From Bryobacter aggregatus MPL3 (GTDB lineage Bacteria; Acidobacteriota; Terriglobia; Bryobacterales; Bryobacteraceae), in the NCBI RefSeq assembly GCF_000702445.1, contig NZ_JNIF01000003.1, forward strand, positions 2,852,001 through 2,916,000: 64,000 nt of DNA, written 5' to 3'. The notes below the pieces were generated by a model. That model did no database searches and had not been told where the DNA came from. It saw nothing but the letters and a program-made list of their open reading frames with translations. Made by a program: the position numbers and the translations under genes. This document shows positions 1 through 64,000 of the stretch, piece by piece; the stretch's first letter is position 1, and each line of letters begins with the position of its first letter.

Positions 1-46
1 GAATTGAAGCACTGTAGCGAAGGATTTCGAGGCGATCAAGTTGGGA

Positions 47-538
47 TCAAACCGAGATCTGACGTTCCGGGCTTGATCGCACAAACACTGAGTATAAACC
101 AACGCAAATGCCAAGTAGTACGAAGGAGAAGAAGATGCCCGGCCGTCTCGAATAGATCGCAAAGGGAGGGAAGGCCTTCCTCCAGAAGAAACCGTCCAAT
201 AAGTAGAACCAGGTGGTGGCGGCGACGATGCCCAGGAGCACCGCAGTCAGGGCCCGTAAGGCTGGAGGAACCAGCAGCGCAAAGAGGATTGCAAACACAT
301 TGCAGAGCAACAAGTGGATCGCCATGCCAGCCAAGGTGTAATAGCCGAAATCGGGTCTTAAACTCGCTGGGCCATACAAGAGCCCGGCCATCAGATTCGG
401 TACGGTCCAGAACGAGTGAGCACTGGAGCTGGCTGCAATGCCATCCCAAAAGAGAGTGAGGATTGCCGCGAGTGTTGCGGCCTGTGTTGCGGCGAAGGAG
501 CGCTCCAATAGGCCGGAGGACGTAGGCGAGTCTGTCAT
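47..538 (-). CDS. Small integral membrane protein, unknown function
   Basis: A protein of 163 residues with about four hydrophobic segments (near residues 15-35, 65-95, 97-118 and 137-155) separated by short loops, so it is probably an inner-membrane protein. I do not recognise a family. I chose the internal ATG at 538 because the upstream ATG (559) adds only seven residues and crowds the start of the divergent ketoacyl synthase gene. Its 3' end lies at the left edge of the window, where the remaining 46 bases show nothing I can call. Sequence shows a membrane protein only; no role can be inferred from context. Confidence 0.6.
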   Translation of the reverse strand: MTDSPTSSGLLERSFAATQAATLAAILTLFWDGIAASSSAHSFWTVPNLMAGLLYGPASLRPDFGYYTLAGMAIHLLLCNVFAILFALLVPPALRALTAVLLGIVAATTWFYLLDGFFWRKAFPPFAIYSRRPGIFFSFVLLGICVGLYSVFVRSSPERQISV

Positions 539-579
539 GCCGCAACTCAATGGTAGCATTGGAGTTCTTGGGAGCTAGC

Positions 580-1845
580 TTGGCGCAGAATCTAGGGCGG
601 AGAGTCTTTGTGACTGGCGTGGGCGCGATCAGTCCAAACGGGATTGGGCGCGAGAAGTTCTGGCAAAATACGCGTGCTGGCGTGAGCGGCGTTCGCCGGA
701 TTTCCCGCTTCGACTGCGGGCAACAACCGGTCCAGATTGCCGGCGAAATTACCGGCTTTGACCCCTTGCAATATCTGACGGCGCGAGAGCTGGATGGCAC
801 TGGATTAGCGACTCCCTACGCCATCGCGGCCGCCGGTGAAGCGCTCGAAGATGCCGGAATCGAATGGCGTGGAATGGATCTGGACGCGCTACGCCGTGTC
901 AGCGTTTATGTCGGCAGTGGGGGCGGCAATCAGGAGTTTACCGAACGGCAATACTCCTACTACTACAGCGGCGAGCAAAAAAAGTGCAGCGTCTATGTTG
1001 TGCCATCGAGCACACTTGGAACGCTGGCGAGCGAAATTTCCATGCAATATGGATTTCGCGGACTCAGCCATATGTTCTCAAACGGATGTACGAGCTCGAC
1101 AGACGCGATCGGTTACGCTTTTCGAGCAATCAAGCATGGCGATGCTGAAGTGACCGTATGCGGCGGTGTCGATGCTCCCATCGCTCCACTGACCCTGCGC
1201 GGCTTCCAATTGCTGCGGATCATGAGCACAGCTCACAATGAGAACCCCAGCCAGGCTTCGCGGCCCTTCAGCGCTAATCGCGATGGATTCGTTCTGGCAG
1301 AGGGCGCCTGGTTCTTTGTCCTCGAAAGCGAAGAGAGTGCCCGTCGTCGCGGTGCGACGATCTATGGCGAGATCAGCGGCTATGGCGCCACCTGCGAAGC
1401 GTTTCACCGGGTACGGCTGGAGGAGGTTGGCATCGAGCCGGCGCGCGCGATGCAACTGGCGATGGAGGAGAGCCGTGTGTTGCCGGAGCAGATTCATTAT
1501 CTCCACTACCACGGCACCGCGACGCAGTTGAATGACCGTGTCGAGACAACGGCTGTGAAGCTTGCCTTTGGAGACGCTGCGGCATCTCTTCCTGGCTCGA
1601 GTGTGAAGAGCATGATTGGGCATCCGCAAGGTGCCTGCGGTGCTGCCAGTCTGGCGGCGACGCTGCTGGCGATGCGGGATTCCTTTGCGCCCCCGACGAT
1701 CAACCTGGAGCAAGCGGCCCCGGAATGCGATTTGGACTACATTCCCAATCAGGGCAGGGCCATGCAAATCGAAAAGGCGATGGTAAACACCATCGCCTTT
1801 GGAAGTAAAAACGCCGCGCTCGTTGTCGAAGCAGTGAAAGCCTAG
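580..1845 (+). CDS. Beta-ketoacyl-ACP synthase (KAS I/II, FabF-like)
   Basis: Thiolase-fold condensing enzyme that joins malonyl-ACP to an acyl chain. The Cys-His-His catalytic set is visible: Cys in SNGCTSSTDAIGYA, His in YHGTATQLND, and His in KSMIGHPQGACGAAS. At about 421 residues it has the normal length for the family. An upstream ATG at 550 is in frame, but a TTG at 580 has a strong GGGAG ribosome site at 570-574 with five bases of spacing. It also gives the usual family N-terminus (RRVFVTGVGAISP shortly after the start), so I prefer it. No ACP or ketoreductase gene is adjacent, so a role in primary fatty acid synthesis or a specialised acyl product cannot be decided. It ends with a 4-base convergent overlap with the kinase gene. 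Confidence 0.88.
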   Translation: MAQNLGRRVFVTGVGAISPNGIGREKFWQNTRAGVSGVRRISRFDCGQQPVQIAGEITGFDPLQYLTARELDGTGLATPYAIAAAGEALEDAGIEWRGMDLDALRRVSVYVGSGGGNQEFTERQYSYYYSGEQKKCSVYVVPSSTLGTLASEISMQYGFRGLSHMFSNGCTSSTDAIGYAFRAIKHGDAEVTVCGGVDAPIAPLTLRGFQLLRIMSTAHNENPSQASRPFSANRDGFVLAEGAWFFVLESEESARRRGATIYGEISGYGATCEAFHRVRLEEVGIEPARAMQLAMEESRVLPEQIHYLHYHGTATQLNDRVETTAVKLAFGDAAASLPGSSVKSMIGHPQGACGAASLAATLLAMRDSFAPPTINLEQAAPECDLDYIPNQGRAMQIEKAMVNTIAFGSKNAALVVEAVKA

Positions 1846-2705
1846 TCGGGCTTTGAATAGTAGTAGCTGTGGTAGTAGGTGTATTTGGAGTAGAGCTCTC
1901 CGCGGCGGGCGCCGTTGACGATCGTTCCAAGCACATTGTTCTCGCACAGTGACTGGATGGCGCGGGTGACGGAGTCGACTGTGGTGACGCCCAGGCGCAC
2001 CACCAGCACCGTTCCATCGGACATGGTGGAGAGTAGATTCGCATCCGCTGCAAACAAGAGGGGCGGGGTATCGAGCACCACCCAGTTGTAAACCTTCTGC
2101 AGATTGGACAGGAGATCTTTGACCTGCGGAAGATTCAGCAACTCAAGCGGATTGATGACCGCTTCTCCGGCTGGCAGAATGCTGAGATTGGTTCCTGCCA
2201 CCTTCTTGACAATCTGTTCGATGCTTGCTTTGCCGAGCAGGTAGTCGGTGATGCCGGGAGAGCGCTCCACCTGAAACATGTTGTGCACGATTGGACGGCG
2301 GAAGTCGAAGTCGCAAAGGATGGTGTGATTGCCCGCCAAGTGGGACTCGGCGAGTGCGAGATTGACTGCGCCCATCGACTTGCCCTCTGCGGGTGAAGGG
2401 CTGGTGACCACGACTGTATGAATCGGCTGCAGTCCCTGCAAATGGTTGAGCCGTGTCCGCAAGGTGCGGAACTCCTCACTGGGGGCCTCATGGGGACGCG
2501 TTGCATCAATCAGATGGGCATCCGGTGCAGGGTTGAATGGTACTTCTTCAATGCGGTCGAGCAGGTTGATGAATGCTTCATCGAGCTGCGGACCCTTCAC
2601 TTCGGCATAGCGTGGACTTGATGGAATCGCAGTTCGCGGTGCGTTCGATTGAAAGTCCGGTGTAGAGACTCCGGAGCGCCGCAAGGCGTCGTGTACTCGG
2701 CTCAT
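1842..2705 (-). CDS. Bacterial tyrosine kinase (CpsD/CapB type) of exopolysaccharide export
   Basis: Cytoplasmic BY-kinase of 287 residues that autophosphorylates on a C-terminal tyrosine cluster and controls polysaccharide polymerisation and export. Visible are a Walker A (SPAEGKS), a Walker A' (ILCDFDFRRP), a Walker B (VVLDTPP) and a tail with seven tyrosines (YSKYTYYHSYYYSKPD). The kinase is separate from its membrane activator, encoded next at 2742-4409, as in Firmicutes and unlike the fused Wzc of Proteobacteria. The gene has a good GGAGGGG ribosome site before the ATG at 2705. It forms an operon in the order Wza-like, Wzz-like, kinase on the minus strand. Confidence 0.9.
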   Translation of the reverse strand: MSRVHDALRRSGVSTPDFQSNAPRTAIPSSPRYAEVKGPQLDEAFINLLDRIEEVPFNPAPDAHLIDATRPHEAPSEEFRTLRTRLNHLQGLQPIHTVVVTSPSPAEGKSMGAVNLALAESHLAGNHTILCDFDFRRPIVHNMFQVERSPGITDYLLGKASIEQIVKKVAGTNLSILPAGEAVINPLELLNLPQVKDLLSNLQKVYNWVVLDTPPLLFAADANLLSTMSDGTVLVVRLGVTTVDSVTRAIQSLCENNVLGTIVNGARRGELYSKYTYYHSYYYSKPD

Positions 2706-2741
2706 AGATTTTTCCCCTCCAGTTGAATCACGTGTCGTCGC

Positions 2742-4409
2742 CTAGGACTTGCTCGATATGTAGAAAATGACAGAGCCCACCATGATGGCGATGCTCGCCA
2801 AGCAGGCGGTCGACCATCCTAGCCAGGCGAGGCGTCTCCGGCGCCGCACGACGAGGTCATTCTCGAGGAGCGGAATACAACCCAGGATGGTCAATTGCGT
2901 GTACGCCCGAACATCCTTCAAATTCTTCAGCGTGGAATCTTTCATCTCCCTCGCGCCGGCGAGACAGATGCCGAGAATCAAACCACCGATGGCTCCACCG
3001 AGGATGATCTGCCATCGCTTGGGTTCTGCGGGGTTCAAGGGAAGCGAAGCCTGATCGAGAATTTCGAGCTTCTCGGTCTGCTTTCTGTTTTCAAGTTCAA
3101 CCGCTGCGCCTGCGCGTTGCCGCATCCGGTCGATTTCTTCAAAGTCGCGGCGGGCCAACATGGCTTGCAAGCGTAGCTGCTCGTATTCCTTCTCGCTCGA
3201 AGGCATGGTGGCGAGAGTACCCTGCAACTGGCGCGCGGCACGATCTGCATCGACAAGCGCCTTCTTGTAGGTTTCCTCTTCCATCTTTGAGGCCTCGATG
3301 CGACCCTGCAACTGCTGGATCTGCGCCTCGAGCATGCGGGCTTCCCGCGCTGTTTCGGGACGAAGGCCGGAAATAACGTTCGTACCTTTCTTGGCCTGCG
3401 CTTCAAGATCGTCCTGGGCCTTCTGTAAGCGGTCCCGTTCCTTACGCATCAACTGTAGATTGGCCACCAACGCTTTGATATCCGGGTGCGTTTCCTGGTA
3501 TTGCTCGCGCAGGCTCTGTAAGCGGTTCTCGAAGTTGGCGACATCGCGTTCGAGCGTAACCAGACGCTCATTCTTCGGGATGATCGTCGTAATATTTTCG
3601 GAGGTTGGCGTCGTAATCTGGCGCAACTGATCTTTGGAGATGCTGATCTGGTTTTCGATGATCAGCCGGTCCTGATTGACACGTCCCAAGGCGGCATTGA
3701 TATTCGTCATGCGGGATTCAATGCCGTTGATCGCACTAAATGTCGCGCCTTGCTGTTCGGGGGTCCGGCCCACATTGGCCGACTTGAACTTTGCCATCTG
3801 CTCTTCAATCGCATCCAGTTCCCGTTTGCGGCTGGTCCACTGATCTTCAACGAAGTCCTTCATTTGGGTGGACGAACTGGTGCGCTCACGGACGTTCTCA
3901 TCAATGAACTTGGAGACGAGGTCGGCGCAGACGCGCTGTGCGGTGAAGCGATTCTCGTACTTGAACATTACGCCGAAGGCCATGGTCTTGTTCGCATTGA
4001 GACCACCGCCATTCACCACGTCCACCTTGATCGCCGAGGTGCGCATGTCTTCGATGATGTCCTCCATCGGAAGGCGGCGGCGTTCTCTCGGGTACAACTG
4101 GTAGGTGTTGATGATGTTGGTCAGATTGGCGCGGCTGAGAATGCTCTGCGTCATCTGGTTGACGCGCTGGCTCATGTCGACATTCATCGGCATCGCCAGC
4201 AGTCCCTCTGGTACCTGCGGCGGCAGGACGCGAATCTTCGCGCTCGAGATGTAGGTATCGGGCCATAGAAACGCGACGACTACGCTGATCACCAGCCCTG
4301 CGAGAATCGGGCCGAGGATCCAGGAGCGGTGACGGCGCACGACATCGATATAGTCTTCGATATCTAGACTGCGAGATTGAATGGCGAGTGGATCGTATGT
4401 CGGTTGCAT
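2742..4409 (-). CDS. Wzz/GumC-like polysaccharide chain-length determinant
   Basis: Inner-membrane polysaccharide co-polymerase of 555 residues. There is an N-terminal Wzz domain with a first membrane helix around residues 32-52, then a long periplasmic region rich in charged coiled coil (about 170-440). A GNVR-like stretch precedes the second hydrophobic segment (about 470-490), and a last membrane helix lies near residues 525-550. It should activate the separate BY-kinase downstream and contact the Wza-like protein upstream. The absence of a fused kinase domain at its C-terminus fits the split arrangement. Confidence 0.88.
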   Translation of the reverse strand: MQPTYDPLAIQSRSLDIEDYIDVVRRHRSWILGPILAGLVISVVVAFLWPDTYISSAKIRVLPPQVPEGLLAMPMNVDMSQRVNQMTQSILSRANLTNIINTYQLYPRERRRLPMEDIIEDMRTSAIKVDVVNGGGLNANKTMAFGVMFKYENRFTAQRVCADLVSKFIDENVRERTSSSTQMKDFVEDQWTSRKRELDAIEEQMAKFKSANVGRTPEQQGATFSAINGIESRMTNINAALGRVNQDRLIIENQISISKDQLRQITTPTSENITTIIPKNERLVTLERDVANFENRLQSLREQYQETHPDIKALVANLQLMRKERDRLQKAQDDLEAQAKKGTNVISGLRPETAREARMLEAQIQQLQGRIEASKMEEETYKKALVDADRAARQLQGTLATMPSSEKEYEQLRLQAMLARRDFEEIDRMRQRAGAAVELENRKQTEKLEILDQASLPLNPAEPKRWQIILGGAIGGLILGICLAGAREMKDSTLKNLKDVRAYTQLTILGCIPLLENDLVVRRRRRLAWLGWSTACLASIAIMVGSVIFYISSKS

Positions 4410-4435
4410 GAGTCTGGTCCTTGGGTGCCTGGAGT

Positions 4436-5071
4436 CTAGGGAACGACGACGTGATCGCCGGGCTCAAGCGCAATATTCTGTTCTAATTTCTTGCCCTTGA
4501 TGACTTCGGCGTAGTTGAATTTGATTCGTTCTTTCCCGCGCATAATCACAATTTTTTTGGCATTGCCAAACTCCCGGATGCCGCCAGCCATGGTCAGCGC
4601 TTCAAGAACGGTAATGGGGCGGATCAACGGAAACGCGCCGGTGCGGTTTACTTCTCCCGAAATGTAGTAGCGCTTGCTTTCGACGCGCTGCACTTGCAGC
4701 GTCACGAGAGGATTCTTCAACACCTTCTCATAGGCTTTTGCAATCTGCGCTTCCAGTTCTACGGGAGTCCGCTCGGCGGCGTCCAACTCGCCAACGAGCA
4801 TCAGATTGATCTTGCCGTCGGGCCGGACTGTAAATAATCCAGAGAGATCAGGCTCCCGCCAGATGCGGAGCAGGAGAACATCCTCGGCTCCAATTCGATA
4901 AGATCTTGGGTCTACCGCTGCTCCGCCGGAGGTTGGAGAGACTTCTGGCTTTTCCTCCGCTGCGGGAGCTGGTTTCGTTTCGGTTTGATTCGGTGCCGTC
5001 TGACCCAAAAGCATGAGCTGCGAGCCCAAGAGTACTGTGCATAGCACGGTACGATACCATTTACAAAACAC
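4436..5071 (-). CDS. Wza-like polysaccharide export protein (Poly_export and SLBB)
   Basis: Exported protein with a Poly_export domain starting at YRIGAEDVLLLRIW and an SLBB-type beta-grasp segment (YYISGEVNRTGAFPL), expected to form the outer-membrane polysaccharide channel. An ATG at 5119 is in frame. A GTG at 5071 preceded by GGAGGG with five bases of spacing is much better, and it places a classic signal peptide (MFCKWYRTVLCTVLLGSQL) at the N-terminus, giving 211 residues. This is the first gene of the three-gene export operon. No lipobox is clear. Glycosyltransferases, a flippase and a polymerase are not in the window. Confidence 0.85.
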   Translation of the reverse strand: MFCKWYRTVLCTVLLGSQLMLLGQTAPNQTETKPAPAAEEKPEVSPTSGGAAVDPRSYRIGAEDVLLLRIWREPDLSGLFTVRPDGKINLMLVGELDAAERTPVELEAQIAKAYEKVLKNPLVTLQVQRVESKRYYISGEVNRTGAFPLIRPITVLEALTMAGGIREFGNAKKIVIMRGKERIKFNYAEVIKGKKLEQNIALEPGDHVVVP

Positions 5072-5242
5072 GTCTTCCCTCCACTTGACGAGCTTCGGCA
5101 ATTGTTTGCCGAAAGACATATGACTCGTACGTCAGCCTCAAGTTTACAACAAGCAAAAGCCCAGAACTCTAGTACCTAGGGCCCAATCGAAATGTCTTAG
5201 ATGTAGTTCGAAAGTGCGGGGATAATCGGAGATGAAGTGCCA

Positions 5243-5653
5243 ATGAAATTTTATTTAGCAAAATCGGACCCACTTACCTATTCCTTCGATGATCTGGAGC
5301 GGGACGGAAAAACGGTCTGGGATGGCGTCAAGAATCATCAGGCCTTGCAGGCGATCCGGCTCATGAAGGATGGGGATTGCGTCGTTTGTTACCATTCCCA
5401 GGGCCAAGCTGCGATCGTCGGCTGGGGCTATGTCGAAGGGGATGCTCGTCCAGACCCCAACGATCCGAAGCTTGCCGTGTTTACCTATCGATTCGGAGGC
5501 CGTCTGGCGGCTCCGGTGACCCTGCACCAGATCAAGGCCACCGGTCTTTTTCCTGACTTTCAACTGGTGCGCAACAGTCGCCTGTCGACAATGGCCTTGC
5601 CTCCTGACTTTGTCGCCTGGCTGCGCAAGACGGCAACGAGCTTTAAGCCTTAG
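5243..5653 (+). CDS. EVE domain protein (PUA-like, thymocyte nuclear protein family)
   Basis: Single-domain EVE protein of 136 residues. Members of this PUA-related fold are thought to recognise modified bases in DNA or RNA. The start KFYLAKSDPLTYSFDDL matches the family N-terminus, and VWDGVKNHQA is the usual next motif. An in-frame GTG at 5237 is possible, but the ATG at 5243 is correctly spaced from GGAG. The gene overlaps the convergent maf gene by 11 bases. No restriction or modification genes sit nearby, so a defence role is not supported here. Confidence 0.88.
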   Translation: MKFYLAKSDPLTYSFDDLERDGKTVWDGVKNHQALQAIRLMKDGDCVVCYHSQGQAAIVGWGYVEGDARPDPNDPKLAVFTYRFGGRLAAPVTLHQIKATGLFPDFQLVRNSRLSTMALPPDFVAWLRKTATSFKP

Positions 5654-6257
5654 CGAGTACGCCTGCTGCGCCGAAAAGCGCAAAGCTGCGATGCACCGGC
5701 AGGCCCACGACATTGAAGTAGCAGCCCTCAACACGCTCGATGTAGCGCGAGGCTTGTCCCTGGATGGCGTAGGCGCCCGCCTTCCCGAAGGCCTCGCCGC
5801 TTGCGACATAGCTTGCAATCTCGGCCTCGGTCATGGGGGCAAAATGGACCCGGGTTTCTTCGACGCAGTGGAAGCGCCGCTCCCCGTACTGAAAACAAAC
5901 TCCGGTGAAGACGGAATGTGCTCTTCCGGCCAGGAGCCGCAGCATTTCCTGGGCATGACGCGCATCGTCTGGTTTCTCCAGTACGATTTCATTTGTTCCG
6001 TCCAGAACCACCACGGTCGTGTCCGCCGCCAGGATTCCCTGGTGGGCTTCCGCCTTTTGGGCGGCGGCCTTCTCGATCGACAAACGGCCGACATAATCCC
6101 GTGCGGATTCCCCCTGGGCTCGGACTTCTTCGAGGTCCGAAGGACGCACAATACAATCGACGCCAGCCATGCGGAGCAGGTCCTTCCTGCGCGGTGACGC
6201 ACTCGCTAAAATTAGCTCAAATCCCTTTTGAAATACGGTTCTTCCCAATGCGGACAT
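5643..6257 (-). CDS. maf: Maf family nucleotide pyrophosphatase
   Basis: Maf/Ham1-fold enzyme that hydrolyses non-canonical or surplus nucleoside triphosphates to monophosphates. The N-terminal ILASASPRRKDLL phosphate-binding motif, the AADTTVV strand and the C-terminal GEAFGKAGAYAIQGQA motif are all present, and 204 residues is the normal length. The ASASPRR form is closer to the YhdE (dTTP/UTP) branch than to YceF, but substrate cannot be fixed from motifs alone. I chose the ATG at 6257, because longer in-frame starts would run into the divergent protease gene. Confidence 0.88.
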   Translation of the reverse strand: MSALGRTVFQKGFELILASASPRRKDLLRMAGVDCIVRPSDLEEVRAQGESARDYVGRLSIEKAAAQKAEAHQGILAADTTVVVLDGTNEIVLEKPDDARHAQEMLRLLAGRAHSVFTGVCFQYGERRFHCVEETRVHFAPMTEAEIASYVASGEAFGKAGAYAIQGQASRYIERVEGCYFNVVGLPVHRSFALFGAAGVLAKA

Positions 6258-6306
6258 CGTAGTCCCAATTTTAGCGGCGTCTGCTATCCTGCATCGGAGG
6301 GACAAT

Positions 6307-7338
6307 TTGAAAGCGCACTGGAAGCGGTTGCTGGCCGTATTGTTCCTGGGTGTAATTCCAGGATTTGGCGTCATCATCAAGGACGCGGGGAATGAATCTG
6401 CTTACTATGGGATTCCCGATGCCGCGAACAATATTTTTAACGGCATCGCTGGTATCAATGGAAATTCCTGTACCGGATTTGCCATTTCACTCAATGTGGT
6501 TCTGACCGCGGCGCACTGCGTTTCCGGAGGAGGAACGCCGCAGGTCACCTTCTGGCTTCCGGATGCCAATCCGGGCGGCGTTGGTACTCAGACATTTACC
6601 CCAACTTCCGTGCTGGTGAATCCCCTCTTCAACTCTTCAAATCTTGTAAACGGGTACGACATCGCGCTGCTTCGCTTTGATGACGGCATCTTGCCGGATT
6701 CAATCCACACTTACCCGGTTTACGACTTCCCCATCACTGGGCCGACCGAGTTCGAACTCTTTGGCCGGGGCCGCTGTGGTTCGCCCTTAACGGGGAGTGT
6801 GGTTTCGGAGCCCAATGGTGCTTGCGCCGATGGGGTGGATCTGCATCGTGCCACCAATCGCTATGACCAACTCCTGGGCTCGAACATCCTGCTCTACGAT
6901 TTCACACAGAGCGACACGCCTACGAACCATTTAACGAATCCTGCCGTCGATTGCCCGGCCACGAGTGCGCTCTGCTATGTCACTCATTTTGCTTACGGAG
7001 AAAAGGATTCACTCGGCGGCAAGCAGGGGATTGCCGTGTTTGGCGACAGCGGAGGGCCCTCGCTGATCAATCTCAATGGGGTCTACTACTCGGTCGGATT
7101 GCACAGCTTCATTGGCTGCGATACGGGGATGGGTTTGTTTGCCTGCGTGAATCCGCCAGATATTGATGGCTCGATTGGTCCGAACGGGACCTTTGGTGAG
7201 TATGCTGGTGATACGTATCTCTACGCGCTCTCCCATTTCATCCAGACGGGCGAGAATGTTCCAGAGCCAGGCACCTGGGCCTTGGCGATTGGTGGTTTCC
7301 TGGTTTTGGATCAGATGCGGCGCAAGAGAATTCGCTAG
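6307..7338 (+). CDS. Secreted trypsin-like serine protease with PEP-CTERM anchor
   Basis: A signal peptide (TTG start, RLLAVLFLGVIPGFG) is followed by an S1 protease domain. The catalytic His lies in VVLTAAHCVSGG, the Asp in NGYDIALLRF and the Ser in GDSGGPSL. The C-terminus VPEPGTWALAIGGFLV followed by RRKR is a PEP-CTERM sorting signal, recognised and removed by an exosortase during export. About 50 bases separate it from the divergent maf start. It is an exported, possibly surface- or matrix-associated protease. No exosortase is in the window. Confidence 0.88.
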   Translation: MKAHWKRLLAVLFLGVIPGFGVIIKDAGNESAYYGIPDAANNIFNGIAGINGNSCTGFAISLNVVLTAAHCVSGGGTPQVTFWLPDANPGGVGTQTFTPTSVLVNPLFNSSNLVNGYDIALLRFDDGILPDSIHTYPVYDFPITGPTEFELFGRGRCGSPLTGSVVSEPNGACADGVDLHRATNRYDQLLGSNILLYDFTQSDTPTNHLTNPAVDCPATSALCYVTHFAYGEKDSLGGKQGIAVFGDSGGPSLINLNGVYYSVGLHSFIGCDTGMGLFACVNPPDIDGSIGPNGTFGEYAGDTYLYALSHFIQTGENVPEPGTWALAIGGFLVLDQMRRKRIR

Positions 7339-7341
7339 TTG

Positions 7342-7758
7342 ATGGATCAAGCACTCCGGCATATCGCGAAATTGAAGAATCGATTGGTGGGCGACGAAGA
7401 ACTCGTGCGCGCGGCCTGGCGTGTTGCTGTGGGCGAAAAGATCGAAGCCCATGCGCACTTCCGGGAACTGATTCGCGACCGGATGGTCATCGAAGTGGGA
7501 GACCGTGTTTGGCAGTCGCAACTGATGACCCTCGAGCGTCAGATTCTGACCAAGCTGGAAAAGCTCTTAGGCCGGCAGATTGCGCGGCAGATTGAGTATC
7601 GGATTGCGATCCCCCGGCGGATGCCGCAGTCTGCTGCCACCTCGGACACGAATGCGCAGTTCCAGTTGGAACTCACCCACCCGGAGGCCAGACGGATTAG
7701 CGATCCCGGCTTGCGGCGGATGTACTTGAAGTCGAAGAGACGCGCAATCGCGGGTTGA
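7342..7758 (+). CDS. DUF721 / DciA-like protein
   Basis: Small basic protein of 138 residues with the DUF721 pattern: an amphipathic N-terminus, then AWRVAVGEKIEAHAHF, a DRMVIEVGDRVWQSQL strand region and a charged tail. DciA proteins of this family load the replicative helicase in bacteria lacking DnaC or DnaI. The ATG at 7342 is preferred over the TTG that directly precedes it. The gene starts three bases after the protease stop codon. The family call is by motif; the helicase-loading role is inherited from characterised DciA proteins. Confidence 0.7.
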   Translation: MDQALRHIAKLKNRLVGDEELVRAAWRVAVGEKIEAHAHFRELIRDRMVIEVGDRVWQSQLMTLERQILTKLEKLLGRQIARQIEYRIAIPRRMPQSAATSDTNAQFQLELTHPEARRISDPGLRRMYLKSKRRAIAG

Positions 7759-7800
7759 GTGCTGGTCAAGGTGCCGTCTCCAATGAGAAAATCTTGAGAG

Positions 7801-8106
7801 ATGGAATTTAGCAAAGACGACGTGCGCAAAATTGCCAAGCTGGCGAACCTCGAACTGAACGACGATGAGGTGTCGCGCATGGCGCACGACATGGCCGAGG
7901 TGCTGACTCACATGGAACAACTGGCCGGGCTCGACACGAGCAATGTGGAGCCGATGGCGCAGGTTCTCTTTGAGGCCTCCCCCACGGCTTCCTTGCGCGC
8001 CGACGTTGTGCGCGACCGGACGATCCTTGGCACCGCGGACGCCCTTCGGAATTCCGCCTTGAGTGGCGCGGGACACTTCAAGGTCCCAAGAGTCATCGAA
8101 CGCTAA
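7801..8106 (+). CDS. gatC: Glutamyl-tRNA(Gln)/aspartyl-tRNA(Asn) amidotransferase subunit C
   Basis: 101-residue GatC, the small subunit that wraps around GatA in the GatCAB amidotransferase, which converts Glu-tRNA(Gln) (and often Asp-tRNA(Asn)) to the amidated form. Typical features are the helical N-terminus (VRKIAKLANLELNDDEV), the middle region with NVEPMAQV, and the C-terminal GHFKVPRVIE that ends almost every GatC. The gene lies 12 bases upstream of gatA and is clearly co-transcribed with it. gatB is not in the window. Confidence 0.95.
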   Translation: MEFSKDDVRKIAKLANLELNDDEVSRMAHDMAEVLTHMEQLAGLDTSNVEPMAQVLFEASPTASLRADVVRDRTILGTADALRNSALSGAGHFKVPRVIER

Positions 8107-8118
8107 CAGGAGCGCCCC

Positions 8119-9558
8119 ATGGAAAACATTTCTTCTCTCACGATTGCCCAGGTGCGCGATGGTTTGCGCGAAAAGAAGTTCAGCGCGACGGAGTTGGCCG
8201 GACAGGCCCTTCGTTTTGCCGAAGCTGAGAATTCAAAAACCAATGGCTACCTGACCTTCAGCCCCGAACTCGCCACGGCTACTGCCAAAGTTGTCGACGA
8301 AAAGATTGCGCGCGGCGAGGATCCAGGCCTGCTAGCCGGCGTTCCCATCGGCGTCAAGGACGTCATCTCCACCAAAGGCGTGCGCACCACCTGCGCCTCG
8401 CGGATGCTGGAGCACTACATTCCTCCCTACGATGCCACTGCGGTAGAACGCCTGAAGGCCGCTGGCGCCTTGATCATCGGTAAGGCGAACTGCGATGAAT
8501 TCGCGATGGGTTCTTCTAACGAGAACTCGGCCTTTGGTCCGGTGCGCAATCCGGTGGCGCTCGATCGTGTCCCTGGTGGGTCCAGTGGTGGTTCGGCGGC
8601 GGTGGTCGCTCAAGGTACGGCGGTTGCTTCGCTGGGTTCTGATACCGGTGGTTCCATCCGCCAGCCCGCCTCGTTCTGTGGCGTGGTGGGTGTGACGCCC
8701 ACCTATGGCCGGATCAGCCGCTATGGCCTGGTTGCATTTGCCAGCAGCCTCGATCACATCGGTCCTTTTGCGCGCAATGTCTCTGATGCCGCAACTGTTC
8801 TGGAAGCGATTGCCGGCCGTGACGAATTGGATGCGACCAGCGCTTTTGCTCCGGTCGACGATTACCAGACGGAGATGCGCAAGCCGGTGAAGGGCATGAA
8901 GATCGGCATCCCGAAGGAATACTTCGAAGGGCTGGCTGCGGAGACGGGCGACAAGATCCATGCCGGTCTGGACGTGCTGCGCAAGCTGGGCTGTGAGGTG
9001 AAGGAAGTGAGCTTGCCGCACACGCCTTATGCCATCAGCACCTACTACATCATCTGTACGGCTGAGGCGAGCTCCAACCTGGCCCGCTACGACGGCGTGC
9101 GCTACACGGCGCGGGCCGAGGCTTCCACTCTTGGCGAAATGTATGCGCGGACGCGGGACTCTTTCTTTGGCATGGAGTGCAAGCGCCGCATCATGCTCGG
9201 CACCTATGTGCTGAGCCATGGCTACTACGATGCATATTATCTGAAGGCGCAGAAGGTGCGCTCGCTCATTGCCGCCGACTATTCCAATGCCTTGAAGGAA
9301 GTGGATGCGCTGGTGGCGCCGGTCAGCCCCTTCCCGGCCTTCAAGCTGGGCGAGAAGATCGCTGACCCGATGCAGATGTATCTCTCGGATATTTACACGA
9401 TCACGGGAGATCTGGCCGGTATCCCCTGCATGAGCGTTCCTTGTGGCGTTACTCCAGAAGGCCTGCCTGTCGGCATGCAGATCTTTGCCGGACACTTCCA
9501 GGAGAGTACGATGTTCCGCCTCGCCTACGCTTTCGAGCAGGCGGGCGGAGTTGCTTAA
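8119..9558 (+). CDS. gatA: Glutamyl-tRNA(Gln) amidotransferase subunit A
   Basis: 479-residue amidase-signature enzyme that releases ammonia from glutamine for the GatB transamidase. The Ser-cisSer-Lys catalytic set is visible: Lys in VPIGVKDVI, the cis-Ser in PGGSSGGSAAVVA and the nucleophile in GSDTGGSIRQPA. Length and order match GatA rather than a generic amidase, and gatC directly precedes it. Several long open frames on the opposite strand here are codon-bias shadows. Confidence 0.95.
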   Translation: MENISSLTIAQVRDGLREKKFSATELAGQALRFAEAENSKTNGYLTFSPELATATAKVVDEKIARGEDPGLLAGVPIGVKDVISTKGVRTTCASRMLEHYIPPYDATAVERLKAAGALIIGKANCDEFAMGSSNENSAFGPVRNPVALDRVPGGSSGGSAAVVAQGTAVASLGSDTGGSIRQPASFCGVVGVTPTYGRISRYGLVAFASSLDHIGPFARNVSDAATVLEAIAGRDELDATSAFAPVDDYQTEMRKPVKGMKIGIPKEYFEGLAAETGDKIHAGLDVLRKLGCEVKEVSLPHTPYAISTYYIICTAEASSNLARYDGVRYTARAEASTLGEMYARTRDSFFGMECKRRIMLGTYVLSHGYYDAYYLKAQKVRSLIAADYSNALKEVDALVAPVSPFPAFKLGEKIADPMQMYLSDIYTITGDLAGIPCMSVPCGVTPEGLPVGMQIFAGHFQESTMFRLAYAFEQAGGVA

Positions 9559-9567
9559 GCCTGGTTT

Positions 9568-10530
9568 TTAGAACTTCGGCTTGGTCATTTTGACTGGTTT
9601 GCCACCCTGTTCGCGGCTCTTCTGGGCCGCGTCCAGGAAGGCAAAGATTTCGATGCTTTCCGCCGGATCCACCGGAGCCTGGCCGGTCTTGAAGAACTGA
9701 ACGATTTCCCTGACGAGCGGAACATAGGAATACTCAAACTTCGTGGGAGTCTGGAGGACCTTGTTGTCCTTCTGGAAGCCCACTGCGCCGAAATCGGCAT
9801 AAGGACGCAGCGTCCGCACGGTTCCTACCCGGCCATCGCTCCATACGCAGCTTACTTCGTCCTGGTCCGGCGTGTAGATGCGCGTCACCGTCTCGCAGCC
9901 CCTTCCCATCACTGTAAACAGCATCTCTGCGGCGTGGATGCCGTACCAGCTCAGGTCGAGATAGTGATGTTCTTCGAGCGGTCCCGGGCCCCAGATGAGT
10001 GCGCCCTTCAACGGCTGTTGCTGCAGCGGTGCAAGGCTCTTGGCCCAGCGGAGGCTCGATGAGGTAAACCACTTCACGTTGCGCGAGCGGGCCAGGCGGG
10101 CGATCTCAACAGCATCCTCAAGACGCGAAGCGAGCGGCTTGTCGATAAAAAAGGGTTTCCCGGCGGCGATGATTGGCTTTGCTTGTTCCAGATGCGTGCG
10201 GCCGTCGACGCTCTCGAGCAGTACCACATCCACTTTGCTGAGCAGTGTCGCGATGTCAGGTACGATTTCGACATTCCAGTTCTGGGCCAACTCGTTCGCG
10301 TATTGATCGATGCGCTTTGCACTCGATTCAATGTCCTTGCTTCCGCCTTTATACGCAGCCACCACGCGCACACCGGGAACATAATCCGGGTTCTTGGGGT
10401 CATTCAAAATTTTGGTGAACGCGCCGACATGAGACGTGTCGGTGCCGATAATTCCGATACGGATCTCGGCTGCGGAAAGCAGTGTGGCGAAGAAAAGAAG
10501 AAGAGAAGCGGGAAAACGCATGCCCGGCAT
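9568..10530 (-). CDS. Exported Gfo/Idh/MocA-family oxidoreductase
   Basis: 320-residue protein with an N-terminal signal peptide (RFPASLLLFFATLLSAAE) followed by an NAD(P)-binding Rossmann start (IRIGIIGTDTSH). The family motif of the catalytic Lys region reads FFIDKPLASRLEDA, that is DKP in place of the usual EKP. Exported members of this family are common in Acidobacteria and Planctomycetes and are presumed to act on sugars, but the substrate is unknown. The gene is convergent with gatA. An in-frame ATG at 10521 is an equally plausible start. Confidence 0.78.
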   Translation of the reverse strand: MPGMRFPASLLLFFATLLSAAEIRIGIIGTDTSHVGAFTKILNDPKNPDYVPGVRVVAAYKGGSKDIESSAKRIDQYANELAQNWNVEIVPDIATLLSKVDVVLLESVDGRTHLEQAKPIIAAGKPFFIDKPLASRLEDAVEIARLARSRNVKWFTSSSLRWAKSLAPLQQQPLKGALIWGPGPLEEHHYLDLSWYGIHAAEMLFTVMGRGCETVTRIYTPDQDEVSCVWSDGRVGTVRTLRPYADFGAVGFQKDNKVLQTPTKFEYSYVPLVREIVQFFKTGQAPVDPAESIEIFAFLDAAQKSREQGGKPVKMTKPKF

Positions 10531-10544
10531 TGTACACTACGGCT

Positions 10545-12647
10545 TTGGTTCGACTCTCTGCCCCATTGCAATTCCTCAAGGGAGTAGGCCCCGCCCTCGC
10601 TGAAAAGTTGAGGGCCAAGGGGCTCGAAACCGTTGAGGATCTTTTATTCTGCCCCCCATTCCGTTATGAGGACCGGAGCCGCTTTCTGCCGCTCAAACAC
10701 TTCCGGGAAGGGCAGAGCGGGGCCTTGCTTGCGATTGTCGCCTCGACGCGTACGCGCACCTGGCGCAAAGGATCGCAAGTCCTCTTTGAAGCCGAGCTTC
10801 AGGACGAGCAGGGCAATCGTCTCCAGGCGCGCTGGTACAACGCGAAGTATCTGGCGAGCGAGATTGTCCCTGGCCTCCGTCTGGCGCTCTTTGGGAAGGC
10901 GGAGTTCGACTTCCAGGGGGGCCGCGTCTTTCTTGCCCATCCCGAGTTCGAAGTGCTTCCCGAGGAGGGCGATCCGGAACTCGCGCTCCACATGGGCCGC
11001 ATCGTCCCCATCTATGAATCCATCGGCAAGATCTCCACCAAGCAGATCCGGCGCTTTGTCAGCCGGGCAATGGAGGCGACCGGAGAACTGAATGATGCCT
11101 TGCCCGCTGACATCCTCACGCGCTTCCGTTTGCCGCGCATTGGCAAAGCCCTGCACGAGGTGCACGAGCCGCCGACGGAGCTGAATCTCGATGCGCTGAA
11201 TAGCCGCCGCTCTCCGGGCCACATGCGCCTGATCTTTGAAGAGTTCTTTTGGTTGGAGTTTGGGCTGTTGCGCAAGCAGCGCGAGGTGAAGCGCAGTCCG
11301 GGAATCGCCTTCCAACTCACTGACAAGATCCGCGAGCGGGTGAAGCAGATGCTGCCCTTCAAGCCGACAGCGGCGCAGTTGCGGGCCTTGAAGGAGATCG
11401 CGACAGACATGTCGCAGCCTCACCCGATGAACCGCATGCTGCAAGGGGACGTGGGCAGCGGCAAGACGCTGGTGGCTGCCGAGGCTGCGGTGATTGCGGT
11501 GGAAAATGGCTACCAGGTGGCGTTGCTTGCTCCGACGGAGATCCTGGCGACGCAGCACTACTTGTCGATGCAGAAGTTCTTCCGCCGCCTCGGCTACAAC
11601 GTCGCGATGATGGTGGGCTCACAAACGGCGCGCGAGAAGCAGCAGGTGAAGAAGCTGATCGCCGAGGGGCATGTGCAGATTGTGGTGGGCACGCATGCCA
11701 TTCTCGAGAAGAGCGTTGAGTTCGCAAAATTAGGGCTTGCGATCATCGATGAGCAACATCGCTTTGGCGTGCTGCAGCGCCTCTTCCTGCGCCAGAAAGG
11801 CCTCGCCCCTGACGTGCTGGTGATGACGGCAACGCCGATCCCTCGCACGCTCGCATTGACCATTTACGGCGATCTGGACGTCAGTGTGATCGACGAGATG
11901 CCGCCTGGCCGCAAGCCGGTCATCACGAAGCATTCTCCGGCGACTGCGGCGAAGAGTGTCTGGGAGGCGGTTCGCAAAGAACTGGTGCAAGGCCGGCAGG
12001 CCTACATCGTCTATCCGCTCGTGGACGATTCGGAGCACTCGCCCGATCTCAAGAGCGCGCAAAAGATGTTTGAGATGCACTCCGGGAAGATCTTCTCCGG
12101 GTTCCGTGTCGCGCTCTTGCATGGCCAGTTGAGCTCCGGGGACAAGGATGCGGTGATGCAGCAGTTCAAAAATCATGAGGTGGATGTTCTGGTGGCGACA
12201 ACCGTTGTCGAAGTCGGTTTGGATGTTCCCAACGCAACGGTGATGGTGATCGAGAATGCGGAGAAGTTTGGCCTCGCCCAGTTGCACCAATTGCGCGGCC
12301 GGGTGGGGCGGGGGGCGCATGCGAGCTTCTGCCACCTGGTGACGGGAAAGCTGAATGAAGTGAGTGAGCAACGGATTCGCGCGATGGTGCAAACCAGCGA
12401 TGGCTTCCGGCTGGCGGAGACCGACCTTGAGATCCGCGGGCCCGGGGAATTCTTTGGCACGCGGCAGTCCGGACTCCCGCAATTGCGCTTTGCACACATC
12501 CTCAAAGACCGCGAAATCCTCGAAATGGCCCGCGAAGAGGCACGCGCCTTCATCGAACGGGAAAATGGGACAGAGGGATACCGCAATGCATTGCAGTATC
12601 TCGAACAGAATTGGCAGCGCCGTTACGGCCTGGGGCAGGTGGGTTAG
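10545..12647 (+). CDS. recG: ATP-dependent DNA helicase RecG
   Basis: Double-strand DNA translocase that regresses stalled forks and branch-migrates Holliday junctions. It has an N-terminal wedge/OB domain, then superfamily-2 motifs: motif I GDVGSGKTLVA, motif II IDEQHRFGV (DEQH), motif III MTATPIPRT and motif VI QLRGRVGRG. I place the start at TTG 10545 because RecG proteins begin shortly before the LQFLKGVGP motif. A GTG at 10482 would overlap the divergent oxidoreductase. TTG 10530 is a third option. This gives 700 residues, normal for RecG. rsmD follows six bases later. Confidence 0.93.
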   Translation: MVRLSAPLQFLKGVGPALAEKLRAKGLETVEDLLFCPPFRYEDRSRFLPLKHFREGQSGALLAIVASTRTRTWRKGSQVLFEAELQDEQGNRLQARWYNAKYLASEIVPGLRLALFGKAEFDFQGGRVFLAHPEFEVLPEEGDPELALHMGRIVPIYESIGKISTKQIRRFVSRAMEATGELNDALPADILTRFRLPRIGKALHEVHEPPTELNLDALNSRRSPGHMRLIFEEFFWLEFGLLRKQREVKRSPGIAFQLTDKIRERVKQMLPFKPTAAQLRALKEIATDMSQPHPMNRMLQGDVGSGKTLVAAEAAVIAVENGYQVALLAPTEILATQHYLSMQKFFRRLGYNVAMMVGSQTAREKQQVKKLIAEGHVQIVVGTHAILEKSVEFAKLGLAIIDEQHRFGVLQRLFLRQKGLAPDVLVMTATPIPRTLALTIYGDLDVSVIDEMPPGRKPVITKHSPATAAKSVWEAVRKELVQGRQAYIVYPLVDDSEHSPDLKSAQKMFEMHSGKIFSGFRVALLHGQLSSGDKDAVMQQFKNHEVDVLVATTVVEVGLDVPNATVMVIENAEKFGLAQLHQLRGRVGRGAHASFCHLVTGKLNEVSEQRIRAMVQTSDGFRLAETDLEIRGPGEFFGTRQSGLPQLRFAHILKDREILEMAREEARAFIERENGTEGYRNALQYLEQNWQRRYGLGQVG

Positions 12648-12653
12648 AACACG

Positions 12654-13202
12654 ATGAGAGTGATCGCGGGAGAATTCCGCAGTAGAAAATTGATGGCGCC
12701 CAAGGGCGAGGCCACGAGACCCACACCTGACCGGTTGCGGGAATCGCTCTTCAGCTCCATCGCGCCCCAACTGGAAGGCGTGCCCTTTGCCGATTTCTAT
12801 GCGGGCTCAGGCGCCGTTGGTATTGAAGCACTCAGCCGGGGCGCGTCCTCGGTGACGTTTGTCGAGCACGACCGCCTCGCGCTCGAAGCGCTGCGGGCCA
12901 ACTTGAAAAGTCTCGGCATCGAGAAGCGCACCAACGTGATCGCCAAGAAAGTACGGGCGGCGCTCTCCCGGCCTTTTCCGGGAATCGTTTTTGTCGATCC
13001 GCCGTATGAGGCAGAGGCCGAGTATCTCAACTGCCTCCAATATTTCGGCGAGAACCCGCCCGATTTACTTCTGATGCAGCATGACCGGCGGCTGGTGCTG
13101 CCGGAGAAATCAGGTAAGCTCGAGTTGAAGCGGCAACTCAAGCAAGCCGACAACTGGATCAGTTTTTATTTCTGCGCGGCTGGTGCAGACGGAATGCCTT
13201 GA
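12654..13202 (+). CDS. rsmD: 16S rRNA (guanine(966)-N2)-methyltransferase
   Basis: 182-residue SAM-dependent methyltransferase. RVIAGEFRSRKL at the N-terminus, PTPDRLRESLFS, the SAM-binding DFYAGSGAVGIEALSRGA and the N-methyltransferase motif VFVDPPYE are all standard for RsmD, which modifies G966 of 16S rRNA in the assembled small subunit. It lies six bases after recG on the same strand. Its 3' end overlaps the convergent lipoprotein gene by 37 bases. Confidence 0.92.
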   Translation: MRVIAGEFRSRKLMAPKGEATRPTPDRLRESLFSSIAPQLEGVPFADFYAGSGAVGIEALSRGASSVTFVEHDRLALEALRANLKSLGIEKRTNVIAKKVRAALSRPFPGIVFVDPPYEAEAEYLNCLQYFGENPPDLLLMQHDRRLVLPEKSGKLELKRQLKQADNWISFYFCAAGADGMP

Positions 13203-13756
13203 CCTGCGGCGGGGATGGGTTCGGCCGTATCGAAGTCCATCGGGATTTCAATAAATGCGAGTTGCTCCTTGCCGGTTTCGCCGCCGTCGCTCACTTCCAA
13301 TTTGTAGTTCTTGGGTGTGACATCGAAAAGGATGCGTCCTTCTTCTGTCATCGTCGGACCAACTTTGCGAATGATGCCAAACCATCCGGAGAGAAATTCC
13401 GCTTCCTGCAACTCGGGAGTCTCCACTCCCTGGTTATCAACCAGCCGGAAGAGTGGGATCTCTGCTTCCTTCCCGCCGCCATTCGTAATGGAAAGGCGAA
13501 TGACGAGAAATCTCTTTTCCGCCAGCCGTACTTTTCCCTGATCGCCCAATTGCGTGAAGTAAGTAGACTCAAGAACGCTATAGGTGAGCAAGCCAACGCT
13601 GGCGCGTTCGCCCATCTTAAATGTCTTGGACGCCCGCTGGATGTTGGCATCGGTCTCGAGTGCATCTTTTGCGCAGCCAAATTGCAGGACCGCAGCCACA
13701 CTCGTCGCTGTCAGAAAGAATCGTCGGGAATGGAACTGTGGTTCAACTTGTGTCAT
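13166..13756 (-). CDS. Tat-type exported (lipo)protein, unknown function
   Basis: 196 residues with a twin-arginine export motif (SRRFFLTAT) at residues 10-18 and a hydrophobic stretch ending in QFGC, which could be a weak lipobox. The mature part is beta-strand-rich and resembles small extracellular domains with NGG-type turns (LRSI-like SITNGGGKEAEIPLF), perhaps an immunoglobulin-like or DUF4352-like domain. The start is divergent from the methyltransferase at 13767 with about 10 bases between start codons, so their promoters must overlap the coding regions. No specific function can be assigned. Confidence 0.65.
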   Translation of the reverse strand: MTQVEPQFHSRRFFLTATSVAAVLQFGCAKDALETDANIQRASKTFKMGERASVGLLTYSVLESTYFTQLGDQGKVRLAEKRFLVIRLSITNGGGKEAEIPLFRLVDNQGVETPELQEAEFLSGWFGIIRKVGPTMTEEGRILFDVTPKNYKLEVSDGGETGKEQLAFIEIPMDFDTAEPIPAAGQGIPSAPAAQK

Positions 13757-13766
13757 CTTACTCGGT

Positions 13767-14474
13767 ATGAGCGTAATTCACTTTGGGGGGTGTTGGCAAT
13801 TGCCTAGACGACAGATTCTCGCTCCAATTCTTCTCCTTTGTGTTTTTAGCACCTCTCTTTTCGCTCAGATTCAGCATCCGAAATCGGGCAGACGCCTTGC
13901 GCAAGTCATGGGGATGGGCGGCGCGAATTGGCTCGAAAGAGATGAGCGGGAGGCCGAAGAAAATCCTAGCCGGGCGATTCAATTGCTGCAGTTGGAAAAG
14001 GGCATGGTGGTTGCCGATATCGGGGCAGGAAGCGGATATTACACGCTCCGGATTGCGCCTGTTGTGGGGCCCACGGGCAAGGTATTTGCGACCGACATTC
14101 AGCCCGAAATGTTGTCGCTTCTCAAGAAGAGAATGCGCCAGCAGAAGATCTCCAATGTGGAGCCTGTGCTTGGGAATGAAAAAGATCCCAAGCTCCCTGC
14201 CAAGAGTTGCGATGTCATTCTCATGGTGGACGTCTATCATGAGTTCTCACATCCCCAGGTGATGCTCTCGAACTTGCGAGCCGCGTTGAAAGATGACGGG
14301 CGTTTGATCCTGCTTGAATACCGCAAGGAAGATCCTTATGTTCCGATTCGCCCGGAGCACAAGATGAGCGTCAAGGAAGCAAAGCTGGAAGTGGAGGATG
14401 AGGGCTTTGTGCTGGATACGGTCAATGAAGACTTACCCTGGCAGCACATCCTGATCTTCAAGAAGACTTCATAG
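13767..14474 (+). CDS. Exported class I SAM-dependent methyltransferase
   Basis: A signal peptide (ILAPILLLCVFSTSLFAQ) precedes a Methyltransf_11/25-like domain: VVADIGAGSGYYTLRIAPVV for SAM motif I, then VFATDIQPEML and DVILMVDVYHEF. A methyltransferase with a secretion signal is unusual because SAM is cytoplasmic. It recurs in Acidobacteria and Planctomycetes as far as I know, and the substrate is unknown. Starts at ATG 13767 or TTG 13800 are both reasonable; the latter directly precedes the signal peptide core. The gene overlaps the convergent aminotransferase by 17 bases. Confidence 0.75.
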   Translation: MSVIHFGGCWQLPRRQILAPILLLCVFSTSLFAQIQHPKSGRRLAQVMGMGGANWLERDEREAEENPSRAIQLLQLEKGMVVADIGAGSGYYTLRIAPVVGPTGKVFATDIQPEMLSLLKKRMRQQKISNVEPVLGNEKDPKLPAKSCDVILMVDVYHEFSHPQVMLSNLRAALKDDGRLILLEYRKEDPYVPIRPEHKMSVKEAKLEVEDEGFVLDTVNEDLPWQHILIFKKTS

Positions 14475-15630
14475 TGGCCAGCCCGGTCACAAGGTCCTCA
14501 GGTGGCGTCAGGAGGCTGAGAACGAGGCTGCAAGGGAAGGGAAGATCGTAGTAGAAGCCCGGCTGGACGATGATGCCTTGCTCCAAGAGCGACAGCACCA
14601 GATCCTCTTCATCCATGCTGGCCGGGCCCCGGAGAATCGCGGCCCATCCCGCCTCGACGGGCAGCAGGGCCCAAGCCGTATCCTGGACACTCGCCTGAAT
14701 CGTGGCCAGATTGGCCTGGCACCGCTCCCGGATGGGCAACTGGAACTCGGCTCTCCGCTCCAGCCAGCGGACCGCCGCCTCCTGGATGGGGCTGGACACA
14801 GAAAGATAGGTGTCGGCCACCAACTCGAGGTTCTTTCGTACCGCTTCGTCCGGGGGCATCACGATCCACCCCAGCTTCATCTGCGGCAACGCGCAGATCT
14901 TCGAGAGTCCGCTGAGACAGAGCACATTGGTCACCGGCAACTGCGTCAGCGACTGGCTGGGCTGCCTGCCCCAGGCATAGTCGGCAAACACCTCATCGCA
15001 GACCACCCAGAACTGCTCGCCTGCCACTTCGCTGAGCCAGGCGGCATCCTCACTCGATAGAAAATGCCCGGTGGGATTGTTCGGGTTCACCACCACCACG
15101 GCGCGTGTCGAGGTATCGCAGGCGGCAAGCAAGCGTTCGCGATCGAGAATCCATTGGCCATGTGCTTCGTGCAGCGGATAGCTGGCTGCCACCAGGCCTT
15201 CGGCTTCCACCAGAAAGCGCAGCAGCGGGTAGGATGGCTCCGGGAGCAGGACGGTCGCTCCGGGCTCGGCGATCATCTTGAAACAGTAGCTGTAGGCCTC
15301 ACTTGTGCTTGTGGTGAGCAGCACGTCCTCGGCTCGGACGCTGCTACCAAACTCTTCTGCGTAATAGCGGCTCACGGCTTCGCGCATGTGGGCGGCCCCG
15401 GTGGCGCTTGGTGCATAGCCCTCGCTGCCCAGAGCGCTCATCGAGAAGGGATCGGGGAGTGCGAGCCTGGCTTGGGTGGGATTCGAAATGGACAGATCGA
15501 TCCGGGGCCGGCTTTTGGCCGCGAGTTGCTGCGCAATGCGGTTCGGCGAAGCTCGCCAGGGAAATCGATTGGAGAAGGGAGGCAGGGTGGTGCTCTCTTC
15601 TATTCCACGGTCTGCTTCGACTGGACCCAT
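14458..15630 (-). CDS. PLP-dependent aminotransferase, class I/II
   Basis: 390-residue fold-type I aminotransferase. Visible are the NPNNPTG cofactor-positioning motif, CDEVFADYAW, and the PLP lysine in SGLSKICALPQMKLGWI. The substrate cannot be derived; the sequence is closest in style to aspartate/aromatic or alanine aminotransferases. The first residues are atypical and the start overlaps the upstream nucleotidase gene by 31 bases, so translational coupling is likely. It is the downstream gene of a minus-strand pair. Confidence 0.85.
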   Translation of the reverse strand: MGPVEADRGIEESTTLPPFSNRFPWRASPNRIAQQLAAKSRPRIDLSISNPTQARLALPDPFSMSALGSEGYAPSATGAAHMREAVSRYYAEEFGSSVRAEDVLLTTSTSEAYSYCFKMIAEPGATVLLPEPSYPLLRFLVEAEGLVAASYPLHEAHGQWILDRERLLAACDTSTRAVVVVNPNNPTGHFLSSEDAAWLSEVAGEQFWVVCDEVFADYAWGRQPSQSLTQLPVTNVLCLSGLSKICALPQMKLGWIVMPPDEAVRKNLELVADTYLSVSSPIQEAAVRWLERRAEFQLPIRERCQANLATIQASVQDTAWALLPVEAGWAAILRGPASMDEEDLVLSLLEQGIIVQPGFYYDLPFPCSLVLSLLTPPEDLVTGLATMKSS

Positions 15631-16916
15631 TCGATCATGGCGTCGCGGAGAAAGGGCCCTTCCAGCGGCATCAGCGAGCCGAGTTCCTTCATCTTGGAAT
15701 CGGCACCCACTCGCCAGCCTTCCACCAGGAAATCAATCGTGGTGAAGCTGTAGAGCTTGGCAGGATCGATCTGCTGGTCCCCCCGGATCGAATCCGGAAG
15801 CAGCCGTCCCGGCACCCGGGCGGTCACCAGCATGTTATCGAAGGGCATGATATTCCAGACATCGCGTGCATGGATGCGGCCGGCAGGGAAAAGATCGCGT
15901 ACCCCGCCGCTATTCATCAATGCGAACTGAGCCCCAGTCTTGTCGCGCATCACCTGTTGGATCCACAGGCGTGTCTCTTCCTTGTTCTTCTTCGCGGCGC
16001 TGTTCCCGATCGGCGTATCGACAACGGCCTTCACCTTGTCTTCCCACTTCTGCACGAGCTTGGCGACTTCGGGGTCCGGTTGGTAAGCTGCTGTCGTGAT
16101 CGGAATCCGCTTCCACTCGGCGCTGACTACTTTGCGGGTTGCCTTGTCATAACGAAGATCCAGCCGTCCCAACTCCGAGCCATAGCTCCGGACGCGAACG
16201 CCAACCCGGTCGTCGGCGCGATACATCTGCTGCAGCCCGCCATGATCGTGGCCGGAGACGGTAATCGCATATTCCGGCAACTCCCGTACGATCTGATCGC
16301 AGCCCTCTTTCCACAGATGCACCAGCGCAATTAGAATATCGGTCTTGCCCTGCAACCGCGCCGCTTCCGCACGCAGGGCCTCAAGGGTGGGCGTCATGCG
16401 GTTTGCGCCCAGCTTGGAGGGGGGCTCCAGGCTCGGAACCAGATCCTGCATCAGTGCGCCGACGATGCCGATGCGTAGGCCGTCGCGCTCGAGAATGACG
16501 CTTGCCTGGTCGGTGAAAAGACGGCCTTCCGGCGTCAGGAAGTTTGCCGCCAATACTGGAGGTCCGGAGGCAGCCATGAAGTCGTTGATGCGCTCGTAGC
16601 CGTAGTCGAACTCATGGTTGCCCAAGGCAAAGGCATCGACTCCCAGGGGCCGTAGGACCTCAAAGACGGGTAAGCCGCGAAAGATGGTGCTAACCGGAGT
16701 GCCTTGCACGCTATCGCCAGCGCTCAGCAACACGCAACGCGGGCAATGGGTGCGCTCCTGCTTGATCGCACTGGCCAGGTAAGCTGCACCACCGACGCCC
16801 TGTGCCGAAGGCAGCAACCGGGCATGGAAATCGTTGTAATGCAGGATGGTCAGATCAACAACAGAGCTCTGCGCAAAGGCAGAGCTCAGACAGGCAAGAT
16901 AAAGCAGAAAGCGCAT
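15600..16916 (-). CDS. Periplasmic 5'-nucleotidase/UshA-type metallophosphatase
   Basis: A signal peptide (MRFLLYLACLSSAFAQ) is followed by a calcineurin-like metallophosphatase domain (DLTILHYNDFHARLL, ALGNHEFDYG, VSGHDHGGL). A C-terminal 5'-nucleotidase domain includes GGVRDLFPAGRIHARD. Members hydrolyse extracellular nucleotides or related phosphoesters. The ATG at 16916 is chosen because it opens directly into the signal peptide; a longer frame exists. Length about 438 residues, somewhat shorter than UshA. It is 13 bases downstream of the VWFA gene stop. Confidence 0.87.
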   Translation of the reverse strand: MRFLLYLACLSSAFAQSSVVDLTILHYNDFHARLLPSAQGVGGAAYLASAIKQERTHCPRCVLLSAGDSVQGTPVSTIFRGLPVFEVLRPLGVDAFALGNHEFDYGYERINDFMAASGPPVLAANFLTPEGRLFTDQASVILERDGLRIGIVGALMQDLVPSLEPPSKLGANRMTPTLEALRAEAARLQGKTDILIALVHLWKEGCDQIVRELPEYAITVSGHDHGGLQQMYRADDRVGVRVRSYGSELGRLDLRYDKATRKVVSAEWKRIPITTAAYQPDPEVAKLVQKWEDKVKAVVDTPIGNSAAKKNKEETRLWIQQVMRDKTGAQFALMNSGGVRDLFPAGRIHARDVWNIMPFDNMLVTARVPGRLLPDSIRGDQQIDPAKLYSFTTIDFLVEGWRVGADSKMKELGSLMPLEGPFLRDAMIEWVQSKQTVE

Positions 16917-16929
16917 GGCTTCCTGTATT

Positions 16930-17997
16930 TTAGTTGACCCGTGCCGCCATCCAATATCCGCCACGCGTCTTCACCGTCGCGTCGCCGCGCCGCACTTCCA
17001 CCTCGATTGCATGCCAGCCGCCTTCCAATTTGTTGGACGGACTGTAACTCAACAGGTACTGGCTTTGCAGTTCCTCGCCTAATTTCTGTACGGCGGTCTC
17101 AAATCCGCGCAGGTTCAGGAAGGAATACTCACTGCCCCCCGTATACCGCGTATAGAGTTCCTGCGGGTTGCTGATGAAGATTGCCTTCGAGGCGGTGAAG
17201 ACTTCCTGGAACAGAGGAATGATGTTGCCGAAGCTGCCGCTCATCCCGCCCATCTGCGCCTGAGTCGTTGGATTGTTCGCCATCCCTGCCGGCAGGGGCC
17301 GCGCACTCGGCGGTACGGGATCGGGCCGCGGGTAGCCGGGCTTGGCCATGATCTTGTTCATGATGCGCGACATGTTGATTGAGTAAACGAGGATGTTGTT
17401 CAGCTCCACTTCGAGCAGTGCGTCCTTCACATGTGCCGTGCTGCCGCTCTCTTGCGTCTCACTCACCAGAACGATGACGCGGCGCTGATCTTTGGGCCGT
17501 TTCTTCAGCATGCGAGCGGCATAGAGCACCGCATCGGACATCGCCCGCGTCTGGGAACCAGGGCGTAGCGTGTCGAGGGCCGCTTTGAATTTGTCGGTGT
17601 CGTTCGTAAAATCCTGTTTCAGCTCGATCCGGTGATCGTAGGTGACGATCGCCGCCTCGCCACGATCTCCAATGATCAACGGAGTGATCATCGAGCCGAT
17701 TTTCTGCACGGTGGGCAGTACGGGCTCGGTGGAGGCGCTGCGCTGGATCACCAGCACGAGCGAGATCGGCACATAGGACTGGTCCAGACGCAGATCCTGG
17801 GCCTTGCCGTTATCGCGCAGGACAAAGTCCTTCACATCGAGACCATTAATGAAATTTCCATCGCGGTCTTTCACTACAGTCGGGGCGACGATATTCAGCG
17901 TTGTGACTCGGATGACATCATCCTGTGCCCAGATGGCGACACCTGCGACGGAAGCGACCACGGCAATCGCAATCCAACCTCGAAATTTCCTAATCAT
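16930..17997 (-). CDS. VWFA-related secreted protein of the acidobacterial type
   Basis: 355-residue exported protein with an N-terminal hydrophobic segment (GWIAIAVVASVAGVAIWA), the VTTLNIVAPTVVKDRDG strand region and a von Willebrand A-like domain. It fits the family described as VWFA-related Acidobacterial domain (TIGR03436): VKDRDGNFINGLDVKDF followed by LVLVIQRSAS. The canonical MIDAS DxSxS is altered (IQRSAS in that position), so metal binding is doubtful. The function of the family is unknown. I use the ATG at 17997, which overlaps moaC by eight bases; earlier in-frame starts overlap further. Confidence 0.8.
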   Translation of the reverse strand: MIRKFRGWIAIAVVASVAGVAIWAQDDVIRVTTLNIVAPTVVKDRDGNFINGLDVKDFVLRDNGKAQDLRLDQSYVPISLVLVIQRSASTEPVLPTVQKIGSMITPLIIGDRGEAAIVTYDHRIELKQDFTNDTDKFKAALDTLRPGSQTRAMSDAVLYAARMLKKRPKDQRRVIVLVSETQESGSTAHVKDALLEVELNNILVYSINMSRIMNKIMAKPGYPRPDPVPPSARPLPAGMANNPTTQAQMGGMSGSFGNIIPLFQEVFTASKAIFISNPQELYTRYTGGSEYSFLNLRGFETAVQKLGEELQSQYLLSYSPSNKLEGGWHAIEVEVRRGDATVKTRGGYWMAARVN

Positions 17998-18463
17998 TTC
18001 CTGGCCTCTCATAGTCACCACTCTTCCCTCCGCTCTTGCTCAGCAAATACAGGTCCGTAATCTCAATCCCTTTGTCAAGGGCTTTGGTCATGTCGTAGAT
18101 GGTCAGAGCGGCAATCGCTGCGGCGGTTAACGCTTCCATTTCGGCACCGGTCCCAGCAGTACATGCTACTGCACTAGTGACGCGTATGCCTGTGTCTTCG
18201 ATACCAAATTCCAGATCTACTTTCGCCAGCGGGATCTGGTGACAGAGGGGAATCAGCTCCCAGGTCCGTTTTGCCGCGAGAATGGCGGCTACGCGGGCCA
18301 CCTCGAGCGGATCTCCCTTCGGATTGTGGGGGAGCGCAGCGAGCACTGCCGCCGGCATTTTGACAAACGCATGCCCGCGCGCCGTGCGCACCGTGCTGCT
18401 CTTGCCGGAAATATCCACCATCCTGGCGCTGCCGGCTTCGTCGTAATGGCTCAGCTTGCTCAT
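17990..18463 (-). CDS. moaC: Cyclic pyranopterin monophosphate synthase MoaC
   Basis: 157-residue MoaC, which with MoaA converts GTP to cyclic pyranopterin monophosphate, the first stage of molybdenum cofactor synthesis. Diagnostic stretches are MVDISGKSSTVRTARG, the LIPLCHQIPL active-site loop and GTGAEMEALTAAAIAALTIY followed by DMTKALDKG. It overlaps moeA by four bases (ATGA), so the two are translationally coupled. No moaA is in the window. Confidence 0.95.
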   Translation of the reverse strand: MSKLSHYDEAGSARMVDISGKSSTVRTARGHAFVKMPAAVLAALPHNPKGDPLEVARVAAILAAKRTWELIPLCHQIPLAKVDLEFGIEDTGIRVTSAVACTAGTGAEMEALTAAAIAALTIYDMTKALDKGIEITDLYLLSKSGGKSGDYERPGND

Positions 18464-19650
18464 GCGGGAATCACCTCAATGCTGTCTCCAGCGGCCCATT
18501 CCTCCTGTTCGGAGTCCACCACCACCAGGCAATTGGCTCTCACCAGCGCTGGAATGTCGCCAGATCCCTGCCAGGGCAATACTTCGACACTGCGCCCTTC
18601 GTTGCTCAGTTTGCCGGGGAGAAAGCGAGTGAGTCCGGGACGATGGCGGTAGGGCGAGCGGAGCGCCGCCCGGCTCAATTGAAAATCAGGTTCCGCGACA
18701 CCGCAGAGCCGGGCCAGTGCCGCCTCGGCAAAGACTCGAAAGGTCACAAGCGTAGACAATGGATTGCCAGGCAACCCGAAAAAATAGGTTCCCCTGGCCT
18801 TGCCGAATACGGTCGGTTTGCCGGGTTGGATGGCAACTTCAGTGAAGTAGAATTCGGCCCCCAACTGCGACAATGCGGATTCGACAAAGTCATAATCCCC
18901 AGCCGACACCCCGCCGCTGATCAGCAACAGATCTGCCTTCAACCCGTACTCGATCAGATCCCGGGTGACCGTCTCGTCATCGGGAGCAATCGGCAAGATC
19001 TCCGGTCTGCCGCCAAAGCGTTTGACATCGGCGGCGAGGGCCCAGGAATTGGAATTCCGCACCTCGGTCGCATTGGGTTGCCGCGCGATCTCAACCACTT
19101 CGTCACCTGTCGCGAGAATTCTCACTACGGGCTGCCGCAGGACGCTCACCTGGGTTCTGCCGACACTGGCGAGCATCGCGATGGCTCCGGCGCCAATCCG
19201 GGTCCCATGAGGCAGCACCACCTCGCCGCACTGCGCCATGCTCCCGGCGGCGCTGATCCATTCGCCTGCCACTCCGGGGCGTGAGGTTTCGACGCGATCG
19301 GCTGCCCGCGTCACATGCTCTTTCATCACAACCTGATCCGCCCCGTCTGGAATCACGGCTCCCGTCATGATGGAGACCGCCGTGCCCGCCACGAGAGTTT
19401 CTGTGGGCATCTGGCCGGCGCGAATCTCCCCAGCGACCGTCAACCTTCCGGGCAGATCGCTCGAACGTACCGCAAAGCCGTCCCGCAGACTGCGCGGTAG
19501 CGGCGGCATGTCCCGATCCGATCCGATGTCTTCTGCGCAAACCCGTCCCATCGCATCGGTGAGCCACACCGACTCGGTCGCAATCGCTCCTGGAATTGCA
19601 ACGCGATCGAGCACCGCGCGCCGGGCAGCGGCAAAACTCAAAGTCCCCAT
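18460..19650 (-). CDS. moeA: Molybdopterin molybdenumtransferase MoeA
   Basis: 396-residue MoeA, which inserts molybdate into adenylylated molybdopterin. Recognisable are PPLPRSLRDGFAV near the N-terminus, IMTGAVIPDGADQVV, the ATGDEVVE region, SGGVSAGDYDFV and GLPGNPLSTLVTF, followed by the MoeA C-terminal beta-barrel. First gene of a moeA-moaC-VWFA run on the minus strand. It starts 118 bases from the acpS start on the opposite strand; that spacer must hold both promoters. Confidence 0.94.
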   Translation of the reverse strand: MGTLSFAAARRAVLDRVAIPGAIATESVWLTDAMGRVCAEDIGSDRDMPPLPRSLRDGFAVRSSDLPGRLTVAGEIRAGQMPTETLVAGTAVSIMTGAVIPDGADQVVMKEHVTRAADRVETSRPGVAGEWISAAGSMAQCGEVVLPHGTRIGAGAIAMLASVGRTQVSVLRQPVVRILATGDEVVEIARQPNATEVRNSNSWALAADVKRFGGRPEILPIAPDDETVTRDLIEYGLKADLLLISGGVSAGDYDFVESALSQLGAEFYFTEVAIQPGKPTVFGKARGTYFFGLPGNPLSTLVTFRVFAEAALARLCGVAEPDFQLSRAALRSPYRHRPGLTRFLPGKLSNEGRSVEVLPWQGSGDIPALVRANCLVVVDSEQEEWAAGDSIEVIPA

Positions 19651-19768
19651 GAAGCCTTCAGTCTACCGTGCCGGCATGAATGCACAATGTCTGTGCGCAT
19701 GGTTGCTCCTGCGCCCTGCGAAGATAAGTACGGGGCAGTTTTCGATTGTCTCTGAAACGACTTACTTT

Positions 19769-20146
19769 ATGATTCTCGGCATCGGCATTGATCTGGAAGA
19801 AAGCGCGCGCATCGGCGACTCGATTGAGCGGTTTGGCCCACGTTTTCTCAATCGAGTTTTTACTGCGGGCGAGATCGCGTTCTGCGAAGGGAAAGGAAAT
19901 TCGATCGAGCGTTTTGCGGCTCGATTTGCAGCCAAAGAAGCAGCATTCAAGGCACTGCAAGCGTCCTGGACCACGGGCATGTCCTGGCGTGATTTCGAGA
20001 TTACGGTGTCGCCGAGCGGCGCTCCGCGGATGGTGCTCCATGGCTCCGCGGCGCAACTGGCCAATAGCAGAGCGGTGGACTCCATCCACGTCTCGTTCAG
20101 TCACACCCGGACGCACGTTACGGCAATTGTTGTTTTAGAGGGATGA
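19769..20146 (+). CDS. acpS: Holo-[acyl-carrier-protein] synthase
   Basis: 125-residue AcpS, which transfers phosphopantetheine from CoA to the serine of ACP. MILGIGIDLEE at the start carries the metal-binding Asp, and FAARFAAKEAAFKAL carries the Glu/Lys motif; SFSHTRTHVTAIVV closes the fold. A longer open frame runs upstream to 19367, but the family always begins at this motif, so ATG 19769 is the start. It overlaps the convergent phosphatidyltransferase by 12 bases. Confidence 0.93.
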   Translation: MILGIGIDLEESARIGDSIERFGPRFLNRVFTAGEIAFCEGKGNSIERFAARFAAKEAAFKALQASWTTGMSWRDFEITVSPSGAPRMVLHGSAAQLANSRAVDSIHVSFSHTRTHVTAIVVLEG

Positions 20147-20791
20147 GTGCCCGACCGCGACGTTGGAGGCCGACGGTACGCGGGTTTGCGCGTCTTCGAG
20201 ACGCTTTGCTTCCTGGTAGGTAAAAATCATGCGATGGACAACCGTCAGGTTGCCGAGAATCGCGGCGATCCACAGCACCGGAGCCATCCGATCGAAAAGT
20301 GCGCCGATGATCAACAGCACAACCCGCTCGGGCCGTTCGAGGAAGCCCACCTTACACTGCGGAATCGTATTCTCCGCGCGGGCTCTCGTATAGCTGATCA
20401 TGACGCTGGCCATCATAACGATGGCAGTCAACACCACGTAAAGAGGGCGGTTGATGTTGCCGTAGTACACGAGCAGGCCAATGAGCAGGGCCAGATCGGA
20501 ATAGCGATCGAGTACGCTATCGAAAAAGCCGCCAAACATCGTTACCTGGCCCGTCTGGCGCGCCACGCGCCCATCCACCATGTCAAACAGGCCGGCCCCG
20601 ATAATCACGAGGCCAGCCTGCCAGAATGCTCCTAATGCCAAAAGCCATGCGGCGCCAATATTGATCACCAGCCCAATGAAGGTCAATACATTCGGATGGA
20701 TCTTGGCGAGCGCCAAACCATTGACGATCTGGACGAGCAGCTTATTGCAAGTTCGTCCGACCGTTCCCGTCCATGTTGTTTTCGGTTCCAA
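20135..20791 (-). CDS. CDP-alcohol phosphatidyltransferase family membrane protein
   Basis: 218-residue polytopic membrane enzyme with the full CDP-OH-P signature in FDMVDGRVARQTGQVTMFGG and the following FDSVLDR (DxxDGxxAR, eight residues, GxxxDxxxD). It transfers a phosphatidyl group from CDP-diacylglycerol to an alcohol. Candidates are phosphatidylglycerophosphate synthase or an inositol-phosphate-type synthase; the sequence does not decide. About five or six membrane segments are visible. Confidence 0.85.
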   Translation of the reverse strand: MEPKTTWTGTVGRTCNKLLVQIVNGLALAKIHPNVLTFIGLVINIGAAWLLALGAFWQAGLVIIGAGLFDMVDGRVARQTGQVTMFGGFFDSVLDRYSDLALLIGLLVYYGNINRPLYVVLTAIVMMASVMISYTRARAENTIPQCKVGFLERPERVVLLIIGALFDRMAPVLWIAAILGNLTVVHRMIFTYQEAKRLEDAQTRVPSASNVAVGHSSL

Positions 20792-20813
20792 AAAAGCTAC
20801 CGCTGGCCTCAGA

Positions 20814-21290
20814 TTAACTTAATTCCGCAAGATCGTGGATGGTCTTGAGACGGAGAATCTCAAATTCTTTCTCTCCACCTGGGATAGGGATTTTCACCTC
20901 ATCGCCCACTTGCTTGTTTAACAGACCCTTCCCAATGGGCGAACTGGTGGAAACCAACCCATTCGGAGCGTCCGTCTCCTCGCTTGTGACGATCTTGTAG
21001 GTAACCTCTTCTTCCTTCTTCACATCGAAGACAACGACTTCTGAACCCAGGCCCACGCGATCTTTTGGAATCTTCGTCATATCGGCCATCGATACCGTCT
21101 GGAGCCGCATCTTCAATTGGCCCAGCCGGGCATTGACATAGCCCTGACGCTCTTTCGCAGCGTGGTACTCCGCGTTCTCGCTCAGATCACCAAGCTCCCG
21201 CGCACGCAGAATCTCTTTCGGCAATTCGGTCCGAAACTCGTGCTCGAGGGCCGCGATCTCGTCTTGCAACTTTTTCTTGATGTCGATCAT
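20814..21290 (-). CDS. greA: Transcription elongation factor GreA
   Basis: 158-residue Gre factor that enters the RNA polymerase secondary channel and stimulates cleavage of backtracked RNA. The N-terminal coiled coil (LSENAEYHAAKERQGYVNAR) carries the acidic tip region, and the C-terminal FKBP-like domain contains SSPIGKGLLNKQVGDEVKI. Length is standard. It lies 22 bases upstream of the phosphatidyltransferase on the same strand. Confidence 0.94.
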   Translation of the reverse strand: MIDIKKKLQDEIAALEHEFRTELPKEILRARELGDLSENAEYHAAKERQGYVNARLGQLKMRLQTVSMADMTKIPKDRVGLGSEVVVFDVKKEEEVTYKIVTSEETDAPNGLVSTSSPIGKGLLNKQVGDEVKIPIPGGEKEFEILRLKTIHDLAELS

Positions 21291-21322
21291 TACAGAGGTT
21301 CTACAACTCCCATTCTAGACGT

Positions 21323-24300
21323 CTATTGCACCGGAATGCGGCTGCTTCGCGAAGTCACCCCGTTTTGGGTGATCACGAGCTCCACATCGGTGCCCGTCGG
21401 ACTGTCAGGCGGTACGATTACGTTCACTTGATACAATCCAACGATTCCTGGGGCGAGACCGCTAAAGAGTACTTGAGCGATTTTCCCCCCAATCTTTACA
21501 TCCGGACTCGCGGTCGTCGTCGCGAGCGGATTTGACGGGCTGACCTGACCGGAACCAGGTGTGGCATTCACCGGCCCCAGGCCATTCACGTAAAGCTGAG
21601 CGACTTGGCCCCGCTTGGCCGGATTGTTACTGGAAATCAATCCATACCCCCCGTCAAGTGCGGCCACGAAACGCCGGTTGCTCCCACTCTCGAAATACTC
21701 GAAGGGAGCCGGGTTCGCGGTACGCAACTTTAAACTCTGAACGGCGCTCGAAAAGTCTCCAATGGAGACCTTCATGTCCACCGTCGCCAGACCCTGGCAT
21801 TCCCAAGGGATCTGCACATTGATCTGGCCATTGCTCACAAACTGCAATCGGCCAGGAACGCTAATGCCCTGGCTCCGATTATCAAAACTGACACTCACGC
21901 GCGCCAGCGACAGCGGCAGCTCATTGCCACTGAACGCCTTCAAAACAGAACTCAGCGCGTTTCCATAGATACTAATGTATTGGCCGGCCGAAAAGCCATC
22001 AGAAGATTCTCCGCTGGCCGCATCGACAATGCCATTGGCCGAGATTGCCGGCTGCGCAAAGACGCTGGCCGTAAAATCGGTATAGAGATTTCCGGCGGTA
22101 AAGCGCACCACCTGGTCGCCCAGGTTGGAGCCCACCCGATAGGTGGCTTCCACGATTCCAAACTGATCCGTCTTCTCATTGCCAAAGACAATCGACCCGT
22201 TGCCACGGATGACGCTGCCGCGCACGGAAACTCCCTGAATGGGCAATCCATTTTGATCGATCACCTTCATGAGCAGGCCAGAATACTCCGTGCCCGGAAT
22301 GGCGTCAAAGTACTCGCCAGCCAGCGAGTACATATTCCAGGGCGTTCCTGAACCGACGAAATAGGTGTACGGAATGCGCAGGTCCACCGCTCCACCGCTG
22401 AGGACAATAAATCCGTCGTATTTGCCGGCGCGCGGCCGCAGCCCCGTCAGCCTGACGGTCACCTGGGTTTGACGGCCCGCCGCCAAGGCAAAGGTGCTGG
22501 GCGAGATCACGAGAGTTCCCTGCGTGTCTGCATTGCGCTGTTCCACGCGCGCCGTTAGATTCAGCGTTCCGGTGGAATTCAGATTCGTGATCACCACTCC
22601 CTGCGAGGGGAGGCCACCCGAAGAAACGTCCCCCAGGCTGATGGTGCTCGGCTCAGAACTCAGATTGCCTTGCAAGGCCTGATTCGTATCCAGACGGCCG
22701 GCGCCCATGGCGGTCACCGCCGCTTGTACCTGGCGGCCATTGTTGTCGAAATCGACGATGCTGGCGTTGGCCGAATTCACGAGCAGACTTTTCACACTCC
22801 CTGGACTCAGTCCCGGGCGCTTTTGCTTCACCAGCGCGGCCGCTCCGGCAGCGAGCGGCGCCGAAAAACTCGTGCCATTCGCGACGACATATCCTGTCGG
22901 GCTGTACATATCGCCCGCCGGGTCGAAGCTCTGCGTGGCCATATAGAGATCTGTCCCCACCGCCACCAGTTCCGGCTTCACGCCATTGGTGCCGATGGCC
23001 GGCCCTTGCGAGGAGAAAACGGCAATCTGGTCTGGCGTTGCGGCGACCTCCCGGTAACCCGTTCCGATCGATGCGACGCGGCTCTGCGCATTCAGCGTGG
23101 TGCGCATGCTCGCCCCGGCGGCATAAGAAATCAACAAGGACGGGATGGAGGTATTCTCCAGGCCGTACATCTGATAGACAGACGAGCCCTGGGGTCCCGC
23201 AAAGATCACGCCGATCGCGCCGGCCTGCTGCGCGTAGAGAACCTTCTGTTCTGCGGTACAGGAGCCAAGGTCAATGAGTGCCAGTTTCCCGCTGAGGGAA
23301 TTGTCGGGTAAGGGCGCGCAAGCCAGTCGATTGACACCAATCGAGCCGGCATCGACAACGGTTCCTTGCAGCGTCGATGCGATCTGCGGTCCATTGGTGA
23401 ATCGTGCATTGATCGATTGCAGATCGGCCGGAACCCCAGTGCCGAGGACGCTGAGCGTGTTGTACCAGATATGGCTGTTTGTGGTCGCTCCCACGGTGAT
23501 CGCTCCCGGAGCCGTGCCTGGAGTGCCAATCGTGTTCAGCGCGGGCGCGTTTGCTCCCTGTCCGCCATTATTTCCGGCGGAGGTTGTGACGGTCAGCCCC
23601 AACTGGACTGCGTTCTGGATGGCCGTGGCAAACGCATCGCAGGCTTCATTCCCATTGGCGCCACAGTTGGCGTCCAATGGGCCAAAGCCCGCCGGTGCGC
23701 CGAGGCTCATACTGGCAATGTCCATTCCATCGGCCACCACATCTTCTAGCGCGCGAATGACGACGCTTGCAAAAGTGGTGTCATTGACGCCGGGGCTGCC
23801 AAAAATCTTGTAGTTGCCGAGATAGGCTCGCGGTGCGACACCGGAAATTCTGCCGATCGGCGAATCGTGCTCCTGCCCGGCCGCCACCATCGCCGTTGCC
23901 GTGCCGTGCCCGACGCGGTCGCGCGGGGTGTTGTCATCGGGCCGGGTGTAGATGGGATCGTCGCCGAACGCAAAGTTCAGCAAACTCACATAGCTGCGAG
24001 CCACAATCACCTTATTGTTCGTATAGCTGCAGTCGCCGTTGTCCGTGCGGCACTTCGGGTAGCCGCTCGGCGGCGCGCTGGAAAAACTCTTGAAGGCCGG
24101 ATGATTCAGATCGATTCCCGAATCGAGAATCGCGATCTTCACGCCCGCTCCGGCATTGCCCGATCCTCCCACCTGGCTCCAGGCGCTCCGCGCCGTCACC
24201 AGATCGAGGGCCTTGTTGATCGTCCGTTTGATCGGATACATCCGCTGGACCCGGGCAACTCCGTCTACGCTTGCCAGACGGGTGGCCTCCGCCGGACTGG

Positions 24301-24577
24301 CTGCAACATAGATTGCATTGAGGAGGATCTGAGTGGAATCCAAAACTTGTGTGCCATGAAGCCTGGTGTCGGCGATGACGGCGGCTTGTCTCGCCTGCAG
24401 GGCGGCGCGCATCTCAACGGATGCGGCTTTCGCCAAGTCTTTTCGGGCGCTAACCGCTTGTGCCAGCGGAGGATCCTTCAAAACCACGATGTAGTAATTC
24501 GAGCCCCGTTGCGCAGTCCCAATGCCGGGAAACAGGCACAATGCGGCAAACAAAGCCACCAACGCAGAAAACCTCAT
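21323..24577 (-). CDS. Secreted subtilisin-like serine protease with PA insert and Solibacter-type C-terminal domain
   Basis: About 1084 residues. A signal peptide (MRFSALVALFAALCLFPGIG) is followed by an I9-like propeptide and an S8 protease: Asp in KIAILDSGIDLNHPAF (about residue 150), His in DRVGHGTATAMVAAG (about 222) and Ser in VANGTSFSAPLAAGAAAL (about 568). A PA domain is inserted between His and Ser (about 390-480). Immunoglobulin-like domains follow, and from about residue 850 a C-terminal region (NGIVDAASG, YGLISSNNPAKRGQVAQLYV, GLAPGIVGLYQVNV) matches the Solibacter uncharacterised C-terminal domain (TIGR03437). Probably an extracellular degradative protease; the C-terminal domain has no known function but may aid secretion or attachment. 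Confidence 0.9.
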   Translation of the reverse strand: MRFSALVALFAALCLFPGIGTAQRGSNYYIVVLKDPPLAQAVSARKDLAKAASVEMRAALQARQAAVIADTRLHGTQVLDSTQILLNAIYVAASPAEATRLASVDGVARVQRMYPIKRTINKALDLVTARSAWSQVGGSGNAGAGVKIAILDSGIDLNHPAFKSFSSAPPSGYPKCRTDNGDCSYTNNKVIVARSYVSLLNFAFGDDPIYTRPDDNTPRDRVGHGTATAMVAAGQEHDSPIGRISGVAPRAYLGNYKIFGSPGVNDTTFASVVIRALEDVVADGMDIASMSLGAPAGFGPLDANCGANGNEACDAFATAIQNAVQLGLTVTTSAGNNGGQGANAPALNTIGTPGTAPGAITVGATTNSHIWYNTLSVLGTGVPADLQSINARFTNGPQIASTLQGTVVDAGSIGVNRLACAPLPDNSLSGKLALIDLGSCTAEQKVLYAQQAGAIGVIFAGPQGSSVYQMYGLENTSIPSLLISYAAGASMRTTLNAQSRVASIGTGYREVAATPDQIAVFSSQGPAIGTNGVKPELVAVGTDLYMATQSFDPAGDMYSPTGYVVANGTSFSAPLAAGAAALVKQKRPGLSPGSVKSLLVNSANASIVDFDNNGRQVQAAVTAMGAGRLDTNQALQGNLSSEPSTISLGDVSSGGLPSQGVVITNLNSTGTLNLTARVEQRNADTQGTLVISPSTFALAAGRQTQVTVRLTGLRPRAGKYDGFIVLSGGAVDLRIPYTYFVGSGTPWNMYSLAGEYFDAIPGTEYSGLLMKVIDQNGLPIQGVSVRGSVIRGNGSIVFGNEKTDQFGIVEATYRVGSNLGDQVVRFTAGNLYTDFTASVFAQPAISANGIVDAASGESSDGFSAGQYISIYGNALSSVLKAFSGNELPLSLARVSVSFDNRSQGISVPGRLQFVSNGQINVQIPWECQGLATVDMKVSIGDFSSAVQSLKLRTANPAPFEYFESGSNRRFVAALDGGYGLISSNNPAKRGQVAQLYVNGLGPVNATPGSGQVSPSNPLATTTASPDVKIGGKIAQVLFSGLAPGIVGLYQVNVIVPPDSPTGTDVELVITQNGVTSRSSRIPVQ

Positions 24578-24681
24578 GATGTGTCGACGCGTACTCCTGC
24601 ACAACAGTTTCGCAATGAAAATGCGCTGCAACTTTTGCGTGATAACGACATCTTACTAGTCAAGTAAAGGAGATCAAGACC

Positions 24682-25380
24682 ATGATCACAGTCCGTCCGG
24701 CCGCCGAACGCGGTCACGCCAACCATGGTTGGCTCGATAGTCACCATACTTTCAGCTTCGCCGATTATTTCGATCCGAAGCACGTGCAGTTCCGGAGTCT
24801 GCGCGTCCTCAATGAGGACAAAGTGGCGGGGGGCCGTGGTTTTGGAAAGCACCCTCACCGGGATATGGAGATTCTCACCTGGGTCCAATCCGGCACGCTC
24901 GAACACGCTGACGATCTGGGGAATAAACGAGTGCTACAGCCGGGTGAATTGCAGGCGATGAGTGCGGGGACCGGGGTTGTTCATAGCGAGTACAACCCTT
25001 CGATCACGGTCCCGGTGCATTTCTTCCAGATCTGGATTCTACCGGATCGCAAGAATATTGCTCCGGTTTACGCACAAGAGACTTTCGCCGCAGAGCAGCG
25101 CAAAGGCCGCTTTCAACTGCTCGCCTCGCCGAATGGGGCAGCGGGCTCGATCCCGATCAATGCCGATGCGAAGTTTTCGGTGATCGATCTGGCCCATGGG
25201 CAAAGCGCTTCTTACCCGGTTGCTGCCGGCCGCGGAGTCTGGGTGCAAGTGGCGAGCGGAGAAGTGGATCTGAATGGCCGGAAGCTGAGTGCCGGTGATG
25301 GCGCGGCGATTGAGGATGAGTCCGCACTGCAGTTGAAATCACTTCGAGACGCCCAGGTCCTGCTCTTTGACGTGCAATAA
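24682..25380 (+). CDS. Pirin family bicupin (YhhW-like)
   Basis: 232-residue bicupin. The metal ligands of E. coli YhhW occur at the same positions: His57 and His59 in GKHPHRDMEIL, and His101 and Glu103 in VVHSEYNPS. YhhW shows quercetin 2,3-dioxygenase activity in vitro; the physiological role is unclear, and a redox-sensing role is proposed for pirins. A clear AAAGGAG ribosome site precedes the ATG. The gene is divergent from the subtilase, with about 100 bases between starts. Confidence 0.9.
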   Translation: MITVRPAAERGHANHGWLDSHHTFSFADYFDPKHVQFRSLRVLNEDKVAGGRGFGKHPHRDMEILTWVQSGTLEHADDLGNKRVLQPGELQAMSAGTGVVHSEYNPSITVPVHFFQIWILPDRKNIAPVYAQETFAAEQRKGRFQLLASPNGAAGSIPINADAKFSVIDLAHGQSASYPVAAGRGVWVQVASGEVDLNGRKLSAGDGAAIEDESALQLKSLRDAQVLLFDVQ

Positions 25381-25387
25381 ACCGGCA

Positions 25388-25425
25388 AAAGCCGGAGCCT
25401 AGGTTTTCACCTTCGCTCCGGCTTT
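25388..25425. terminator. Inverted repeat between convergent pirin and HlyD genes
   Basis: An 11-base perfect inverted repeat (AAAGCCGGAGC at 25388-25398 and GCTCCGGCTTT at 25415-25425) with a 16-base loop. It lies where the plus-strand pirin gene and the minus-strand adaptor gene converge, and the loop contains the adaptor stop codon. On the minus strand it runs into a short T stretch, so it may act as an intrinsic terminator, most plausibly for the adaptor operon. A second, 5-base stem (CCGGC/GCCGG, 25382-25395) competes with it. Confidence 0.55.
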
Positions 25426-26601
25426 GAGATTCGTTTCGGGCCCCAGGACAACGACTTCTCCTTCTTGCAGGCCTTGCAGCACGATTGCGTTGGTGATGTT
25501 GCCCGCGCCGGTTTCCACTTTTTTCCAGTGCAGGGCTCCGTTCTGCACGACCCACACCCCAGCCTCGCCGTCGCGATTGCGGATTGCTTCTTTGGGAACC
25601 AAGAGAACGCCTTCCTGCTTGCGGGTCTGGACAGTGACGTTCACATTCGTGCCAGGGAGTAAGTCGCCGTTGGCATTGGCAATGCGGCACTCCACCTCGC
25701 CCACCTGCCGGGTTCCGAGCGGCACAATCTGAGTGGGCACCTTATCGACATGCCCTCTCCAGGTCTTGCCCTCCAGGGCGTCCCAGGTGATGCTAACGGG
25801 CATATTCTGGTGCACCCGTCCGAGCTCGGGTTCATCGACAAATACAAGCACCTTCAGCGTCGACACCTCGCCGACATTGGCGACCAAGGCCCCGGGGTTC
25901 ACATAGGAGCCGACCTTCGCATCCAGTTGGTAGACCACACCGTCGCCTGGAGAGCGAACCGTGCTCAGCTCAATCCTGCGCCGTGCCAGTTCTGCCGCCG
26001 ACTGCGCTTCTCGCAACCGTGCTTTTGCCGAAACCAGGTCGGAGGCCCCGACCAGTGCCGGGCGGCGGGCGTTAAGAGCTGCAATCTGCAGCGTGATTAA
26101 CTCGATCTTGTCCTTTAAGTTCCGGACGTCTTCCTGCGTCCCGGCATTGCGTGCGGCAAGCCGCTCGGCGACGGCGAGGTCTTTCTCTGCCTGCGACTTT
26201 TCGGCCTGGCGTTGCTTGAGGCCTTCTTCGATTTCCACCAGATCGCGCTTGCGTCCCCCGTCCTCGAGGGTCTGGATTGAGGAACGTGCCTCTTCAATGC
26301 GTGCCACCGCGCTGGCCAGATCTGCCTGCGCGTCTTTGCTATCGAGGATGGCGAGCGGTGTTCCTTTGGATACGCGCTGCCCCTTCGTGACTGGCACCTG
26401 AATGATCAATCCCTCGCGCTCGGCGCGGGCGCTGGCCCATTCACTGGGTTCGACACGGCCATTGGTGGTGACTTGATCTTCGAATACCCCACGGGCCAGA
26501 CGCTGGGTGGGCACCCGAGGGGTTTCCCGATTCAATTGCCACGCCACAACCGCGGCCAGGATGACGAGGAGGCCAAGCAGTGGCACGCCAAAACGCTTCA
26601 T
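25399..26601 (-). CDS. Periplasmic adaptor protein (HlyD/MacA/RND-MFP type)
   Basis: About 400 residues. There is an N-terminal membrane anchor (FGVPLLGLLVILAAVVAWQL), a biotinyl-lipoyl-like strand (GLIIQVPVTKGQRVSKGTPL), a long helical hairpin with coiled coil (about 90-200), a second lipoyl half (SPGDGVVYQLDAKVGSYV) and beta-barrel domains. It should bridge an inner-membrane pump to an outer-membrane channel, but no ABC permease, RND pump or TolC-like gene is in the window. The ATG at 26601 overlaps the stop of the preceding gene (ATGA), so it is coupled to the 174-residue unknown gene. Confidence 0.85.
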   Translation of the reverse strand: MKRFGVPLLGLLVILAAVVAWQLNRETPRVPTQRLARGVFEDQVTTNGRVEPSEWASARAEREGLIIQVPVTKGQRVSKGTPLAILDSKDAQADLASAVARIEEARSSIQTLEDGGRKRDLVEIEEGLKQRQAEKSQAEKDLAVAERLAARNAGTQEDVRNLKDKIELITLQIAALNARRPALVGASDLVSAKARLREAQSAAELARRRIELSTVRSPGDGVVYQLDAKVGSYVNPGALVANVGEVSTLKVLVFVDEPELGRVHQNMPVSITWDALEGKTWRGHVDKVPTQIVPLGTRQVGEVECRIANANGDLLPGTNVNVTVQTRKQEGVLLVPKEAIRNRDGEAGVWVVQNGALHWKKVETGAGNITNAIVLQGLQEGEVVVLGPETNLKAGAKVKT

Positions 26602-27122
26602 TCCGATTTTTCCTTTGCGCAGTATCCAAACAACAACTGCCATTCGGCGAGTTGCACTCGTTCTGCGATTTCCAACTTCTTTTGGTTTTTCGATGCGCGC
26701 GCATCGCTCACATAGTCAACAAAGCGCTCGTGATCCCAGTTTTTTCCTGGATCCCAACCCGCCTGCCGGGCCCACTCGGCCAAACTCGGGCCAATCTGGT
26801 GCGGCCCGACGCGGCGCAGCCAATACTTTGCATTCCAGTCGTCTGGCTCCATGCGATGGTAGATGCCGTGCCAGTAGGATCCTTCCTTACTGCCGAGATC
26901 CTGGGACACGCTATGGCTTTGGCCACCCCATCCCAGATAGAGGAGCAGTCCGGCCCGTGCCTCTTCGGGCAGCCGGCAATCTGCAAATTGCCCGGGTTCC
27001 AGGGGCGGAAGGGCAGGGAAGCGGCATTCGTTTCCCGCATCGAGCGGAAAGAGAAGCTCTCCATGTCCGGCCTGCGCAAGCAGGCCTCGCAGGCTAGGAG
27101 GGATGCTGGCTGGCTTGAACAC
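26598..27122 (-). CDS. Conserved protein of unknown function (YWHGIYHRMEPDDWNAKYW motif)
   Basis: 174-residue soluble protein without signal peptide or membrane segment. The central motif SYWHGIYHRMEPDDWNAKYW followed by RRVG is highly patterned (two His, an Arg-Met-Glu, Asp-Asp, Asn-Ala-Tyr-Trp). I recall similar strings in uncharacterised proteins of bacteria and fungi, so the residues may form an active or binding site; this is from memory and unverified. It lies between the zinc-finger gene (29-base overlap) and the adaptor gene (4-base overlap), so the three are one operon. Confidence 0.65.
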   Translation of the reverse strand: MFKPASIPPSLRGLLAQAGHGELLFPLDAGNECRFPALPPLEPGQFADCRLPEEARAGLLLYLGWGGQSHSVSQDLGSKEGSYWHGIYHRMEPDDWNAKYWLRRVGPHQIGPSLAEWARQAGWDPGKNWDHERFVDYVSDARASKNQKKLEIAERVQLAEWQLLFGYCAKEKSE

Positions 27123-27306
27123 CTTCCTTCACAATCCTTTCGATGGTCTCCCGCACTTCTGCTTCGAGCCATTCTTCGCCACAATTCCGGCAGACCAGGG
27201 CCGGGACATCTTCGATTTGTATGAGCTCTTCATTGATGATCACCTCGTAAACAATCGGGGCTTCCATCAAGGCAGTGCCGCATTTGGAACAGTGTGTTGG
27301 ACGCAT
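27094..27306 (-). CDS. YgiT-type zinc finger protein
   Basis: 70-residue protein with two CxxC knuckles (THCSKCGTAL and ALVCRNCGEEW) and a short helix (EVRETIERIVKEG), the layout of the YgiT/MqsA N-terminal zinc-binding domain. The HTH domain of full MqsA antitoxins is missing. Such short proteins usually accompany a DUF4258 toxin; here no such toxin is adjacent, and the downstream partner is the 174-residue unknown protein. First gene of the three-gene minus-strand operon ending in the HlyD-type adaptor. Confidence 0.78.
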   Translation of the reverse strand: MRPTHCSKCGTALMEAPIVYEVIINEELIQIEDVPALVCRNCGEEWLEAEVRETIERIVKEGVQASQHPS

Positions 27307-27341
27307 CAGAACCGCACAAACCCATGCTAACTTGAAACGAC

Positions 27342-27656
27342 ATGGCTAGCTTCAAGATCCATCGCCTGAAAGATTCCGCCGCTGCCAGTTTTCGCTGGGC
27401 GCCCCATACTTCAGGCTCTGCTTCCGTCAAGCAGAAGGATTATGAGCCGGGCGATGAGAGGGAAGCTCTCAGTGCCTATGCTCTGTTCAACGAACTTCGT
27501 GGTACGCCCGAAGAGCTTCGGGTCGGGGATCTCCTGGAGCTTCCCGATGGCTCCCTTCGTATCTTTAAGTACGTGGGCTTAGAGGAGGCCGCTTGGTTCA
27601 TTCCTCCCGTCCGTCCCGAACAGAATCTAGAAGTTAGCAGCTCTGCAGGGGCCTAA
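27342..27656 (+). CDS. Small hypothetical protein
   Basis: 104 residues, soluble, starting MASFKIHRLKDS with a charged middle (DYEPGDEREALSAYALFNEL). The C-terminus pairs strands LRVGDLLELPDGSLRIFKYV and GLEEAAWFIPP, which suggests a compact beta domain. I recognise no family. It is divergent from the zinc-finger operon with a 35-base spacer. Codon use looks like the neighbours, which supports a real gene, but no function is inferred. Confidence 0.55.
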   Translation: MASFKIHRLKDSAAASFRWAPHTSGSASVKQKDYEPGDEREALSAYALFNELRGTPEELRVGDLLELPDGSLRIFKYVGLEEAAWFIPPVRPEQNLEVSSSAGA

Positions 27657-27729
27657 GGGCGTACTGCGGGCCAGTCTCTGGTACTCCTGACCCAAGCAAA
27701 GCCGTTTCAATTGCGCTACACTCCCGGAC

Positions 27730-28329
27730 ATGGGCAGTTGTTCGCCTCCTCGCGAAGCGATTAATCAATATGCATTGGTTACCTATCTCCCCGATGAGCT
27801 AGGTATGTTTCTGGATCAGATGAGAAGAGACTTGGTTCCGGATTGTAAAGCCCGGTCCCACATCTCTCTGCTTCCGCCTCGTGCGCTTCGTGTACCTGCT
27901 GCTGTCGCTGAGGCTCAGATCCAACAGATGAGCTTGTCTTCTCAACCCTTCGTTGTGAAAATCGGCGACGTTTCGGTATTCCGGCGTACTTCGGTTATTT
28001 ACTTGGAACTGGAAGCCGGGCAGGCACAGCTGGAGCAGCTGCATCACAAATTGTCGTGTGAAGCTTTGGAGTTTGACGAGCCCTATCCGTTTCACCCTCA
28101 CGTCACTTTGGCGCAAAATTTTGAGCTGTGTACGGTGGCGGAGCGATTGGAAGCGGCAAGAGAGCGTTGGAAGGCTTATACCGGATCGCGGGAGTTCCTC
28201 CTGGACCGTGTGGTGTTTGTGCAGAACTCCTCAACCAATTGCTGGACAGACTTGCGTTCTTTCGATTTGAAGGGACTTCCGGTGACGCCGGGGCAGGCAC
28301 TCCAGCCTCAGTTTATTCAAACATTTTGA
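27730..28329 (+). CDS. 2'-5' RNA ligase-like (2H phosphoesterase) protein
   Basis: 199-residue protein with the two tetrapeptide motifs of the 2H superfamily: RSHISLLPP and FHPHVTLAQ (HxS and HxT, each followed by a hydrophobic residue). Family members act on 2',3'-cyclic phosphates or 2'-5' linkages in RNA and nucleotides. Length is typical of the LigT/YjcG branch. The true substrate is unknown. The 3' end overlaps the convergent gene at 28313 by 17 bases. Confidence 0.75.
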   Translation: MGSCSPPREAINQYALVTYLPDELGMFLDQMRRDLVPDCKARSHISLLPPRALRVPAAVAEAQIQQMSLSSQPFVVKIGDVSVFRRTSVIYLELEAGQAQLEQLHHKLSCEALEFDEPYPFHPHVTLAQNFELCTVAERLEAARERWKAYTGSREFLLDRVVFVQNSSTNCWTDLRSFDLKGLPVTPGQALQPQFIQTF

Positions 28330-28816
28330 GTTGTTGAACGACGGGAGTTGGCTTCTTCTTGAGAGGGCTGCCAATGACTCCCAATACTTCAAACCCTTCG
28401 ATCGCCATTCGCGGGATAAGCACTCGTTGCACGCCGGCCGAGGGGTCGGGCGGTGTGATGAGCAGCGCATTGGGGTCAAGAACACTTACGTTATTCTGCA
28501 TGATGGCCTCCAGCCAGTCGCCGTCCCGGAACTGAAGCCGGATCCAGAGCCCCTGCTGCCTTGGCCGCACGGCATATTGGCTGCGGGTCCAGGGAGGGCC
28601 GTCAATCCAGTCGCGGACGAAGCAGAGTGACTTGATTTGCTTCATCGGAAAACTCTGGACCGAGCCGTCCCGATTGAGGAGCTGGACCTCGCTTCCCTGG
28701 AAGGGACTGTTTGAATCAACGAAACCGGGCACGGCTTCGCGATCAAAACGGTAAACCATCGCTTTTTTCGTTGGGCCGCTGGTCAAGGACTGAATTTCCG
28801 CCTTCCTGGCATCCAA
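28313..28816 (-). CDS. Hypothetical protein, two beta-domain halves
   Basis: 167 residues with no signal peptide. The pattern of short strands (VQLLNRDGSVQSFPMKQIKS and QGLWIRLQFRDGDWLEAIM) suggests a PilZ-like or small beta-barrel domain that converts a sequence of parameters to regulation, but I cannot name a family with confidence. The gene faces the 2H phosphoesterase and is divergent from the Xer gene, with 59 bases between start codons. Confidence 0.6.
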   Translation of the reverse strand: MDARKAEIQSLTSGPTKKAMVYRFDREAVPGFVDSNSPFQGSEVQLLNRDGSVQSFPMKQIKSLCFVRDWIDGPPWTRSQYAVRPRQQGLWIRLQFRDGDWLEAIMQNNVSVLDPNALLITPPDPSAGVQRVLIPRMAIEGFEVLGVIGSPLKKKPTPVVQQLKMFE

Positions 28817-28840
28817 ATTCCCGAATTCGATGGAATTCGG

Positions 28841-28877
28841 TTCAAACAGAATTACAATATTGTATCATTGACACAAT
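28841..28877 (+). promoter_or_regulatory. Possible promoter/operator of the xer gene with repeated ACAAT half-sites
   Basis: Directly before the recombinase start lies an AT-rich patch with a perfect 10-base palindrome ACAATATTGT (28854-28863) followed by a third half-site ACAAT (28873-28877) that reaches into the ATG. TACAAT (28853-28858) or TATCAT (28863-28868) could serve as a -10 box; with TTCAAA (28841-28846) as -35 and 16 bases of spacing, the latter would give a nearly leaderless mRNA. The palindrome is seen; its use as promoter or operator is inference. Confidence 0.3.
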
Positions 28878-29787
28878 GTTCGGCCAGGCATCCTTTGGGG
28901 CTGCCGTAAGGTCGTATTTGACTTACTGCAGAGTCGAAAAAGGTCTTTCCGCATCGACGCTAGCCGCTTACGAGAGTGACTTCAGTGCTTACTCGCGTTG
29001 GCTTGAGCGGTCACGGGAAGCCGCATTCTCGCGCGTCGCAACGCTGCAGGCTTTCCAGTCTTATCTGGTCGAACTCAAGCTCAGTTCCCGCTCCATTGCG
29101 CGAAAACTTTCCTCTCTTCGAGGTCTCCTGCACTATCTGGCTGCGGAAGGAAAGTTGGAGGAAGATCCTTCCGAGTTTCTGAAAAGCCCGAACCTCCCGC
29201 GTAAGCTCCCCAAGGCGATGACCGGCGCGAGTATTGCAGAGTGCACCGCCGCTTTCGACCGGACAACGCCCAAAGGAATTCGGGACTGGGCGATGTTTGA
29301 ACTTTGTTACTCCTCCGGGTTGCGCGCCAGTGAATTGGTGGGCGTTCAATTGTCCGATTACAATGCCATGGGCGAGCGTCTGCGGGTCAATGGGAAAGGG
29401 AGCCGGCAAAGACTGCTCCCTGTGGGTTCAGAAGCTTCTCAGGCAATCGCTCTTTACTTAGCGGAATCGAGGCCCAGGTTGTTGGGCTCCCGAGTTTCAC
29501 CTTATCTCTTTGTCAGTTCCCGAGGCCCCAAGCTCGATCGGCGTTCTTACTGGCTCGTCCTGCGCCAGCTCCGTCTCGCCGCCGGTAGCACCAAGCCTCT
29601 CCACCCCCATATGTTGCGACATTCCTTTGCCACTCATCTTTTGGAAGGTGGGGCAGATTTGCGCAGCGTACAGGCGATGCTTGGGCATGCTGACATATCC
29701 ACCACCCAGATCTACACCCATGTGGAGCGGGACCGCTTGCGGGGGATCATTGACCAATTTCATCCAAGGGACGCGAACAAAGAATGA
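28876..29787 (+). CDS. Tyrosine recombinase XerC/XerD family
   Basis: 303-residue tyrosine recombinase with a SAM-like core-binding N-terminal domain (residues 5-90) and a catalytic domain. Visible catalytic residues are Arg in SSGLRASELVGV, Lys in VNGKGSRQRLLPV, His-x-x-Arg in HPHMLRHSFATHLLEGG, His in MLGHADISTTQIYTHV and the nucleophile Tyr in the same stretch. Size and motifs fit the housekeeping Xer proteins that resolve chromosome dimers, not a phage integrase. Its stop overlaps the next start by four bases. The ATG at 28876 is used because upstream sequence in frame belongs to the opposite gene. Confidence 0.9.
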   Translation: MFGQASFGAAVRSYLTYCRVEKGLSASTLAAYESDFSAYSRWLERSREAAFSRVATLQAFQSYLVELKLSSRSIARKLSSLRGLLHYLAAEGKLEEDPSEFLKSPNLPRKLPKAMTGASIAECTAAFDRTTPKGIRDWAMFELCYSSGLRASELVGVQLSDYNAMGERLRVNGKGSRQRLLPVGSEASQAIALYLAESRPRLLGSRVSPYLFVSSRGPKLDRRSYWLVLRQLRLAAGSTKPLHPHMLRHSFATHLLEGGADLRSVQAMLGHADISTTQIYTHVERDRLRGIIDQFHPRDANKE

Positions 29788-31070
29788 GCGATTACATGTT
29801 CATGCTGGAGAGCCATTTGAGCCAGGCGCAAAATCTCGTCATTGCGGAAGTGCAGCGCATGATGACGAAGCTCCAGATCAACGTTTTCTTGACAGGCGGA
29901 GCGCTGCGCGACATGCTTGCCGGGTTGCCTGTCCGTGACCTGAACTTTACGCTGGAGGGTTCTCCCCAGAAGCTTGTCAAAGCCTTGGAGAAGGATGCAG
30001 GCATTCGCGTCCTCAACGCCGATGATGTGCGCAAGAGTTACGAATTGATTTTCCCCAATGGGGTTCTCGCCGAGATCTCCATGGCCCGGACGGAACGCTA
30101 CGCCAAGCCGGGAGCGAAGCCGAAGGTGGTGCCGGCGACGATCCACGAAGATCTCCGCGGCCGCGATTTCTCGATCAACTGTCTGGCGATCTCTCTGGCC
30201 AAAGGGTCTCGCGGGTTATTGCTTGATCCCACCAATGGCCTCTCCGACTTTTCTCTGCGTGAACTACGCACCGTATCGAGCCATACCTTGATGGATGATC
30301 CCTCGCGGATTTTGAAGCTGGTCACCTTGCAGGCCCGGCTCGGCTTTCAGCTCGACGAGCGTACGAAAGCGCAGTATGCGGCGGCCCGGGAAGCGAAGCT
30401 GGAGAAGTACATCAGCCCCGAGGCCTTGCGCCGCGAGATTATGAAGATTGGCGAAGAGTTTCATCCGCTCCCGATTCTCGAAACTCTCGAGAAGGAAGGC
30501 TTTCTCGAACTCTATTTTCCCGGCTTCTCCGGCGCCAAGCTGAACGCCGTCGGTTTTGGAAAGATGTTGAAGCTGCGCGGCATGGTTCCGTTTGGTGCGC
30601 AGATGAAGGAAGATCGCTTCTCGCTCTTTCTGTACACCATCAGTGAGAAATGGACGCCGAAAGAGAAGGCCACTTTCATTCAAAACTGCAAACTTTCAAA
30701 GCTCCAGGTGGATGCCTGGAAGAATCTGGATGCGAAGTCCAAGACCTTGCAGAATGCGCTGAAGTCGGCGAAACTCCAACGGCCCTCCTTGATCTACGCC
30801 GCGCTGATCGATGCTCCGGCCGAACATATCTTTGTCCTGCTCAGTAAATCGCCATTGCGGATTGTGCAGGACCGGATCAAGAATTATCTGCAGAAGTATC
30901 TGCCGATGGCGCTTGAGGTGACTGAGGAAGATCTGGTGGAAGCGGGGATCGACACGTCAACCCCGAAAGGGCTGCTCCAGCGCAGTAAGTTTATTGCGGC
31001 AAAGCTCGATGCCCGGCCACGCAAGGTGCCTACTGTTGAGGCGGCTTACAGTCCTCAAGCTTCAACTTAA
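29784..31070 (+). CDS. CCA-adding enzyme/poly(A) polymerase-like nucleotidyltransferase, altered active site
   Basis: 428-residue class II nucleotidyltransferase. LTGGALRDMLAGLPVRDLNF matches the GGxVRDxLLGxxxxDxD motif and RGRDFSINCLAISL matches RRDFTxNALA; LMDDPSRILKLVTLQARLGF is the third family block. The second catalytic Asp of the DxD pair is Asn here (RDLNF; codons GAC CTG AAC), which should weaken or abolish two-metal catalysis. The remainder is helical as in the tRNA-binding region. It may be a tRNA nucleotidyltransferase homologue with a new or lost activity. It is coupled to the recombinase by ATGA, and its 3' end overlaps the convergent gene by 41 bases. Confidence 0.82.
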   Translation: MSDYMFMLESHLSQAQNLVIAEVQRMMTKLQINVFLTGGALRDMLAGLPVRDLNFTLEGSPQKLVKALEKDAGIRVLNADDVRKSYELIFPNGVLAEISMARTERYAKPGAKPKVVPATIHEDLRGRDFSINCLAISLAKGSRGLLLDPTNGLSDFSLRELRTVSSHTLMDDPSRILKLVTLQARLGFQLDERTKAQYAAAREAKLEKYISPEALRREIMKIGEEFHPLPILETLEKEGFLELYFPGFSGAKLNAVGFGKMLKLRGMVPFGAQMKEDRFSLFLYTISEKWTPKEKATFIQNCKLSKLQVDAWKNLDAKSKTLQNALKSAKLQRPSLIYAALIDAPAEHIFVLLSKSPLRIVQDRIKNYLQKYLPMALEVTEEDLVEAGIDTSTPKGLLQRSKFIAAKLDARPRKVPTVEAAYSPQAST

Positions 31071-31809
31071 AGGCGCTCACTTCCCGCCAGGTGTTCCCAC
31101 TGCGCACCTCGATGCGCAGCAGTCCTTTTTTCTCATCGGCCTTGACGCGCGCGGAGTTGGAAGGGCTGTGTGGTGTTGTTTTGGGGATTTTGCTCGCGAT
31201 CTCGCGCAGCTCCCAACTGGTGCCGCCGGTCTGCGATTCATAGAATTCATATCGGCCACCCTCGCCGCTGCCTTTGTTGTCGATCAGCAGCCATCCCCGC
31301 TTGGCATTTTGAAAGGCAAAGTCTTCGATGACGCCCACTCTGCTGTCGGCATAGAGATCGACTTTGCGCCAACTGCGTCCGCCATCTGAGGTTACGAGCA
31401 CGAAGGGGTCTCGCGGCAATGCCAGCGAAACGTGCCCTACGGCCCACCCATTGGAGAAATCGCTGAACTGCATCGATTCGAGCGTGCTGGCCTTCAGCCG
31501 GGGATGCGCCTCGCGCCAGGTGCTGCCTCCGTCGTCGCTGAGGAGCAGGATCGATTGCAAGGTCGAGGACTGAGTATGTAAATTGCCGGCAATTAGAATC
31601 AGTTGTCCGGTGGACTCGACGCTCGAGATCTCCAGATAAGTGGGGCAGGGTTCGCTTTCACTGCAAGTGAGTCCAAGAACGGCCAGGTCTAACTCCGCGC
31701 AACGGTTCGGGAGCCGGATGGATCCTTCAGTATTCTGGTATACCGTTGGAAGTTCCGGCGGCGTCTGGGCGAGAAGCCAGATGGCAAGAAAGAGATTCAC
31801 TACCCTCAT
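31030..31809 (-). CDS. Secreted protein with BNR/Asp-box repeats (YCF48-like)
   Basis: 259 residues beginning with a signal peptide (VVNLFLAIWLLAQTPP). Three Asp-box-like repeats, SDDGGSTWREA, SDGGRSWRKV and QTGGTSWELRE, with accompanying NGWAVGH and KRGWLLID blades indicate a beta-propeller of the YCF48/sialidase type. Such proteins assist photosystem assembly in cyanobacteria but are of unknown function in heterotrophs. A hydrolase function is not supported. Its start is divergent from the gene at 31830 with only 20 bases between. Confidence 0.72.
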   Translation of the reverse strand: MRVVNLFLAIWLLAQTPPELPTVYQNTEGSIRLPNRCAELDLAVLGLTCSESEPCPTYLEISSVESTGQLILIAGNLHTQSSTLQSILLLSDDGGSTWREAHPRLKASTLESMQFSDFSNGWAVGHVSLALPRDPFVLVTSDGGRSWRKVDLYADSRVGVIEDFAFQNAKRGWLLIDNKGSGEGGRYEFYESQTGGTSWELREIASKIPKTTPHSPSNSARVKADEKKGLLRIEVRSGNTWREVSAFKLKLEDCKPPQQ

Positions 31810-31829
31810 ACTAGACTGGAGTCTGCTTC

Positions 31830-32168
31830 ATGATGCTGAAATCGTTGCCGCTCTCACAGCGAGAGAAATCTTACTCGGCTGAGACGGGTGTCGTTTATCA
31901 ATACATCTTTGCCGGTCTCGCCGGACGGAAACATGTGTTCGATGTCACCGCTGACCGGCAATCCCCCTTTCAGGTTGCTGTGGATCTGACACCGGAAGCG
32001 CTCGCTCCTTGTGCCGAACGGATGGGGTCCGCGCTGCGCTGGAATGAGGAGTATGCTCTGGCAAAACTCTGCCTCTTTGCTGCCTTTGATCGCGAAGTTC
32101 TGGTGAAAGAGATTCGTCCGGACAGTGAAGAGTTACTCCTGCACATGACTGCATTGAACCTGGGCTAG
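31830..32168 (+). CDS. Small hypothetical protein
   Basis: 112 residues, cytoplasmic by appearance. The N-terminal half has a tidy strand pattern (GVVYQYIFAGLAGRKHVFDV) and the C-terminal half is helical (EEYALAKLCLFAAFDREVLV). I recognise no family. It is followed after one base by the membrane protein at 32170, so the two are probably co-expressed. Codon use is like the neighbours. Confidence 0.55.
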   Translation: MMLKSLPLSQREKSYSAETGVVYQYIFAGLAGRKHVFDVTADRQSPFQVAVDLTPEALAPCAERMGSALRWNEEYALAKLCLFAAFDREVLVKEIRPDSEELLLHMTALNLG

Positions 32169-32169
32169 T

Positions 32170-32946
32170 GTGACAATCGAACCCAATTCCGAATACGCAC
32201 CGCCTCTCGACCAGCTCGCCGGGCGCGAATTCTCGTTCCACCCCTCGATCGGGAATGTGGCGACCAATCTGTGGCGTCTGAACGAAGCCAATTGGTCGGA
32301 GTTTCTGGTGGAAAATGTTGCCGATCAGACCCAAGTCTGGATTCCCCGGCGCTTTCTCGGGGAGCTTTCTGAATCGGACCAACCCGTCATGATTGTTGGC
32401 CTGAACAAGGTGCTCGAGTATAAGGCCGGGCAAGTGTGGCCGGTGATGAAACGCGTCATCGAGATGCCGCGAGTGCCGGCGGGGGAACAGAACGAAGCCA
32501 TTCCGGTGCAGTCCGAACCGCTTCCGCTGCGCCTGGATGCGTCCGAAAAGCAGCTTGGCAAGTTAATTCTCGGGGTGCTGGTTGGGGCCTTGGCGCTGGT
32601 GGCCATCGTTGTCGCCACCTTCCGCGGCGCAAAGTCAGGAGATCTCATCGCCTATAAGGCGGTGGTGCAGGAGAGTCTGGGTCTGGGCGCGGATGACGAC
32701 TACTTTGCCGTGGTGCGCAAACTGGGTGAGCCGGAAGCCGATCGTTGGAAGGCAGATGGGGAAAGCATTCGCTACCGGCTGCTGGCTTACCCCAAACGCA
32801 ACCTGAACGTGATTCTCGCCGGGCGGGAGCCAAACGACATCCACTATGTGGGAGCCATGGATCGCGAGTGGAAGGTGGTCGATAGCGTCACGCAGCGTGG
32901 CGGGTCGAATACCTACGACGTTCTGGCTAGACTACCCCGCTTCTAG
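32170..32946 (+). CDS. Hypothetical protein with one central membrane helix
   Basis: 258 residues beginning at a GTG. The N-terminal 110 residues look like a soluble domain (EFSFHPSIGNVATNLWRL, TQVWIPRRFLGEL). A single hydrophobic helix follows (LGKLILGVLVGALALVAIVV), then a C-terminal domain of mixed strands (YRLLAYPKRNLNVILAGREP). The orientation is unknown. No family is recognised. It is coupled to the small gene upstream and precedes cstA by a short spacer, though a functional link to CstA is only suggested by position. Confidence 0.58.
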   Translation: MTIEPNSEYAPPLDQLAGREFSFHPSIGNVATNLWRLNEANWSEFLVENVADQTQVWIPRRFLGELSESDQPVMIVGLNKVLEYKAGQVWPVMKRVIEMPRVPAGEQNEAIPVQSEPLPLRLDASEKQLGKLILGVLVGALALVAIVVATFRGAKSGDLIAYKAVVQESLGLGADDDYFAVVRKLGEPEADRWKADGESIRYRLLAYPKRNLNVILAGREPNDIHYVGAMDREWKVVDSVTQRGGSNTYDVLARLPRF

Positions 32947-32961
32947 ATACAATTGCCGCAT

Positions 32962-35043
32962 ATGCATGCTGCTGGCCGTACCCTGCTTTGGATTGTGATT
33001 TCCCTTCTGGGAGCGGGGTGTCTCGCAACAGTTGCCTTCCATCGCGGTGAGCCGATCAACTCGATGTGGATTGTGGTGGCAGCAGCCTGCGTTTACCTGG
33101 TTTCCTATCGTTTCTACGGCAAATTCATTGCCACCAAGATTCTCTCGATGAAAGCAGACCGGGCGACTCCGGCCGAACTGCTGCGCAATGGTCACGATTT
33201 TGAGCCCACTAACAAATGGATCGTCTTCGGCCATCATTTTGCGGCGATTGCCGGTCCGGGGCCGCTGGTGGGGCCCACACTTGCGGCGCAGTTTGGATAT
33301 CTTCCCGGCACCCTCTGGATCATCCTGGGCGCGGCGCTGGCCGGATCTGTACATGACCTGATGATTCTTGCCTTCTCGATCCGCCGCGACGGCAAGAGCC
33401 TTGGCCAGATGGTGAAGGAAGAGATCAGCAATCTGGGTGGTTTTACCGCGATGGTTACTGTGCTGCTGATCATGATCATCCTGATGGCGGTGATCGGGTT
33501 GGTCATCGTGAATGCCCTGAAGGGTAGCCCCTGGGGCACGTTCACCATCGCCGCGACCATGCCGATCGCGATTTTCATGGGCCTGTATCTCCGGTTCCTG
33601 CGTCCCGGGAAAGTGGTGGAGATCTCGATCCTGGGCTTTGGCCTGGTGGTGCTGAGTATTTTCGGAGGCAAGTGGATTGCTGAGTCGGCAACGCTCGCTC
33701 CCTGGTTTACCTACAGCGCGACGACGCTGGCGCTGATGCTAGTGGCCTATGGCTTCTTCGCCAGTGCGCTTCCTGTCTGGCTTTTGCTTGCTCCGCGTGA
33801 CTACCTCAGCACTTTCGTGAAGCTGGGCGTGGCTGCGATGTTGGGCGTAGGGGTTTTGCTGGTGCGGCCTGAGTTGAATCTGCCCGCGATGACCCGCTTT
33901 GTGGATGGCTCCGGCCCGATTTTCGCGGGCAGCGTCTTCCCCTTCTGTTTCATCACGATTGGTTGCGGGGCGCTGTCGGGCTTCCACTCACTGATCTCTT
34001 CAGGAACCACCTCGAAGCTGCTGGCCCGGGAAAGCCATGCCCTGCCGGTGGCCTATGGCGGCATGCTGGTGGAGGGAATGGTGGCGATCATGGCTCTGAT
34101 TGCCGCCTGCGCTATGGAGCCGGGCGTTTATTTTGCGATCAATTCTCCTGGCGGAGTGGTGGGCACCTTGCCGGCTGCCGCGGTGGAGACGATCAGCAGC
34201 TGGGGCTATCCGGTGACGGTCGCTCATATGGAAGAGTTGGCGAAGAGTGTCGGCGAAAGCACTCTGTTTGCCCGCACTGGAGGTGCGCCGTCGCTGGCGC
34301 TCGGAATGTCGCATATCTTCTCGCAAGCACTGTCGCTGACCTCCGATGGCGGCAAGACGATTCTCAGCTTCTGGTATCACTTCGCGATCATGTTCGAGGC
34401 ACTGTTCATTCTCACCACCATCGATGCCGGCACCCGCGTGGGCCGCTTCCTGTTGCAGGATCTGCTGGGCCAGGTTTACAAGCCCTTTGGCCGGACAAGC
34501 TGGCTGCCGGGTGTGGTGATCGCCAGTGCCTTGGTGGTGTCGGGCTGGGGCTGGTTTCTCTACCAGGGCGTTCTGGACCCGCTTGGCGGCATCAATTCGC
34601 TGTGGCCGCTGTTTGGAATTGCGAATCAGTTGCTGGGGACCATCGCGCTTTGTCTGGCTACCACGATTCTGGTGAAGATGTTCCGGGCGAAGTATATGTG
34701 GGTCACCGGGCTTCCGCTCGCCTGGATGCTCAGCGTTACCTTTACCGCCGGGCTGGAGAAGATCTTTTCCGCCAATCCACGGTTGGGCTTTCTGTCGCGC
34801 GCCGAGCAGTTGGAGGGGCAGATTGCCGCCGGAAATCTGACGGCGGCCAAGGTTTCTCAATTGCAACAACTGATTTTCAATGAACGGATGGACGCCGCGA
34901 TCTGCTCGATCTTCCTGATTCTGACGACGGTGATTTTCCTGGAGTCGGCACGGCGCTGGTATAGCGTTTTGCGGGGCACCAGTTCGGCTCTCCTCCATGA
35001 AACTCCTTTTGTCGCGACGCAATTGAATCCGGGCGAAATCTAA
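32962..35043 (+). CDS. cstA: Carbon starvation protein CstA family transporter
   Basis: About 693 residues with many membrane helices, N-terminal domain [16 protein letters not shown] and the family block [20 protein letters not shown]. CstA proteins import pyruvate or peptides, depending on species. The length matches CstA/BtsT. A TTG at 32953 gives three more residues, but the ATG at 32962 is chosen. The next gene, an exported M24 peptidase, starts one base after the stop codon; a peptide-scavenging pair (periplasmic peptidase and CstA) is a reasonable inference. Confidence 0.9.
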
Positions 35044-35044
35044 G

Positions 35045-36355
35045 ATGTGGTGGCTCCTGTTGCCGTTGCTGGCGTTCGGCGCAGAACCGTTGCCTTCGCT
35101 GCGGGAGCAGGCGAGCATCCAACAATCCTGGCTGCAGTACCGGCTGGAAAAGAATCTGCCTGCACTGCTGCGGAAGCATGGCGTCGATATGTGGGTAGTT
35201 TCGAGCCGGGAGTACAACGAGGATCCGGTCTTTTTTTCGCTCGTTTCTCCAACGATGTTTGCCGCGCGGCGGCGTACAATCTACGTCTTTTTCGATCGAG
35301 GTCCGGAGAAGGGCGTCGAGCGGCTGGCGCTGGGAGGCGGATCGCAAGGCGGACTCTACGAGGTCTACCGTGACCCGGATTCAGGGATTGAACTCTGGGG
35401 CGACCAGCAGTGGATGCTGCTGAAAAAGCTGATCGACGCGCGGAAACCGAAGAAAATCGCGATCGATGTCTCACAGACCCACGCTTTTTCGGACGGTCTG
35501 TCGGCTGGCGAGCGCGAGCAACTGGAGGAGGCGATCGGGGAGGAGAACCGCAAGAAGCTGGTGCGGGCCGAAGAATTGCCGCTCGAGTATGTCGCGCTCC
35601 GACCGCCTGAGATGGTGCCGCATTACCAGCGGCTGATGGAGAACGTCCATTCGATCCTCAGCCGCGCGTTTTCAAGAGAGGTGATCGAGCCAGGCAAGAC
35701 GACCGATCAGGATGTGATCTGGTGGCTGCGGCAAGAGAATCAGAAGCATGGATTTGGAACCTGGTTCCAGCCGTCGCTCCGGATCCAGCGCAAGAATGGC
35801 CGTTCTTTACAGTTGCTGCAGGAAGATCAGCCTACGGTGATTGAGCGGGGAGATGTGTTGTGGGTGGATTACGGCTTGACGGCAATGCGTCTGGCCACCG
35901 ATACCCAACATATGGGTTATGTTCTGCGAGAGGGCGAAGATGTCGCCCCGGTGGCGATTCAAAAGGCACTCGAGAACTCGAAAAAGATGCAGGACATCGT
36001 CATGGCCCATATGCAGGTGGGAAAGACCGGTAATGAAGTGTTGGCGGCAGCTTTGCAGGAGATTCGGGCGCTGGGGATCAACGGAACCGTGTATTCGCAT
36101 CCGATTGGAGATCATGGGCACGGAGCGGGACCGCTGATTGGGTTATGGGATCGTCAACAGGGCGTGCCGGGGCGAGGCGATGTGAAAGTGGTGCCGAACA
36201 CCTGGTTCTCGATCGAGCTTTCGAGCCGGACGAAGATTCCGGATTGGGAGAATGCCGAGCTCTTTGTGGGAATGGAAGAGGATGCGATGGTGGGCCCGGA
36301 CGGCAAAATTCGCTGGGTGTTGCGCCGCCAGGAGAAATTCCACCTGATTCGTTAG
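35045..36355 (+). CDS. Exported M24 metallopeptidase (Xaa-Pro aminopeptidase-like)
   Basis: 436 residues with a short signal peptide (MWWLLLPLLAFGAEPL), a creatinase-like N-terminal domain and a pita-bread catalytic domain. Metal ligands are visible: two Asp in DVLWVDYGLTAMRLATDTQH, His in HPIGDHGHGAGP, Glu in WFSIELSSRT and Glu in VGMEEDAMV. It likely removes N-terminal residues next to proline, or processes related peptides, in the periplasm. It directly follows cstA. A second M24 peptidase without signal peptide is at 60943. Confidence 0.87.
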   Translation: MWWLLLPLLAFGAEPLPSLREQASIQQSWLQYRLEKNLPALLRKHGVDMWVVSSREYNEDPVFFSLVSPTMFAARRRTIYVFFDRGPEKGVERLALGGGSQGGLYEVYRDPDSGIELWGDQQWMLLKKLIDARKPKKIAIDVSQTHAFSDGLSAGEREQLEEAIGEENRKKLVRAEELPLEYVALRPPEMVPHYQRLMENVHSILSRAFSREVIEPGKTTDQDVIWWLRQENQKHGFGTWFQPSLRIQRKNGRSLQLLQEDQPTVIERGDVLWVDYGLTAMRLATDTQHMGYVLREGEDVAPVAIQKALENSKKMQDIVMAHMQVGKTGNEVLAAALQEIRALGINGTVYSHPIGDHGHGAGPLIGLWDRQQGVPGRGDVKVVPNTWFSIELSSRTKIPDWENAELFVGMEEDAMVGPDGKIRWVLRRQEKFHLIR

Positions 36356-36618
36356 GCTGCGGCGGTATCGAAGAGTTCCAATTGGGGTTCGACGGCGCTG
36401 AGGTAGTCGCGTACGAAGCGGCGGGCCATGCCAACGCAGCTCTGGTGGCGGTACATCTGGAAGAATGCCACTTGTGCTCCGGCGGCATCCAGGGTGGGAC
36501 ACAAGCTGGCGACAACGTTTGCACTGGAACAGACGCACTCGCGGCAATCCTTGCCGAGGGATTTGCAAAGCTCGGAACTGATGGCGCTGCTTAGGTTGTC
36601 TTCCACTTCGACCAACAT
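36352..36618 (-). CDS. Small cysteine-rich hypothetical protein
   Basis: 88 residues containing six cysteines, four of them in the N-terminal half (ELCKSLGKDCRECVCSS) and others in SLCPTLD and HQSCVGMAR. There is no signal peptide, so the cysteines are more likely to bind metal or an Fe-S cluster than to form disulfides. No family is recognised. It overlaps the convergent peptidase by four bases and its start region faces the mreB promoter area. The coding nature is supported by normal codon use. Confidence 0.5.
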   Translation of the reverse strand: MLVEVEDNLSSAISSELCKSLGKDCRECVCSSANVVASLCPTLDAAGAQVAFFQMYRHQSCVGMARRFVRDYLSAVEPQLELFDTAAA

Positions 36619-36898
36619 TTGGGACTCCCCTCCTCGGGTGCTTCCTATTAGTACCCCCTAACCCGACCCCGTACCTAGTCAGCGAAGGCGGACTTTCTCA
36701 AACTTCTGTGAGGGTAGGAATGCCCACGCGGGATACCCGCACCTGAGGGGATTGCAATTTTAGTTTTCTGATCTGGGGAGAGGCAAACAGGTGCAAAAGA
36801 CAAACGCTATTGCTACGCTCAAAGAGAGTCCTGTGGATTTTTTTTGAAACACAGTACTCGCCCCAAAAATCCGAGAGAGACAATCGTCTTCCGCATTC
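36619..36898 (+). other. 280-base intergenic region upstream of the cell-shape operon
   Basis: This spacer must contain the promoters of mreB and of the divergent small Cys-rich gene. It holds a small hairpin (GCGGG ATA CCCGC, 36728-36740), an A/T-rich patch and an eight-T run near 36838-36845 about 50 bases before the mreB ATG. I see no convincing -35/-10 pair and no recognisable riboswitch. A long 5' leader for mreB is possible. Confidence 0.3.
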
Positions 36899-37924
36899 AT
36901 GAATATCCGCTCGCTGTTTAGCCTTTTCTCCTCAGACCTTGCCATCGATTTAGGTACGGCCAACACACTCGTCTATGCCAAAGGAAAAGGCATCGTCGTG
37001 AACGAACCGTCGATCGTTGCGATCAATAAAAATAACGGTGAAGTAGAGGCCGTTGGGAAAGAAGCCAAAGAGATGCTCGGCCGCACGCCGGGCAATATCG
37101 TGGCGATTCGCCCCATGAAAGACGGGGTGATCGCGGACTTCAAGGTAACAGAGCGGATGCTGAATTACTTTATTCAGAAAGCTCATGGCCGCAAGATGCT
37201 CGTGCATCCTCGCATTGTGATTGGCGTTCCTTCTGAAATTACTCAGGTGGAAAAGCGTGCGGTGATTGACTCCGCCTACCGGGCGAAGGCGAGCGAAGTG
37301 CACTTAGTGGAGCAGGCGATGGTGGCCGCAATCGGCGCGGGGCTGCCGATCACGGAACCGGGCGGCAACATGGTGGTGGACATCGGCGGTGGTACGACCG
37401 ATGTTGCGGTGATCTCGTTGGCCGGTATCGTCTATTCGCGCTCGGTGCGAGTGGCGGGCAACGAGTTGGATGAGGCCATTATTCAGTACCTGAAGCGCAA
37501 GTACAACCTGCTGGTGGGCGAGCGCACGGCGGAACAGATCAAGATGACGGTGGGTTCGGCCTCGGAACTCGATAAGCCGCTGACGATGGAGATCAAGGGC
37601 CGGAACCTGATCGAGGGTGTGCCGAAGACTTTGACCATTGGAGACGAAGAGATTCGCGATGCGCTGGCGGAAGGAATTTCCACCATCATGAACGCAATCC
37701 GTGTGGCGCTCGAACGGACTCCTCCTGAACTCTCGGCGGACATTTCGGACCGGGGCATTGTGCTGACCGGCGGCGGCGGGCTGATCAAGAATCTCGATAA
37801 GCGGATCCGGCAGGAAACCGGACTTCCGGTGTCGATCGCGGAAGAGCCGCTGGCGTGCGTTGCGTTGGGAATCGGTAAGATGCTATCGGATTTCAAGCTC
37901 CTGCGCCGGATTGCTATCGAGTAG
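36899..37924 (+). CDS. mreB: Rod shape-determining protein MreB
   Basis: 341-residue bacterial actin that forms membrane-bound filaments guiding lateral wall synthesis. LAIDLGTANTLVY (phosphate 1), MVVDIGGGTTDVAVISL (phosphate 2) and ILTGGGGLIKNLDKRI-like VLTGGGGLIKNLDKRI (adenosine motif) are textbook, and the length is normal. First gene of an intact mreB-mreC-mreD-mrdA-rodA operon, so the organism is expected to be rod-shaped or at least to use the elongasome. Confidence 0.97.
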   Translation: MNIRSLFSLFSSDLAIDLGTANTLVYAKGKGIVVNEPSIVAINKNNGEVEAVGKEAKEMLGRTPGNIVAIRPMKDGVIADFKVTERMLNYFIQKAHGRKMLVHPRIVIGVPSEITQVEKRAVIDSAYRAKASEVHLVEQAMVAAIGAGLPITEPGGNMVVDIGGGTTDVAVISLAGIVYSRSVRVAGNELDEAIIQYLKRKYNLLVGERTAEQIKMTVGSASELDKPLTMEIKGRNLIEGVPKTLTIGDEEIRDALAEGISTIMNAIRVALERTPPELSADISDRGIVLTGGGGLIKNLDKRIRQETGLPVSIAEEPLACVALGIGKMLSDFKLLRRIAIE

Positions 37925-37948
37925 GCAAGGAGCGTTTTTCCGGCCGAT

Positions 37949-39112
37949 ATGGATGGCTTTCTTGGCAGATACCGCAACTTATCGGTCCTGGTGATTGTCA
38001 TCATGGCTCAACTGGTGTTGCTTGCCGTACAGGTGAAGAACAACCAGGACGTCCGCCTCATTCGCGTGTGGGCGGTGACGGCGATTACGCCGCTGGCGCG
38101 CGTGCTCGAAGGGGTTCGGGCGAATACCTTTGGTTTGGCCGGCGAGTATTGGCAATTGATTCGTATCCGCTCGCAGAATAGCGAGTTGAAGGCCGATCTG
38201 GACCGGCTGAAGCTCGAGAATCAATTTCTGAAAGAAGAGCTGGCGACGGCGAAGCGTGTGGAGGCCATGGCCTCCTTCGTGCAGCGTAACCCCAATAAAA
38301 CCATCGGTGCGCGCATTATCGGCGCCGGCGCGGGGATGAACTCGAAAGTTGTGTTTATCGATCGGGGTTCGACCGCAGGCGTGTTGAAGGGGATGCCGGT
38401 GATTACTCCGGATGGCATTGTCGGCAAGGTGACGGCGTCTTATCCGACCGGCTCTCAAGTGATGCTCATCACGGATCCTACCTTTGCCTGCGGTGTGGTT
38501 TCGGATAAGACCCGCATCCATGGAACGGCGCGCGGCCAGGGGAACAATCAGTTGCTGGTGGATTACATCCAGAATGAACAATTGGTGGAAGTGGGAGAGA
38601 TCTTTTTCACCTCGGGCGACGATCGTATTTTTCCGAAAGGTTTGCCGGTTGGGCCGGTGCGCGTAGCCCGGCAGGGCAAGTTATTTAAAGAAATCTATGT
38701 GGCTCCAACCGCTTTTGAAAAAGGGCTCGAAGAAGTACTAGTGGTACTAGAGAGCGTGCACCAGCAGATTCCCGATCCCGCCCAGATGACGAATGTAGGC
38801 CCGGAGGCAAAGCAGCTGCCGCCGCCCCCACCAGACGCGGCGCCGCATCCGGTGAACGGCATCGCTCCGCAGGGTTCGAATCAGAAGTTCTCGACGGATG
38901 CCGATCGCATCCTCGATCGTTATAAGGCGATTGGAGAGCAACAGGGACTCAGTTATGGAAACGGAGGGCGGGTGCCGAATTTCAATGCGCCTGTCGCCCC
39001 TCGCGTGGCGCCAAAGACGGCGCCGACCACCCCGCCCGGGGAAGAACCCGTGACGGTGCCTCCGACGCAGCCACAGACACCTGCACCAACCGTGCCGCCA
39101 GGGGAGTTCTAG
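37949..39112 (+). CDS. mreC: Rod shape-determining protein MreC
   Basis: 387 residues: a single N-terminal membrane helix (NLSVLVIVIMAQLVLLAVQV), a coiled coil (about 75-110) and the two-barrel MreC domain (VVFIDRGSTAGVLKGMPV, GLPVGPVRVARQGKLFKEIY). From about residue 280 there is an extra proline-rich, probably disordered periplasmic tail (QLPPPPPDAAPHPV through PQTPAPTVPPGEF) not found in E. coli MreC. It links MreB to PBP2 and RodA, and the following genes encode these partners. Confidence 0.92.
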   Translation: MDGFLGRYRNLSVLVIVIMAQLVLLAVQVKNNQDVRLIRVWAVTAITPLARVLEGVRANTFGLAGEYWQLIRIRSQNSELKADLDRLKLENQFLKEELATAKRVEAMASFVQRNPNKTIGARIIGAGAGMNSKVVFIDRGSTAGVLKGMPVITPDGIVGKVTASYPTGSQVMLITDPTFACGVVSDKTRIHGTARGQGNNQLLVDYIQNEQLVEVGEIFFTSGDDRIFPKGLPVGPVRVARQGKLFKEIYVAPTAFEKGLEEVLVVLESVHQQIPDPAQMTNVGPEAKQLPPPPPDAAPHPVNGIAPQGSNQKFSTDADRILDRYKAIGEQQGLSYGNGGRVPNFNAPVAPRVAPKTAPTTPPGEEPVTVPPTQPQTPAPTVPPGEF

Positions 39113-39115
39113 GCC

Positions 39116-39661
39116 ATGGCGTCTCCAGAATATAGCGAAGCGAATTTCGTCGAGGGCCGGCGGCGGAAAAGTTCGTCGTCGACGTTCCGGCCGATCGTTT
39201 TCTTCCTCGTTCCGTTGTTTTCGGTGTTGCTCGATATCTTTCTGCCTCGCTTTATCGAGTCGGCCCGGGCGCTGGAGTTTCCGCTACTGGTGACGATTTA
39301 CTTTTCGCTGATGAAGCGGCAGCCGATTGCCGGTGTGATCATTGGCGCGACGATTGGCCTGATGCAGGATTCCCTGGCGCAGCAGCCGCTGGGAATGTTT
39401 GGCATTGTGAAGACGCTGGTGGGCTACTTTGCGGCTTCGGTCAGTCTGCGTTTTGATGTGAACAATCCAGCGTTGCGCTTCATGCTGGTGGCCTTCTTCT
39501 TTGGGTTTCACCAGTTCTTCTACTGGGTGATGGTGCGAGCGCTGCTGGGGCAGGTGCCGAGTATTAATGTGCTGGACGAGGTGGTGAAGGCCATCCTAAA
39601 TTCTGCGATTGCCCTACCGCTCTTTCTCCTGTTGGATAAACTGAGAGAGGACGAGAGCTAG
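39116..39661 (+). CDS. mreD: Rod shape-determining protein MreD
   Basis: 181-residue integral membrane protein with five or so helices (FFLVPLFSVLLDIFLPRFI, GVIIGATIGLMQDSLAQQPL and others). It has a charged cytoplasmic N-terminus and sits in the mreBC-MreD-mrdA-rodA order. MreD is poorly conserved, so the assignment rests on position and on the DSLAQQPLGMFGI region typical of the family. Confidence 0.85.
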   Translation: MASPEYSEANFVEGRRRKSSSSTFRPIVFFLVPLFSVLLDIFLPRFIESARALEFPLLVTIYFSLMKRQPIAGVIIGATIGLMQDSLAQQPLGMFGIVKTLVGYFAASVSLRFDVNNPALRFMLVAFFFGFHQFFYWVMVRALLGQVPSINVLDEVVKAILNSAIALPLFLLLDKLREDES

Positions 39662-39733
39662 CGTCTCTCGGCGGTACAGCATTTCGTGTTTCTTATCCCT
39701 GGACGAGCGCGACAAGAAGACTTCCAAGATCGG

Positions 39734-41590
39734 ATGCGCTTCCTGCGCGACGAATCGAAGTTTGCCCAGGGGAAAATCGCCGTTCTGCAGTACTTTACCG
39801 TTGCCGTTTTCGTGTTCATTCTCGGCGGTTACTGGAATCTGCAAATCCGCAACGAAGAACTCTACAGCTCCAAGGCGGAGCGAAACCGGATCAAGTCTCT
39901 GCCGATGCCTGCACCCCGGGGGAAGATTCTCGACCGGGACAAGCGGGTGATTGTGGACAACCACTCGAGTTTCTCGGTTTTGCTCTCTCGCGAAACTTTG
40001 CGTGACGAACACCTCCAGCCGATTGCCGAGGGATTGGGGCTGGACTACGAAGAACTGGTGGCGCGACTGAAACGTTTTCGCGCACGGCCCAAATACCAAG
40101 CCGTAATTATTAAGGAAGAACTGACCCCGTCTGACATTGCTTTTGTCGAATCGCACCGCGACCCGGATACCTATCCGGAAATGGAACTCATTCACACCGA
40201 GAAACGTGTGTACCCGGCCAGTGGCTTTGCGGCGCACATGATCGGCTATGTTGGCGAAGTCTCGGAAGCGGAATTGAATCAAGCCGATTTTGCGAAGTAC
40301 CAGCAAGGCGACATGGTGGGCAAGACCGGGCTCGAACGGCAGTACAACGATCTCTTGACGGGCGTGGATGGGCAGCGGCAAGTGCTGGTGGACAACATCG
40401 GGAATGAACGCCGCATTCTGGGCATGAAGCCTGCGGTGGCAGGGCAGAACATCGAGTTGACGGTGGATCTGGATGTCCAGACGGTCATGGAATTGGCAAT
40501 GGACGGGCGCCGGGGCGGCGCAATCGCATTGGACCCCAGAAATGGGGAAGTGCTGGCAATGACGTCCAAGCCGAGCTTTGATTTGTCGAAACTCTCCTCC
40601 CGAGAGCGGACCAAGGAGTGGCGCGATATTTTTTCAAATCCTGATAAGCCGCTGCTGAACCGGGCGATTCAGGCGCAGTTGTCTCCGGGGTCGACCTTCA
40701 AGCCCTTTGTGGCTCTGGCTGCACTTGAAGCCGGAACGGTTGACGAGCATACATCCTTTACTTGTACCGGCGGCATGACCTTCGCCGGACGCTACTTCCG
40801 TTGCCATAACCGGCATGGTCACGGGCCGACGAGTTTGAAGAAGGCGTTGGCGCAGTCTTGCGACGTGTACTTTTATAACGTTGGAGCGCGATTGGGGATT
40901 GATCGGATTTCCGCGTTGGGCGAGATTGCGGGTCTTGGCCAGAAAACAGGCATTGATTTACCCGCCGAGGCCGAGGCGATGCTGCCTTCGAGCCGGTGGA
41001 AGATCCGGAATCTGCGCGAGAAGTGGCATGAAGGCGATACAGTGAACGTCGCGATCGGGCAGGGCTATCTGACTATGACGCCGATCCAACTGGCTTATGG
41101 CATTGGTGGCATTGTCATGGGGGGAGTCTGGCATACGCCGCATCTGTTGCGCAATGGAGATGCTCCGAAGAAGCCAGCCCATCAGGCCGAATTGAATCTC
41201 GATCATGTTCGTACCGTGATGGACGGGATGTGCGATGTGGTGAACGGAGGCGGTACGGCGGGAAGTGCACGTTTGCCCGGAGGCGAGATGTGCGGCAAGA
41301 CCGGTACGGCGCAGACCGCCTCAAATGAGTATCAGAAGGCAAAGGGAATTCACCTCAAGGACAACGCCTGGTTTATCGCATTTGCCCCGCGGGTGAACCC
41401 TGAGATTGTCGTCGCAGTGTTGTTTGAAGAGGGCGAACACGGACCGCAAGCGGGCACGATCGCTCGCGATATTGTGAAGGCCTACTTCGATAAGAAGGTG
41501 CGCAAAGAAGTTTCGCAGACCGGTGTCCCGGCTGTGACGGCGAGTGCTCCGGCAGACGCTGCCAATGCACCCGCGAGAGTGGCGAACTGA
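39734..41590 (+). CDS. mrdA: Penicillin-binding protein 2
   Basis: Elongation-specific class B transpeptidase of about 618 residues. A membrane anchor (AVLQYFTVAVFVFILGGYW) precedes the dimerisation domain (PAPRGKILDRDKRVIVDN). The transpeptidase motifs are SPGSTFKPF (SxxK), SCDVYFYN (SxN position, here SCD as in many PBP2) and MCGKTGTAQ (KTG). A 634-residue frame begins at TTG 39686, but ATG 39734 gives the normal N-terminus. Stop and rodA start share one base. Confidence 0.94.
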   Translation: MRFLRDESKFAQGKIAVLQYFTVAVFVFILGGYWNLQIRNEELYSSKAERNRIKSLPMPAPRGKILDRDKRVIVDNHSSFSVLLSRETLRDEHLQPIAEGLGLDYEELVARLKRFRARPKYQAVIIKEELTPSDIAFVESHRDPDTYPEMELIHTEKRVYPASGFAAHMIGYVGEVSEAELNQADFAKYQQGDMVGKTGLERQYNDLLTGVDGQRQVLVDNIGNERRILGMKPAVAGQNIELTVDLDVQTVMELAMDGRRGGAIALDPRNGEVLAMTSKPSFDLSKLSSRERTKEWRDIFSNPDKPLLNRAIQAQLSPGSTFKPFVALAALEAGTVDEHTSFTCTGGMTFAGRYFRCHNRHGHGPTSLKKALAQSCDVYFYNVGARLGIDRISALGEIAGLGQKTGIDLPAEAEAMLPSSRWKIRNLREKWHEGDTVNVAIGQGYLTMTPIQLAYGIGGIVMGGVWHTPHLLRNGDAPKKPAHQAELNLDHVRTVMDGMCDVVNGGGTAGSARLPGGEMCGKTGTAQTASNEYQKAKGIHLKDNAWFIAFAPRVNPEIVVAVLFEEGEHGPQAGTIARDIVKAYFDKKVRKEVSQTGVPAVTASAPADAANAPARVAN

Positions 41591-42681
41591 TGTTTACGCT
41601 TCGTTCGTTCCGCGATCTCGATTGGACCCTGTTGATTCTTACCTTGATCATCTGCGCCGTCGGCGTGCTGCAGATCTACTCGGCAACCCAGGCGAGCGAG
41701 CAGTCGAACCACTGGTGGAAGCAGGTGCTCTATATCGGCGCCGGGTTGGTGGTGTTTTATCTCATCAGCCAGATTGACTATCACACGCTGGTGGGGCAAT
41801 CGCCGGTGATGTACATCATCTTTACGGTGATTTTGTTTGGTCTGTTGATTCTCAGCCGCGTGGTGCTGGGGGCCAAGCGATGGGTCTCGCTCGGGGCAGG
41901 TTTCAAGTTGCAGCCGAGTGAATTCATGAAGCTTGTGCTGATTCTATTTGTCGCGCGCTACATTTCTGAGTTGAAGTCGGACTCGTTGAGCTTGCGAGAG
42001 CTCTTGAAGTTGTGTTTGCTGGTACTTTTTCCTTTTGGTCTGGTCTGCCTCCAGCCGGATCTGGGCACTTCGTTGTGCTATTTGCCAATTCTTGCGGTGG
42101 GAATTCTGCTTGCCGGTTTGAGCCGGCAGCAGGCCCTCGCAATTGTGATGATTCTTGCACTGGTAGTGCCGATCGGGTGGTTTGCGCTCAAGGACTATCA
42201 GAAGGCTCGCCTGACGAGCTTTATGGACCCGGCGTTGGACCCGCAGGGGTCTGGCTACCAGGTGATGCAATCCAAGATCGCTGTCGGCTCCGGAGGGATG
42301 TGGGGCCTCGGCGTGACGCGTGGAATGCAGATTCAACTTCGCTTTCTACCCTTTGCCCATACGGACTTTATCTTTGCCGCATTTGCCGAAGAACATGGCT
42401 TCGTCGGCGTGGTCACCGTACTTGGGTTATATTTCCTTCTATTGATGCAAATTTTGCAGAACGCTCAGACCGCTTCCGACAGGGCTGGAACCGCCATCTG
42501 TATGGGAGTTGGAGCGTTGCTGCTTTTCCATGTTTTGGAGAATGCCGGAATGGTCGCCGGGCTGATGCCAGTGGCCGGGATCCCTTTACCGCTGATGAGC
42601 TACGGTGGATCGAGCATTCTCTCGTTTTTCCTCATGCTGGGGCTGGTCAATAATGTCCGCCTCCGCCGATTCCTGCAATGA
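41590..42681 (+). CDS. rodA: Peptidoglycan glycosyltransferase RodA
   Basis: 363-residue SEDS-family polymerase working with PBP2. Nine to ten membrane helices are visible, together with the SEDS signatures PSEFMKLVLILFVARYI, FLPFAHTDFIFAAFAEEHGF and GIPLPLMSYGGSSILSFF. It completes the elongasome gene set and is one-base-coupled to mrdA. Confidence 0.95.
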   Translation: MFTLRSFRDLDWTLLILTLIICAVGVLQIYSATQASEQSNHWWKQVLYIGAGLVVFYLISQIDYHTLVGQSPVMYIIFTVILFGLLILSRVVLGAKRWVSLGAGFKLQPSEFMKLVLILFVARYISELKSDSLSLRELLKLCLLVLFPFGLVCLQPDLGTSLCYLPILAVGILLAGLSRQQALAIVMILALVVPIGWFALKDYQKARLTSFMDPALDPQGSGYQVMQSKIAVGSGGMWGLGVTRGMQIQLRFLPFAHTDFIFAAFAEEHGFVGVVTVLGLYFLLLMQILQNAQTASDRAGTAICMGVGALLLFHVLENAGMVAGLMPVAGIPLPLMSYGGSSILSFFLMLGLVNNVRLRRFLQ

Positions 42682-42954
42682 CAAAGATTGAGATAACTGC
42701 CGGGGCCGAACCTATGGTTGCTTGGGCCTACACTGATTTGGGAATAATTTGCCGGGACGCTACCGCTGGAATGCCTCGCCGCATCGAGATCATGATGTAC
42801 GATCTTGCCGTCGCATGCTCCAGTCACCAAACGCTTCTTACTACGCATGGCGCCGAGGGCGCCGTGCCATTCGCGTCTTGTTTCGAGCCGAACTGAACTC
42901 CGATCATGTACAACGAGCCCAAGGTTCTCCGCAGTGTCTCCAAGGAGATGCCTG
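42682..42954 (+). other. 273-base spacer between rodA and the RNase E/G gene
   Basis: A 72-codon frame overlaps the rodA stop by ATGA (42678-42896), but its composition does not look like a protein and I do not call it. A pair TTGCTT (around 42718) and GAATAA (around 42742) with 18 bases between could be a promoter for the RNase gene. A GGAG ribosome site precedes its ATG. RNase E genes often have long regulatory leaders, so the spacer may carry an autoregulatory structure; this is inference. Confidence 0.3.
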
Positions 42955-45753
42955 ATGGCAAAAGAGCTAGTAATTTCCACAGGGCGGCACGAAACGCGTG
43001 TCGCGATTCTGGAAGACGACCAGTTGGTCGAGATTTATTTTCAACGGGCGAATGAGTATTCGCTTGCCGGGTCGATTCACAAAGGACGAGTGACCCGCGT
43101 CCTACCGGGCATGCAGTCCGCCTTCGTCGATTTGGGCCTGGAACGGGATACCTTCCTGTATGTTTCGGACTTCTTCGAGGAAAACGAAGAGTTCGAGAAG
43201 ATGCCGGAAGGCCGTGAGCGCAACGATCGGGATCGTGGCGGACGGAGCCGGGAAGGTAATCGCGAGGCTGGTGCGCGTGAGACTGCCAATCGTGAAGCTG
43301 CTCCCCGCGAGGGCGGTGGGCGCGAGAGTGGTGGGCGCGATGGTGGCCGAGGCCGTGGACGGGACCGCCGCGAGGGCAGACCGCCGGTGCAGACGAGCGC
43401 CATTGAGGTGCCGATTGAAACGGGAGAGGCTCCAGTTGCGGCGCCTGTTGCTGCCGGAGAGAGTGCTGAGGGCGGTGAAGTGCGCCGTGGCAATCGCCGT
43501 CGCCGGGGACGTGGAAACCGGGGAGGCAACTTCCCTGATTCCAAGTATGCGGGGCCAAACGAAGAACAGGAAATCGTAGCCGCCGCGGTTGAGCCGGAAG
43601 TGGAAGTTGAAGAGGAAGAAGTGGAGGTTGTGGAGGAGTTCAGTGCTCCCATCCTTCTTCCTGGCGAAACGCTTTCGAAGTATCGGGGACGCGCTCCAGA
43701 ACTGGTCGCTGCGGTTGTCGAAGAGGATCGTAGCGGAGACTTTGATGATGTCGACGAAGTGTCGTCCGTTGCCGCCGAGACGCAGGAAGAAGAAGCAACC
43801 GGCACGATCACGCCGCTGAAGCCAGCCACGCAGGAAGTGCTTGCTGCTCAGCTCGAAGAAGAAGTTCTCGAAGAAGTGAAGGAACACCTGGCGGAGATCG
43901 CGAAAGAGAACGAAGAACAGCGCGACTTCGAAGAAGCCGAGCGACTGGTTTACGAAGACCAGGAAGCGACCGCTAGTGCCTCGGAACTGGAAGCGCAGGA
44001 TGCTCAGGATGCTGCCGACTCTGACGAAGACGACGAATCAGAGGATGGGGCGATCGATGAATCGTCCGAAGCTGCCAATGACCTGACCACGGAAGAGACA
44101 GCGACGGACAGCGCCGATATGGTGGATGGGGATGAGGAGGGCGCACTGCCTTCCATGGGTTATTCTGCGCACTTGCGGCAGAACGACCAGCGCTTTTTGC
44201 AGCAGCGTGCGCCGCAAGAAGGGGGCGAGCGCAGTGGCCGCCGCCGCCGTCGTGGCCGCGGGCGTGATCGCGCGGACCGTGCCGCCGCATCGGCGGCTCC
44301 TACGGGAGAGGCCGTTCCTGAATTATTGATCGAAGCCGGCGAATTGCGTCCGCCCGAGTCGGCGGCTGTTGTCCGCACCGACCAATCGGCGCGCACGGAG
44401 CAGACGCCGCGCGAGGAGTCGCGTCGCGAAGGCCGTGGCCGCCGGGAGCGGGGTGGCGAGCGCAATGGAGAACGCGGTGAACGTAGTGAGCGGACCAGTG
44501 AAACGAGCGAACGGACCGAGCGTCCGGAGCGCGGGGAACGCCGCCCGCAGCCTTCGATTACCGAGTTGCTGAAAGAGGGTCAGGAGATTCTGGTCCAGAT
44601 CGCGAAGGAGCCGCTGGGGCAGAAGGGCGCGCGCATCACTTCGCATATTGCGCTCCCGGGCCGCTATTGCGTCTACATGCCGACGGTGGATCACACGGGC
44701 GTGTCCCGCAAGATCGCTTCCGACGAAGAACGCATGCGCCTGAAGAAGATTCTCCAGGCCGGCAAGGAAGGAATGCCTGGCGGCTTCATCATCCGTACCG
44801 CCGGGGAAGGCCGGACGGAAGAAGAGATTCAGAACGATATCAACTTCCTCCATAACCTGTGGAATGACATCAAACGGAAGGCCGAGAGCAAGCCGGCTCC
44901 GGCGCTGATCTATCACGATCTCGAAATTGTGGAGCGCGTGCTGCGCGACCAACTCGGACCGGACTTCAAGTCAATCTGGGTGGACAACGAGGAGATCTAC
45001 GAGAGCATTCTGCGCTTCCTCGAGCGCTTCCAGCCGGCGATGGTTTCCCGTGTGAAGATGTACACGCGCCAGGCTTCAATCTTCGACAATTTCGGCATTA
45101 CGCAGGAACTTGAGAAGGCGCTGCGGCCGAAGGTTTGGCTGAAGTCCGGCGGCTACATCGTGATCAACCAGACCGAGGCTCTGGTCGCCATCGACATCAA
45201 TACCGGCAAGTTTGTCGGCAAGTCGAACCGGTTGGAAGACACGATCGTCAAGACGAACATCGAGGCGATTCGCGAGATTGTGCGCCAGGTGCGCCTGCGC
45301 GATCTGGGCGGCATCATCGTGATCGACTTTATCGATATGGATGAGCGCAAGAACCGGATGCGTGTCATGCAGGCCTTGGAAGAGGCGATGCGTGCCGATC
45401 GGGCGCCGTACAAGATTCTTCAGTTCAATGACTTTGGCCTGGTTGCGATCACTCGCAAGCGTGTCAAGCAGTCGCTGGAACGGACTCTGTGTGCCCCTTG
45501 CCCGTATTGCGAAGGCTCTGCTTATGTGAAGAGCGTCCAGACGGTGGTGGGCGAGATACTGAACGAAGCGAAGAAGCTGGCGAAGGCGCTTGCGGATGCC
45601 AAGGATGTCATGCTGCGGGTGAATCCGGAAGTGGCGAAGGTGTTCAAGTCTGCCGACAATCAATATCTCGAAGAACTCGAGGAGATTGTGGGACGTCCTG
45701 TGATGGTTGTTTCCGACGGGCTGATCCATCAGGAAAAGTTCGACTTGGCCTAG
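42955..45753 (+). CDS. rng: Ribonuclease E/G family endoribonuclease with large insertion in the S1 domain
   Basis: 932 residues. The start MAKELVISTGRHETRVAILE and the first S1 half (GRVTRVLPGMQSAFVDLGLE) are followed by about 450 residues (85-532) of low-complexity Arg/Gly/Glu sequence. This includes RGG-like stretches (GGRDGGRGRGRDRREGR) and acidic blocks. Then the second S1 half resumes at ITELLKEGQEILVQI. The 5' sensor and DNase I-like catalytic domain follow, with metal-binding Asp in VAIDINTGKFVG and VIDFIDMDERKNR. The Zn-link appears in CAPCPYCEG. It processes rRNA and mRNA. A longer frame reaches to 42805, but ATG 42955 with AGGAG is the start. It lies downstream of the elongasome operon. 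Confidence 0.94.
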   Translation: MAKELVISTGRHETRVAILEDDQLVEIYFQRANEYSLAGSIHKGRVTRVLPGMQSAFVDLGLERDTFLYVSDFFEENEEFEKMPEGRERNDRDRGGRSREGNREAGARETANREAAPREGGGRESGGRDGGRGRGRDRREGRPPVQTSAIEVPIETGEAPVAAPVAAGESAEGGEVRRGNRRRRGRGNRGGNFPDSKYAGPNEEQEIVAAAVEPEVEVEEEEVEVVEEFSAPILLPGETLSKYRGRAPELVAAVVEEDRSGDFDDVDEVSSVAAETQEEEATGTITPLKPATQEVLAAQLEEEVLEEVKEHLAEIAKENEEQRDFEEAERLVYEDQEATASASELEAQDAQDAADSDEDDESEDGAIDESSEAANDLTTEETATDSADMVDGDEEGALPSMGYSAHLRQNDQRFLQQRAPQEGGERSGRRRRRGRGRDRADRAAASAAPTGEAVPELLIEAGELRPPESAAVVRTDQSARTEQTPREESRREGRGRRERGGERNGERGERSERTSETSERTERPERGERRPQPSITELLKEGQEILVQIAKEPLGQKGARITSHIALPGRYCVYMPTVDHTGVSRKIASDEERMRLKKILQAGKEGMPGGFIIRTAGEGRTEEEIQNDINFLHNLWNDIKRKAESKPAPALIYHDLEIVERVLRDQLGPDFKSIWVDNEEIYESILRFLERFQPAMVSRVKMYTRQASIFDNFGITQELEKALRPKVWLKSGGYIVINQTEALVAIDINTGKFVGKSNRLEDTIVKTNIEAIREIVRQVRLRDLGGIIVIDFIDMDERKNRMRVMQALEEAMRADRAPYKILQFNDFGLVAITRKRVKQSLERTLCAPCPYCEGSAYVKSVQTVVGEILNEAKKLAKALADAKDVMLRVNPEVAKVFKSADNQYLEELEEIVGRPVMVVSDGLIHQEKFDLA

Positions 45754-45763
45754 AGACCGCCTC

Positions 45764-46525
45764 ATGAAACTCACCGCACTTCTGGTGATGTTGATGTTGC
45801 ATACGAAAAGCTCCGCTCAGGAGCTTTTCGTATTTCCGGACGCCGCACTGTTCACGGAAAGGGACTGGAGCAAGCTGGGTTGTGCGTCGATGGCGGCCAT
45901 GCAGGGATTGGAGGCGATTTCTCCGGCCGTGGACCGGAATGCATTCTTCTCGCTCTTGTTGATCGTGAAGCAAAAACCGGGTGAGATGTTTTCGCTCGAT
46001 GCCGGACAGAATCCGCGCGATGCCTTCGCTTTGCGGTTGTACCGTTACTTTCCTGACGTGGAACCGGCGCGCGGGTTGGTGGAGACGCCGCTGGCGTTCC
46101 GGGGCCGGGTGGCGGAGGGGCAGAGTTGCGCGATCTTTCTGCTGGATGCCTGGGTGCGCGGGGATCTGAGTCCGGAACGTGTGAAGTTGGAGCCTGCTTT
46201 GTGGCTGGAGACGGAACAATACTGGCAGCGCCATCCGATGGAGGTGCGGGTCTTGCCGGAGGTTGCGCCCACACTGCTTCGCTGTGAGGACGGAATTGCG
46301 GGACGGCTGCCAAGCCTTGTCCATGCGGTTGCGATGGCTTGCCGCCCCATTGCAGCGCTCTGTAGCGCTGGTGCGATCGACAGTCTGGAGTCGCTTGCGG
46401 CCCGGAACCTGATGCAAGACCTCTCCCGCGTGCCGGCGAAGGAATCTTGTGGGACTGGGAATCCGGGGAGTGTCCCGGTAGAAAAAATACTTTCTCTACG
46501 AAGAAGACGGGATCGAAGCCAATAA
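45764..46525 (+). CDS. Hypothetical exported protein
   Basis: 253 residues, with a probable signal peptide (MKLTALLVMLMLHTKSSAQ). The mature part has no recognisable domain; it contains paired cysteines (LLRCEDG, MACRPIAALCSAGA) and a basic C-terminus (LSLRRRRDRSQ). It starts 10 bases after the RNase E/G stop. A perfect 14-base inverted repeat lies inside its signal-peptide codons. The gene may be regulated by read-through from the RNase gene. Function unknown. Confidence 0.62.
   Translation: MKLTALLVMLMLHTKSSAQELFVFPDAALFTERDWSKLGCASMAAMQGLEAISPAVDRNAFFSLLLIVKQKPGEMFSLDAGQNPRDAFALRLYRYFPDVEPARGLVETPLAFRGRVAEGQSCAIFLLDAWVRGDLSPERVKLEPALWLETEQYWQRHPMEVRVLPEVAPTLLRCEDGIAGRLPSLVHAVAMACRPIAALCSAGAIDSLESLAARNLMQDLSRVPAKESCGTGNPGSVPVEKILSLRRRRDRSQ
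45801..45833 (+). repeat. Perfect 14-base inverted repeat inside the start of a gene
   Basis: ATACGAAAAGCTCC at 45801-45814 and GGAGCTTTTCGTAT at 45820-45833 are exact reverse complements separated by five bases (GCTCA). As RNA this makes a very stable hairpin 48 bases after the RNase E/G stop and inside codons 13-24 of the following gene. It is terminator-shaped but lacks a long T tract after the stem, so it could be a terminator, an attenuator or an RNase-processing site. Confidence 0.85.
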
Positions 46526-46561
46526 TCGCCGATCCTTTGGTATCCTCTTAGAGGAGCTTTC

Positions 46562-46651
46562 GGAGAGGTGGCCGAGCGGTTTAAGGCGCACGCTTGGAAA
46601 GCGTGTGTACGAGAAATCGTACCGTGGGTTCGAATCCCACCTTCTCCGCCA
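46562..46651 (+). tRNA. tRNA-Ser, anticodon GGA
   Basis: 90-base class II tRNA. The acceptor arm GGAGAGG pairs with CTTCTCC (one G-U pair) and the CCA end is encoded. The anticodon loop TTGGAAA in a CACGC/GCGTG stem gives anticodon GGA, reading UCC and UCU serine codons. The long variable arm (GTACGAGAAATCGTAC) and the T arm GTGGG TTCGAAT CCCAC are canonical. The gene stands alone between the exported protein and the convergent ribBA gene. Confidence 0.97.
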
Positions 46652-46665
46652 TTCTTCCCAGAATG

Positions 46666-47802
46666 CTAAGAGATCCGAAGCTCCCGTCTCCCCGTAATCT
46701 CCAGCCCAAAACCTTCCAGCCCTACCGCCCGTAACGGCGAATTCGTCAGCAACTCAATCCTCTGTAAGTTCAAATCGCGCAGGATCTGTGCACCAATGCC
46801 GACCTGGTGCTGCATCTTTTTACCGCCATCGTGGCTTTGTATTTGCCGTGTATGCGGCAAAAGCTTTCCTGTGCCCTCTTCGCGGTTCCGCAAGCGATCC
46901 TCATTGCCGTGGTGCAGGTAGACAAGCACGCCGCGGCCTTGGGCCGCAATGACACGCATCGACTCATCGAGTAGGGCACGGCAATCGCAAGCTCGACTTC
47001 CGAACAGGTCACCGAAGGGACAGTGAGAATGCATGCGAACGAGCACCGGATCCTGGCCGCTGATGTCGCCGCAGACCAGTGCGGTGTGCATGTCCTGATC
47101 GAGCGAATTCTCGTAAACATAGAGCTGCATGGGGCCATGCGCCGTTTCAAGTGGGCCTTGGCTAAAGCGCCGCACATAGCTCTCATTCTTCAGGCGATAG
47201 CGGATGAGGTCGGCGACTGAGATCAGCTTGAGATCGTGGGTGCGGCAGTATTCGCGGAGCTCCGGCACGCGGGCCATCGTGCCGTCTTCATTCATGATTT
47301 CGCAAATGACGCCGGCGGGCTTGCGCCCGGCGAGCCGTGACAAATCGACGGAGGCTTCGGTTTGGCCGGCGCGCACGAGCACACCGCCTTCCTGTGCCCG
47401 GAGCGGAAAGACGTGGCCGGGGCGAGCAAGATCTTCCGGACGGCAATCGTCGGTGACCGCGAGTTGAATGGTGTGGGCGCGGTCGGCGGCGCTGATCCCG
47501 GTGGTGACGCCTAGCTTCGCGTCGATCGATTCGGTAAACGCAGTGCCGAAATTGGAGGTGTTGATCCGGGACATCAGTGGCAGATGCAGACGGTCGCAAC
47601 TTTCTCCAGATAGGGCGAGGCAAATCAAACCGCGGCCATGGACCGCCATGAAATTAATCAGGTCTGGGGTGACCGCGTCGGCGGGCAATGCCAGGTCGCC
47701 CTCATTCTCGCGGTCTTCGTCGTCAACGATGACGACCATCCTGCCAGCCCGGAAATCTTCGATTGCGGACTCAATGGAATCGAACGACATGTGTCCTTTC
47801 AT
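46666..47802 (-). CDS. ribBA: 3,4-dihydroxy-2-butanone-4-phosphate synthase fused to a degenerate GTP cyclohydrolase II domain
   Basis: 378 residues. The N-terminal RibB half is intact ([35 protein letters not shown]) and should make dihydroxybutanone phosphate from ribulose phosphate. The C-terminal half keeps the three zinc cysteines of GTP cyclohydrolase II ([18 protein letters not shown]). It lacks the RQEGR-IG-L block and the segment that carries Tyr105, Asp126 and Arg128 of the E. coli enzyme, reading [10 protein letters not shown] and [12 protein letters not shown] instead. The fold end ([19 protein letters not shown]) is preserved. The second activity is probably lost, as in RibB hybrids called RibBX; no other ribA is in the window. 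Confidence 0.9.
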
Positions 47803-48005
47803 TGTCGCTGAGAGCGGAGTCTGACGGGGATGCGAAAAAGCCGGTCACATGATTTTGAAATTTATATCTTGTTTGTTTTCAATATGAATTTTGATTTTCA
47901 TGAAATTGCGTGAAAGTCAATGGGTAGGATTTTTGTGGGGCGTGGGTCCCGAGCGAAAGCCACATATTGAAAGTTACGAAAGATCTGTTTCGTATTCGAG
48001 GTGAA
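47803..48005. promoter_or_regulatory. AT-rich spacer between ribBA and the phage-structure cluster
   Basis: About 200 bases with a strikingly AT-rich core (47850-47930) compared with the GC-rich neighbours. It contains a 10-base palindrome TTTCATGAAA (47896-47905) and an imperfect dyad around it (CAATATGAA ... TTCATGAAATTG). It must carry the ribBA promoter on one side and the promoter for the twelve-gene cluster on the other. No FMN riboswitch consensus is visible before ribBA. A GAGG ribosome site precedes the portal gene ATG at 48006. Confidence 0.4.
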
Positions 48006-49403
48006 ATGACTTACACGGAAATCGCGGATGCGATCCAGATGCATCCTCACTACAGAAGCTGGCAGACCAGCTTGGAGATGTACAAAGATCTCTACTCGGG
48101 CGGCGCTCAAATGAAGGCTAAGGCTTCGAACTACCTGTATCGACGGCATCGGGAGCCTGCCGAAATCTACCACGAGAGAGTGAGCCGCGCCTTTTATGAA
48201 AACTACCTCGGTTCGATCATTGACTGGTATGCCTCGACTCTGTTTCGTCACGAACCCATTCTTACGGTGGAAGATACGAGCCGGAGATCCAGTAAATACT
48301 ATTTTGAATTTTTTGAAGATTGCGATCGGAATGGCGTTGGTATTACGGATTTTCTTCGTCGGCGTTTTACGGATGCTTTGATCTTCGGGCGCTCCTTTAC
48401 GGCGCTTGAATTTCCCAAAAGGGAGACCAGCTTCAGCTCGCGGCTGGAAGAAGAGGCCATTGGAGCGGATCGTGGCTATCTGACCGCCATCCATCCTTCG
48501 GACGTCGTGAACTGGAGTTACAACACAGAAGGCAAGTTGACGCTGCTGACGGTGCGCTTGCAGGGACCCAGCTATGCAAGCATCTTTCAGCCCACCAATG
48601 AGTCTTCCCGTTACCTCATCTATACCGAGACCGAGTACATCATCGTTGAACTGGATGGGACAGACGAGAAGCTCCAGGTAAAAGAGCGTGGGCCACACGC
48701 CTGCGCCTCTGAAGAGCGGTTGCCTGTCTTTGACATCACGCTGAGCGATGGCCTCTGGCTAATGAACAAGGCTGCGCATCTGCAGTTGGAGCACTACAAC
48801 AAGTCAAACTCGCTGGCTTGGTCGCTCGGGATGGCGTTGTATGCGACGCCGGTGATCTATAGCAAGCGCGATTGGCGCGAGACACTCGGCGAGTCCTATT
48901 ACATTCATCTCGATCCCGAAGACAAATTCGGCTGGACGGAGCCGGAAGGAAATGTCTACCGCATTGCGATCGAGAACCTGAACCGTCTGCAGGAAGAAAT
49001 CTACCGCACCTGTTATGTGATGGGGCAGTCCCGGAGTTGGCTCTCCGGAGCGGCGCAAGTGAGCGGAAGCAGCAAGCGTGCTGACTATCAGATCACGCAG
49101 GAAGTGCTTCGTGCTTATGGCGATTCCGTCAAGGACATGCTGAAGCGCCTGCTCCAAACTCTCATCCGGGTGCGCAAGGATGATCTCCGAATCTCAGTGT
49201 CCGGATTGGACGAATTCGAGGTCGGAGAGTTTAACGAAGAACTCGATGAAGCGCAGAAGCTTTTCAACATGGGGCTCAATTCCAAGACCTTCCGCAAACA
49301 GGCGTACAAGAAGCTTGCCTTCAAGTTCCTGGCGGATATCAACGAGACCACCAAAGAGAGGATTGCGTCGGAGATCGAGGAGCAAATCGACAAAACCAGT
49401 TAG
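48006..49403 (+). CDS. Phage portal protein (DUF4055-like)
   Basis: 465-residue protein of the portal type: an N-terminal helical part (HPHYRSWQTSLEMYKDLYSGG), FYENYLGSIIDWYASTLFRHEP, and an acidic C-terminal helix region (LDEFEVGEFNEELDEAQ). Portals form the dodecameric ring through which DNA enters the head. A TTG at 47967 is also in frame, but ATG 48006 has GAGG at good distance. The gene that normally precedes it, the terminase large subunit, is absent; the upstream neighbour is ribBA on the other strand. First gene of the cluster. Confidence 0.8.
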   Translation: MTYTEIADAIQMHPHYRSWQTSLEMYKDLYSGGAQMKAKASNYLYRRHREPAEIYHERVSRAFYENYLGSIIDWYASTLFRHEPILTVEDTSRRSSKYYFEFFEDCDRNGVGITDFLRRRFTDALIFGRSFTALEFPKRETSFSSRLEEEAIGADRGYLTAIHPSDVVNWSYNTEGKLTLLTVRLQGPSYASIFQPTNESSRYLIYTETEYIIVELDGTDEKLQVKERGPHACASEERLPVFDITLSDGLWLMNKAAHLQLEHYNKSNSLAWSLGMALYATPVIYSKRDWRETLGESYYIHLDPEDKFGWTEPEGNVYRIAIENLNRLQEEIYRTCYVMGQSRSWLSGAAQVSGSSKRADYQITQEVLRAYGDSVKDMLKRLLQTLIRVRKDDLRISVSGLDEFEVGEFNEELDEAQKLFNMGLNSKTFRKQAYKKLAFKFLADINETTKERIASEIEEQIDKTS

Positions 49404-49412
49404 GAGACTGCA

Positions 49413-49988
49413 ATGGATTCCAGCGAAGAATCGAATTCGCAAGAACCCACCGTGAATGACCTGAAAAAGTTGGTTCACGAGGTGTTCGAGGAATATCACA
49501 ACGTCCAGACGAAGCGGACGGAACCAGCTTATAAGGCCGAACTCGAGGAAGAGCGCCGCAAGCGCGAATCCATGGAGAAGCGGCTGAACGAGTTGGTTGA
49601 GGAGAACCGACGCACGAAGGTCCGGGCCGAAACGATGGAACGCGAAACTCTGATCAAGAGCGAACTCCAGCGGCTCGGCGTCGCGAAAATCGACCTGGCC
49701 TTCAAAGCTGTCAAAGACGAAATCCAACGGGAGACGGATGGAACTCTGCACGCGCGCAGCTCAGAGGGGCCAGTGCCTGTGCCAGAGTTTCTGCGGAAGT
49801 TTGTGGATGAGAATCCGGAACTGCTTCCGGCCCGGAATCTGGGAGGCAGCGGCACGTTAACCAGTGGCCGTGGCTCCCAAAACGCACCTGGGATCGATAT
49901 CGACTCGATTCGGCCCGGGATGAACAAAGATGATCTGGCCCGCGTACGCAGAGAAATTGCGCGCGTTGCTGGCCTGCTGGTGGACTAA
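49413..49988 (+). CDS. Scaffold-like coiled-coil protein of the phage cluster
   Basis: 191 residues, very charged and helical (residues 15-90 rich in Glu, Arg and Lys: LEEERRKRESMEKRLNELVE). The middle and C-terminus (VPVPEFLRKFVDENPELLPA, IDSIRPGMNKDDLARVRREI) look like the coat-binding part of capsid scaffolds. Position between portal and coat protein is where phages encode the internal scaffold. Good GGAG ribosome site. The scaffold role is inferred from composition and position. Confidence 0.65.
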   Translation: MDSSEESNSQEPTVNDLKKLVHEVFEEYHNVQTKRTEPAYKAELEEERRKRESMEKRLNELVEENRRTKVRAETMERETLIKSELQRLGVAKIDLAFKAVKDEIQRETDGTLHARSSEGPVPVPEFLRKFVDENPELLPARNLGGSGTLTSGRGSQNAPGIDIDSIRPGMNKDDLARVRREIARVAGLLVD

Positions 49989-50016
49989 CTCAAATTACTT
50001 CTAAGGAAAACAAAAC

Positions 50017-50925
50017 ATGCCTTCTATCACTTCTTCCAATCTCGCGAACGCCATCGTCAAGCTGGTTGCCGCTGATGCGCTGCCGGCCCTGATGGGCAAC
50101 TTGGTCATGGGCAATCTGGTCAATCGTGACTTTGAACCGACACTGGCCAAAGCCGGCGACACGGTGAACGTTCCGGTGCCTCCGTCGCTGGTGGCCAACA
50201 ATATTGCGGAAGGCGGTACTGTTACGCCGCAGAATCCGAGCCTCGGCAATGCGCAGATTGTCCTGAATACGCATGCGGAAGCGACCTTCCAGATCCCCGA
50301 TGTCACTAAGGTGGTGGCGGTTCCTGATCTTCTCAAGCTGTATATGGAACCGGCGATCATCGCGTTGGCCGAGCGGGTGGAGACCGATCTGTTGGGTTTG
50401 GCCACGAGCTTCACCACGAACACTCCTCTCGGGACCACCGGCACGCCGCTCACCGAACAGGTGGTGGATGACGCGGAAACGGCGTTGTTCAATGCAAAAG
50501 TGGCTGCCAGCATGCAGAAGTACATGGTGGTCGATGCTGCAGGGTACTCGGCGCTGCGCACCAACCCGCGCTTCAGCGAGTATTCAAAGGCGGGCGACGC
50601 TGGATTGCAGGCCTTGATCGATGGCCACATCGGCCGCTTGAAGGACTTCTATGTCTTCCGTTCGCAATTCATCAAGAAGAGTGGCAGTCCGGCGACGACC
50701 TACAATCTCGCCTTTGCGAAAAATGCACTGGGGCTGGCGATTCGCCGCCTGCCGCAGCCGCTTCCGGGGACGGGCGCCATCGCTGAGTATGCTGAACTGG
50801 GCAACTTCGGCGTACGTGTTGTGATGAGCTATCAACCCGATACGCTGTCGCAGCAGTTTACGGTCGACATCCTCTACGGTACCGGGATCCTTCGCAACAA
50901 CCACGGCGTGCAGGTGCGCAGCTAA
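50017..50925 (+). CDS. Major capsid protein, P22 coat-like
   Basis: 302-residue protein. The start (PSITSSNLANAIVKLVAADA), the NLVNRDFEPTLAKAGDTVNV region and QYSKAGDAGLQALIDG-type segment (EYSKAGDAGLQALIDGHIGR) match the P22 coat protein family, which has the HK97 fold with an insertion domain. The C-terminus (ELGNFGVRVVMSYQPDTLSQ) is also typical. Strong AAGGA ribosome site, and an intrinsic terminator directly follows the gene. P22-type coats use a scaffold and no maturation protease, which fits the absence of a protease gene. Confidence 0.82.
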   Translation: MPSITSSNLANAIVKLVAADALPALMGNLVMGNLVNRDFEPTLAKAGDTVNVPVPPSLVANNIAEGGTVTPQNPSLGNAQIVLNTHAEATFQIPDVTKVVAVPDLLKLYMEPAIIALAERVETDLLGLATSFTTNTPLGTTGTPLTEQVVDDAETALFNAKVAASMQKYMVVDAAGYSALRTNPRFSEYSKAGDAGLQALIDGHIGRLKDFYVFRSQFIKKSGSPATTYNLAFAKNALGLAIRRLPQPLPGTGAIAEYAELGNFGVRVVMSYQPDTLSQQFTVDILYGTGILRNNHGVQVRS

Positions 50926-50949
50926 CTGCACCGAACGACCTAAGGTATG

Positions 50950-50986
50950 GGCCGGTTCTTCACAAGAAGAACCGGCCTTTTCTTTT
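50950..50986 (+). terminator. Rho-independent terminator after the major capsid gene
   Basis: GGCCGGTTCTT (50950-50960) and AAGAACCGGCC (50967-50977) form an 11-base stem with a six-base loop, followed by TTTTCTTTT (50978-50986). It lies 24 bases after the capsid stop codon and before the next ribosome site. It should partly stop transcription and so favour high expression of the coat protein over the tail genes. Confidence 0.9.
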
Positions 50987-51006
50987 CCAGGAAAAGCTCA
51001 GAAAGC

Positions 51007-51771
51007 GTGAATCCCATGGCCTTACTGAAAGATCAACCCATCAGTTGTCTGACCGAATGGATGGCTTATGACTCCAAGCTTTCCATTCTCTCCGCGCAAG
51101 AAACGACTTCGATCGAGGCAAAGTCGTGCCTTGCGCAAAATGAAATTGAAACACAGGTGACCAGCTTCCTGCTGCGCCATAGCGGACTTGGTGAGCTTGC
51201 TGCGCGCCAACTGCTCTCGAAGGTGACGGTGACAGAAGCGCTCCATCGCTGGCATAGCATGCTGACACTGAGCCTGTTCTACGCAGATCTGGCCTCGCTG
51301 CAGAACAGCGCCCTGCATCGAGAACAATCCCGCTATTACGAAACAAAGGCCGATGCGGCTCAGGATCAGTTGTTCGATACAGGACTGGGCATTGTGAACT
51401 TTCCAATCTCCAAGGCTCCTGTGCCCTTGATCACGTCGCAGCCAGGGACCAATCCACTTCGCATTTTGCGGGGACGGATTCGCTATCTCGACGGCAATGG
51501 GGCGATGGGGGCGCCGAGCTCGGACTTTCTTCTGGACATGTCGAATGGGCAGCAACTCACGCTTGCTCTGGATTCCTTGCCGGACCGGGTGATTGGTTGG
51601 CTCCTCTATGTGGGAGACGAATCGAATCTGTTTTATCTGGCGACGGCATCGCCTGTGACCAGCTCGGTGACGCTTACCGCAGAAATGCTGAACCAGCAGA
51701 CGGAGCGTCTCGATCTTGCCTCGCAAGCCGCGGACCGTTTCATCCGTTACTCCACGGAACTCTGGAGATAA
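51007..51771 (+). CDS. Head-tail connector-like protein of the phage cluster
   Basis: 254 residues from GTG 51007 (ATG 51016 is also possible); an upstream in-frame start at 50947 is rejected because it lies within the terminator. The N-terminal 140 residues are helical (MAYDSKLSILSAQETTSIEA, GELAARQLLSKVTVTEALHR), as in gp6-type adaptor proteins. The C-terminal part is a strand-rich domain (ILRGRIRYLDGNGAMGAPSS, LTLALDSLPDRVIGWLLYVG). Position after the coat gene fits an adaptor. The beta domain is unusual for adaptors. Confidence 0.5.
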   Translation: MNPMALLKDQPISCLTEWMAYDSKLSILSAQETTSIEAKSCLAQNEIETQVTSFLLRHSGLGELAARQLLSKVTVTEALHRWHSMLTLSLFYADLASLQNSALHREQSRYYETKADAAQDQLFDTGLGIVNFPISKAPVPLITSQPGTNPLRILRGRIRYLDGNGAMGAPSSDFLLDMSNGQQLTLALDSLPDRVIGWLLYVGDESNLFYLATASPVTSSVTLTAEMLNQQTERLDLASQAADRFIRYSTELWR

Positions 51772-51774
51772 GCG

Positions 51775-52266
51775 ATGAACCTTTCCAGTCGAGCGGTGGA
51801 AGCCGCAAAGAGCATGCTGAGCGGGGAGGCAGGGCTGAAGGTCAGTGTAGAGGCGATCCAGGAGCTTCGTGGCAATCTCGAGGCGGAAACACGATTCGAG
51901 GTGAATACCGACTATTGGCACAGCAAGGTCACGGAGCGAGTTCCTGCCAATCGTTTCCCGAAAATCTCGGTGTCGCTGGTGAAACTCAAGCGCGGCCAAC
52001 AGGAAAAACTGACCGACAGCAGCGCGCTGGCGACCTTGCAAATCGAAGTGATCAATACGCTCGAGAGGGCGGATTTACTGCAATCGCAACTCAGCGACTT
52101 TGTTGATGCGATCTGTGACGTTCTCAATCGCAACTCAGGGCTTTGGAGCCAGGGCGTGTTCTACGCCGGAGGCTTCACCGTCGAAATCCAGCCCGTCTCC
52201 AAAGGCGGTCTCAACTATGTGCAAAACGCAACCATCACCTTTGAAATTCATCTCTGGCAGGACTAA
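51775..52266 (+). CDS. Tail completion/terminator-like protein of the phage cluster
   Basis: 163 residues starting three bases after the previous stop. The residues KVTERVPANRFPKISVSLVK and GGLNYVQNATITFEIHLWQD give the strand-helix-strand character of tail-terminator proteins, which cap the finished tail tube. Assigned by position between connector and tail tube and by size; sequence identity to known families is not visible to me. Confidence 0.5.
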   Translation: MNLSSRAVEAAKSMLSGEAGLKVSVEAIQELRGNLEAETRFEVNTDYWHSKVTERVPANRFPKISVSLVKLKRGQQEKLTDSSALATLQIEVINTLERADLLQSQLSDFVDAICDVLNRNSGLWSQGVFYAGGFTVEIQPVSKGGLNYVQNATITFEIHLWQD

Positions 52267-52268
52267 TC

Positions 52269-53432
52269 ATGGCAAACGAATACATCGCGACACTCTCGAA
52301 TCGCATCTTCATCAAATCGGAGGTCGATGACCCCGAGGTCGGCAACATGGAAGCAGCGCAACTGGCCCCAGTCACTGCCTTCCAGGTGAATAGCAATCGC
52401 AAGCGCATCTTCCGCCGGGACAAGACGGGTTATCGATCGGACAATCCTGTGGTGGGGCCGCAGCGAGAACTGATCGAGTTCAGCATGGACGCCTATGGTA
52501 CCGGCTGGACCGGAGGCACGGAGAAGCCGGCGATTGCTCCTCTTCTCGAAAGTGCTCTTTGCCAAAGCGCTTCTCTTGGTACATCCTATATAGTGCAGTC
52601 TAGCTCTGGTAAGTCTGTTACACTTGCCGCCGACGGGATGTTGAGTGTCGGGATGGGGCTTGCCTTTGGTTCGGAGCTTCGCTTTGTCGAATCGATCTCC
52701 GGGCCGCGCGATTTCACTTTGAATACTGCCTTCAGTGTGGACCTGACGGCGGGCGCAGAACTGGCAGGCTGCGTGAATCTCTCGCTCGGCGATACGCCGA
52801 GTACAATGTCGGTTCTCGACACCTGGGCGCCCAATCAGGCCGTGCAGCGTTTTTTGACGGGGGCGATCTCCGACAAGCTCAGCTTGAAGATCAACAACGA
52901 TTTTCTCGAGATCTCGACCAAGGGCTTTGCTCGGAACCTGGTGGATAGTGTGAGCGGTTCAGTGGGTGCCGATTCCACTTTCCCGGCTGCTCCGCCTGCC
53001 GCTTTGACGAGTACTCCAATTGCAGGCTATCTTGGACAGGCTTTCCTTGGCGTTGCCACTGCTCGCCTTTGCACCCTCACCCAGGCGACGATTCATATCG
53101 ATAACGACATCCAGCCGCGTACGGACGAGTTCGGCTGTTTCAGCACGAAGGGTTTTGTGCTGGGACGCCGGAAGGTCAGTCTCGATCTGACTGTCTTTGA
53201 ACGGAATGACGAACTGAGCCAGGCGCTCTATACGAGAGCGGTGAACAACGAGCCCGTGTCAGTGATGTTGCAGATTGGCAACCAGCCCGGATCGATGTTT
53301 GCAATCTATCTGCCCGCGGTGCTGTTTCCAGTGCCTGCTTTCAACGACGGGCAATCGCGATTGCTCTGGCAGTTCCGCAATGCGGTGGCGCTGGGGATGC
53401 AGAATGACGAAGTCTTTCTGGCGATGAGGTAG
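52269..53432 (+). CDS. Tail tube-like protein of the phage cluster
   Basis: 387 residues, rich in beta strands, starting MANEYIATLSNRIFIKSEVD; the central region (LTLNINNDFLEISTKGFAR-like LKINNDFLEISTKGFARNL) and C-terminal half (KVSLDLTVFERNDELSQALY) repeat a beta-sandwich pattern as in major tail proteins with two domains. It precedes the frameshift chaperone pair, exactly where the tail tube gene lies in siphoviruses. The length is larger than many tube proteins, which suggests an extra domain. Confidence 0.65.
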   Translation: MANEYIATLSNRIFIKSEVDDPEVGNMEAAQLAPVTAFQVNSNRKRIFRRDKTGYRSDNPVVGPQRELIEFSMDAYGTGWTGGTEKPAIAPLLESALCQSASLGTSYIVQSSSGKSVTLAADGMLSVGMGLAFGSELRFVESISGPRDFTLNTAFSVDLTAGAELAGCVNLSLGDTPSTMSVLDTWAPNQAVQRFLTGAISDKLSLKINNDFLEISTKGFARNLVDSVSGSVGADSTFPAAPPAALTSTPIAGYLGQAFLGVATARLCTLTQATIHIDNDIQPRTDEFGCFSTKGFVLGRRKVSLDLTVFERNDELSQALYTRAVNNEPVSVMLQIGNQPGSMFAIYLPAVLFPVPAFNDGQSRLLWQFRNAVALGMQNDEVFLAMR

Positions 53433-53435
53433 GCC

Positions 53436-53813
53436 GTGAAACTCCAATACGAAAAGAACATTGCTTCGGCGGCGATGCCAGGAATTGCTTTTCAGATTCG
53501 CCGCATCTCCCTGGCCCAACGCCTGCGTTTTCTGGCGGAGAACTATGGCCTGATGCAACGGCTGAAGTTCCTCAACGCGGGCGTCGGCCAGGAGCCGCAA
53601 GAGCGAAGTGCGGCGGCTGAACTCGAGATCGATTTGAGCCGCCGGCTGCTTGAAGCTGCTCTGATCTCGACAACCGAAGCCGGGTGCACCAGGCCCGCCG
53701 ACGAGAGCCTCATCCAGTGGTTGTTGGAGGAGGCTCCGACGGAGCTGAGCGTCGAGGTGCTTGCGCACATCGGCGACGAGATGGTGCTGAGCGACCCTAG
53801 ACGAAAAAATTGA
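53436..53813 (+). CDS. Tail assembly chaperone-like protein (upstream frame, G analogue)
   Basis: 125 residues from GTG 53436, mainly helical (ISLAQRLRFLAENYGLMQRL, LLEEAPTELSVEVLAHIGD). It ends at the TGA at 53811, directly after a slippery A AAA AAT. In tailed phages the two tail chaperones lie between tail tube and tape measure genes and are joined by a programmed frameshift; both the position and the slippery sequence fit. Sequence family not recognised. Confidence 0.65.
   Translation: MKLQYEKNIASAAMPGIAFQIRRISLAQRLRFLAENYGLMQRLKFLNAGVGQEPQERSAAAELEIDLSRRLLEAALISTTEAGCTRPADESLIQWLLEEAPTELSVEVLAHIGDEMVLSDPRRKN
53804..53810 (+). promoter_or_regulatory. -1 ribosomal frameshift site A AAA AAT
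   Basis: The heptamer A AAA AAT lies at the very end of the upstream chaperone frame (codons CGA AAA AAT TGA), with the stop codon immediately after it. A -1 slip moves ribosomes exactly into the frame that continues as the 105-codon gene ending at 54127, which has no start other than a TTG directly after the heptamer. Phase, sequence and location all match programmed frameshifting of tail chaperones. Confidence 0.75.
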
Positions 53814-54127
53814 TTGCCGCCTTCCAATACCTGTCCGGTGGAGTCCGGTGGGAGTGCGGCCAATGCAGGGAACGGAAGCTGGAGCAATCTCGTGCTTGTG
53901 CCTTCTTGCAATGCCAGCCGTCGCAGACACCGGTGTGGGCCGGGACCAGCGCGGTTTATTTTCAGTGTCCCGAAAGCGTGCTCGATGGAAGCGTCAGTTA
54001 CTGGATTGCGCTGGAGCGTTGGTGCCGTGTGATGGAAGCCGCCAAGGTGCTGGAGTTTCCGGCGATCGATTGCGATGCGATGACTGCCATTCAGGCAATG
54101 GAAAGAGAAAGACGACATGAGCGATAG
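53810..54127 (+). CDS. Tail assembly chaperone-like extension (downstream frame, T analogue)
   Basis: 105 codons in the -1 frame relative to the upstream gene. Probably expressed as a fusion through the slippery site, giving a G-T-like protein of about 230 residues. It contains several cysteines (WECGQCRERKLEQSRACAFL) that could bind zinc, then a helical end. An independent TTG start without a good ribosome site is the only alternative. It overlaps the next gene by 11 bases. Confidence 0.6.
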   Translation: MIAAFQYLSGGVRWECGQCRERKLEQSRACAFLQCQPSQTPVWAGTSAVYFQCPESVLDGSVSYWIALERWCRVMEAAKVLEFPAIDCDAMTAIQAMERERRHER

Positions 54128-54719
54128 CAACACGAACAGCAGCAATACCGGGGACCGCAGTCTGAGCGATGTCCTCAATAATCTGATCGCACGGCTCGAT
54201 TCTGGCAATGCAGGCGTGAGCGGACAGTTGCAAAGCATCACGAACGCAGCCTCCACGGCCATCAGCGCGGTGACCCAGGGCACTACCATTGCGGCACAGA
54301 CGGGCGCAGTGGGTTCCATGGGGAAAGAGATCGTCAATCTCGTCAATCCGATGAACAACGGGGGATCGACGATGACCAACGTCCTAACTAGCCTCTTTCT
54401 CGGCCCGATCTGGAAGGGTCTGTTCGGCCTCTTCACCGGAGGCGGCGACGATCCTGCTCCCGTGCTGACGAAGTATCAGTTTCCAGACGCGACGGCCACC
54501 AACGTTGCGGCCAGTGCACCGGACGGCAGCCCTGCTCTCACGCGTAGCGATGCCTTTGGTGTGACGCGATCGGCGCCCAATAGCCCTGCCTCGATTCAGG
54601 TCTCCATCCAGGCTCTTGATGCGCGGTCGATTCTCGACCGGAGTGATGACATCGCAAACGCGCTGCGGCAGGCCATGCTCTCCAATCACGAAGTCAATGA
54701 CAGCTTGAGCGAGTTCTAA
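54117..54719 (+). CDS. Short tape-measure-like protein candidate
   Basis: 200 residues, helical at the N-terminus (SDVLNNLIARLDSGNAGVSG, SAVTQGTTIAAQTGAVG) with a hydrophobic middle (VLTSLFLGPIWKGLFGLFTG). The C-terminal IQVSIQALDARSILDRSDDI resembles a block I associate with tail proteins in similar clusters. It occupies the tape-measure position directly after the chaperone pair. A tape measure this short would give a tail of only some tens of nanometres. It may instead be a tail accessory protein, with a true tape measure elsewhere. Confidence 0.5.
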   Translation: MSDSNTNSSNTGDRSLSDVLNNLIARLDSGNAGVSGQLQSITNAASTAISAVTQGTTIAAQTGAVGSMGKEIVNLVNPMNNGGSTMTNVLTSLFLGPIWKGLFGLFTGGGDDPAPVLTKYQFPDATATNVAASAPDGSPALTRSDAFGVTRSAPNSPASIQVSIQALDARSILDRSDDIANALRQAMLSNHEVNDSLSEF

Positions 54720-54721
54720 CG

Positions 54722-55072
54722 ATGACATTCCCAACGCTGATTTCCGGACAGTTGGTGCAATCGAGCACCGTGCGTTCCCAGCCGATCCAACATTGGGAAC
54801 ACCTCTTTGCGGGCCTTGGACGCCAGACCCAGCGCTGGACCAATTCCGACCGCCGCTCCTGGCGGCTCAGCTACAGGGCCTTGAACGGCGACGAGGCGAT
54901 GCGCCTCCGCGCCTTCTACGAATCGATTCCTCTCCAAGGCCTGTTTCACTTTCAGGACCCTTGGACCGGCACAGACTATCCGCACTGCCGGATCCGCGAT
55001 GGGCGCATGGTGATGAGTTGCGATGCGCATGGGCGCTACACCGTTGACCTGGAGATTGAGAATGCCGACTGA
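54722..55072 (+). CDS. Distal tail-like protein of the phage cluster
   Basis: 116 residues: the block SDRRSWRLSYRALNGDEAMR with FYESIPLQGLFHFQDPW is the pattern of small distal tail (Dit-like, DUF2460-type) proteins that build the ring between tube and hub. The spacing to the next gene is a 10-11 base overlap. Starts two bases after the preceding stop. The assignment uses motif similarity from memory and position. Confidence 0.6.
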   Translation: MTFPTLISGQLVQSSTVRSQPIQHWEHLFAGLGRQTQRWTNSDRRSWRLSYRALNGDEAMRLRAFYESIPLQGLFHFQDPWTGTDYPHCRIRDGRMVMSCDAHGRYTVDLEIENAD

Positions 55073-55862
55073 TCCCATCCACTTCCCCTATCTCGACAAC
55101 GGGATGTTGTCGCAGATGCCGGTTCGTCTGGAACTGAATCGCATTGCGCCCGCCAATCGCTTTCTCGATGGCAGTATTCTGTATGCGGCCTCGGACGCCA
55201 AGTTGCAATACAACTGGACCTTGCGCTACGACGATCTAAGTGAAGCCGAGTGGCAGCGCTTCACGGACTTCTTTGCGGCAATCGCCACAGGGAGCGAAGC
55301 CTTCACCTTCTACGATCCGCTCGGCAACCTCCTGGCAGACACGGGCAACTTGGAGTCTTCCTCATGGATTCGGCCCGCGGGCCTGGCCCTCCAGTCTTTC
55401 TCCGATCCTGACGTAGACAAGGCCTACATCGTGACCAACCCGACCAGCGCGCCGCTGGTGCTGTCGCAGGCAGTCAATGTGGCTGGCGGGTTCCAGACCA
55501 GCTTCAGTCTGCTGGTGCGCTGGGCTGGCGGCATGCCCTTTGCGCTGGCCCAATCGGATGGTGCACAGCGCTTGGAGCAGCACTTCCAGGCCACCGGATG
55601 GACGCGCCATTTTGTTGCGATGAAGGGCGTTACTTCTTCAGCCAGCCGCAGCGCAGAGATTGTCGTGCTGCCCACAACCCAACTGATCATCGCCGCGCCG
55701 CAGTTGGAGATTGCCGCTGCTCCCAACGCTTATTCCGAAACGGGAGGGCACGGCGGCGTCTTTCCGCAAGCATGGATCGGGCAGAAGAAACTTGAGCTGC
55801 AAAGCCCCACGCCCGGTGGGCACTCCATCACTCTCCAGATAGAAAGCCTGCGCCAATCATGA
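55062..55862 (+). CDS. Second distal tail-like protein with C-terminal beta-sandwich
   Basis: 266 residues. The N-terminal half has the same pattern as the previous gene (LQYNWTLRYDDLSEAEWQRF, TFYDPLGNLLADTG), so the two probably share a fold. The C-terminal 150 residues add a jelly-roll-like domain (SFSLLVRWAGGMPFALAQSD, GWTRHFVAMKGVT, PQLEIAAAPNAYSETGG), reminiscent of carbohydrate-binding domains. The start is ATG 55062; an upstream in-frame start overlaps further. It overlaps the hub gene by four bases. Confidence 0.6.
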   Translation: MPTDPIHFPYLDNGMLSQMPVRLELNRIAPANRFLDGSILYAASDAKLQYNWTLRYDDLSEAEWQRFTDFFAAIATGSEAFTFYDPLGNLLADTGNLESSSWIRPAGLALQSFSDPDVDKAYIVTNPTSAPLVLSQAVNVAGGFQTSFSLLVRWAGGMPFALAQSDGAQRLEQHFQATGWTRHFVAMKGVTSSASRSAEIVVLPTTQLIIAAPQLEIAAAPNAYSETGGHGGVFPQAWIGQKKLELQSPTPGGHSITLQIESLRQS

Positions 55863-58800
55863 GCCTCTACGAAGCAAAAGAACAGAATGCGGTTCCGGCG
55901 ACGGCGCTGCTTTGCGAACTAAGTCTGGTGGAAGGAACACGGCTCTACTGGGCTACGGCCCGTTGCCAGGATGGTGGCCAGACTTATCAGGCCCGGATTC
56001 ATCCCGATCAGGCCGGAAGCTGGAAGCTGACGAGCGATGTTACTAGCGAAAGCGCCAGCTTCATCTCCCTGACGATTGCCGATGCCGATGGAACCGTCGC
56101 ACAGCTCTTCAAGGCCGGACGTTTGCGCGGCGCCCGGGTTGTGTTCCGCGCTGCTGTTCTGAATGAGCGCGATGTCGAATCGTCAACCGTGATGTTGAGC
56201 GGCATGCTCGATTCTGTGTCTGATCTCGATGGCCAGTCGGCACGCATCAATGTGCTGAGCCGGCTGAGTTCCATTCGCAGCAGCTTCCCGCCAATGCGCA
56301 TCCAGAAGCAATGTTCGTGGATGTTTCCTGCAAATGCGGACGAGCGTGGGGCAGCGCTGAGTTCTGGCGAAGATGGCCGCTATTCGCCGCTCTTTCGCTG
56401 TGGGTATTCGCCCGATCTTCCTGGCGGCGTTGGGACGATGAACGGGAGCGAAGCCTTCACCACTTGTGACTACTCGCGGACGAGTTGCGAGCAGCGCGGC
56501 ATGTTTGCGAAGGACGCCTCGGGCCGCACGACGCAGCGCTTCAGCGGCATCGAGTTTGTTCCTCCCAGCATCATCGTGCGCGGACACGGGGAGTCGACCG
56601 GGCGCATCTCAAACCTGACCTCACTCGACACTCGCTTCAACGATGTGGTGCCGGCCGTGTATGGCACCGGCTGGCTTCAAGCGCCGGTGGTGTTCTCGCG
56701 TAACGATGGCAATCTGACACGCTGCGAAGTGCTGTTGGGGCTGGGCGAGATTGAAGGCGTGGTCAAGGTGATCGCCAACGGCTACGAGATTCCCGAGGGC
56801 ATCACCGGCCAGAACATGACCGGCACCGGCTGGTACAACTTTGTGAGCAAGGGCAATCGCACCGGTGTTCTCAATATGGGCCTGACGGACTCGAATCAGA
56901 ACCCGGTTGGCGACCCTTACGGGAGCATGGCCTATCTGAATCTGGTGGTGCCAAATCGAATCAGTGACGGTAAGAGCAGCCCTAAGGTCGACATCCTGAT
57001 CAAGGGCATGAAGGTGCCGGTGCTGGATGCCGAAGGCACTCTTGTCTCTTACGAGTTCTCGGCGAACCCCGCCTGGATCATCTGCGACATCCTACGCCGC
57101 ACGGGCTGGAAATTGGACGAGCTAGATTTGGCAAGCTTTGGTAGCGCGGCTGCCTTTTGTGCGGAGACGGTGGAGGCGCATGACGCCAACGGCGTGCTGC
57201 GCATCGTCCCGCGATTTGAAACCAATCTTGTCCTCAAGCGCCGCTACAGCGTTGGCGAACTGTTGCGATCTGTTCGCCTGTCGTCGCTGCTCTTTTTGTA
57301 CTTCCAACCCGATGGGCGTTTGGCGATTCGTCCGGAGACAACGATCGCTGGGCAACAGCCCACCAAGTCGCTCGGCAGCAATGCGGTCAGTTCTGTGGCG
57401 GGTGGGTGGCCCACTTATGAATTTGGCGATGGGCTGAATGGCACCACGGGAATTCTGTTGAACGCCAAGCGGGAGCCCGAGTTCCGGGTCTATTCGAAAC
57501 TCAGTCAGGACTCGCCGAATCGCGTCAACTTTGAGATTCAGGATGCGCTGAACGAGTACCAGCAGGACAGCGTTTCGATTGCCGATACGGACGACATCCA
57601 GATGCGCCGTCAGGACATCACGCAGTCGCTGCCTGTCACTGGGGTTCCCAACTTTCCGCAGGCGCAGCGCATCTGCCAGACCTGGTTGAACAAGTCGATT
57701 GCTGGCAATGTCTATCTCGAGTTCCGAACCTCGATCCGCGGCTTTCACATTCGTCCTGGCGATCTCATCGCGATGACCTACGAGCGCTATGGTTTTGAGC
57801 GCACCTTGTTTCGCGTGCTCGAGTTCCAACTGTCGCCGGCTCTCGCCGTGATGAAGGTGATCTGCCAGTTGCATCAGGATCATTGGTATTCCGACAACGC
57901 GCAGATTCGCTATGACAGCTCCCGCCGCTATGCCTGGCGCATCGGGGCTGCGCGCGCGGTCTCCGGTACCAAGCTGGTGGACGGCAAGTATGGGTTCGAT
58001 GCGTCCGAGAGCTTGGCTGTCGATTCCGATGGCGTGCAAAAGTGTGCGCTGCGCATCCCGTTTCGCAGGCCAAAGCCGGAGAGTGGAGCGGCCAGTGGCA
58101 TTCCGCTGGTGAGCTTTGATTACGAGGTGCAATCCACCGGCGGGACGCTCGCGCAGGGCTCGTACTTTTACGGTGTGACTACGGTGGATAGCGAGGGCGA
58201 GGAGAGCGGACTGTCGAGCCTGATTCCGGTTACCATCTCCGGACTCTCGGCCACCAACAAGATCCAGCTCAAAGGCATCAGCTCCGCCGCCGCTACCGAG
58301 ACGATGAATCTCTATCGTGGCGATTCGCCGTATCACATGCTGCGCATCGCGAGCGGCCTCGCTGTCTCCGATACCATCTGGGACGCGGGTGCGGAACCCA
58401 GCAACGATTTGCCTCCCGACCCCAACTACAGTAGCCTCCGCGCCTGGTTTCGGCAGATCTATCTGCTCGATCAGAACGCGACCTCCTGGACAGCCGATAC
58501 CATTGGCCGTACCGGAATGAACTTGCGCGTGGACCGCTGGATCGGCAAGAAGGTGGTCCTCCTTGCCGGTGCCGGCAAGGGGCAGGAACGGGCGATTCTT
58601 TCGAACACGGAAGAGGTGATCCAACTGGCGGGGCGCTGGGATGTATTGCCGGATGCCACCACTAAGTTTGTGATTGTCGAGCCGGGATGGGTGTTGGCAG
58701 CGGAGAGCGATACGGATCTTGTCACGGTCATGCTGCCGCTTTTTACGGCGGCCAGCTTTGAGATAAGCCTGCGCTCGGTAGGCAAGGACGGCTCGGAGCT

Positions 58801-59770
58801 GGATGCGCTCGAGTCGCCCTCGCTGCGCTGGCAGATTGGTGTGGGGTTGACGGGCGGTATCGATGCCGATGTGCCGCCCAAGCCGGCCTTCGGCTTCGCG
58901 ATGATTGAAGAGGGAACGATTTCGATTGGCGGCATTGGTTTTGATTCGCTCGACAATCTGAGCTCGGTCTACATTGGCCAACTCGGCCTTCTGTTCTGGG
59001 ATGAGCTGACCGCTCCGACGCCCTTCAGCCTTGGGGCGGACATCGATGCCGATTCAGAGCTCCTGACCATCGCGGGTCTGGACAGTACTCTGCCCAAAGG
59101 GACAATGATTCAGATTGCAAAGGAACTGATCGAGATCTCAGACGACCCGGATGAGGACAGCACCTATCCCGTGATTCGTGGCCGCTACCAGACAACCGCA
59201 GTTGCGCACGAGAGCGCGCCGCCGGTCTTTGTGCTGACACGCCGCGACATGACGATCCCCTTTGTGCCGGGCTATTTCAACTCGACTTCGGCGGTGGGCT
59301 TCCGCTACAACTTCCGTTTGCCGAATGTCCGTGTTGCCGGCGCCGATCTCACGCTCTTCAATCGCGTCGGCGGCAGCGAAAGGGATGAGGAGAGCTATAC
59401 GATCCTTTCAGACAACGGCGTCCGCACGATGGCTGGCGGGCAGATCGCGATGAGCACCCAAGGCTACCTGGCGATTGAAGCAAACGCCGGGCCGTCCTAT
59501 GTCATCGATCGCGACACCGTGGTTCGCGATGTCTATGCCTATGTGCAGGAGCCGCCGGTGGGCGCGCCGATTGAGATTGTGGTTCTTGTCGATGGCGAAG
59601 CCTACTGCGAACTGACGATTGGCGCTGGTGTCCGCGTGTCCGATGCAGTTAATCGCTTCAACTACCCGGCGCTGCGTTCGGGTGCGACCATTTCCTTCGA
59701 TATCGTGAACGTTCCGCCTGCCGAAAGCGGCACCCCAGGCAAGGATCTGACGGTAATCCTGCAAACCTAA
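55859..59770 (+). CDS. Large tail hub/tip protein, 1303 residues
   Basis: Likely baseplate hub and host-contact protein. Residues 1-270 resemble the DUF2163/BR0599-type hub (TYQARIHPDQAGSWKLTSDV, ADADGTVAQLFKAGRLRGAR, a Cys-containing stretch with FTTCDYSRTSC). Residues about 270-680 resemble the tail-tip domain found in GTA gp15 and phage J-type proteins (ANPAWIICDILRRTGWKLDE). Fibronectin-like segments follow (YFYGVTTVDSEGEESGLSSL), then beta-rich C-terminal domains. The two hub parts are separate proteins in RcGTA but seem fused here. Largest and last gene of the cluster. Confidence 0.7.
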   Translation: MSLYEAKEQNAVPATALLCELSLVEGTRLYWATARCQDGGQTYQARIHPDQAGSWKLTSDVTSESASFISLTIADADGTVAQLFKAGRLRGARVVFRAAVLNERDVESSTVMLSGMLDSVSDLDGQSARINVLSRLSSIRSSFPPMRIQKQCSWMFPANADERGAALSSGEDGRYSPLFRCGYSPDLPGGVGTMNGSEAFTTCDYSRTSCEQRGMFAKDASGRTTQRFSGIEFVPPSIIVRGHGESTGRISNLTSLDTRFNDVVPAVYGTGWLQAPVVFSRNDGNLTRCEVLLGLGEIEGVVKVIANGYEIPEGITGQNMTGTGWYNFVSKGNRTGVLNMGLTDSNQNPVGDPYGSMAYLNLVVPNRISDGKSSPKVDILIKGMKVPVLDAEGTLVSYEFSANPAWIICDILRRTGWKLDELDLASFGSAAAFCAETVEAHDANGVLRIVPRFETNLVLKRRYSVGELLRSVRLSSLLFLYFQPDGRLAIRPETTIAGQQPTKSLGSNAVSSVAGGWPTYEFGDGLNGTTGILLNAKREPEFRVYSKLSQDSPNRVNFEIQDALNEYQQDSVSIADTDDIQMRRQDITQSLPVTGVPNFPQAQRICQTWLNKSIAGNVYLEFRTSIRGFHIRPGDLIAMTYERYGFERTLFRVLEFQLSPALAVMKVICQLHQDHWYSDNAQIRYDSSRRYAWRIGAARAVSGTKLVDGKYGFDASESLAVDSDGVQKCALRIPFRRPKPESGAASGIPLVSFDYEVQSTGGTLAQGSYFYGVTTVDSEGEESGLSSLIPVTISGLSATNKIQLKGISSAAATETMNLYRGDSPYHMLRIASGLAVSDTIWDAGAEPSNDLPPDPNYSSLRAWFRQIYLLDQNATSWTADTIGRTGMNLRVDRWIGKKVVLLAGAGKGQERAILSNTEEVIQLAGRWDVLPDATTKFVIVEPGWVLAAESDTDLVTVMLPLFTAASFEISLRSVGKDGSELDALESPSLRWQIGVGLTGGIDADVPPKPAFGFAMIEEGTISIGGIGFDSLDNLSSVYIGQLGLLFWDELTAPTPFSLGADIDADSELLTIAGLDSTLPKGTMIQIAKELIEISDDPDEDSTYPVIRGRYQTTAVAHESAPPVFVLTRRDMTIPFVPGYFNSTSAVGFRYNFRLPNVRVAGADLTLFNRVGGSERDEESYTILSDNGVRTMAGGQIAMSTQGYLAIEANAGPSYVIDRDTVVRDVYAYVQEPPVGAPIEIVVLVDGEAYCELTIGAGVRVSDAVNRFNYPALRSGATISFDIVNVPPAESGTPGKDLTVILQT

Positions 59771-59785
59771 CTGATACTAGAGAAC

Positions 59786-60946
59786 GTGATCTCTGTTCAG
59801 AATGTATCGAAGCGATACATCACTCAGCCTGGATTTTGGCGCGGCCGCAAGGCGCATAAGGCGGAGGCCCGGAATGAATTCTGGGCCCTGCGCCACGTGT
59901 CTTTCGACGTGCCGAAAGGCGAAGTCTTTGGCCTGGTGGGACCGAATGGAGCAGGGAAGTCGACCCTGCTCCAGGTGGTGGCCGGCATCCTGCAGCCCAC
60001 TGAAGGCCGCGTCCTCACGCAAGGACGCATCAGCGCGCTGCTCGAACTCGGCGCTGGTTTCAATCTCGAATTCACGGGCCGCGAAAACGTCCGTCTCAAT
60101 GCTGAACTGCTTGGCCTCTCCCGCCGCGAAATCGAAGCCGCACTCCCCGCCGTCGAAGACTTTGCTGAACTCGGCCACTTCTTTGATCGGCCCGTTCGCG
60201 AATACTCCACCGGCATGTACGTCCGCCTCGCTTTCTCCGCCGCAATCCACCAACAGCCGGAAACGCTGATCGTTGATGAAGCACTGGCCGTCGGTGACGC
60301 CCGCTTTGCGAACAAGTGCATTCGCCGTCTCGATGAACTCAAGCAGAGCGGCGCGACGATCCTGTTTGTCTCGCACGATCTCGGTATCGTCAAGCGGCTC
60401 TGCACCAGTGCCGCGCTACTGTGGCATGGTGAGATCGCGATCCTGGGCACCCCGAAAGAAATCGCCGATGAGTACTCGCGCCGCGTCCAACAAGGGCTGT
60501 TGCCCGTTTCGGCGAGCGATCCGATAAGCGCTACGGGTACGCGCATCCTATCCGCCTCGCTGCACCTGCCAGGTTCCGAACCTCGCACCCAGTTTGAAAT
60601 CGGCGACACCATCGTTCTCGAGACCGAGGTTGCCGTCGCCCAGCCTGGTACCGAATTCCAGCTCGGCATTCTCATCCGCAACCGCCAGGGCATCGACATC
60701 GCAGGCACCAATACGCAAATTGAAAACACGCCGCTCCGTGTCGATGGACCGGCCCGTGTTCAGGTTCGGGTGAGCTTCCCCTGCCACCTGACGCGAGGCG
60801 ACTACACCGTCACTCTCGCCACACAATCTCCGGACGGAGCCCGCCACGATTGGCGCGATGACTTCCTCGAGTTCCAAGTCCACGACCGTCGCGACTACGC
60901 CGGCAACCTCTGGCTCGATGCTAAGTTTGAATACACAATCCTATGA
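59786..60946 (+). CDS. ABC transporter ATP-binding protein, Wzt-like
   Basis: 386 residues from a GTG. The ATPase domain (1-245) has GPNGAGKSTLLQ, the signature YSTGMYVRLAFSAAI and LIVDEALAVGD. About 130 extra residues at the C-terminus form a strand-rich domain (FEIGDTIVLETEVAVAQPGT, FPCHLTRGDYTVTLATQSPD) as in Wzt proteins, which recognise the O-antigen terminus. No Wzm-type permease is adjacent, which is unusual. It starts 15 bases after the phage hub stop and is coupled to the next gene by a four-base overlap. Confidence 0.88.
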   Translation: MISVQNVSKRYITQPGFWRGRKAHKAEARNEFWALRHVSFDVPKGEVFGLVGPNGAGKSTLLQVVAGILQPTEGRVLTQGRISALLELGAGFNLEFTGRENVRLNAELLGLSRREIEAALPAVEDFAELGHFFDRPVREYSTGMYVRLAFSAAIHQQPETLIVDEALAVGDARFANKCIRRLDELKQSGATILFVSHDLGIVKRLCTSAALLWHGEIAILGTPKEIADEYSRRVQQGLLPVSASDPISATGTRILSASLHLPGSEPRTQFEIGDTIVLETEVAVAQPGTEFQLGILIRNRQGIDIAGTNTQIENTPLRVDGPARVQVRVSFPCHLTRGDYTVTLATQSPDGARHDWRDDFLEFQVHDRRDYAGNLWLDAKFEYTIL

Positions 60947-62106
60947 GCAGCATCCAGCAAGCCCTCGAAGAACTGGACCTCGACGCCTGGCTCTTCTTTG
61001 ATCACCACCAGCGTGACCTCATCGCCTATCAGATCCTGGGTCTCCCCACGACTCAAATGGCCAGCCGCCGCTGGTATTACCTGATCCCCCGCCAAGGCAC
61101 ACCGCAGAAGCTGGTGCACCGTATCGAGTCGAAGATTCTCGACACTCTGGATGGTGACAAGCAAGTTTATTCCGGCTGGCGCGAACACGCAGAAGGTCTA
61201 GCCAAGTTGCTCGCAGGCAGCAAGCGCATCGCGATGCAATACTCGCCAAATTGTGCCATCCCCTATGTCTCGATGGTCGATGGCGGCACTCTCGAACTGG
61301 TGCGCAGCCTGGGTGTCGAAGTGGTTTCTTCCGCCGATCTGGTGCAGACCTTCCATGCGACGCTTAGCGCGCAGCAGATTGAATCGCACCTTGAGGCGGG
61401 CCAGAAGATGGACCTCATCCGCGCGGCTGCTTTTGCACAAGTGACGGAATCCCATCGCAATCGCCGGCCGCTCAATGAGTACGAGCTCCAAGGCTGGCTG
61501 CTCGAAAGCTTCGAGCGCGAAGGCCTCTTCGCCGATCACGGCCCCATCGTTGCGGTCAATGCTCATGCGGCCGATCCGCACTACAGCCCCTCGGCCACCA
61601 CGGCCTCGCTCATCCAGCCCAATGATTTTCTACTGATCGACATGTGGGCCAAGCTCAATGCGCCGGGCTCGGTCTACTACGACATCACCTGGACCGGCTA
61701 TTGCGGCACGAATGTTCCGAGCGAGATCGACAACGTGTTCGAGATCGTAAAAACCGCCCGCGATGCCGCCTTCGAGCGTGTGAAGCGCGCGCGTGCAAAC
61801 AACGGCAAGCTGCACGGCTTTGAAGTCGACGATGCGGCTCGCGAATCCATCACCCAAGCCGGTTACGGCAATCAGTTCGTCCATCGCACCGGACACTCGA
61901 TCACCACCGACATCCACGGCACCGGGGCGAACATGGACAACCTCGAAACGCACGACACGCGGCTCATTCTGCCGCATACCATCTTCTCGATCGAACCCGG
62001 AATCTATCTCGACCACTTCGGCATCCGTTCCGAGTTCGACGTGCTGGCCGAGGAGCGCAGCGCGCGCGTCACCGGCGCGATCCAGCAGGCGCTCTTGCGA
62101 ATCTAA
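60943..62106 (+). CDS. Cytoplasmic M24 metallopeptidase (Xaa-Pro dipeptidase-like)
   Basis: 387 residues, no signal peptide. The catalytic pita-bread domain shows the five metal ligands: two Asp in FLLIDMWAKL and VYYDITWTGYCG, His in VHRTGHSITTDIHG, Glu in FSIEPGIYL and Glu in IRSEFDVLAEE. Likely cleaves Xaa-Pro or similar dipeptides; the cytoplasmic partner of the exported enzyme at 35045 by analogy only. It is coupled to the ABC ATPase (ATGA). Confidence 0.86.
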   Translation: MSSIQQALEELDLDAWLFFDHHQRDLIAYQILGLPTTQMASRRWYYLIPRQGTPQKLVHRIESKILDTLDGDKQVYSGWREHAEGLAKLLAGSKRIAMQYSPNCAIPYVSMVDGGTLELVRSLGVEVVSSADLVQTFHATLSAQQIESHLEAGQKMDLIRAAAFAQVTESHRNRRPLNEYELQGWLLESFEREGLFADHGPIVAVNAHAADPHYSPSATTASLIQPNDFLLIDMWAKLNAPGSVYYDITWTGYCGTNVPSEIDNVFEIVKTARDAAFERVKRARANNGKLHGFEVDDAARESITQAGYGNQFVHRTGHSITTDIHGTGANMDNLETHDTRLILPHTIFSIEPGIYLDHFGIRSEFDVLAEERSARVTGAIQQALLRI

Positions 62107-62113
62107 GAGAGAC

Positions 62114-62612
62114 GGCGCATTCGTTACGCCGAATCCGCTGGATATCCCGAAAACGCTGGCTGATCTGGTGGGTCGCTCGATCCTGATTGTGGAAGGCACA
62201 GTCCGGAAGACCTACCCCTCACGAGAGACAAGTCCTCGCGCCTTCGAGACGGACGCAGTGATTGGCATCTCAAAAGTACTCAAGGGATCAAACCTCTCAG
62301 AGGAGATTGTGATCTCTCAGCGTGGAGGAACTAATGATGGCGTTACCGTCAGCCCGGTTCAGTATTCTCTCGTAGAGAGTGGGACAAGATGCCTGTGGTT
62401 TTTGACAGAAGATCAGCGGACGGATGCACCCTCCGATGGGAGAGCGGAAAAGGTTTTTTGTCACCGGAGCGTGGTCGGGAATGCTCTGCGTCGAGAATGA
62501 CAAAATTCAAGTGAAGGCGCGGCAACCGGACCCCTTTCGTCTTCGCTATCAAGGTCAGACTTTAGAGCAGGTGAAGTCCGAGCTGCAAATGATCCTGTCG
62601 AAAGCGCCTTGA
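62114..62612 (+). pseudogene. Frameshifted remnant of an unknown gene
   Basis: After the M24 stop, coding-like sequence without a start (LADLVGRSILIVEGTVRKTY through SLVESGTRCLWFLTEDQ) runs in one frame to about 62455. Near a six-T run it shifts to a second frame (FVTGAWSGMLCVENDKIQVK, LRYQGQTLEQVKSELQMIL) that ends at 62612. Joined, they read as one small domain. The 5' end is missing because the frame runs back into the peptidase gene in a different reading frame. Decay or a homopolymer sequencing error are the two explanations. Confidence 0.55.
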
Positions 62613-62625
62613 TGCCTGATCCACG

Positions 62626-64000
62626 CTAGAGCTTCAACTCCCAGCCTTTGCGGAAGTTCGGCTTCACGTACTTGTTGGCCTCGGCGCTATTGGTGAAGCG
62701 CAGATTTTTGCTGTCCCAGTCGAGCTTGCCGGGGACGCGGAAAGCGATCACGCCGAGCAGCATCCATTCGGCGTAAGGCCCGGAAACACTGAAGTTTGAG
62801 CAACTCGGGTCTCCGCCCTTGCAAGCGCGAGCCCAGTCGGTCATGTGGCCAGGCGAACGCGTCAGCAGTGGAGCCGGAAGCGTGTAATCCTTCCAGCGAT
62901 CGGCCGGAAGCAGATGGACGCCCTCACCACGGCTGACGGTCGCCATCATGCCTTTGCTGCCCACAAACACGGCGCCATTGCCGGTGAGGATTCCCGGCTG
63001 CATGGGCGCCGAGGGCTCCCCATAAACTTTCACTCCCGGCCCTCCCGCTCCCATGCGCGGCGCATTCGGATCGCGAGGACGCGGCGGCCCGGCTGCTGCC
63101 GCCACGCGCCCGCGGCCTTTGTTGCCAAGATTGTCGCTCGGCGGCAGGATCATCTCGCTCTGCATTCCTGGCACATGATAAGCCTCAGGATCGGTCGGCT
63201 GCGTCGAATCATGCCAGAAGATCGAAACCGGCGGCATCTCGCCGCGAGCCGGGAAGTTGAAGCGCAGCACCGCGCGCACTGGGAAGCCATACTTGCTGCT
63301 CTTCTCGATCTGGATGCACTCGACACTCTCCGGCGCGCCCAGCATCAACGCCATGTTCACCGGCCCCATCGAATGGATGCCCCAGTTGCCGATCTGTCCA
63401 GTCCCAAAATCAAAGAAACCGCGCCAGTTGTAAGGCGCCAGCGCCTCATGAAAACTTTGCATCGGCGCGCCGCCCAGCCAAAGATCGTAGTTCAAGGTGT
63501 CGGGCACGCTCTTCTCGGGCAGCGGCGCTTGCAGGCCGGTCGGATGTGTCCCTGGCGTGCAGGACACATGCACTTCCTTCACATCGCCGATCTCGCCCGA
63601 CCACAGAATCTCGGAGGCCACCCGGATGCTCTCATGCGAATAGCCCTGATTGCCCATCTGCGTCGCCACCTTGTACTTGACGGCGGCATCGGCTAGCAGC
63701 CGCGCCTCCCAGGGCGTGCGCGTCAGCGGCTTTTCGACATAGACATGCTTGCCGCGCTGCATCGCCGCCAGGGCGACGGTCGCGTGCATGTGATCGGGAA
63801 TCCCAATTGTGCAGGCGTCGATGTTGGAGCCTTCCTTTTCCAGCATCACGCGGAAGTCCTTGTACTTGTTCGCCTTCGGGTACTTGGCGAAATTCGCCGC
63901 CGAGCGCGCCTCGTCAACGTCCACCATCGCAACAATGTTTTCGGTCTTGGCTGCCTCGTTCAGGATCACGCCGCCTTGGCCGCCACAGCCTACCGCGGCA
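62626..64000 (-). CDS. Gfo/Idh/MocA-family oxidoreductase, 5' end cut by the window edge
   Basis: At least 457 residues. The sequence reaching the right edge reads VGCGGQGGVILN, a Rossmann GxGGxG, so an apparent GTG start at 63969 is not real and the gene continues beyond 64000. The catalytic EKP block is VEKPLTRTPWEARLLADAAV, and YDLWLGGAPMQSFHEALAPY with NWRGFFDFGTGQIGNWGIHS is typical of exported acidobacterial and planctomycete members. Substrate is probably a sugar or sugar derivative, unproven. It is convergent with the remnant at 62114. Confidence 0.88.
   Translation of the reverse strand, partial: AAVGCGGQGGVILNEAAKTENIVAMVDVDEARSAANFAKYPKANKYKDFRVMLEKEGSNIDACTIGIPDHMHATVALAAMQRGKHVYVEKPLTRTPWEARLLADAAVKYKVATQMGNQGYSHESIRVASEILWSGEIGDVKEVHVSCTPGTHPTGLQAPLPEKSVPDTLNYDLWLGGAPMQSFHEALAPYNWRGFFDFGTGQIGNWGIHSMGPVNMALMLGAPESVECIQIEKSSKYGFPVRAVLRFNFPARGEMPPVSIFWHDSTQPTDPEAYHVPGMQSEMILPPSDNLGNKGRGRVAAAAGPPRPRDPNAPRMGAGGPGVKVYGEPSAPMQPGILTGNGAVFVGSKGMMATVSRGEGVHLLPADRWKDYTLPAPLLTRSPGHMTDWARACKGGDPSCSNFSVSGPYAEWMLLGVIAFRVPGKLDWDSKNLRFTNSAEANKYVKPNFRKGWELKL

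What the first reader, a model, noticed from the sequence alone, without database searches (positions are those of the whole stretch)
48006..59770. Intact phage head-and-tail module without phage lifestyle genes: GTA-like or domesticated particle
Seen: twelve intact plus-strand genes in virion assembly order (portal, scaffold, P22-type coat, connector, completion, tube, frameshift chaperones, short tape-measure candidate, two distal-tail proteins, giant hub), with no integrase, repressor, replication, lysis or terminase gene, set between ribBA and a Wzt-like ABC gene. Known: gene transfer agents such as RcGTA have this gene order, reduced to structural parts, conserved vertically. Inference: this may be a GTA or related particle of Acidobacteria, which I do not know to be described.
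Basis: partly seen in the sequence, partly recalled or inferred. Interest (0 to 1): 0.85.

Follow-up and report, generated by a model that had tools for sequence, protein, structure and literature searches.

The report
Inherited virus-like particle genes, terminase lost
A family of soil and freshwater bacteria (Bryobacteraceae, Acidobacteriota) carries, in most members, a tamed set of phage head-and-tail genes passed down with the chromosome like a gene transfer agent; in the genus of this window the DNA-packing motor gene has been lost, yet the other particle genes are still kept intact by natural selection.

Summary
In detail: twelve intact head-and-tail genes lie at 48006-59770, with no terminase and no phage lifestyle gene found. 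It is not a stray prophage. Its coat gene is in 197 of 237 genomes and 70 of 76 genera of the window's family; 13 of 23 branches of the cluster tree match the host rpoB tree (shuffles: mean 0.18, maximum 3). In the window's genus the genes are under strong purifying selection (dN/dS 0.02-0.15 in the closest pairs). Elsewhere the cluster starts with a terminase large subunit and a likely small subunit. The window's genus lost the large subunit (0 of 8 genomes); so did another genus (2 of 2, on a separate branch) and two further genomes. So this is a candidate gene transfer agent lineage, not described as such in the papers I could search, and the window copy is a terminase-less derivative still under selection. 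Whether it fills its heads with a borrowed motor or not at all is open. A 2025 paper printed a relative as a Bryobacterales "provirus" (PMC11924767); the domesticated reading, co-descent and terminase losses are new here. Particles and DNA transfer are untested.

The parts
48006..49403 (+). portal protein
   Evidence: phrog_145 E 9e-45; ATG at 48006; in 76 of 80 GTDB loci, 3 of the other 4 cut by contig ends; the 76 include all 7 other genomes of the genus, some cut
49413..49988 (+). scaffolding protein candidate
   Evidence: weak phrog_1879 E 0.0085; position between portal and coat; in 78 of 80 loci, 1 cut, 1 absent
50017..50925 (+). major capsid (coat) protein, P22-type
   Evidence: PF11651 E 1e-16, phrog_283 E 2e-42; in 197 of 237 family genomes
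51016..51771 (+). gene 4, conserved gene of unknown family (251 aa), head-tail joining by position only
   Evidence: no Pfam or PHROG match; in 75 of 80 loci, other 5 cut; conserved start in 48 aligned sequences
51775..52266 (+). gene 5, probable tail-completion gene, by position only
   Evidence: no family match; in 72 of 80 loci, other 8 cut
52269..53432 (+). tail tube protein
   Evidence: PF18906 E 3e-8, phrog_290 E 1e-9; in 71 of 80 loci, other 9 cut
53436..53813 (+). tail assembly chaperone, short form (gene 7)
   Evidence: no family match; position and frameshift pairing as in lambda G/GT (recalled comparison); dN/dS 0.098 in the closest pair
53804..53810 (+). slippery heptamer A-AAA-AAT for a -1 frameshift, directly before the gene 7 stop
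   Evidence: in-frame heptamer in 62 of 67 relatives, control
53810..54127 (+). frameshift extension of the chaperone (gene 7b)
   Evidence: open frame; gene 7b found in the -1 frame in all 62 relatives with the heptamer
54117..54719 (+). short tape measure protein candidate (200 aa)
   Evidence: C-terminal match to phrog_3779 E 0.008; conserved C-terminal segment in 23 aligned sequences
54722..55072 (+). distal tail protein 1 candidate
   Evidence: only a sub-threshold match, PF09343 E 0.15; in 64 of 80 loci, other 16 cut
55062..55862 (+). distal tail protein 2 candidate
   Evidence: conserved start at 55062 in 30 aligned sequences; weak phrog_2913 E 0.004
55859..59770 (+). tail hub / tip protein (1303 aa)
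   Evidence: PF13550 E 1e-11, phrog_31 (lambda J type) E 7e-17; weak match to phage baseplate hub chains, E 0.004-0.006
47803..48005 (.). place where other genera have the small and large terminase genes; here only a short gap to ribBA
   Evidence: TerL upstream of the portal in all 16 non-genus loci of 20 and in 62 of 80 GTDB loci, 12 cut, 6 absent; no match in 8 of 8 genus genomes
46666..47802 (-). flank: ribBA, ordinary host gene; next to the cluster only in loci of this genus
59786..60946 (+). flank: ABC transporter ATPase with Wzt C-terminal domain; same neighbour after the hub or TIM gene in four other genera
   Evidence: PF14524 and PF00005

Best explanation
This is a domesticated phage head-and-tail locus that has descended with the chromosome through the window's bacterial family: a new GTA-type lineage. 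In most genera it encodes what a tailed particle needs to assemble and pack DNA (large terminase with intact motor and nuclease residues, small-subunit candidate, portal, scaffold, coat, short tail, hub) but no integrase, replication or repressor gene was found, so the likely product is a particle that packs host DNA by headful and delivers it to kin. In the window's genus the terminase genes, a small gene after the coat and the downstream TIM-barrel gene are missing from the cluster, while the other twelve genes are still selected for. The most likely mechanism here is that portal, scaffold and coat build an empty procapsid, a short tail is added, and, if DNA is packed at all, a terminase encoded elsewhere does it; the only terminase-like genes that the two models used find in this genome are three orphan two-piece cassettes. 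Shown by computation: gene content, conservation, co-descent, selection, frameshift site, terminase loss. Inferred: age, particle production, packaging, transfer, use of the orphan terminases.
For: Coat gene in 197 of 237 family genomes, 70 of 76 genera, but in 2 of 396 of a phylum sample, both in the family, one of them the window's own genome. Same gene order in 20 of 20 fetched relatives as far as contigs reach. 13 of 23 splits shared with rpoB. dN/dS 0.018-0.147 for the 12 genes in the closest pairs. Frameshift heptamer kept in 62 of 67. Terminase beside the portal elsewhere, catalytic residues invariant in 26 of 26. Flanking genes scanned: none for phage lifestyle.
Against: I saw no report of a particle, packaging or transfer for this locus. 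In the window's genus the motor is gone, which a working GTA needs (review PMC11841831, passages). No lysis gene was identified; lysis genes elsewhere were not searched. 40 of 237 family genomes have no coat match, and family f3 has it in 1 of 18. Distances of gene 4, gene 10 and hub follow rpoB only weakly (rho 0.25, 0.31, 0.29; without the genus gene 4 has 44 of 500 permutations as high). The genus stem is long in the cluster tree (rpoB's is long too). The terminase is also gone from one more genus and two scattered genomes, which could mean repeated decline.
Confidence: 0.72

Rival explanations
1. In the window's genus the particle carries no DNA: a capsid-and-tail kept for another use (killing, protein delivery, decoy), its motor lost because it is not needed.
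For: No terminase in the cluster; large-subunit orthologue not found in 8 of 8 genus genomes; all 12 remaining genes under purifying selection; further losses with portal, scaffold and coat kept: genus g265 (2 of 2 genomes) and single genomes of g253 and g257.
Against: Portal and scaffold, needed for DNA filling, stay conserved; coat remains the most conserved gene; orphan terminases exist in every genus genome.
Confidence: 0.25
2. Motor swap: one of the orphan two-piece terminase cassettes packs DNA into these particles in trans.
For: The three phrog_2/PF03237 matches in this genome are all such cassettes, with motor and nuclease motifs by eye; 8 of 8 genus genomes and both g265 genomes have at least one.
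Against: Cassettes are common anyway: 101 of 237 genomes, 31 of 76 genera, so two genera out of two is weak (about 0.17 by chance). G483, which lacks the cluster terminase, has no cassette match at E 1e-30 (89% complete). No single subfamily is shared by all genus members: G001 has one copy, of a subfamily other than L031's. No small subunit was identified beside them. Confidence lowered from 0.30.
Confidence: 0.27
3. A co-resident prophage's terminase fills the particles when induced.
For: Genus g265 member L172 has a related terminase and portal elsewhere (L376, about 34-37% identical).
Against: No other phrog_2 match was found in the window's genome; other terminase families were not all searched, and a few weak matches in other genus members (E 3e-4 to 9e-4) were not examined.
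Confidence: 0.12
4. A defective prophage in slow decay.
For: Four parts are missing in this genus relative to most others (two terminase genes, post-coat gene, TIM gene); the genus stem is long; scattered further terminase losses fit repeated inactivation. Raised from 0.06.
Against: No frame broken in the 12 genes of the window; dN/dS far below 1; co-descent with host; conserved recoding site.
Confidence: 0.08
5. An active temperate phage, repeatedly reintegrated.
For: A 2025 paper lists relatives as proviruses (PMC11924767, section 23 read).
Against: One coat match in most genomes listed, host-like tree, no lifestyle genes found, no att-like repeat of the nearby tRNA-Ser (longest other match in the window 13 bases), narrow host range.
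Confidence: 0.02

Closest known systems
Rhodobacter capsulatus GTA (RcGTA) and other ICTV-recognised GTAs
   Same: Reduced tailed-phage structural cluster, vertical descent with hosts, packaging-head-tail gene order (recalled for RcGTA), no lifestyle genes found; the form in other genera includes a large and a likely small terminase gene
   Different: Coat is P22-type; host phylum Acidobacteriota; no experiment yet; window genus lacks the terminase. Homology to RcGTA genes was not tested directly
Bryobacterales 'provirus group (i)' of PMC11924767 (2025)
   Same: Its named member IMGVR_UViG_639633060_000001 ('Ca. Solibacter usitatus' Ellin6076) carries this cluster from terminase to hub (L397)
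   Different: Described there as proviruses; in the parts read (section 23 and passages; 'gene transfer' and 'domesticated' 0 occurrences) there is no GTA reading. Other group members were not checked
Tailocins / phage tail-like particles (recalled)
   Same: Phage parts kept by bacteria under selection without phage replication
   Different: Here capsid, portal and scaffold genes are kept too
Thermus phage Riverbug and Meiothermus phages MMP7/MMP17
   Same: Best phage matches of the orphan terminase ATPase of L031 (43-48% identity)
   Different: Those are phages; here the terminase pieces stand alone among host genes

Membership tests
Gene transfer agent (features as listed in PMC9662315, section 3 read) | Proteins derived from tailed phages form the particle | tested here: met
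   by significant similarity of portal, coat, tube and hub; particle itself not seen
Gene transfer agent (features as listed in PMC9662315, section 3 read) | Fully endogenised in host genomes | tested here: met
   chromosomal locus between host genes in the window and in the relatives whose flanks were scanned; mostly one coat match per genome
Gene transfer agent (features as listed in PMC9662315, section 3 read) | Mostly vertical inheritance, co-diversifying with hosts | tested here: met
   13 of 23 splits shared with rpoB in 26 genomes; Mantel rho 0.25-0.64
Gene transfer agent (features as listed in PMC9662315, section 3 read) | Packs mostly random host DNA | not testable with these tools
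   needs particles; window genus lacks its own terminase
Gene transfer agent (features as listed in PMC9662315, section 3 read) | Head too small for the whole GTA genome | not testable with these tools
   needs packaged DNA length
Gene transfer agent (features as listed in PMC9662315, section 3 read) | Delivers DNA to other cells | not testable with these tools
   needs a transfer assay
Self-sufficient DNA-packing particle, window's genus | Own terminase large subunit | tested here: not met
   0 of 8 genus genomes with the orthologue; phrog_2 in the window's genome finds only three orphan split cassettes
RcGTA-like family Rhodogtaviriformidae | Clade membership of terminase and coat genes | not tested
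   no tree with RcGTA sequences was built
Active temperate prophage | Integrase, repressor or replication genes, mobility | tested here: not met
   none in the cluster or among the flanking genes scanned; host-like tree. Excision itself not testable

The most novel reading that the evidence does not exclude
In the window's genus, and separately in at least one other lineage, a gene transfer agent has shed its DNA motor and lives on, under selection, as a DNA-free head-and-tail particle: a use of a whole virion that is neither gene transfer nor a headless tailocin. (Continued selection was measured only in the window's genus.)
Probability: 0.25. Interest if true: 0.92.

Novelty: new variant of a known kind. 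Interest (0 to 1): 0.82.

Why it matters
GTAs are recognised from a few lineages (alphaproteobacteria, a sulfate reducer, a methanogen, a spirochaete; PMC9662315, section read), and a review notes that finding new ones by sequence is hard (PMC11841831, passages). A co-inherited cluster in 70 of 76 genera of one bacterial family would add an independent domestication with a P22-type coat and many natural variants. Repeated terminase loss makes a direct test of what selection keeps in such particles.

Tried and rejected
Orphan split terminases as the cluster's original motor: rejected, because they are multi-copy and patchy (21 of 61 relatives, 5 of these weak hits outside the family; 101 of 237) while a different terminase sits beside the portal in other genera. 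As a replacement motor: left open; co-occurrence is not significant given the base rate, and G483 has neither.

Recent integration at the nearby tRNA-Ser: no repeat of the tRNA elsewhere in the window longer than 13 bases. ribBA-to-ABC synteny beyond the genus: ribBA side fails, ABC side holds in four other genera.

Coat-bearing genomes without a terminase match (25 of 197, by comparing the lists by hand): 8 are the genus, G551 is L177. Of 12 of the other 16 looked at, 8 are cut before the place, 2 have a piece of the terminase at the contig end, 2 lack it with room (G483, G508). G486, G498, G561 and G590 were not looked at. Of the 172 with a match, at least G482, G492 and G552 (= L172) have only weak ones.

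Slips and limits: one search had room after the hub in 1 of 80 loci, so the neighbour analysis was redone; one search is used only for ribBA. In one search one genome entered twice (G006 and L138 are the same contig); its self-pair was dropped but it adds duplicate pairs to medians, so I rely on the closest pairs. In one search, 65 of 80 loci had usable portal and coat; genus loci cut before the terminase place were labelled as lacking it on the strength of whole-genome searches; the tool warned of a long branch (L208) near the genus. The small-subunit candidate was found in 47 of 80 (19 absent, 14 cut) with short queries, so misses are likely. In one search three of ten flanking proteins, and four of ten, had no Pfam match. 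Structure prediction was never accepted: the queue was full each time.
Full report
What is there. The plus strand from 48006 to 59770 holds twelve intact genes in tailed-phage order: portal, scaffold candidate, P22-type coat, two unknown genes, tail tube, a tail chaperone candidate with a -1 frameshift extension, a 200-residue tape measure candidate, two distal tail candidates and a 1303-residue hub. Upstream lies ribBA on the other strand, downstream an ABC ATPase with a Wzt domain, a peptidase and an oxidoreductase. The two upstream neighbours at 42805-46525 match no PHROG. G+C over the cluster is 0.54-0.60, in the rest of the window 0.55-0.62.

The frameshift is a strong sign of a working locus. 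The window has A-AAA-AAT at 53804-53810 directly before the stop of gene 7. Of 67 relatives whose gene 7 stop is in the locus, 62 have A-AAA-AAC/T in frame within eight codons of the stop, each with the extension in the -1 frame. Among 1853 ORFs of at least 100 residues on the plus strand of the same loci, 62 have such a heptamer and 61 of these are gene 7.

Distribution. In 61 relatives the coat gene is found in 37: 33 of 37 genomes of the window's family, 2 of 2 of f2, 1 of 18 of f3, 1 of 1 of f4 and 0 of 3 of f5-f7. In the whole family set it is in 197 of 237 genomes and 70 of 76 genera, mostly once. In a phylum sample it is in 2 of 396, both in the window's family, one being the window's genome. 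A scan of GTDB contigs confirmed 193 of 223 stretches; the 80 kept bear acidobacterial titles except two (Arcobacter, Acidimicrobiia), probably mislabelled bins. The nearest titled relative is Bryobacter sp. (92% coat identity); that contig has the length of G002's, so the unnamed family is Bryobacteraceae by inference.

Gene order. In 20 fetched relatives the order portal to hub is the same in all 20 as far as contigs reach (some small genes were not detected with window queries, ORF comparison was printed for 9 of 20). Over 80 GTDB loci no gene from gene 4 to the hub, except the tape gene (2 misses), is absent where the contig has room.

Terminase. In all 16 non-genus loci of the 20 a gene of about 435 residues lies upstream of the portal. 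It is a terminase large subunit: of two tested, both match phrog_2 (E 1e-35 and 3e-36) and PF03237, one also PF17289. Walker A, the acidic pair and three nuclease aspartates are invariant in 26 of 26 (motif names recalled). A small upstream gene (three examples of 89-125 residues) with a conserved C-terminus is a small-subunit candidate; it matches no family. The large subunit is found in 30 of 61 relatives at E 1e-5, two of these weak, and in 187 of 237 family genomes and 67 of 76 genera at E 1e-40, a few weak and perhaps other terminases. It is in 0 of 8 genomes of the window's genus in both searches. In GTDB loci it is present in 62, cut off in 12 and absent in 6: three genus loci, L172 and L177, and L165, which also lacks portal and scaffold and whose genome has the gene elsewhere. 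L172 and L177 are the two genomes of genus g265 (G552 and G551, by contig coordinates). Neither has it at the locus; L172's genome has a 36% relative next to another portal, L177's no match. On a portal plus coat tree of 65 loci the losses in the two genera need two changes. Comparing, 25 of 197 coat-bearing genomes have no terminase match; beyond the 8 of the genus and L177's, 12 of the other 16 were looked at: 8 cut, 2 with a terminase piece at the contig end, 2 truly without it although portal, scaffold and coat are there (G483 of g253, G508 of g257, whose congeners mostly have it). So loss has happened at least four times by taxon, genus-wide twice.

The genus also lacks the roughly 107-residue gene after the coat (absent in 7 of 7 genus loci and 5 of the other 73, 4 of which are cut) and the roughly 900-residue gene with a TIM-barrel domain (PF23845) that follows the hub in 14 of 21 loci with at least 840 bases after it. 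In the three genus loci with room, and in G032, G035 and G036, the ABC gene follows instead; G019 has neither; G029 has TIM then ABC. Whether these genes are elsewhere in the genus was not searched.

Vertical descent. Protein distances of nine cluster genes follow rpoB distances in up to 26 genomes: rho 0.25 (gene 4) to 0.64 (scaffold), permutations as high 0 to 13 of 500; without the genus, 0 to 44 of 500, worst for gene 4 (44) and hub (23). The trees share 13 of 23 inner branches; shuffled labels give a mean of 0.18 and at most 3 in 2000; outside the genus 10 are shared, again at most 3. Trees are quick searches with one support value.

Selection in the genus. In the closest pairs (G003-G007, for the coat G003-G006) dN/dS is 0.018 to 0.147 over the twelve genes, at pS 0.08 to 0.44. 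Of 349 gene pairs in all, 151 are saturated; medians of the usable ones are 0.033 (portal) to 0.242 (gene 7). For comparison the neighbours ABC and pepP have medians 0.173 and 0.254. The genus stem is long in the cluster tree (1.24; median tip elsewhere 0.54) and also in rpoB (0.25; 0.17), so a change of role on that branch is possible, not shown.

Orphan terminases. The three PF03237 and phrog_2 matches in this genome are two-gene cassettes, ATPase then nuclease, overlapping by four bases in two of the three. Of ten neighbours scanned six match, host families such as a molybdopterin enzyme, a sugar dehydrogenase and a sulfatase. All 8 genus genomes have at least one, but so do 101 of 237 family genomes. 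They could serve the particle in trans; nothing here shows it.

Function. In the family at large the simplest reading is a GTA: genes for a particle and for packing, no means found to be a phage, descent with the host. [quoted passage not shown] the candidate here is also short. For the window's genus, a borrowed motor and a DNA-free particle are both open. The experimental GTA features (PMC9662315, section 3 read) cannot be tested here, so I call it a candidate GTA lineage, not a GTA.

In print. Searches for 'gene transfer agent' with Acidobacteria (28 papers, 20 seen in the listing), Bryobacter (2), Acidobacteriota (5) and Solibacter usitatus (3), and broader GTA searches (listings only), showed no paper that by title or start of abstract describes a GTA of this phylum. 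The reviews PMC11841831 and PMC7947584 do not contain 'acidobacteri'. PMC5900883 (passages) counts prophages in 24 Acidobacteria. PMC11924767 (section 23 and passages) reports a Bryobacterales-specific provirus 'group (i)'; its member UViG_639633060 carries our cluster: the held 13487 of 16365 bases start in the terminase and run into the hub (L397). So the element is in print as a provirus. PMC6172770 (passages) sought GTAs in a peat virome by keywords for five known GTA groups and by 16S genes, which would have missed this one. Only open-licence PMC papers were searched.

Noticed in passing
L031, L032, L033 (three loci of the window's genome, outside the window): Orphan split terminase cassettes (separate ATPase and RNase H-type nuclease genes) stand among host genes; the ATPase is in 101 of 237 family genomes, up to ten matches in one (ten candidates scored per genome). 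Why bacteria keep so many is unexplained.
   Followed up: partly
In many the coat gene begins about 3.3-3.6 kb from a contig end.
   Followed up: partly
L074:471-3218 (minus) and equivalents: A gene of about 900 residues with a 'non-contractile tail sheath TIM barrel' domain (PF23845) follows the hub in 14 of 21 loci with room, but not in the window's genus.
   Followed up: partly
L376: Genome of L172 holds a second, divergent terminase plus portal pair (about 34-37% identical), perhaps a true prophage relative of the domesticated cluster.
   Followed up: no
L515 (G483) and L517 (G508): Two more genomes have portal, scaffold and coat but other genes (ABC transporter; PQQ-like enzyme by eye) where the terminase should be.
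   Followed up: partly
46562-46651: tRNA-Ser(GGA) beside ribBA, a typical integration site, but with no repeat longer than 13 bases elsewhere in the window.
   Followed up: yes
59786-62106: The ABC/Wzt gene and M24 peptidase follow the hub in the same order in G036 of another genus, suggesting the same chromosomal place.
   Followed up: partly
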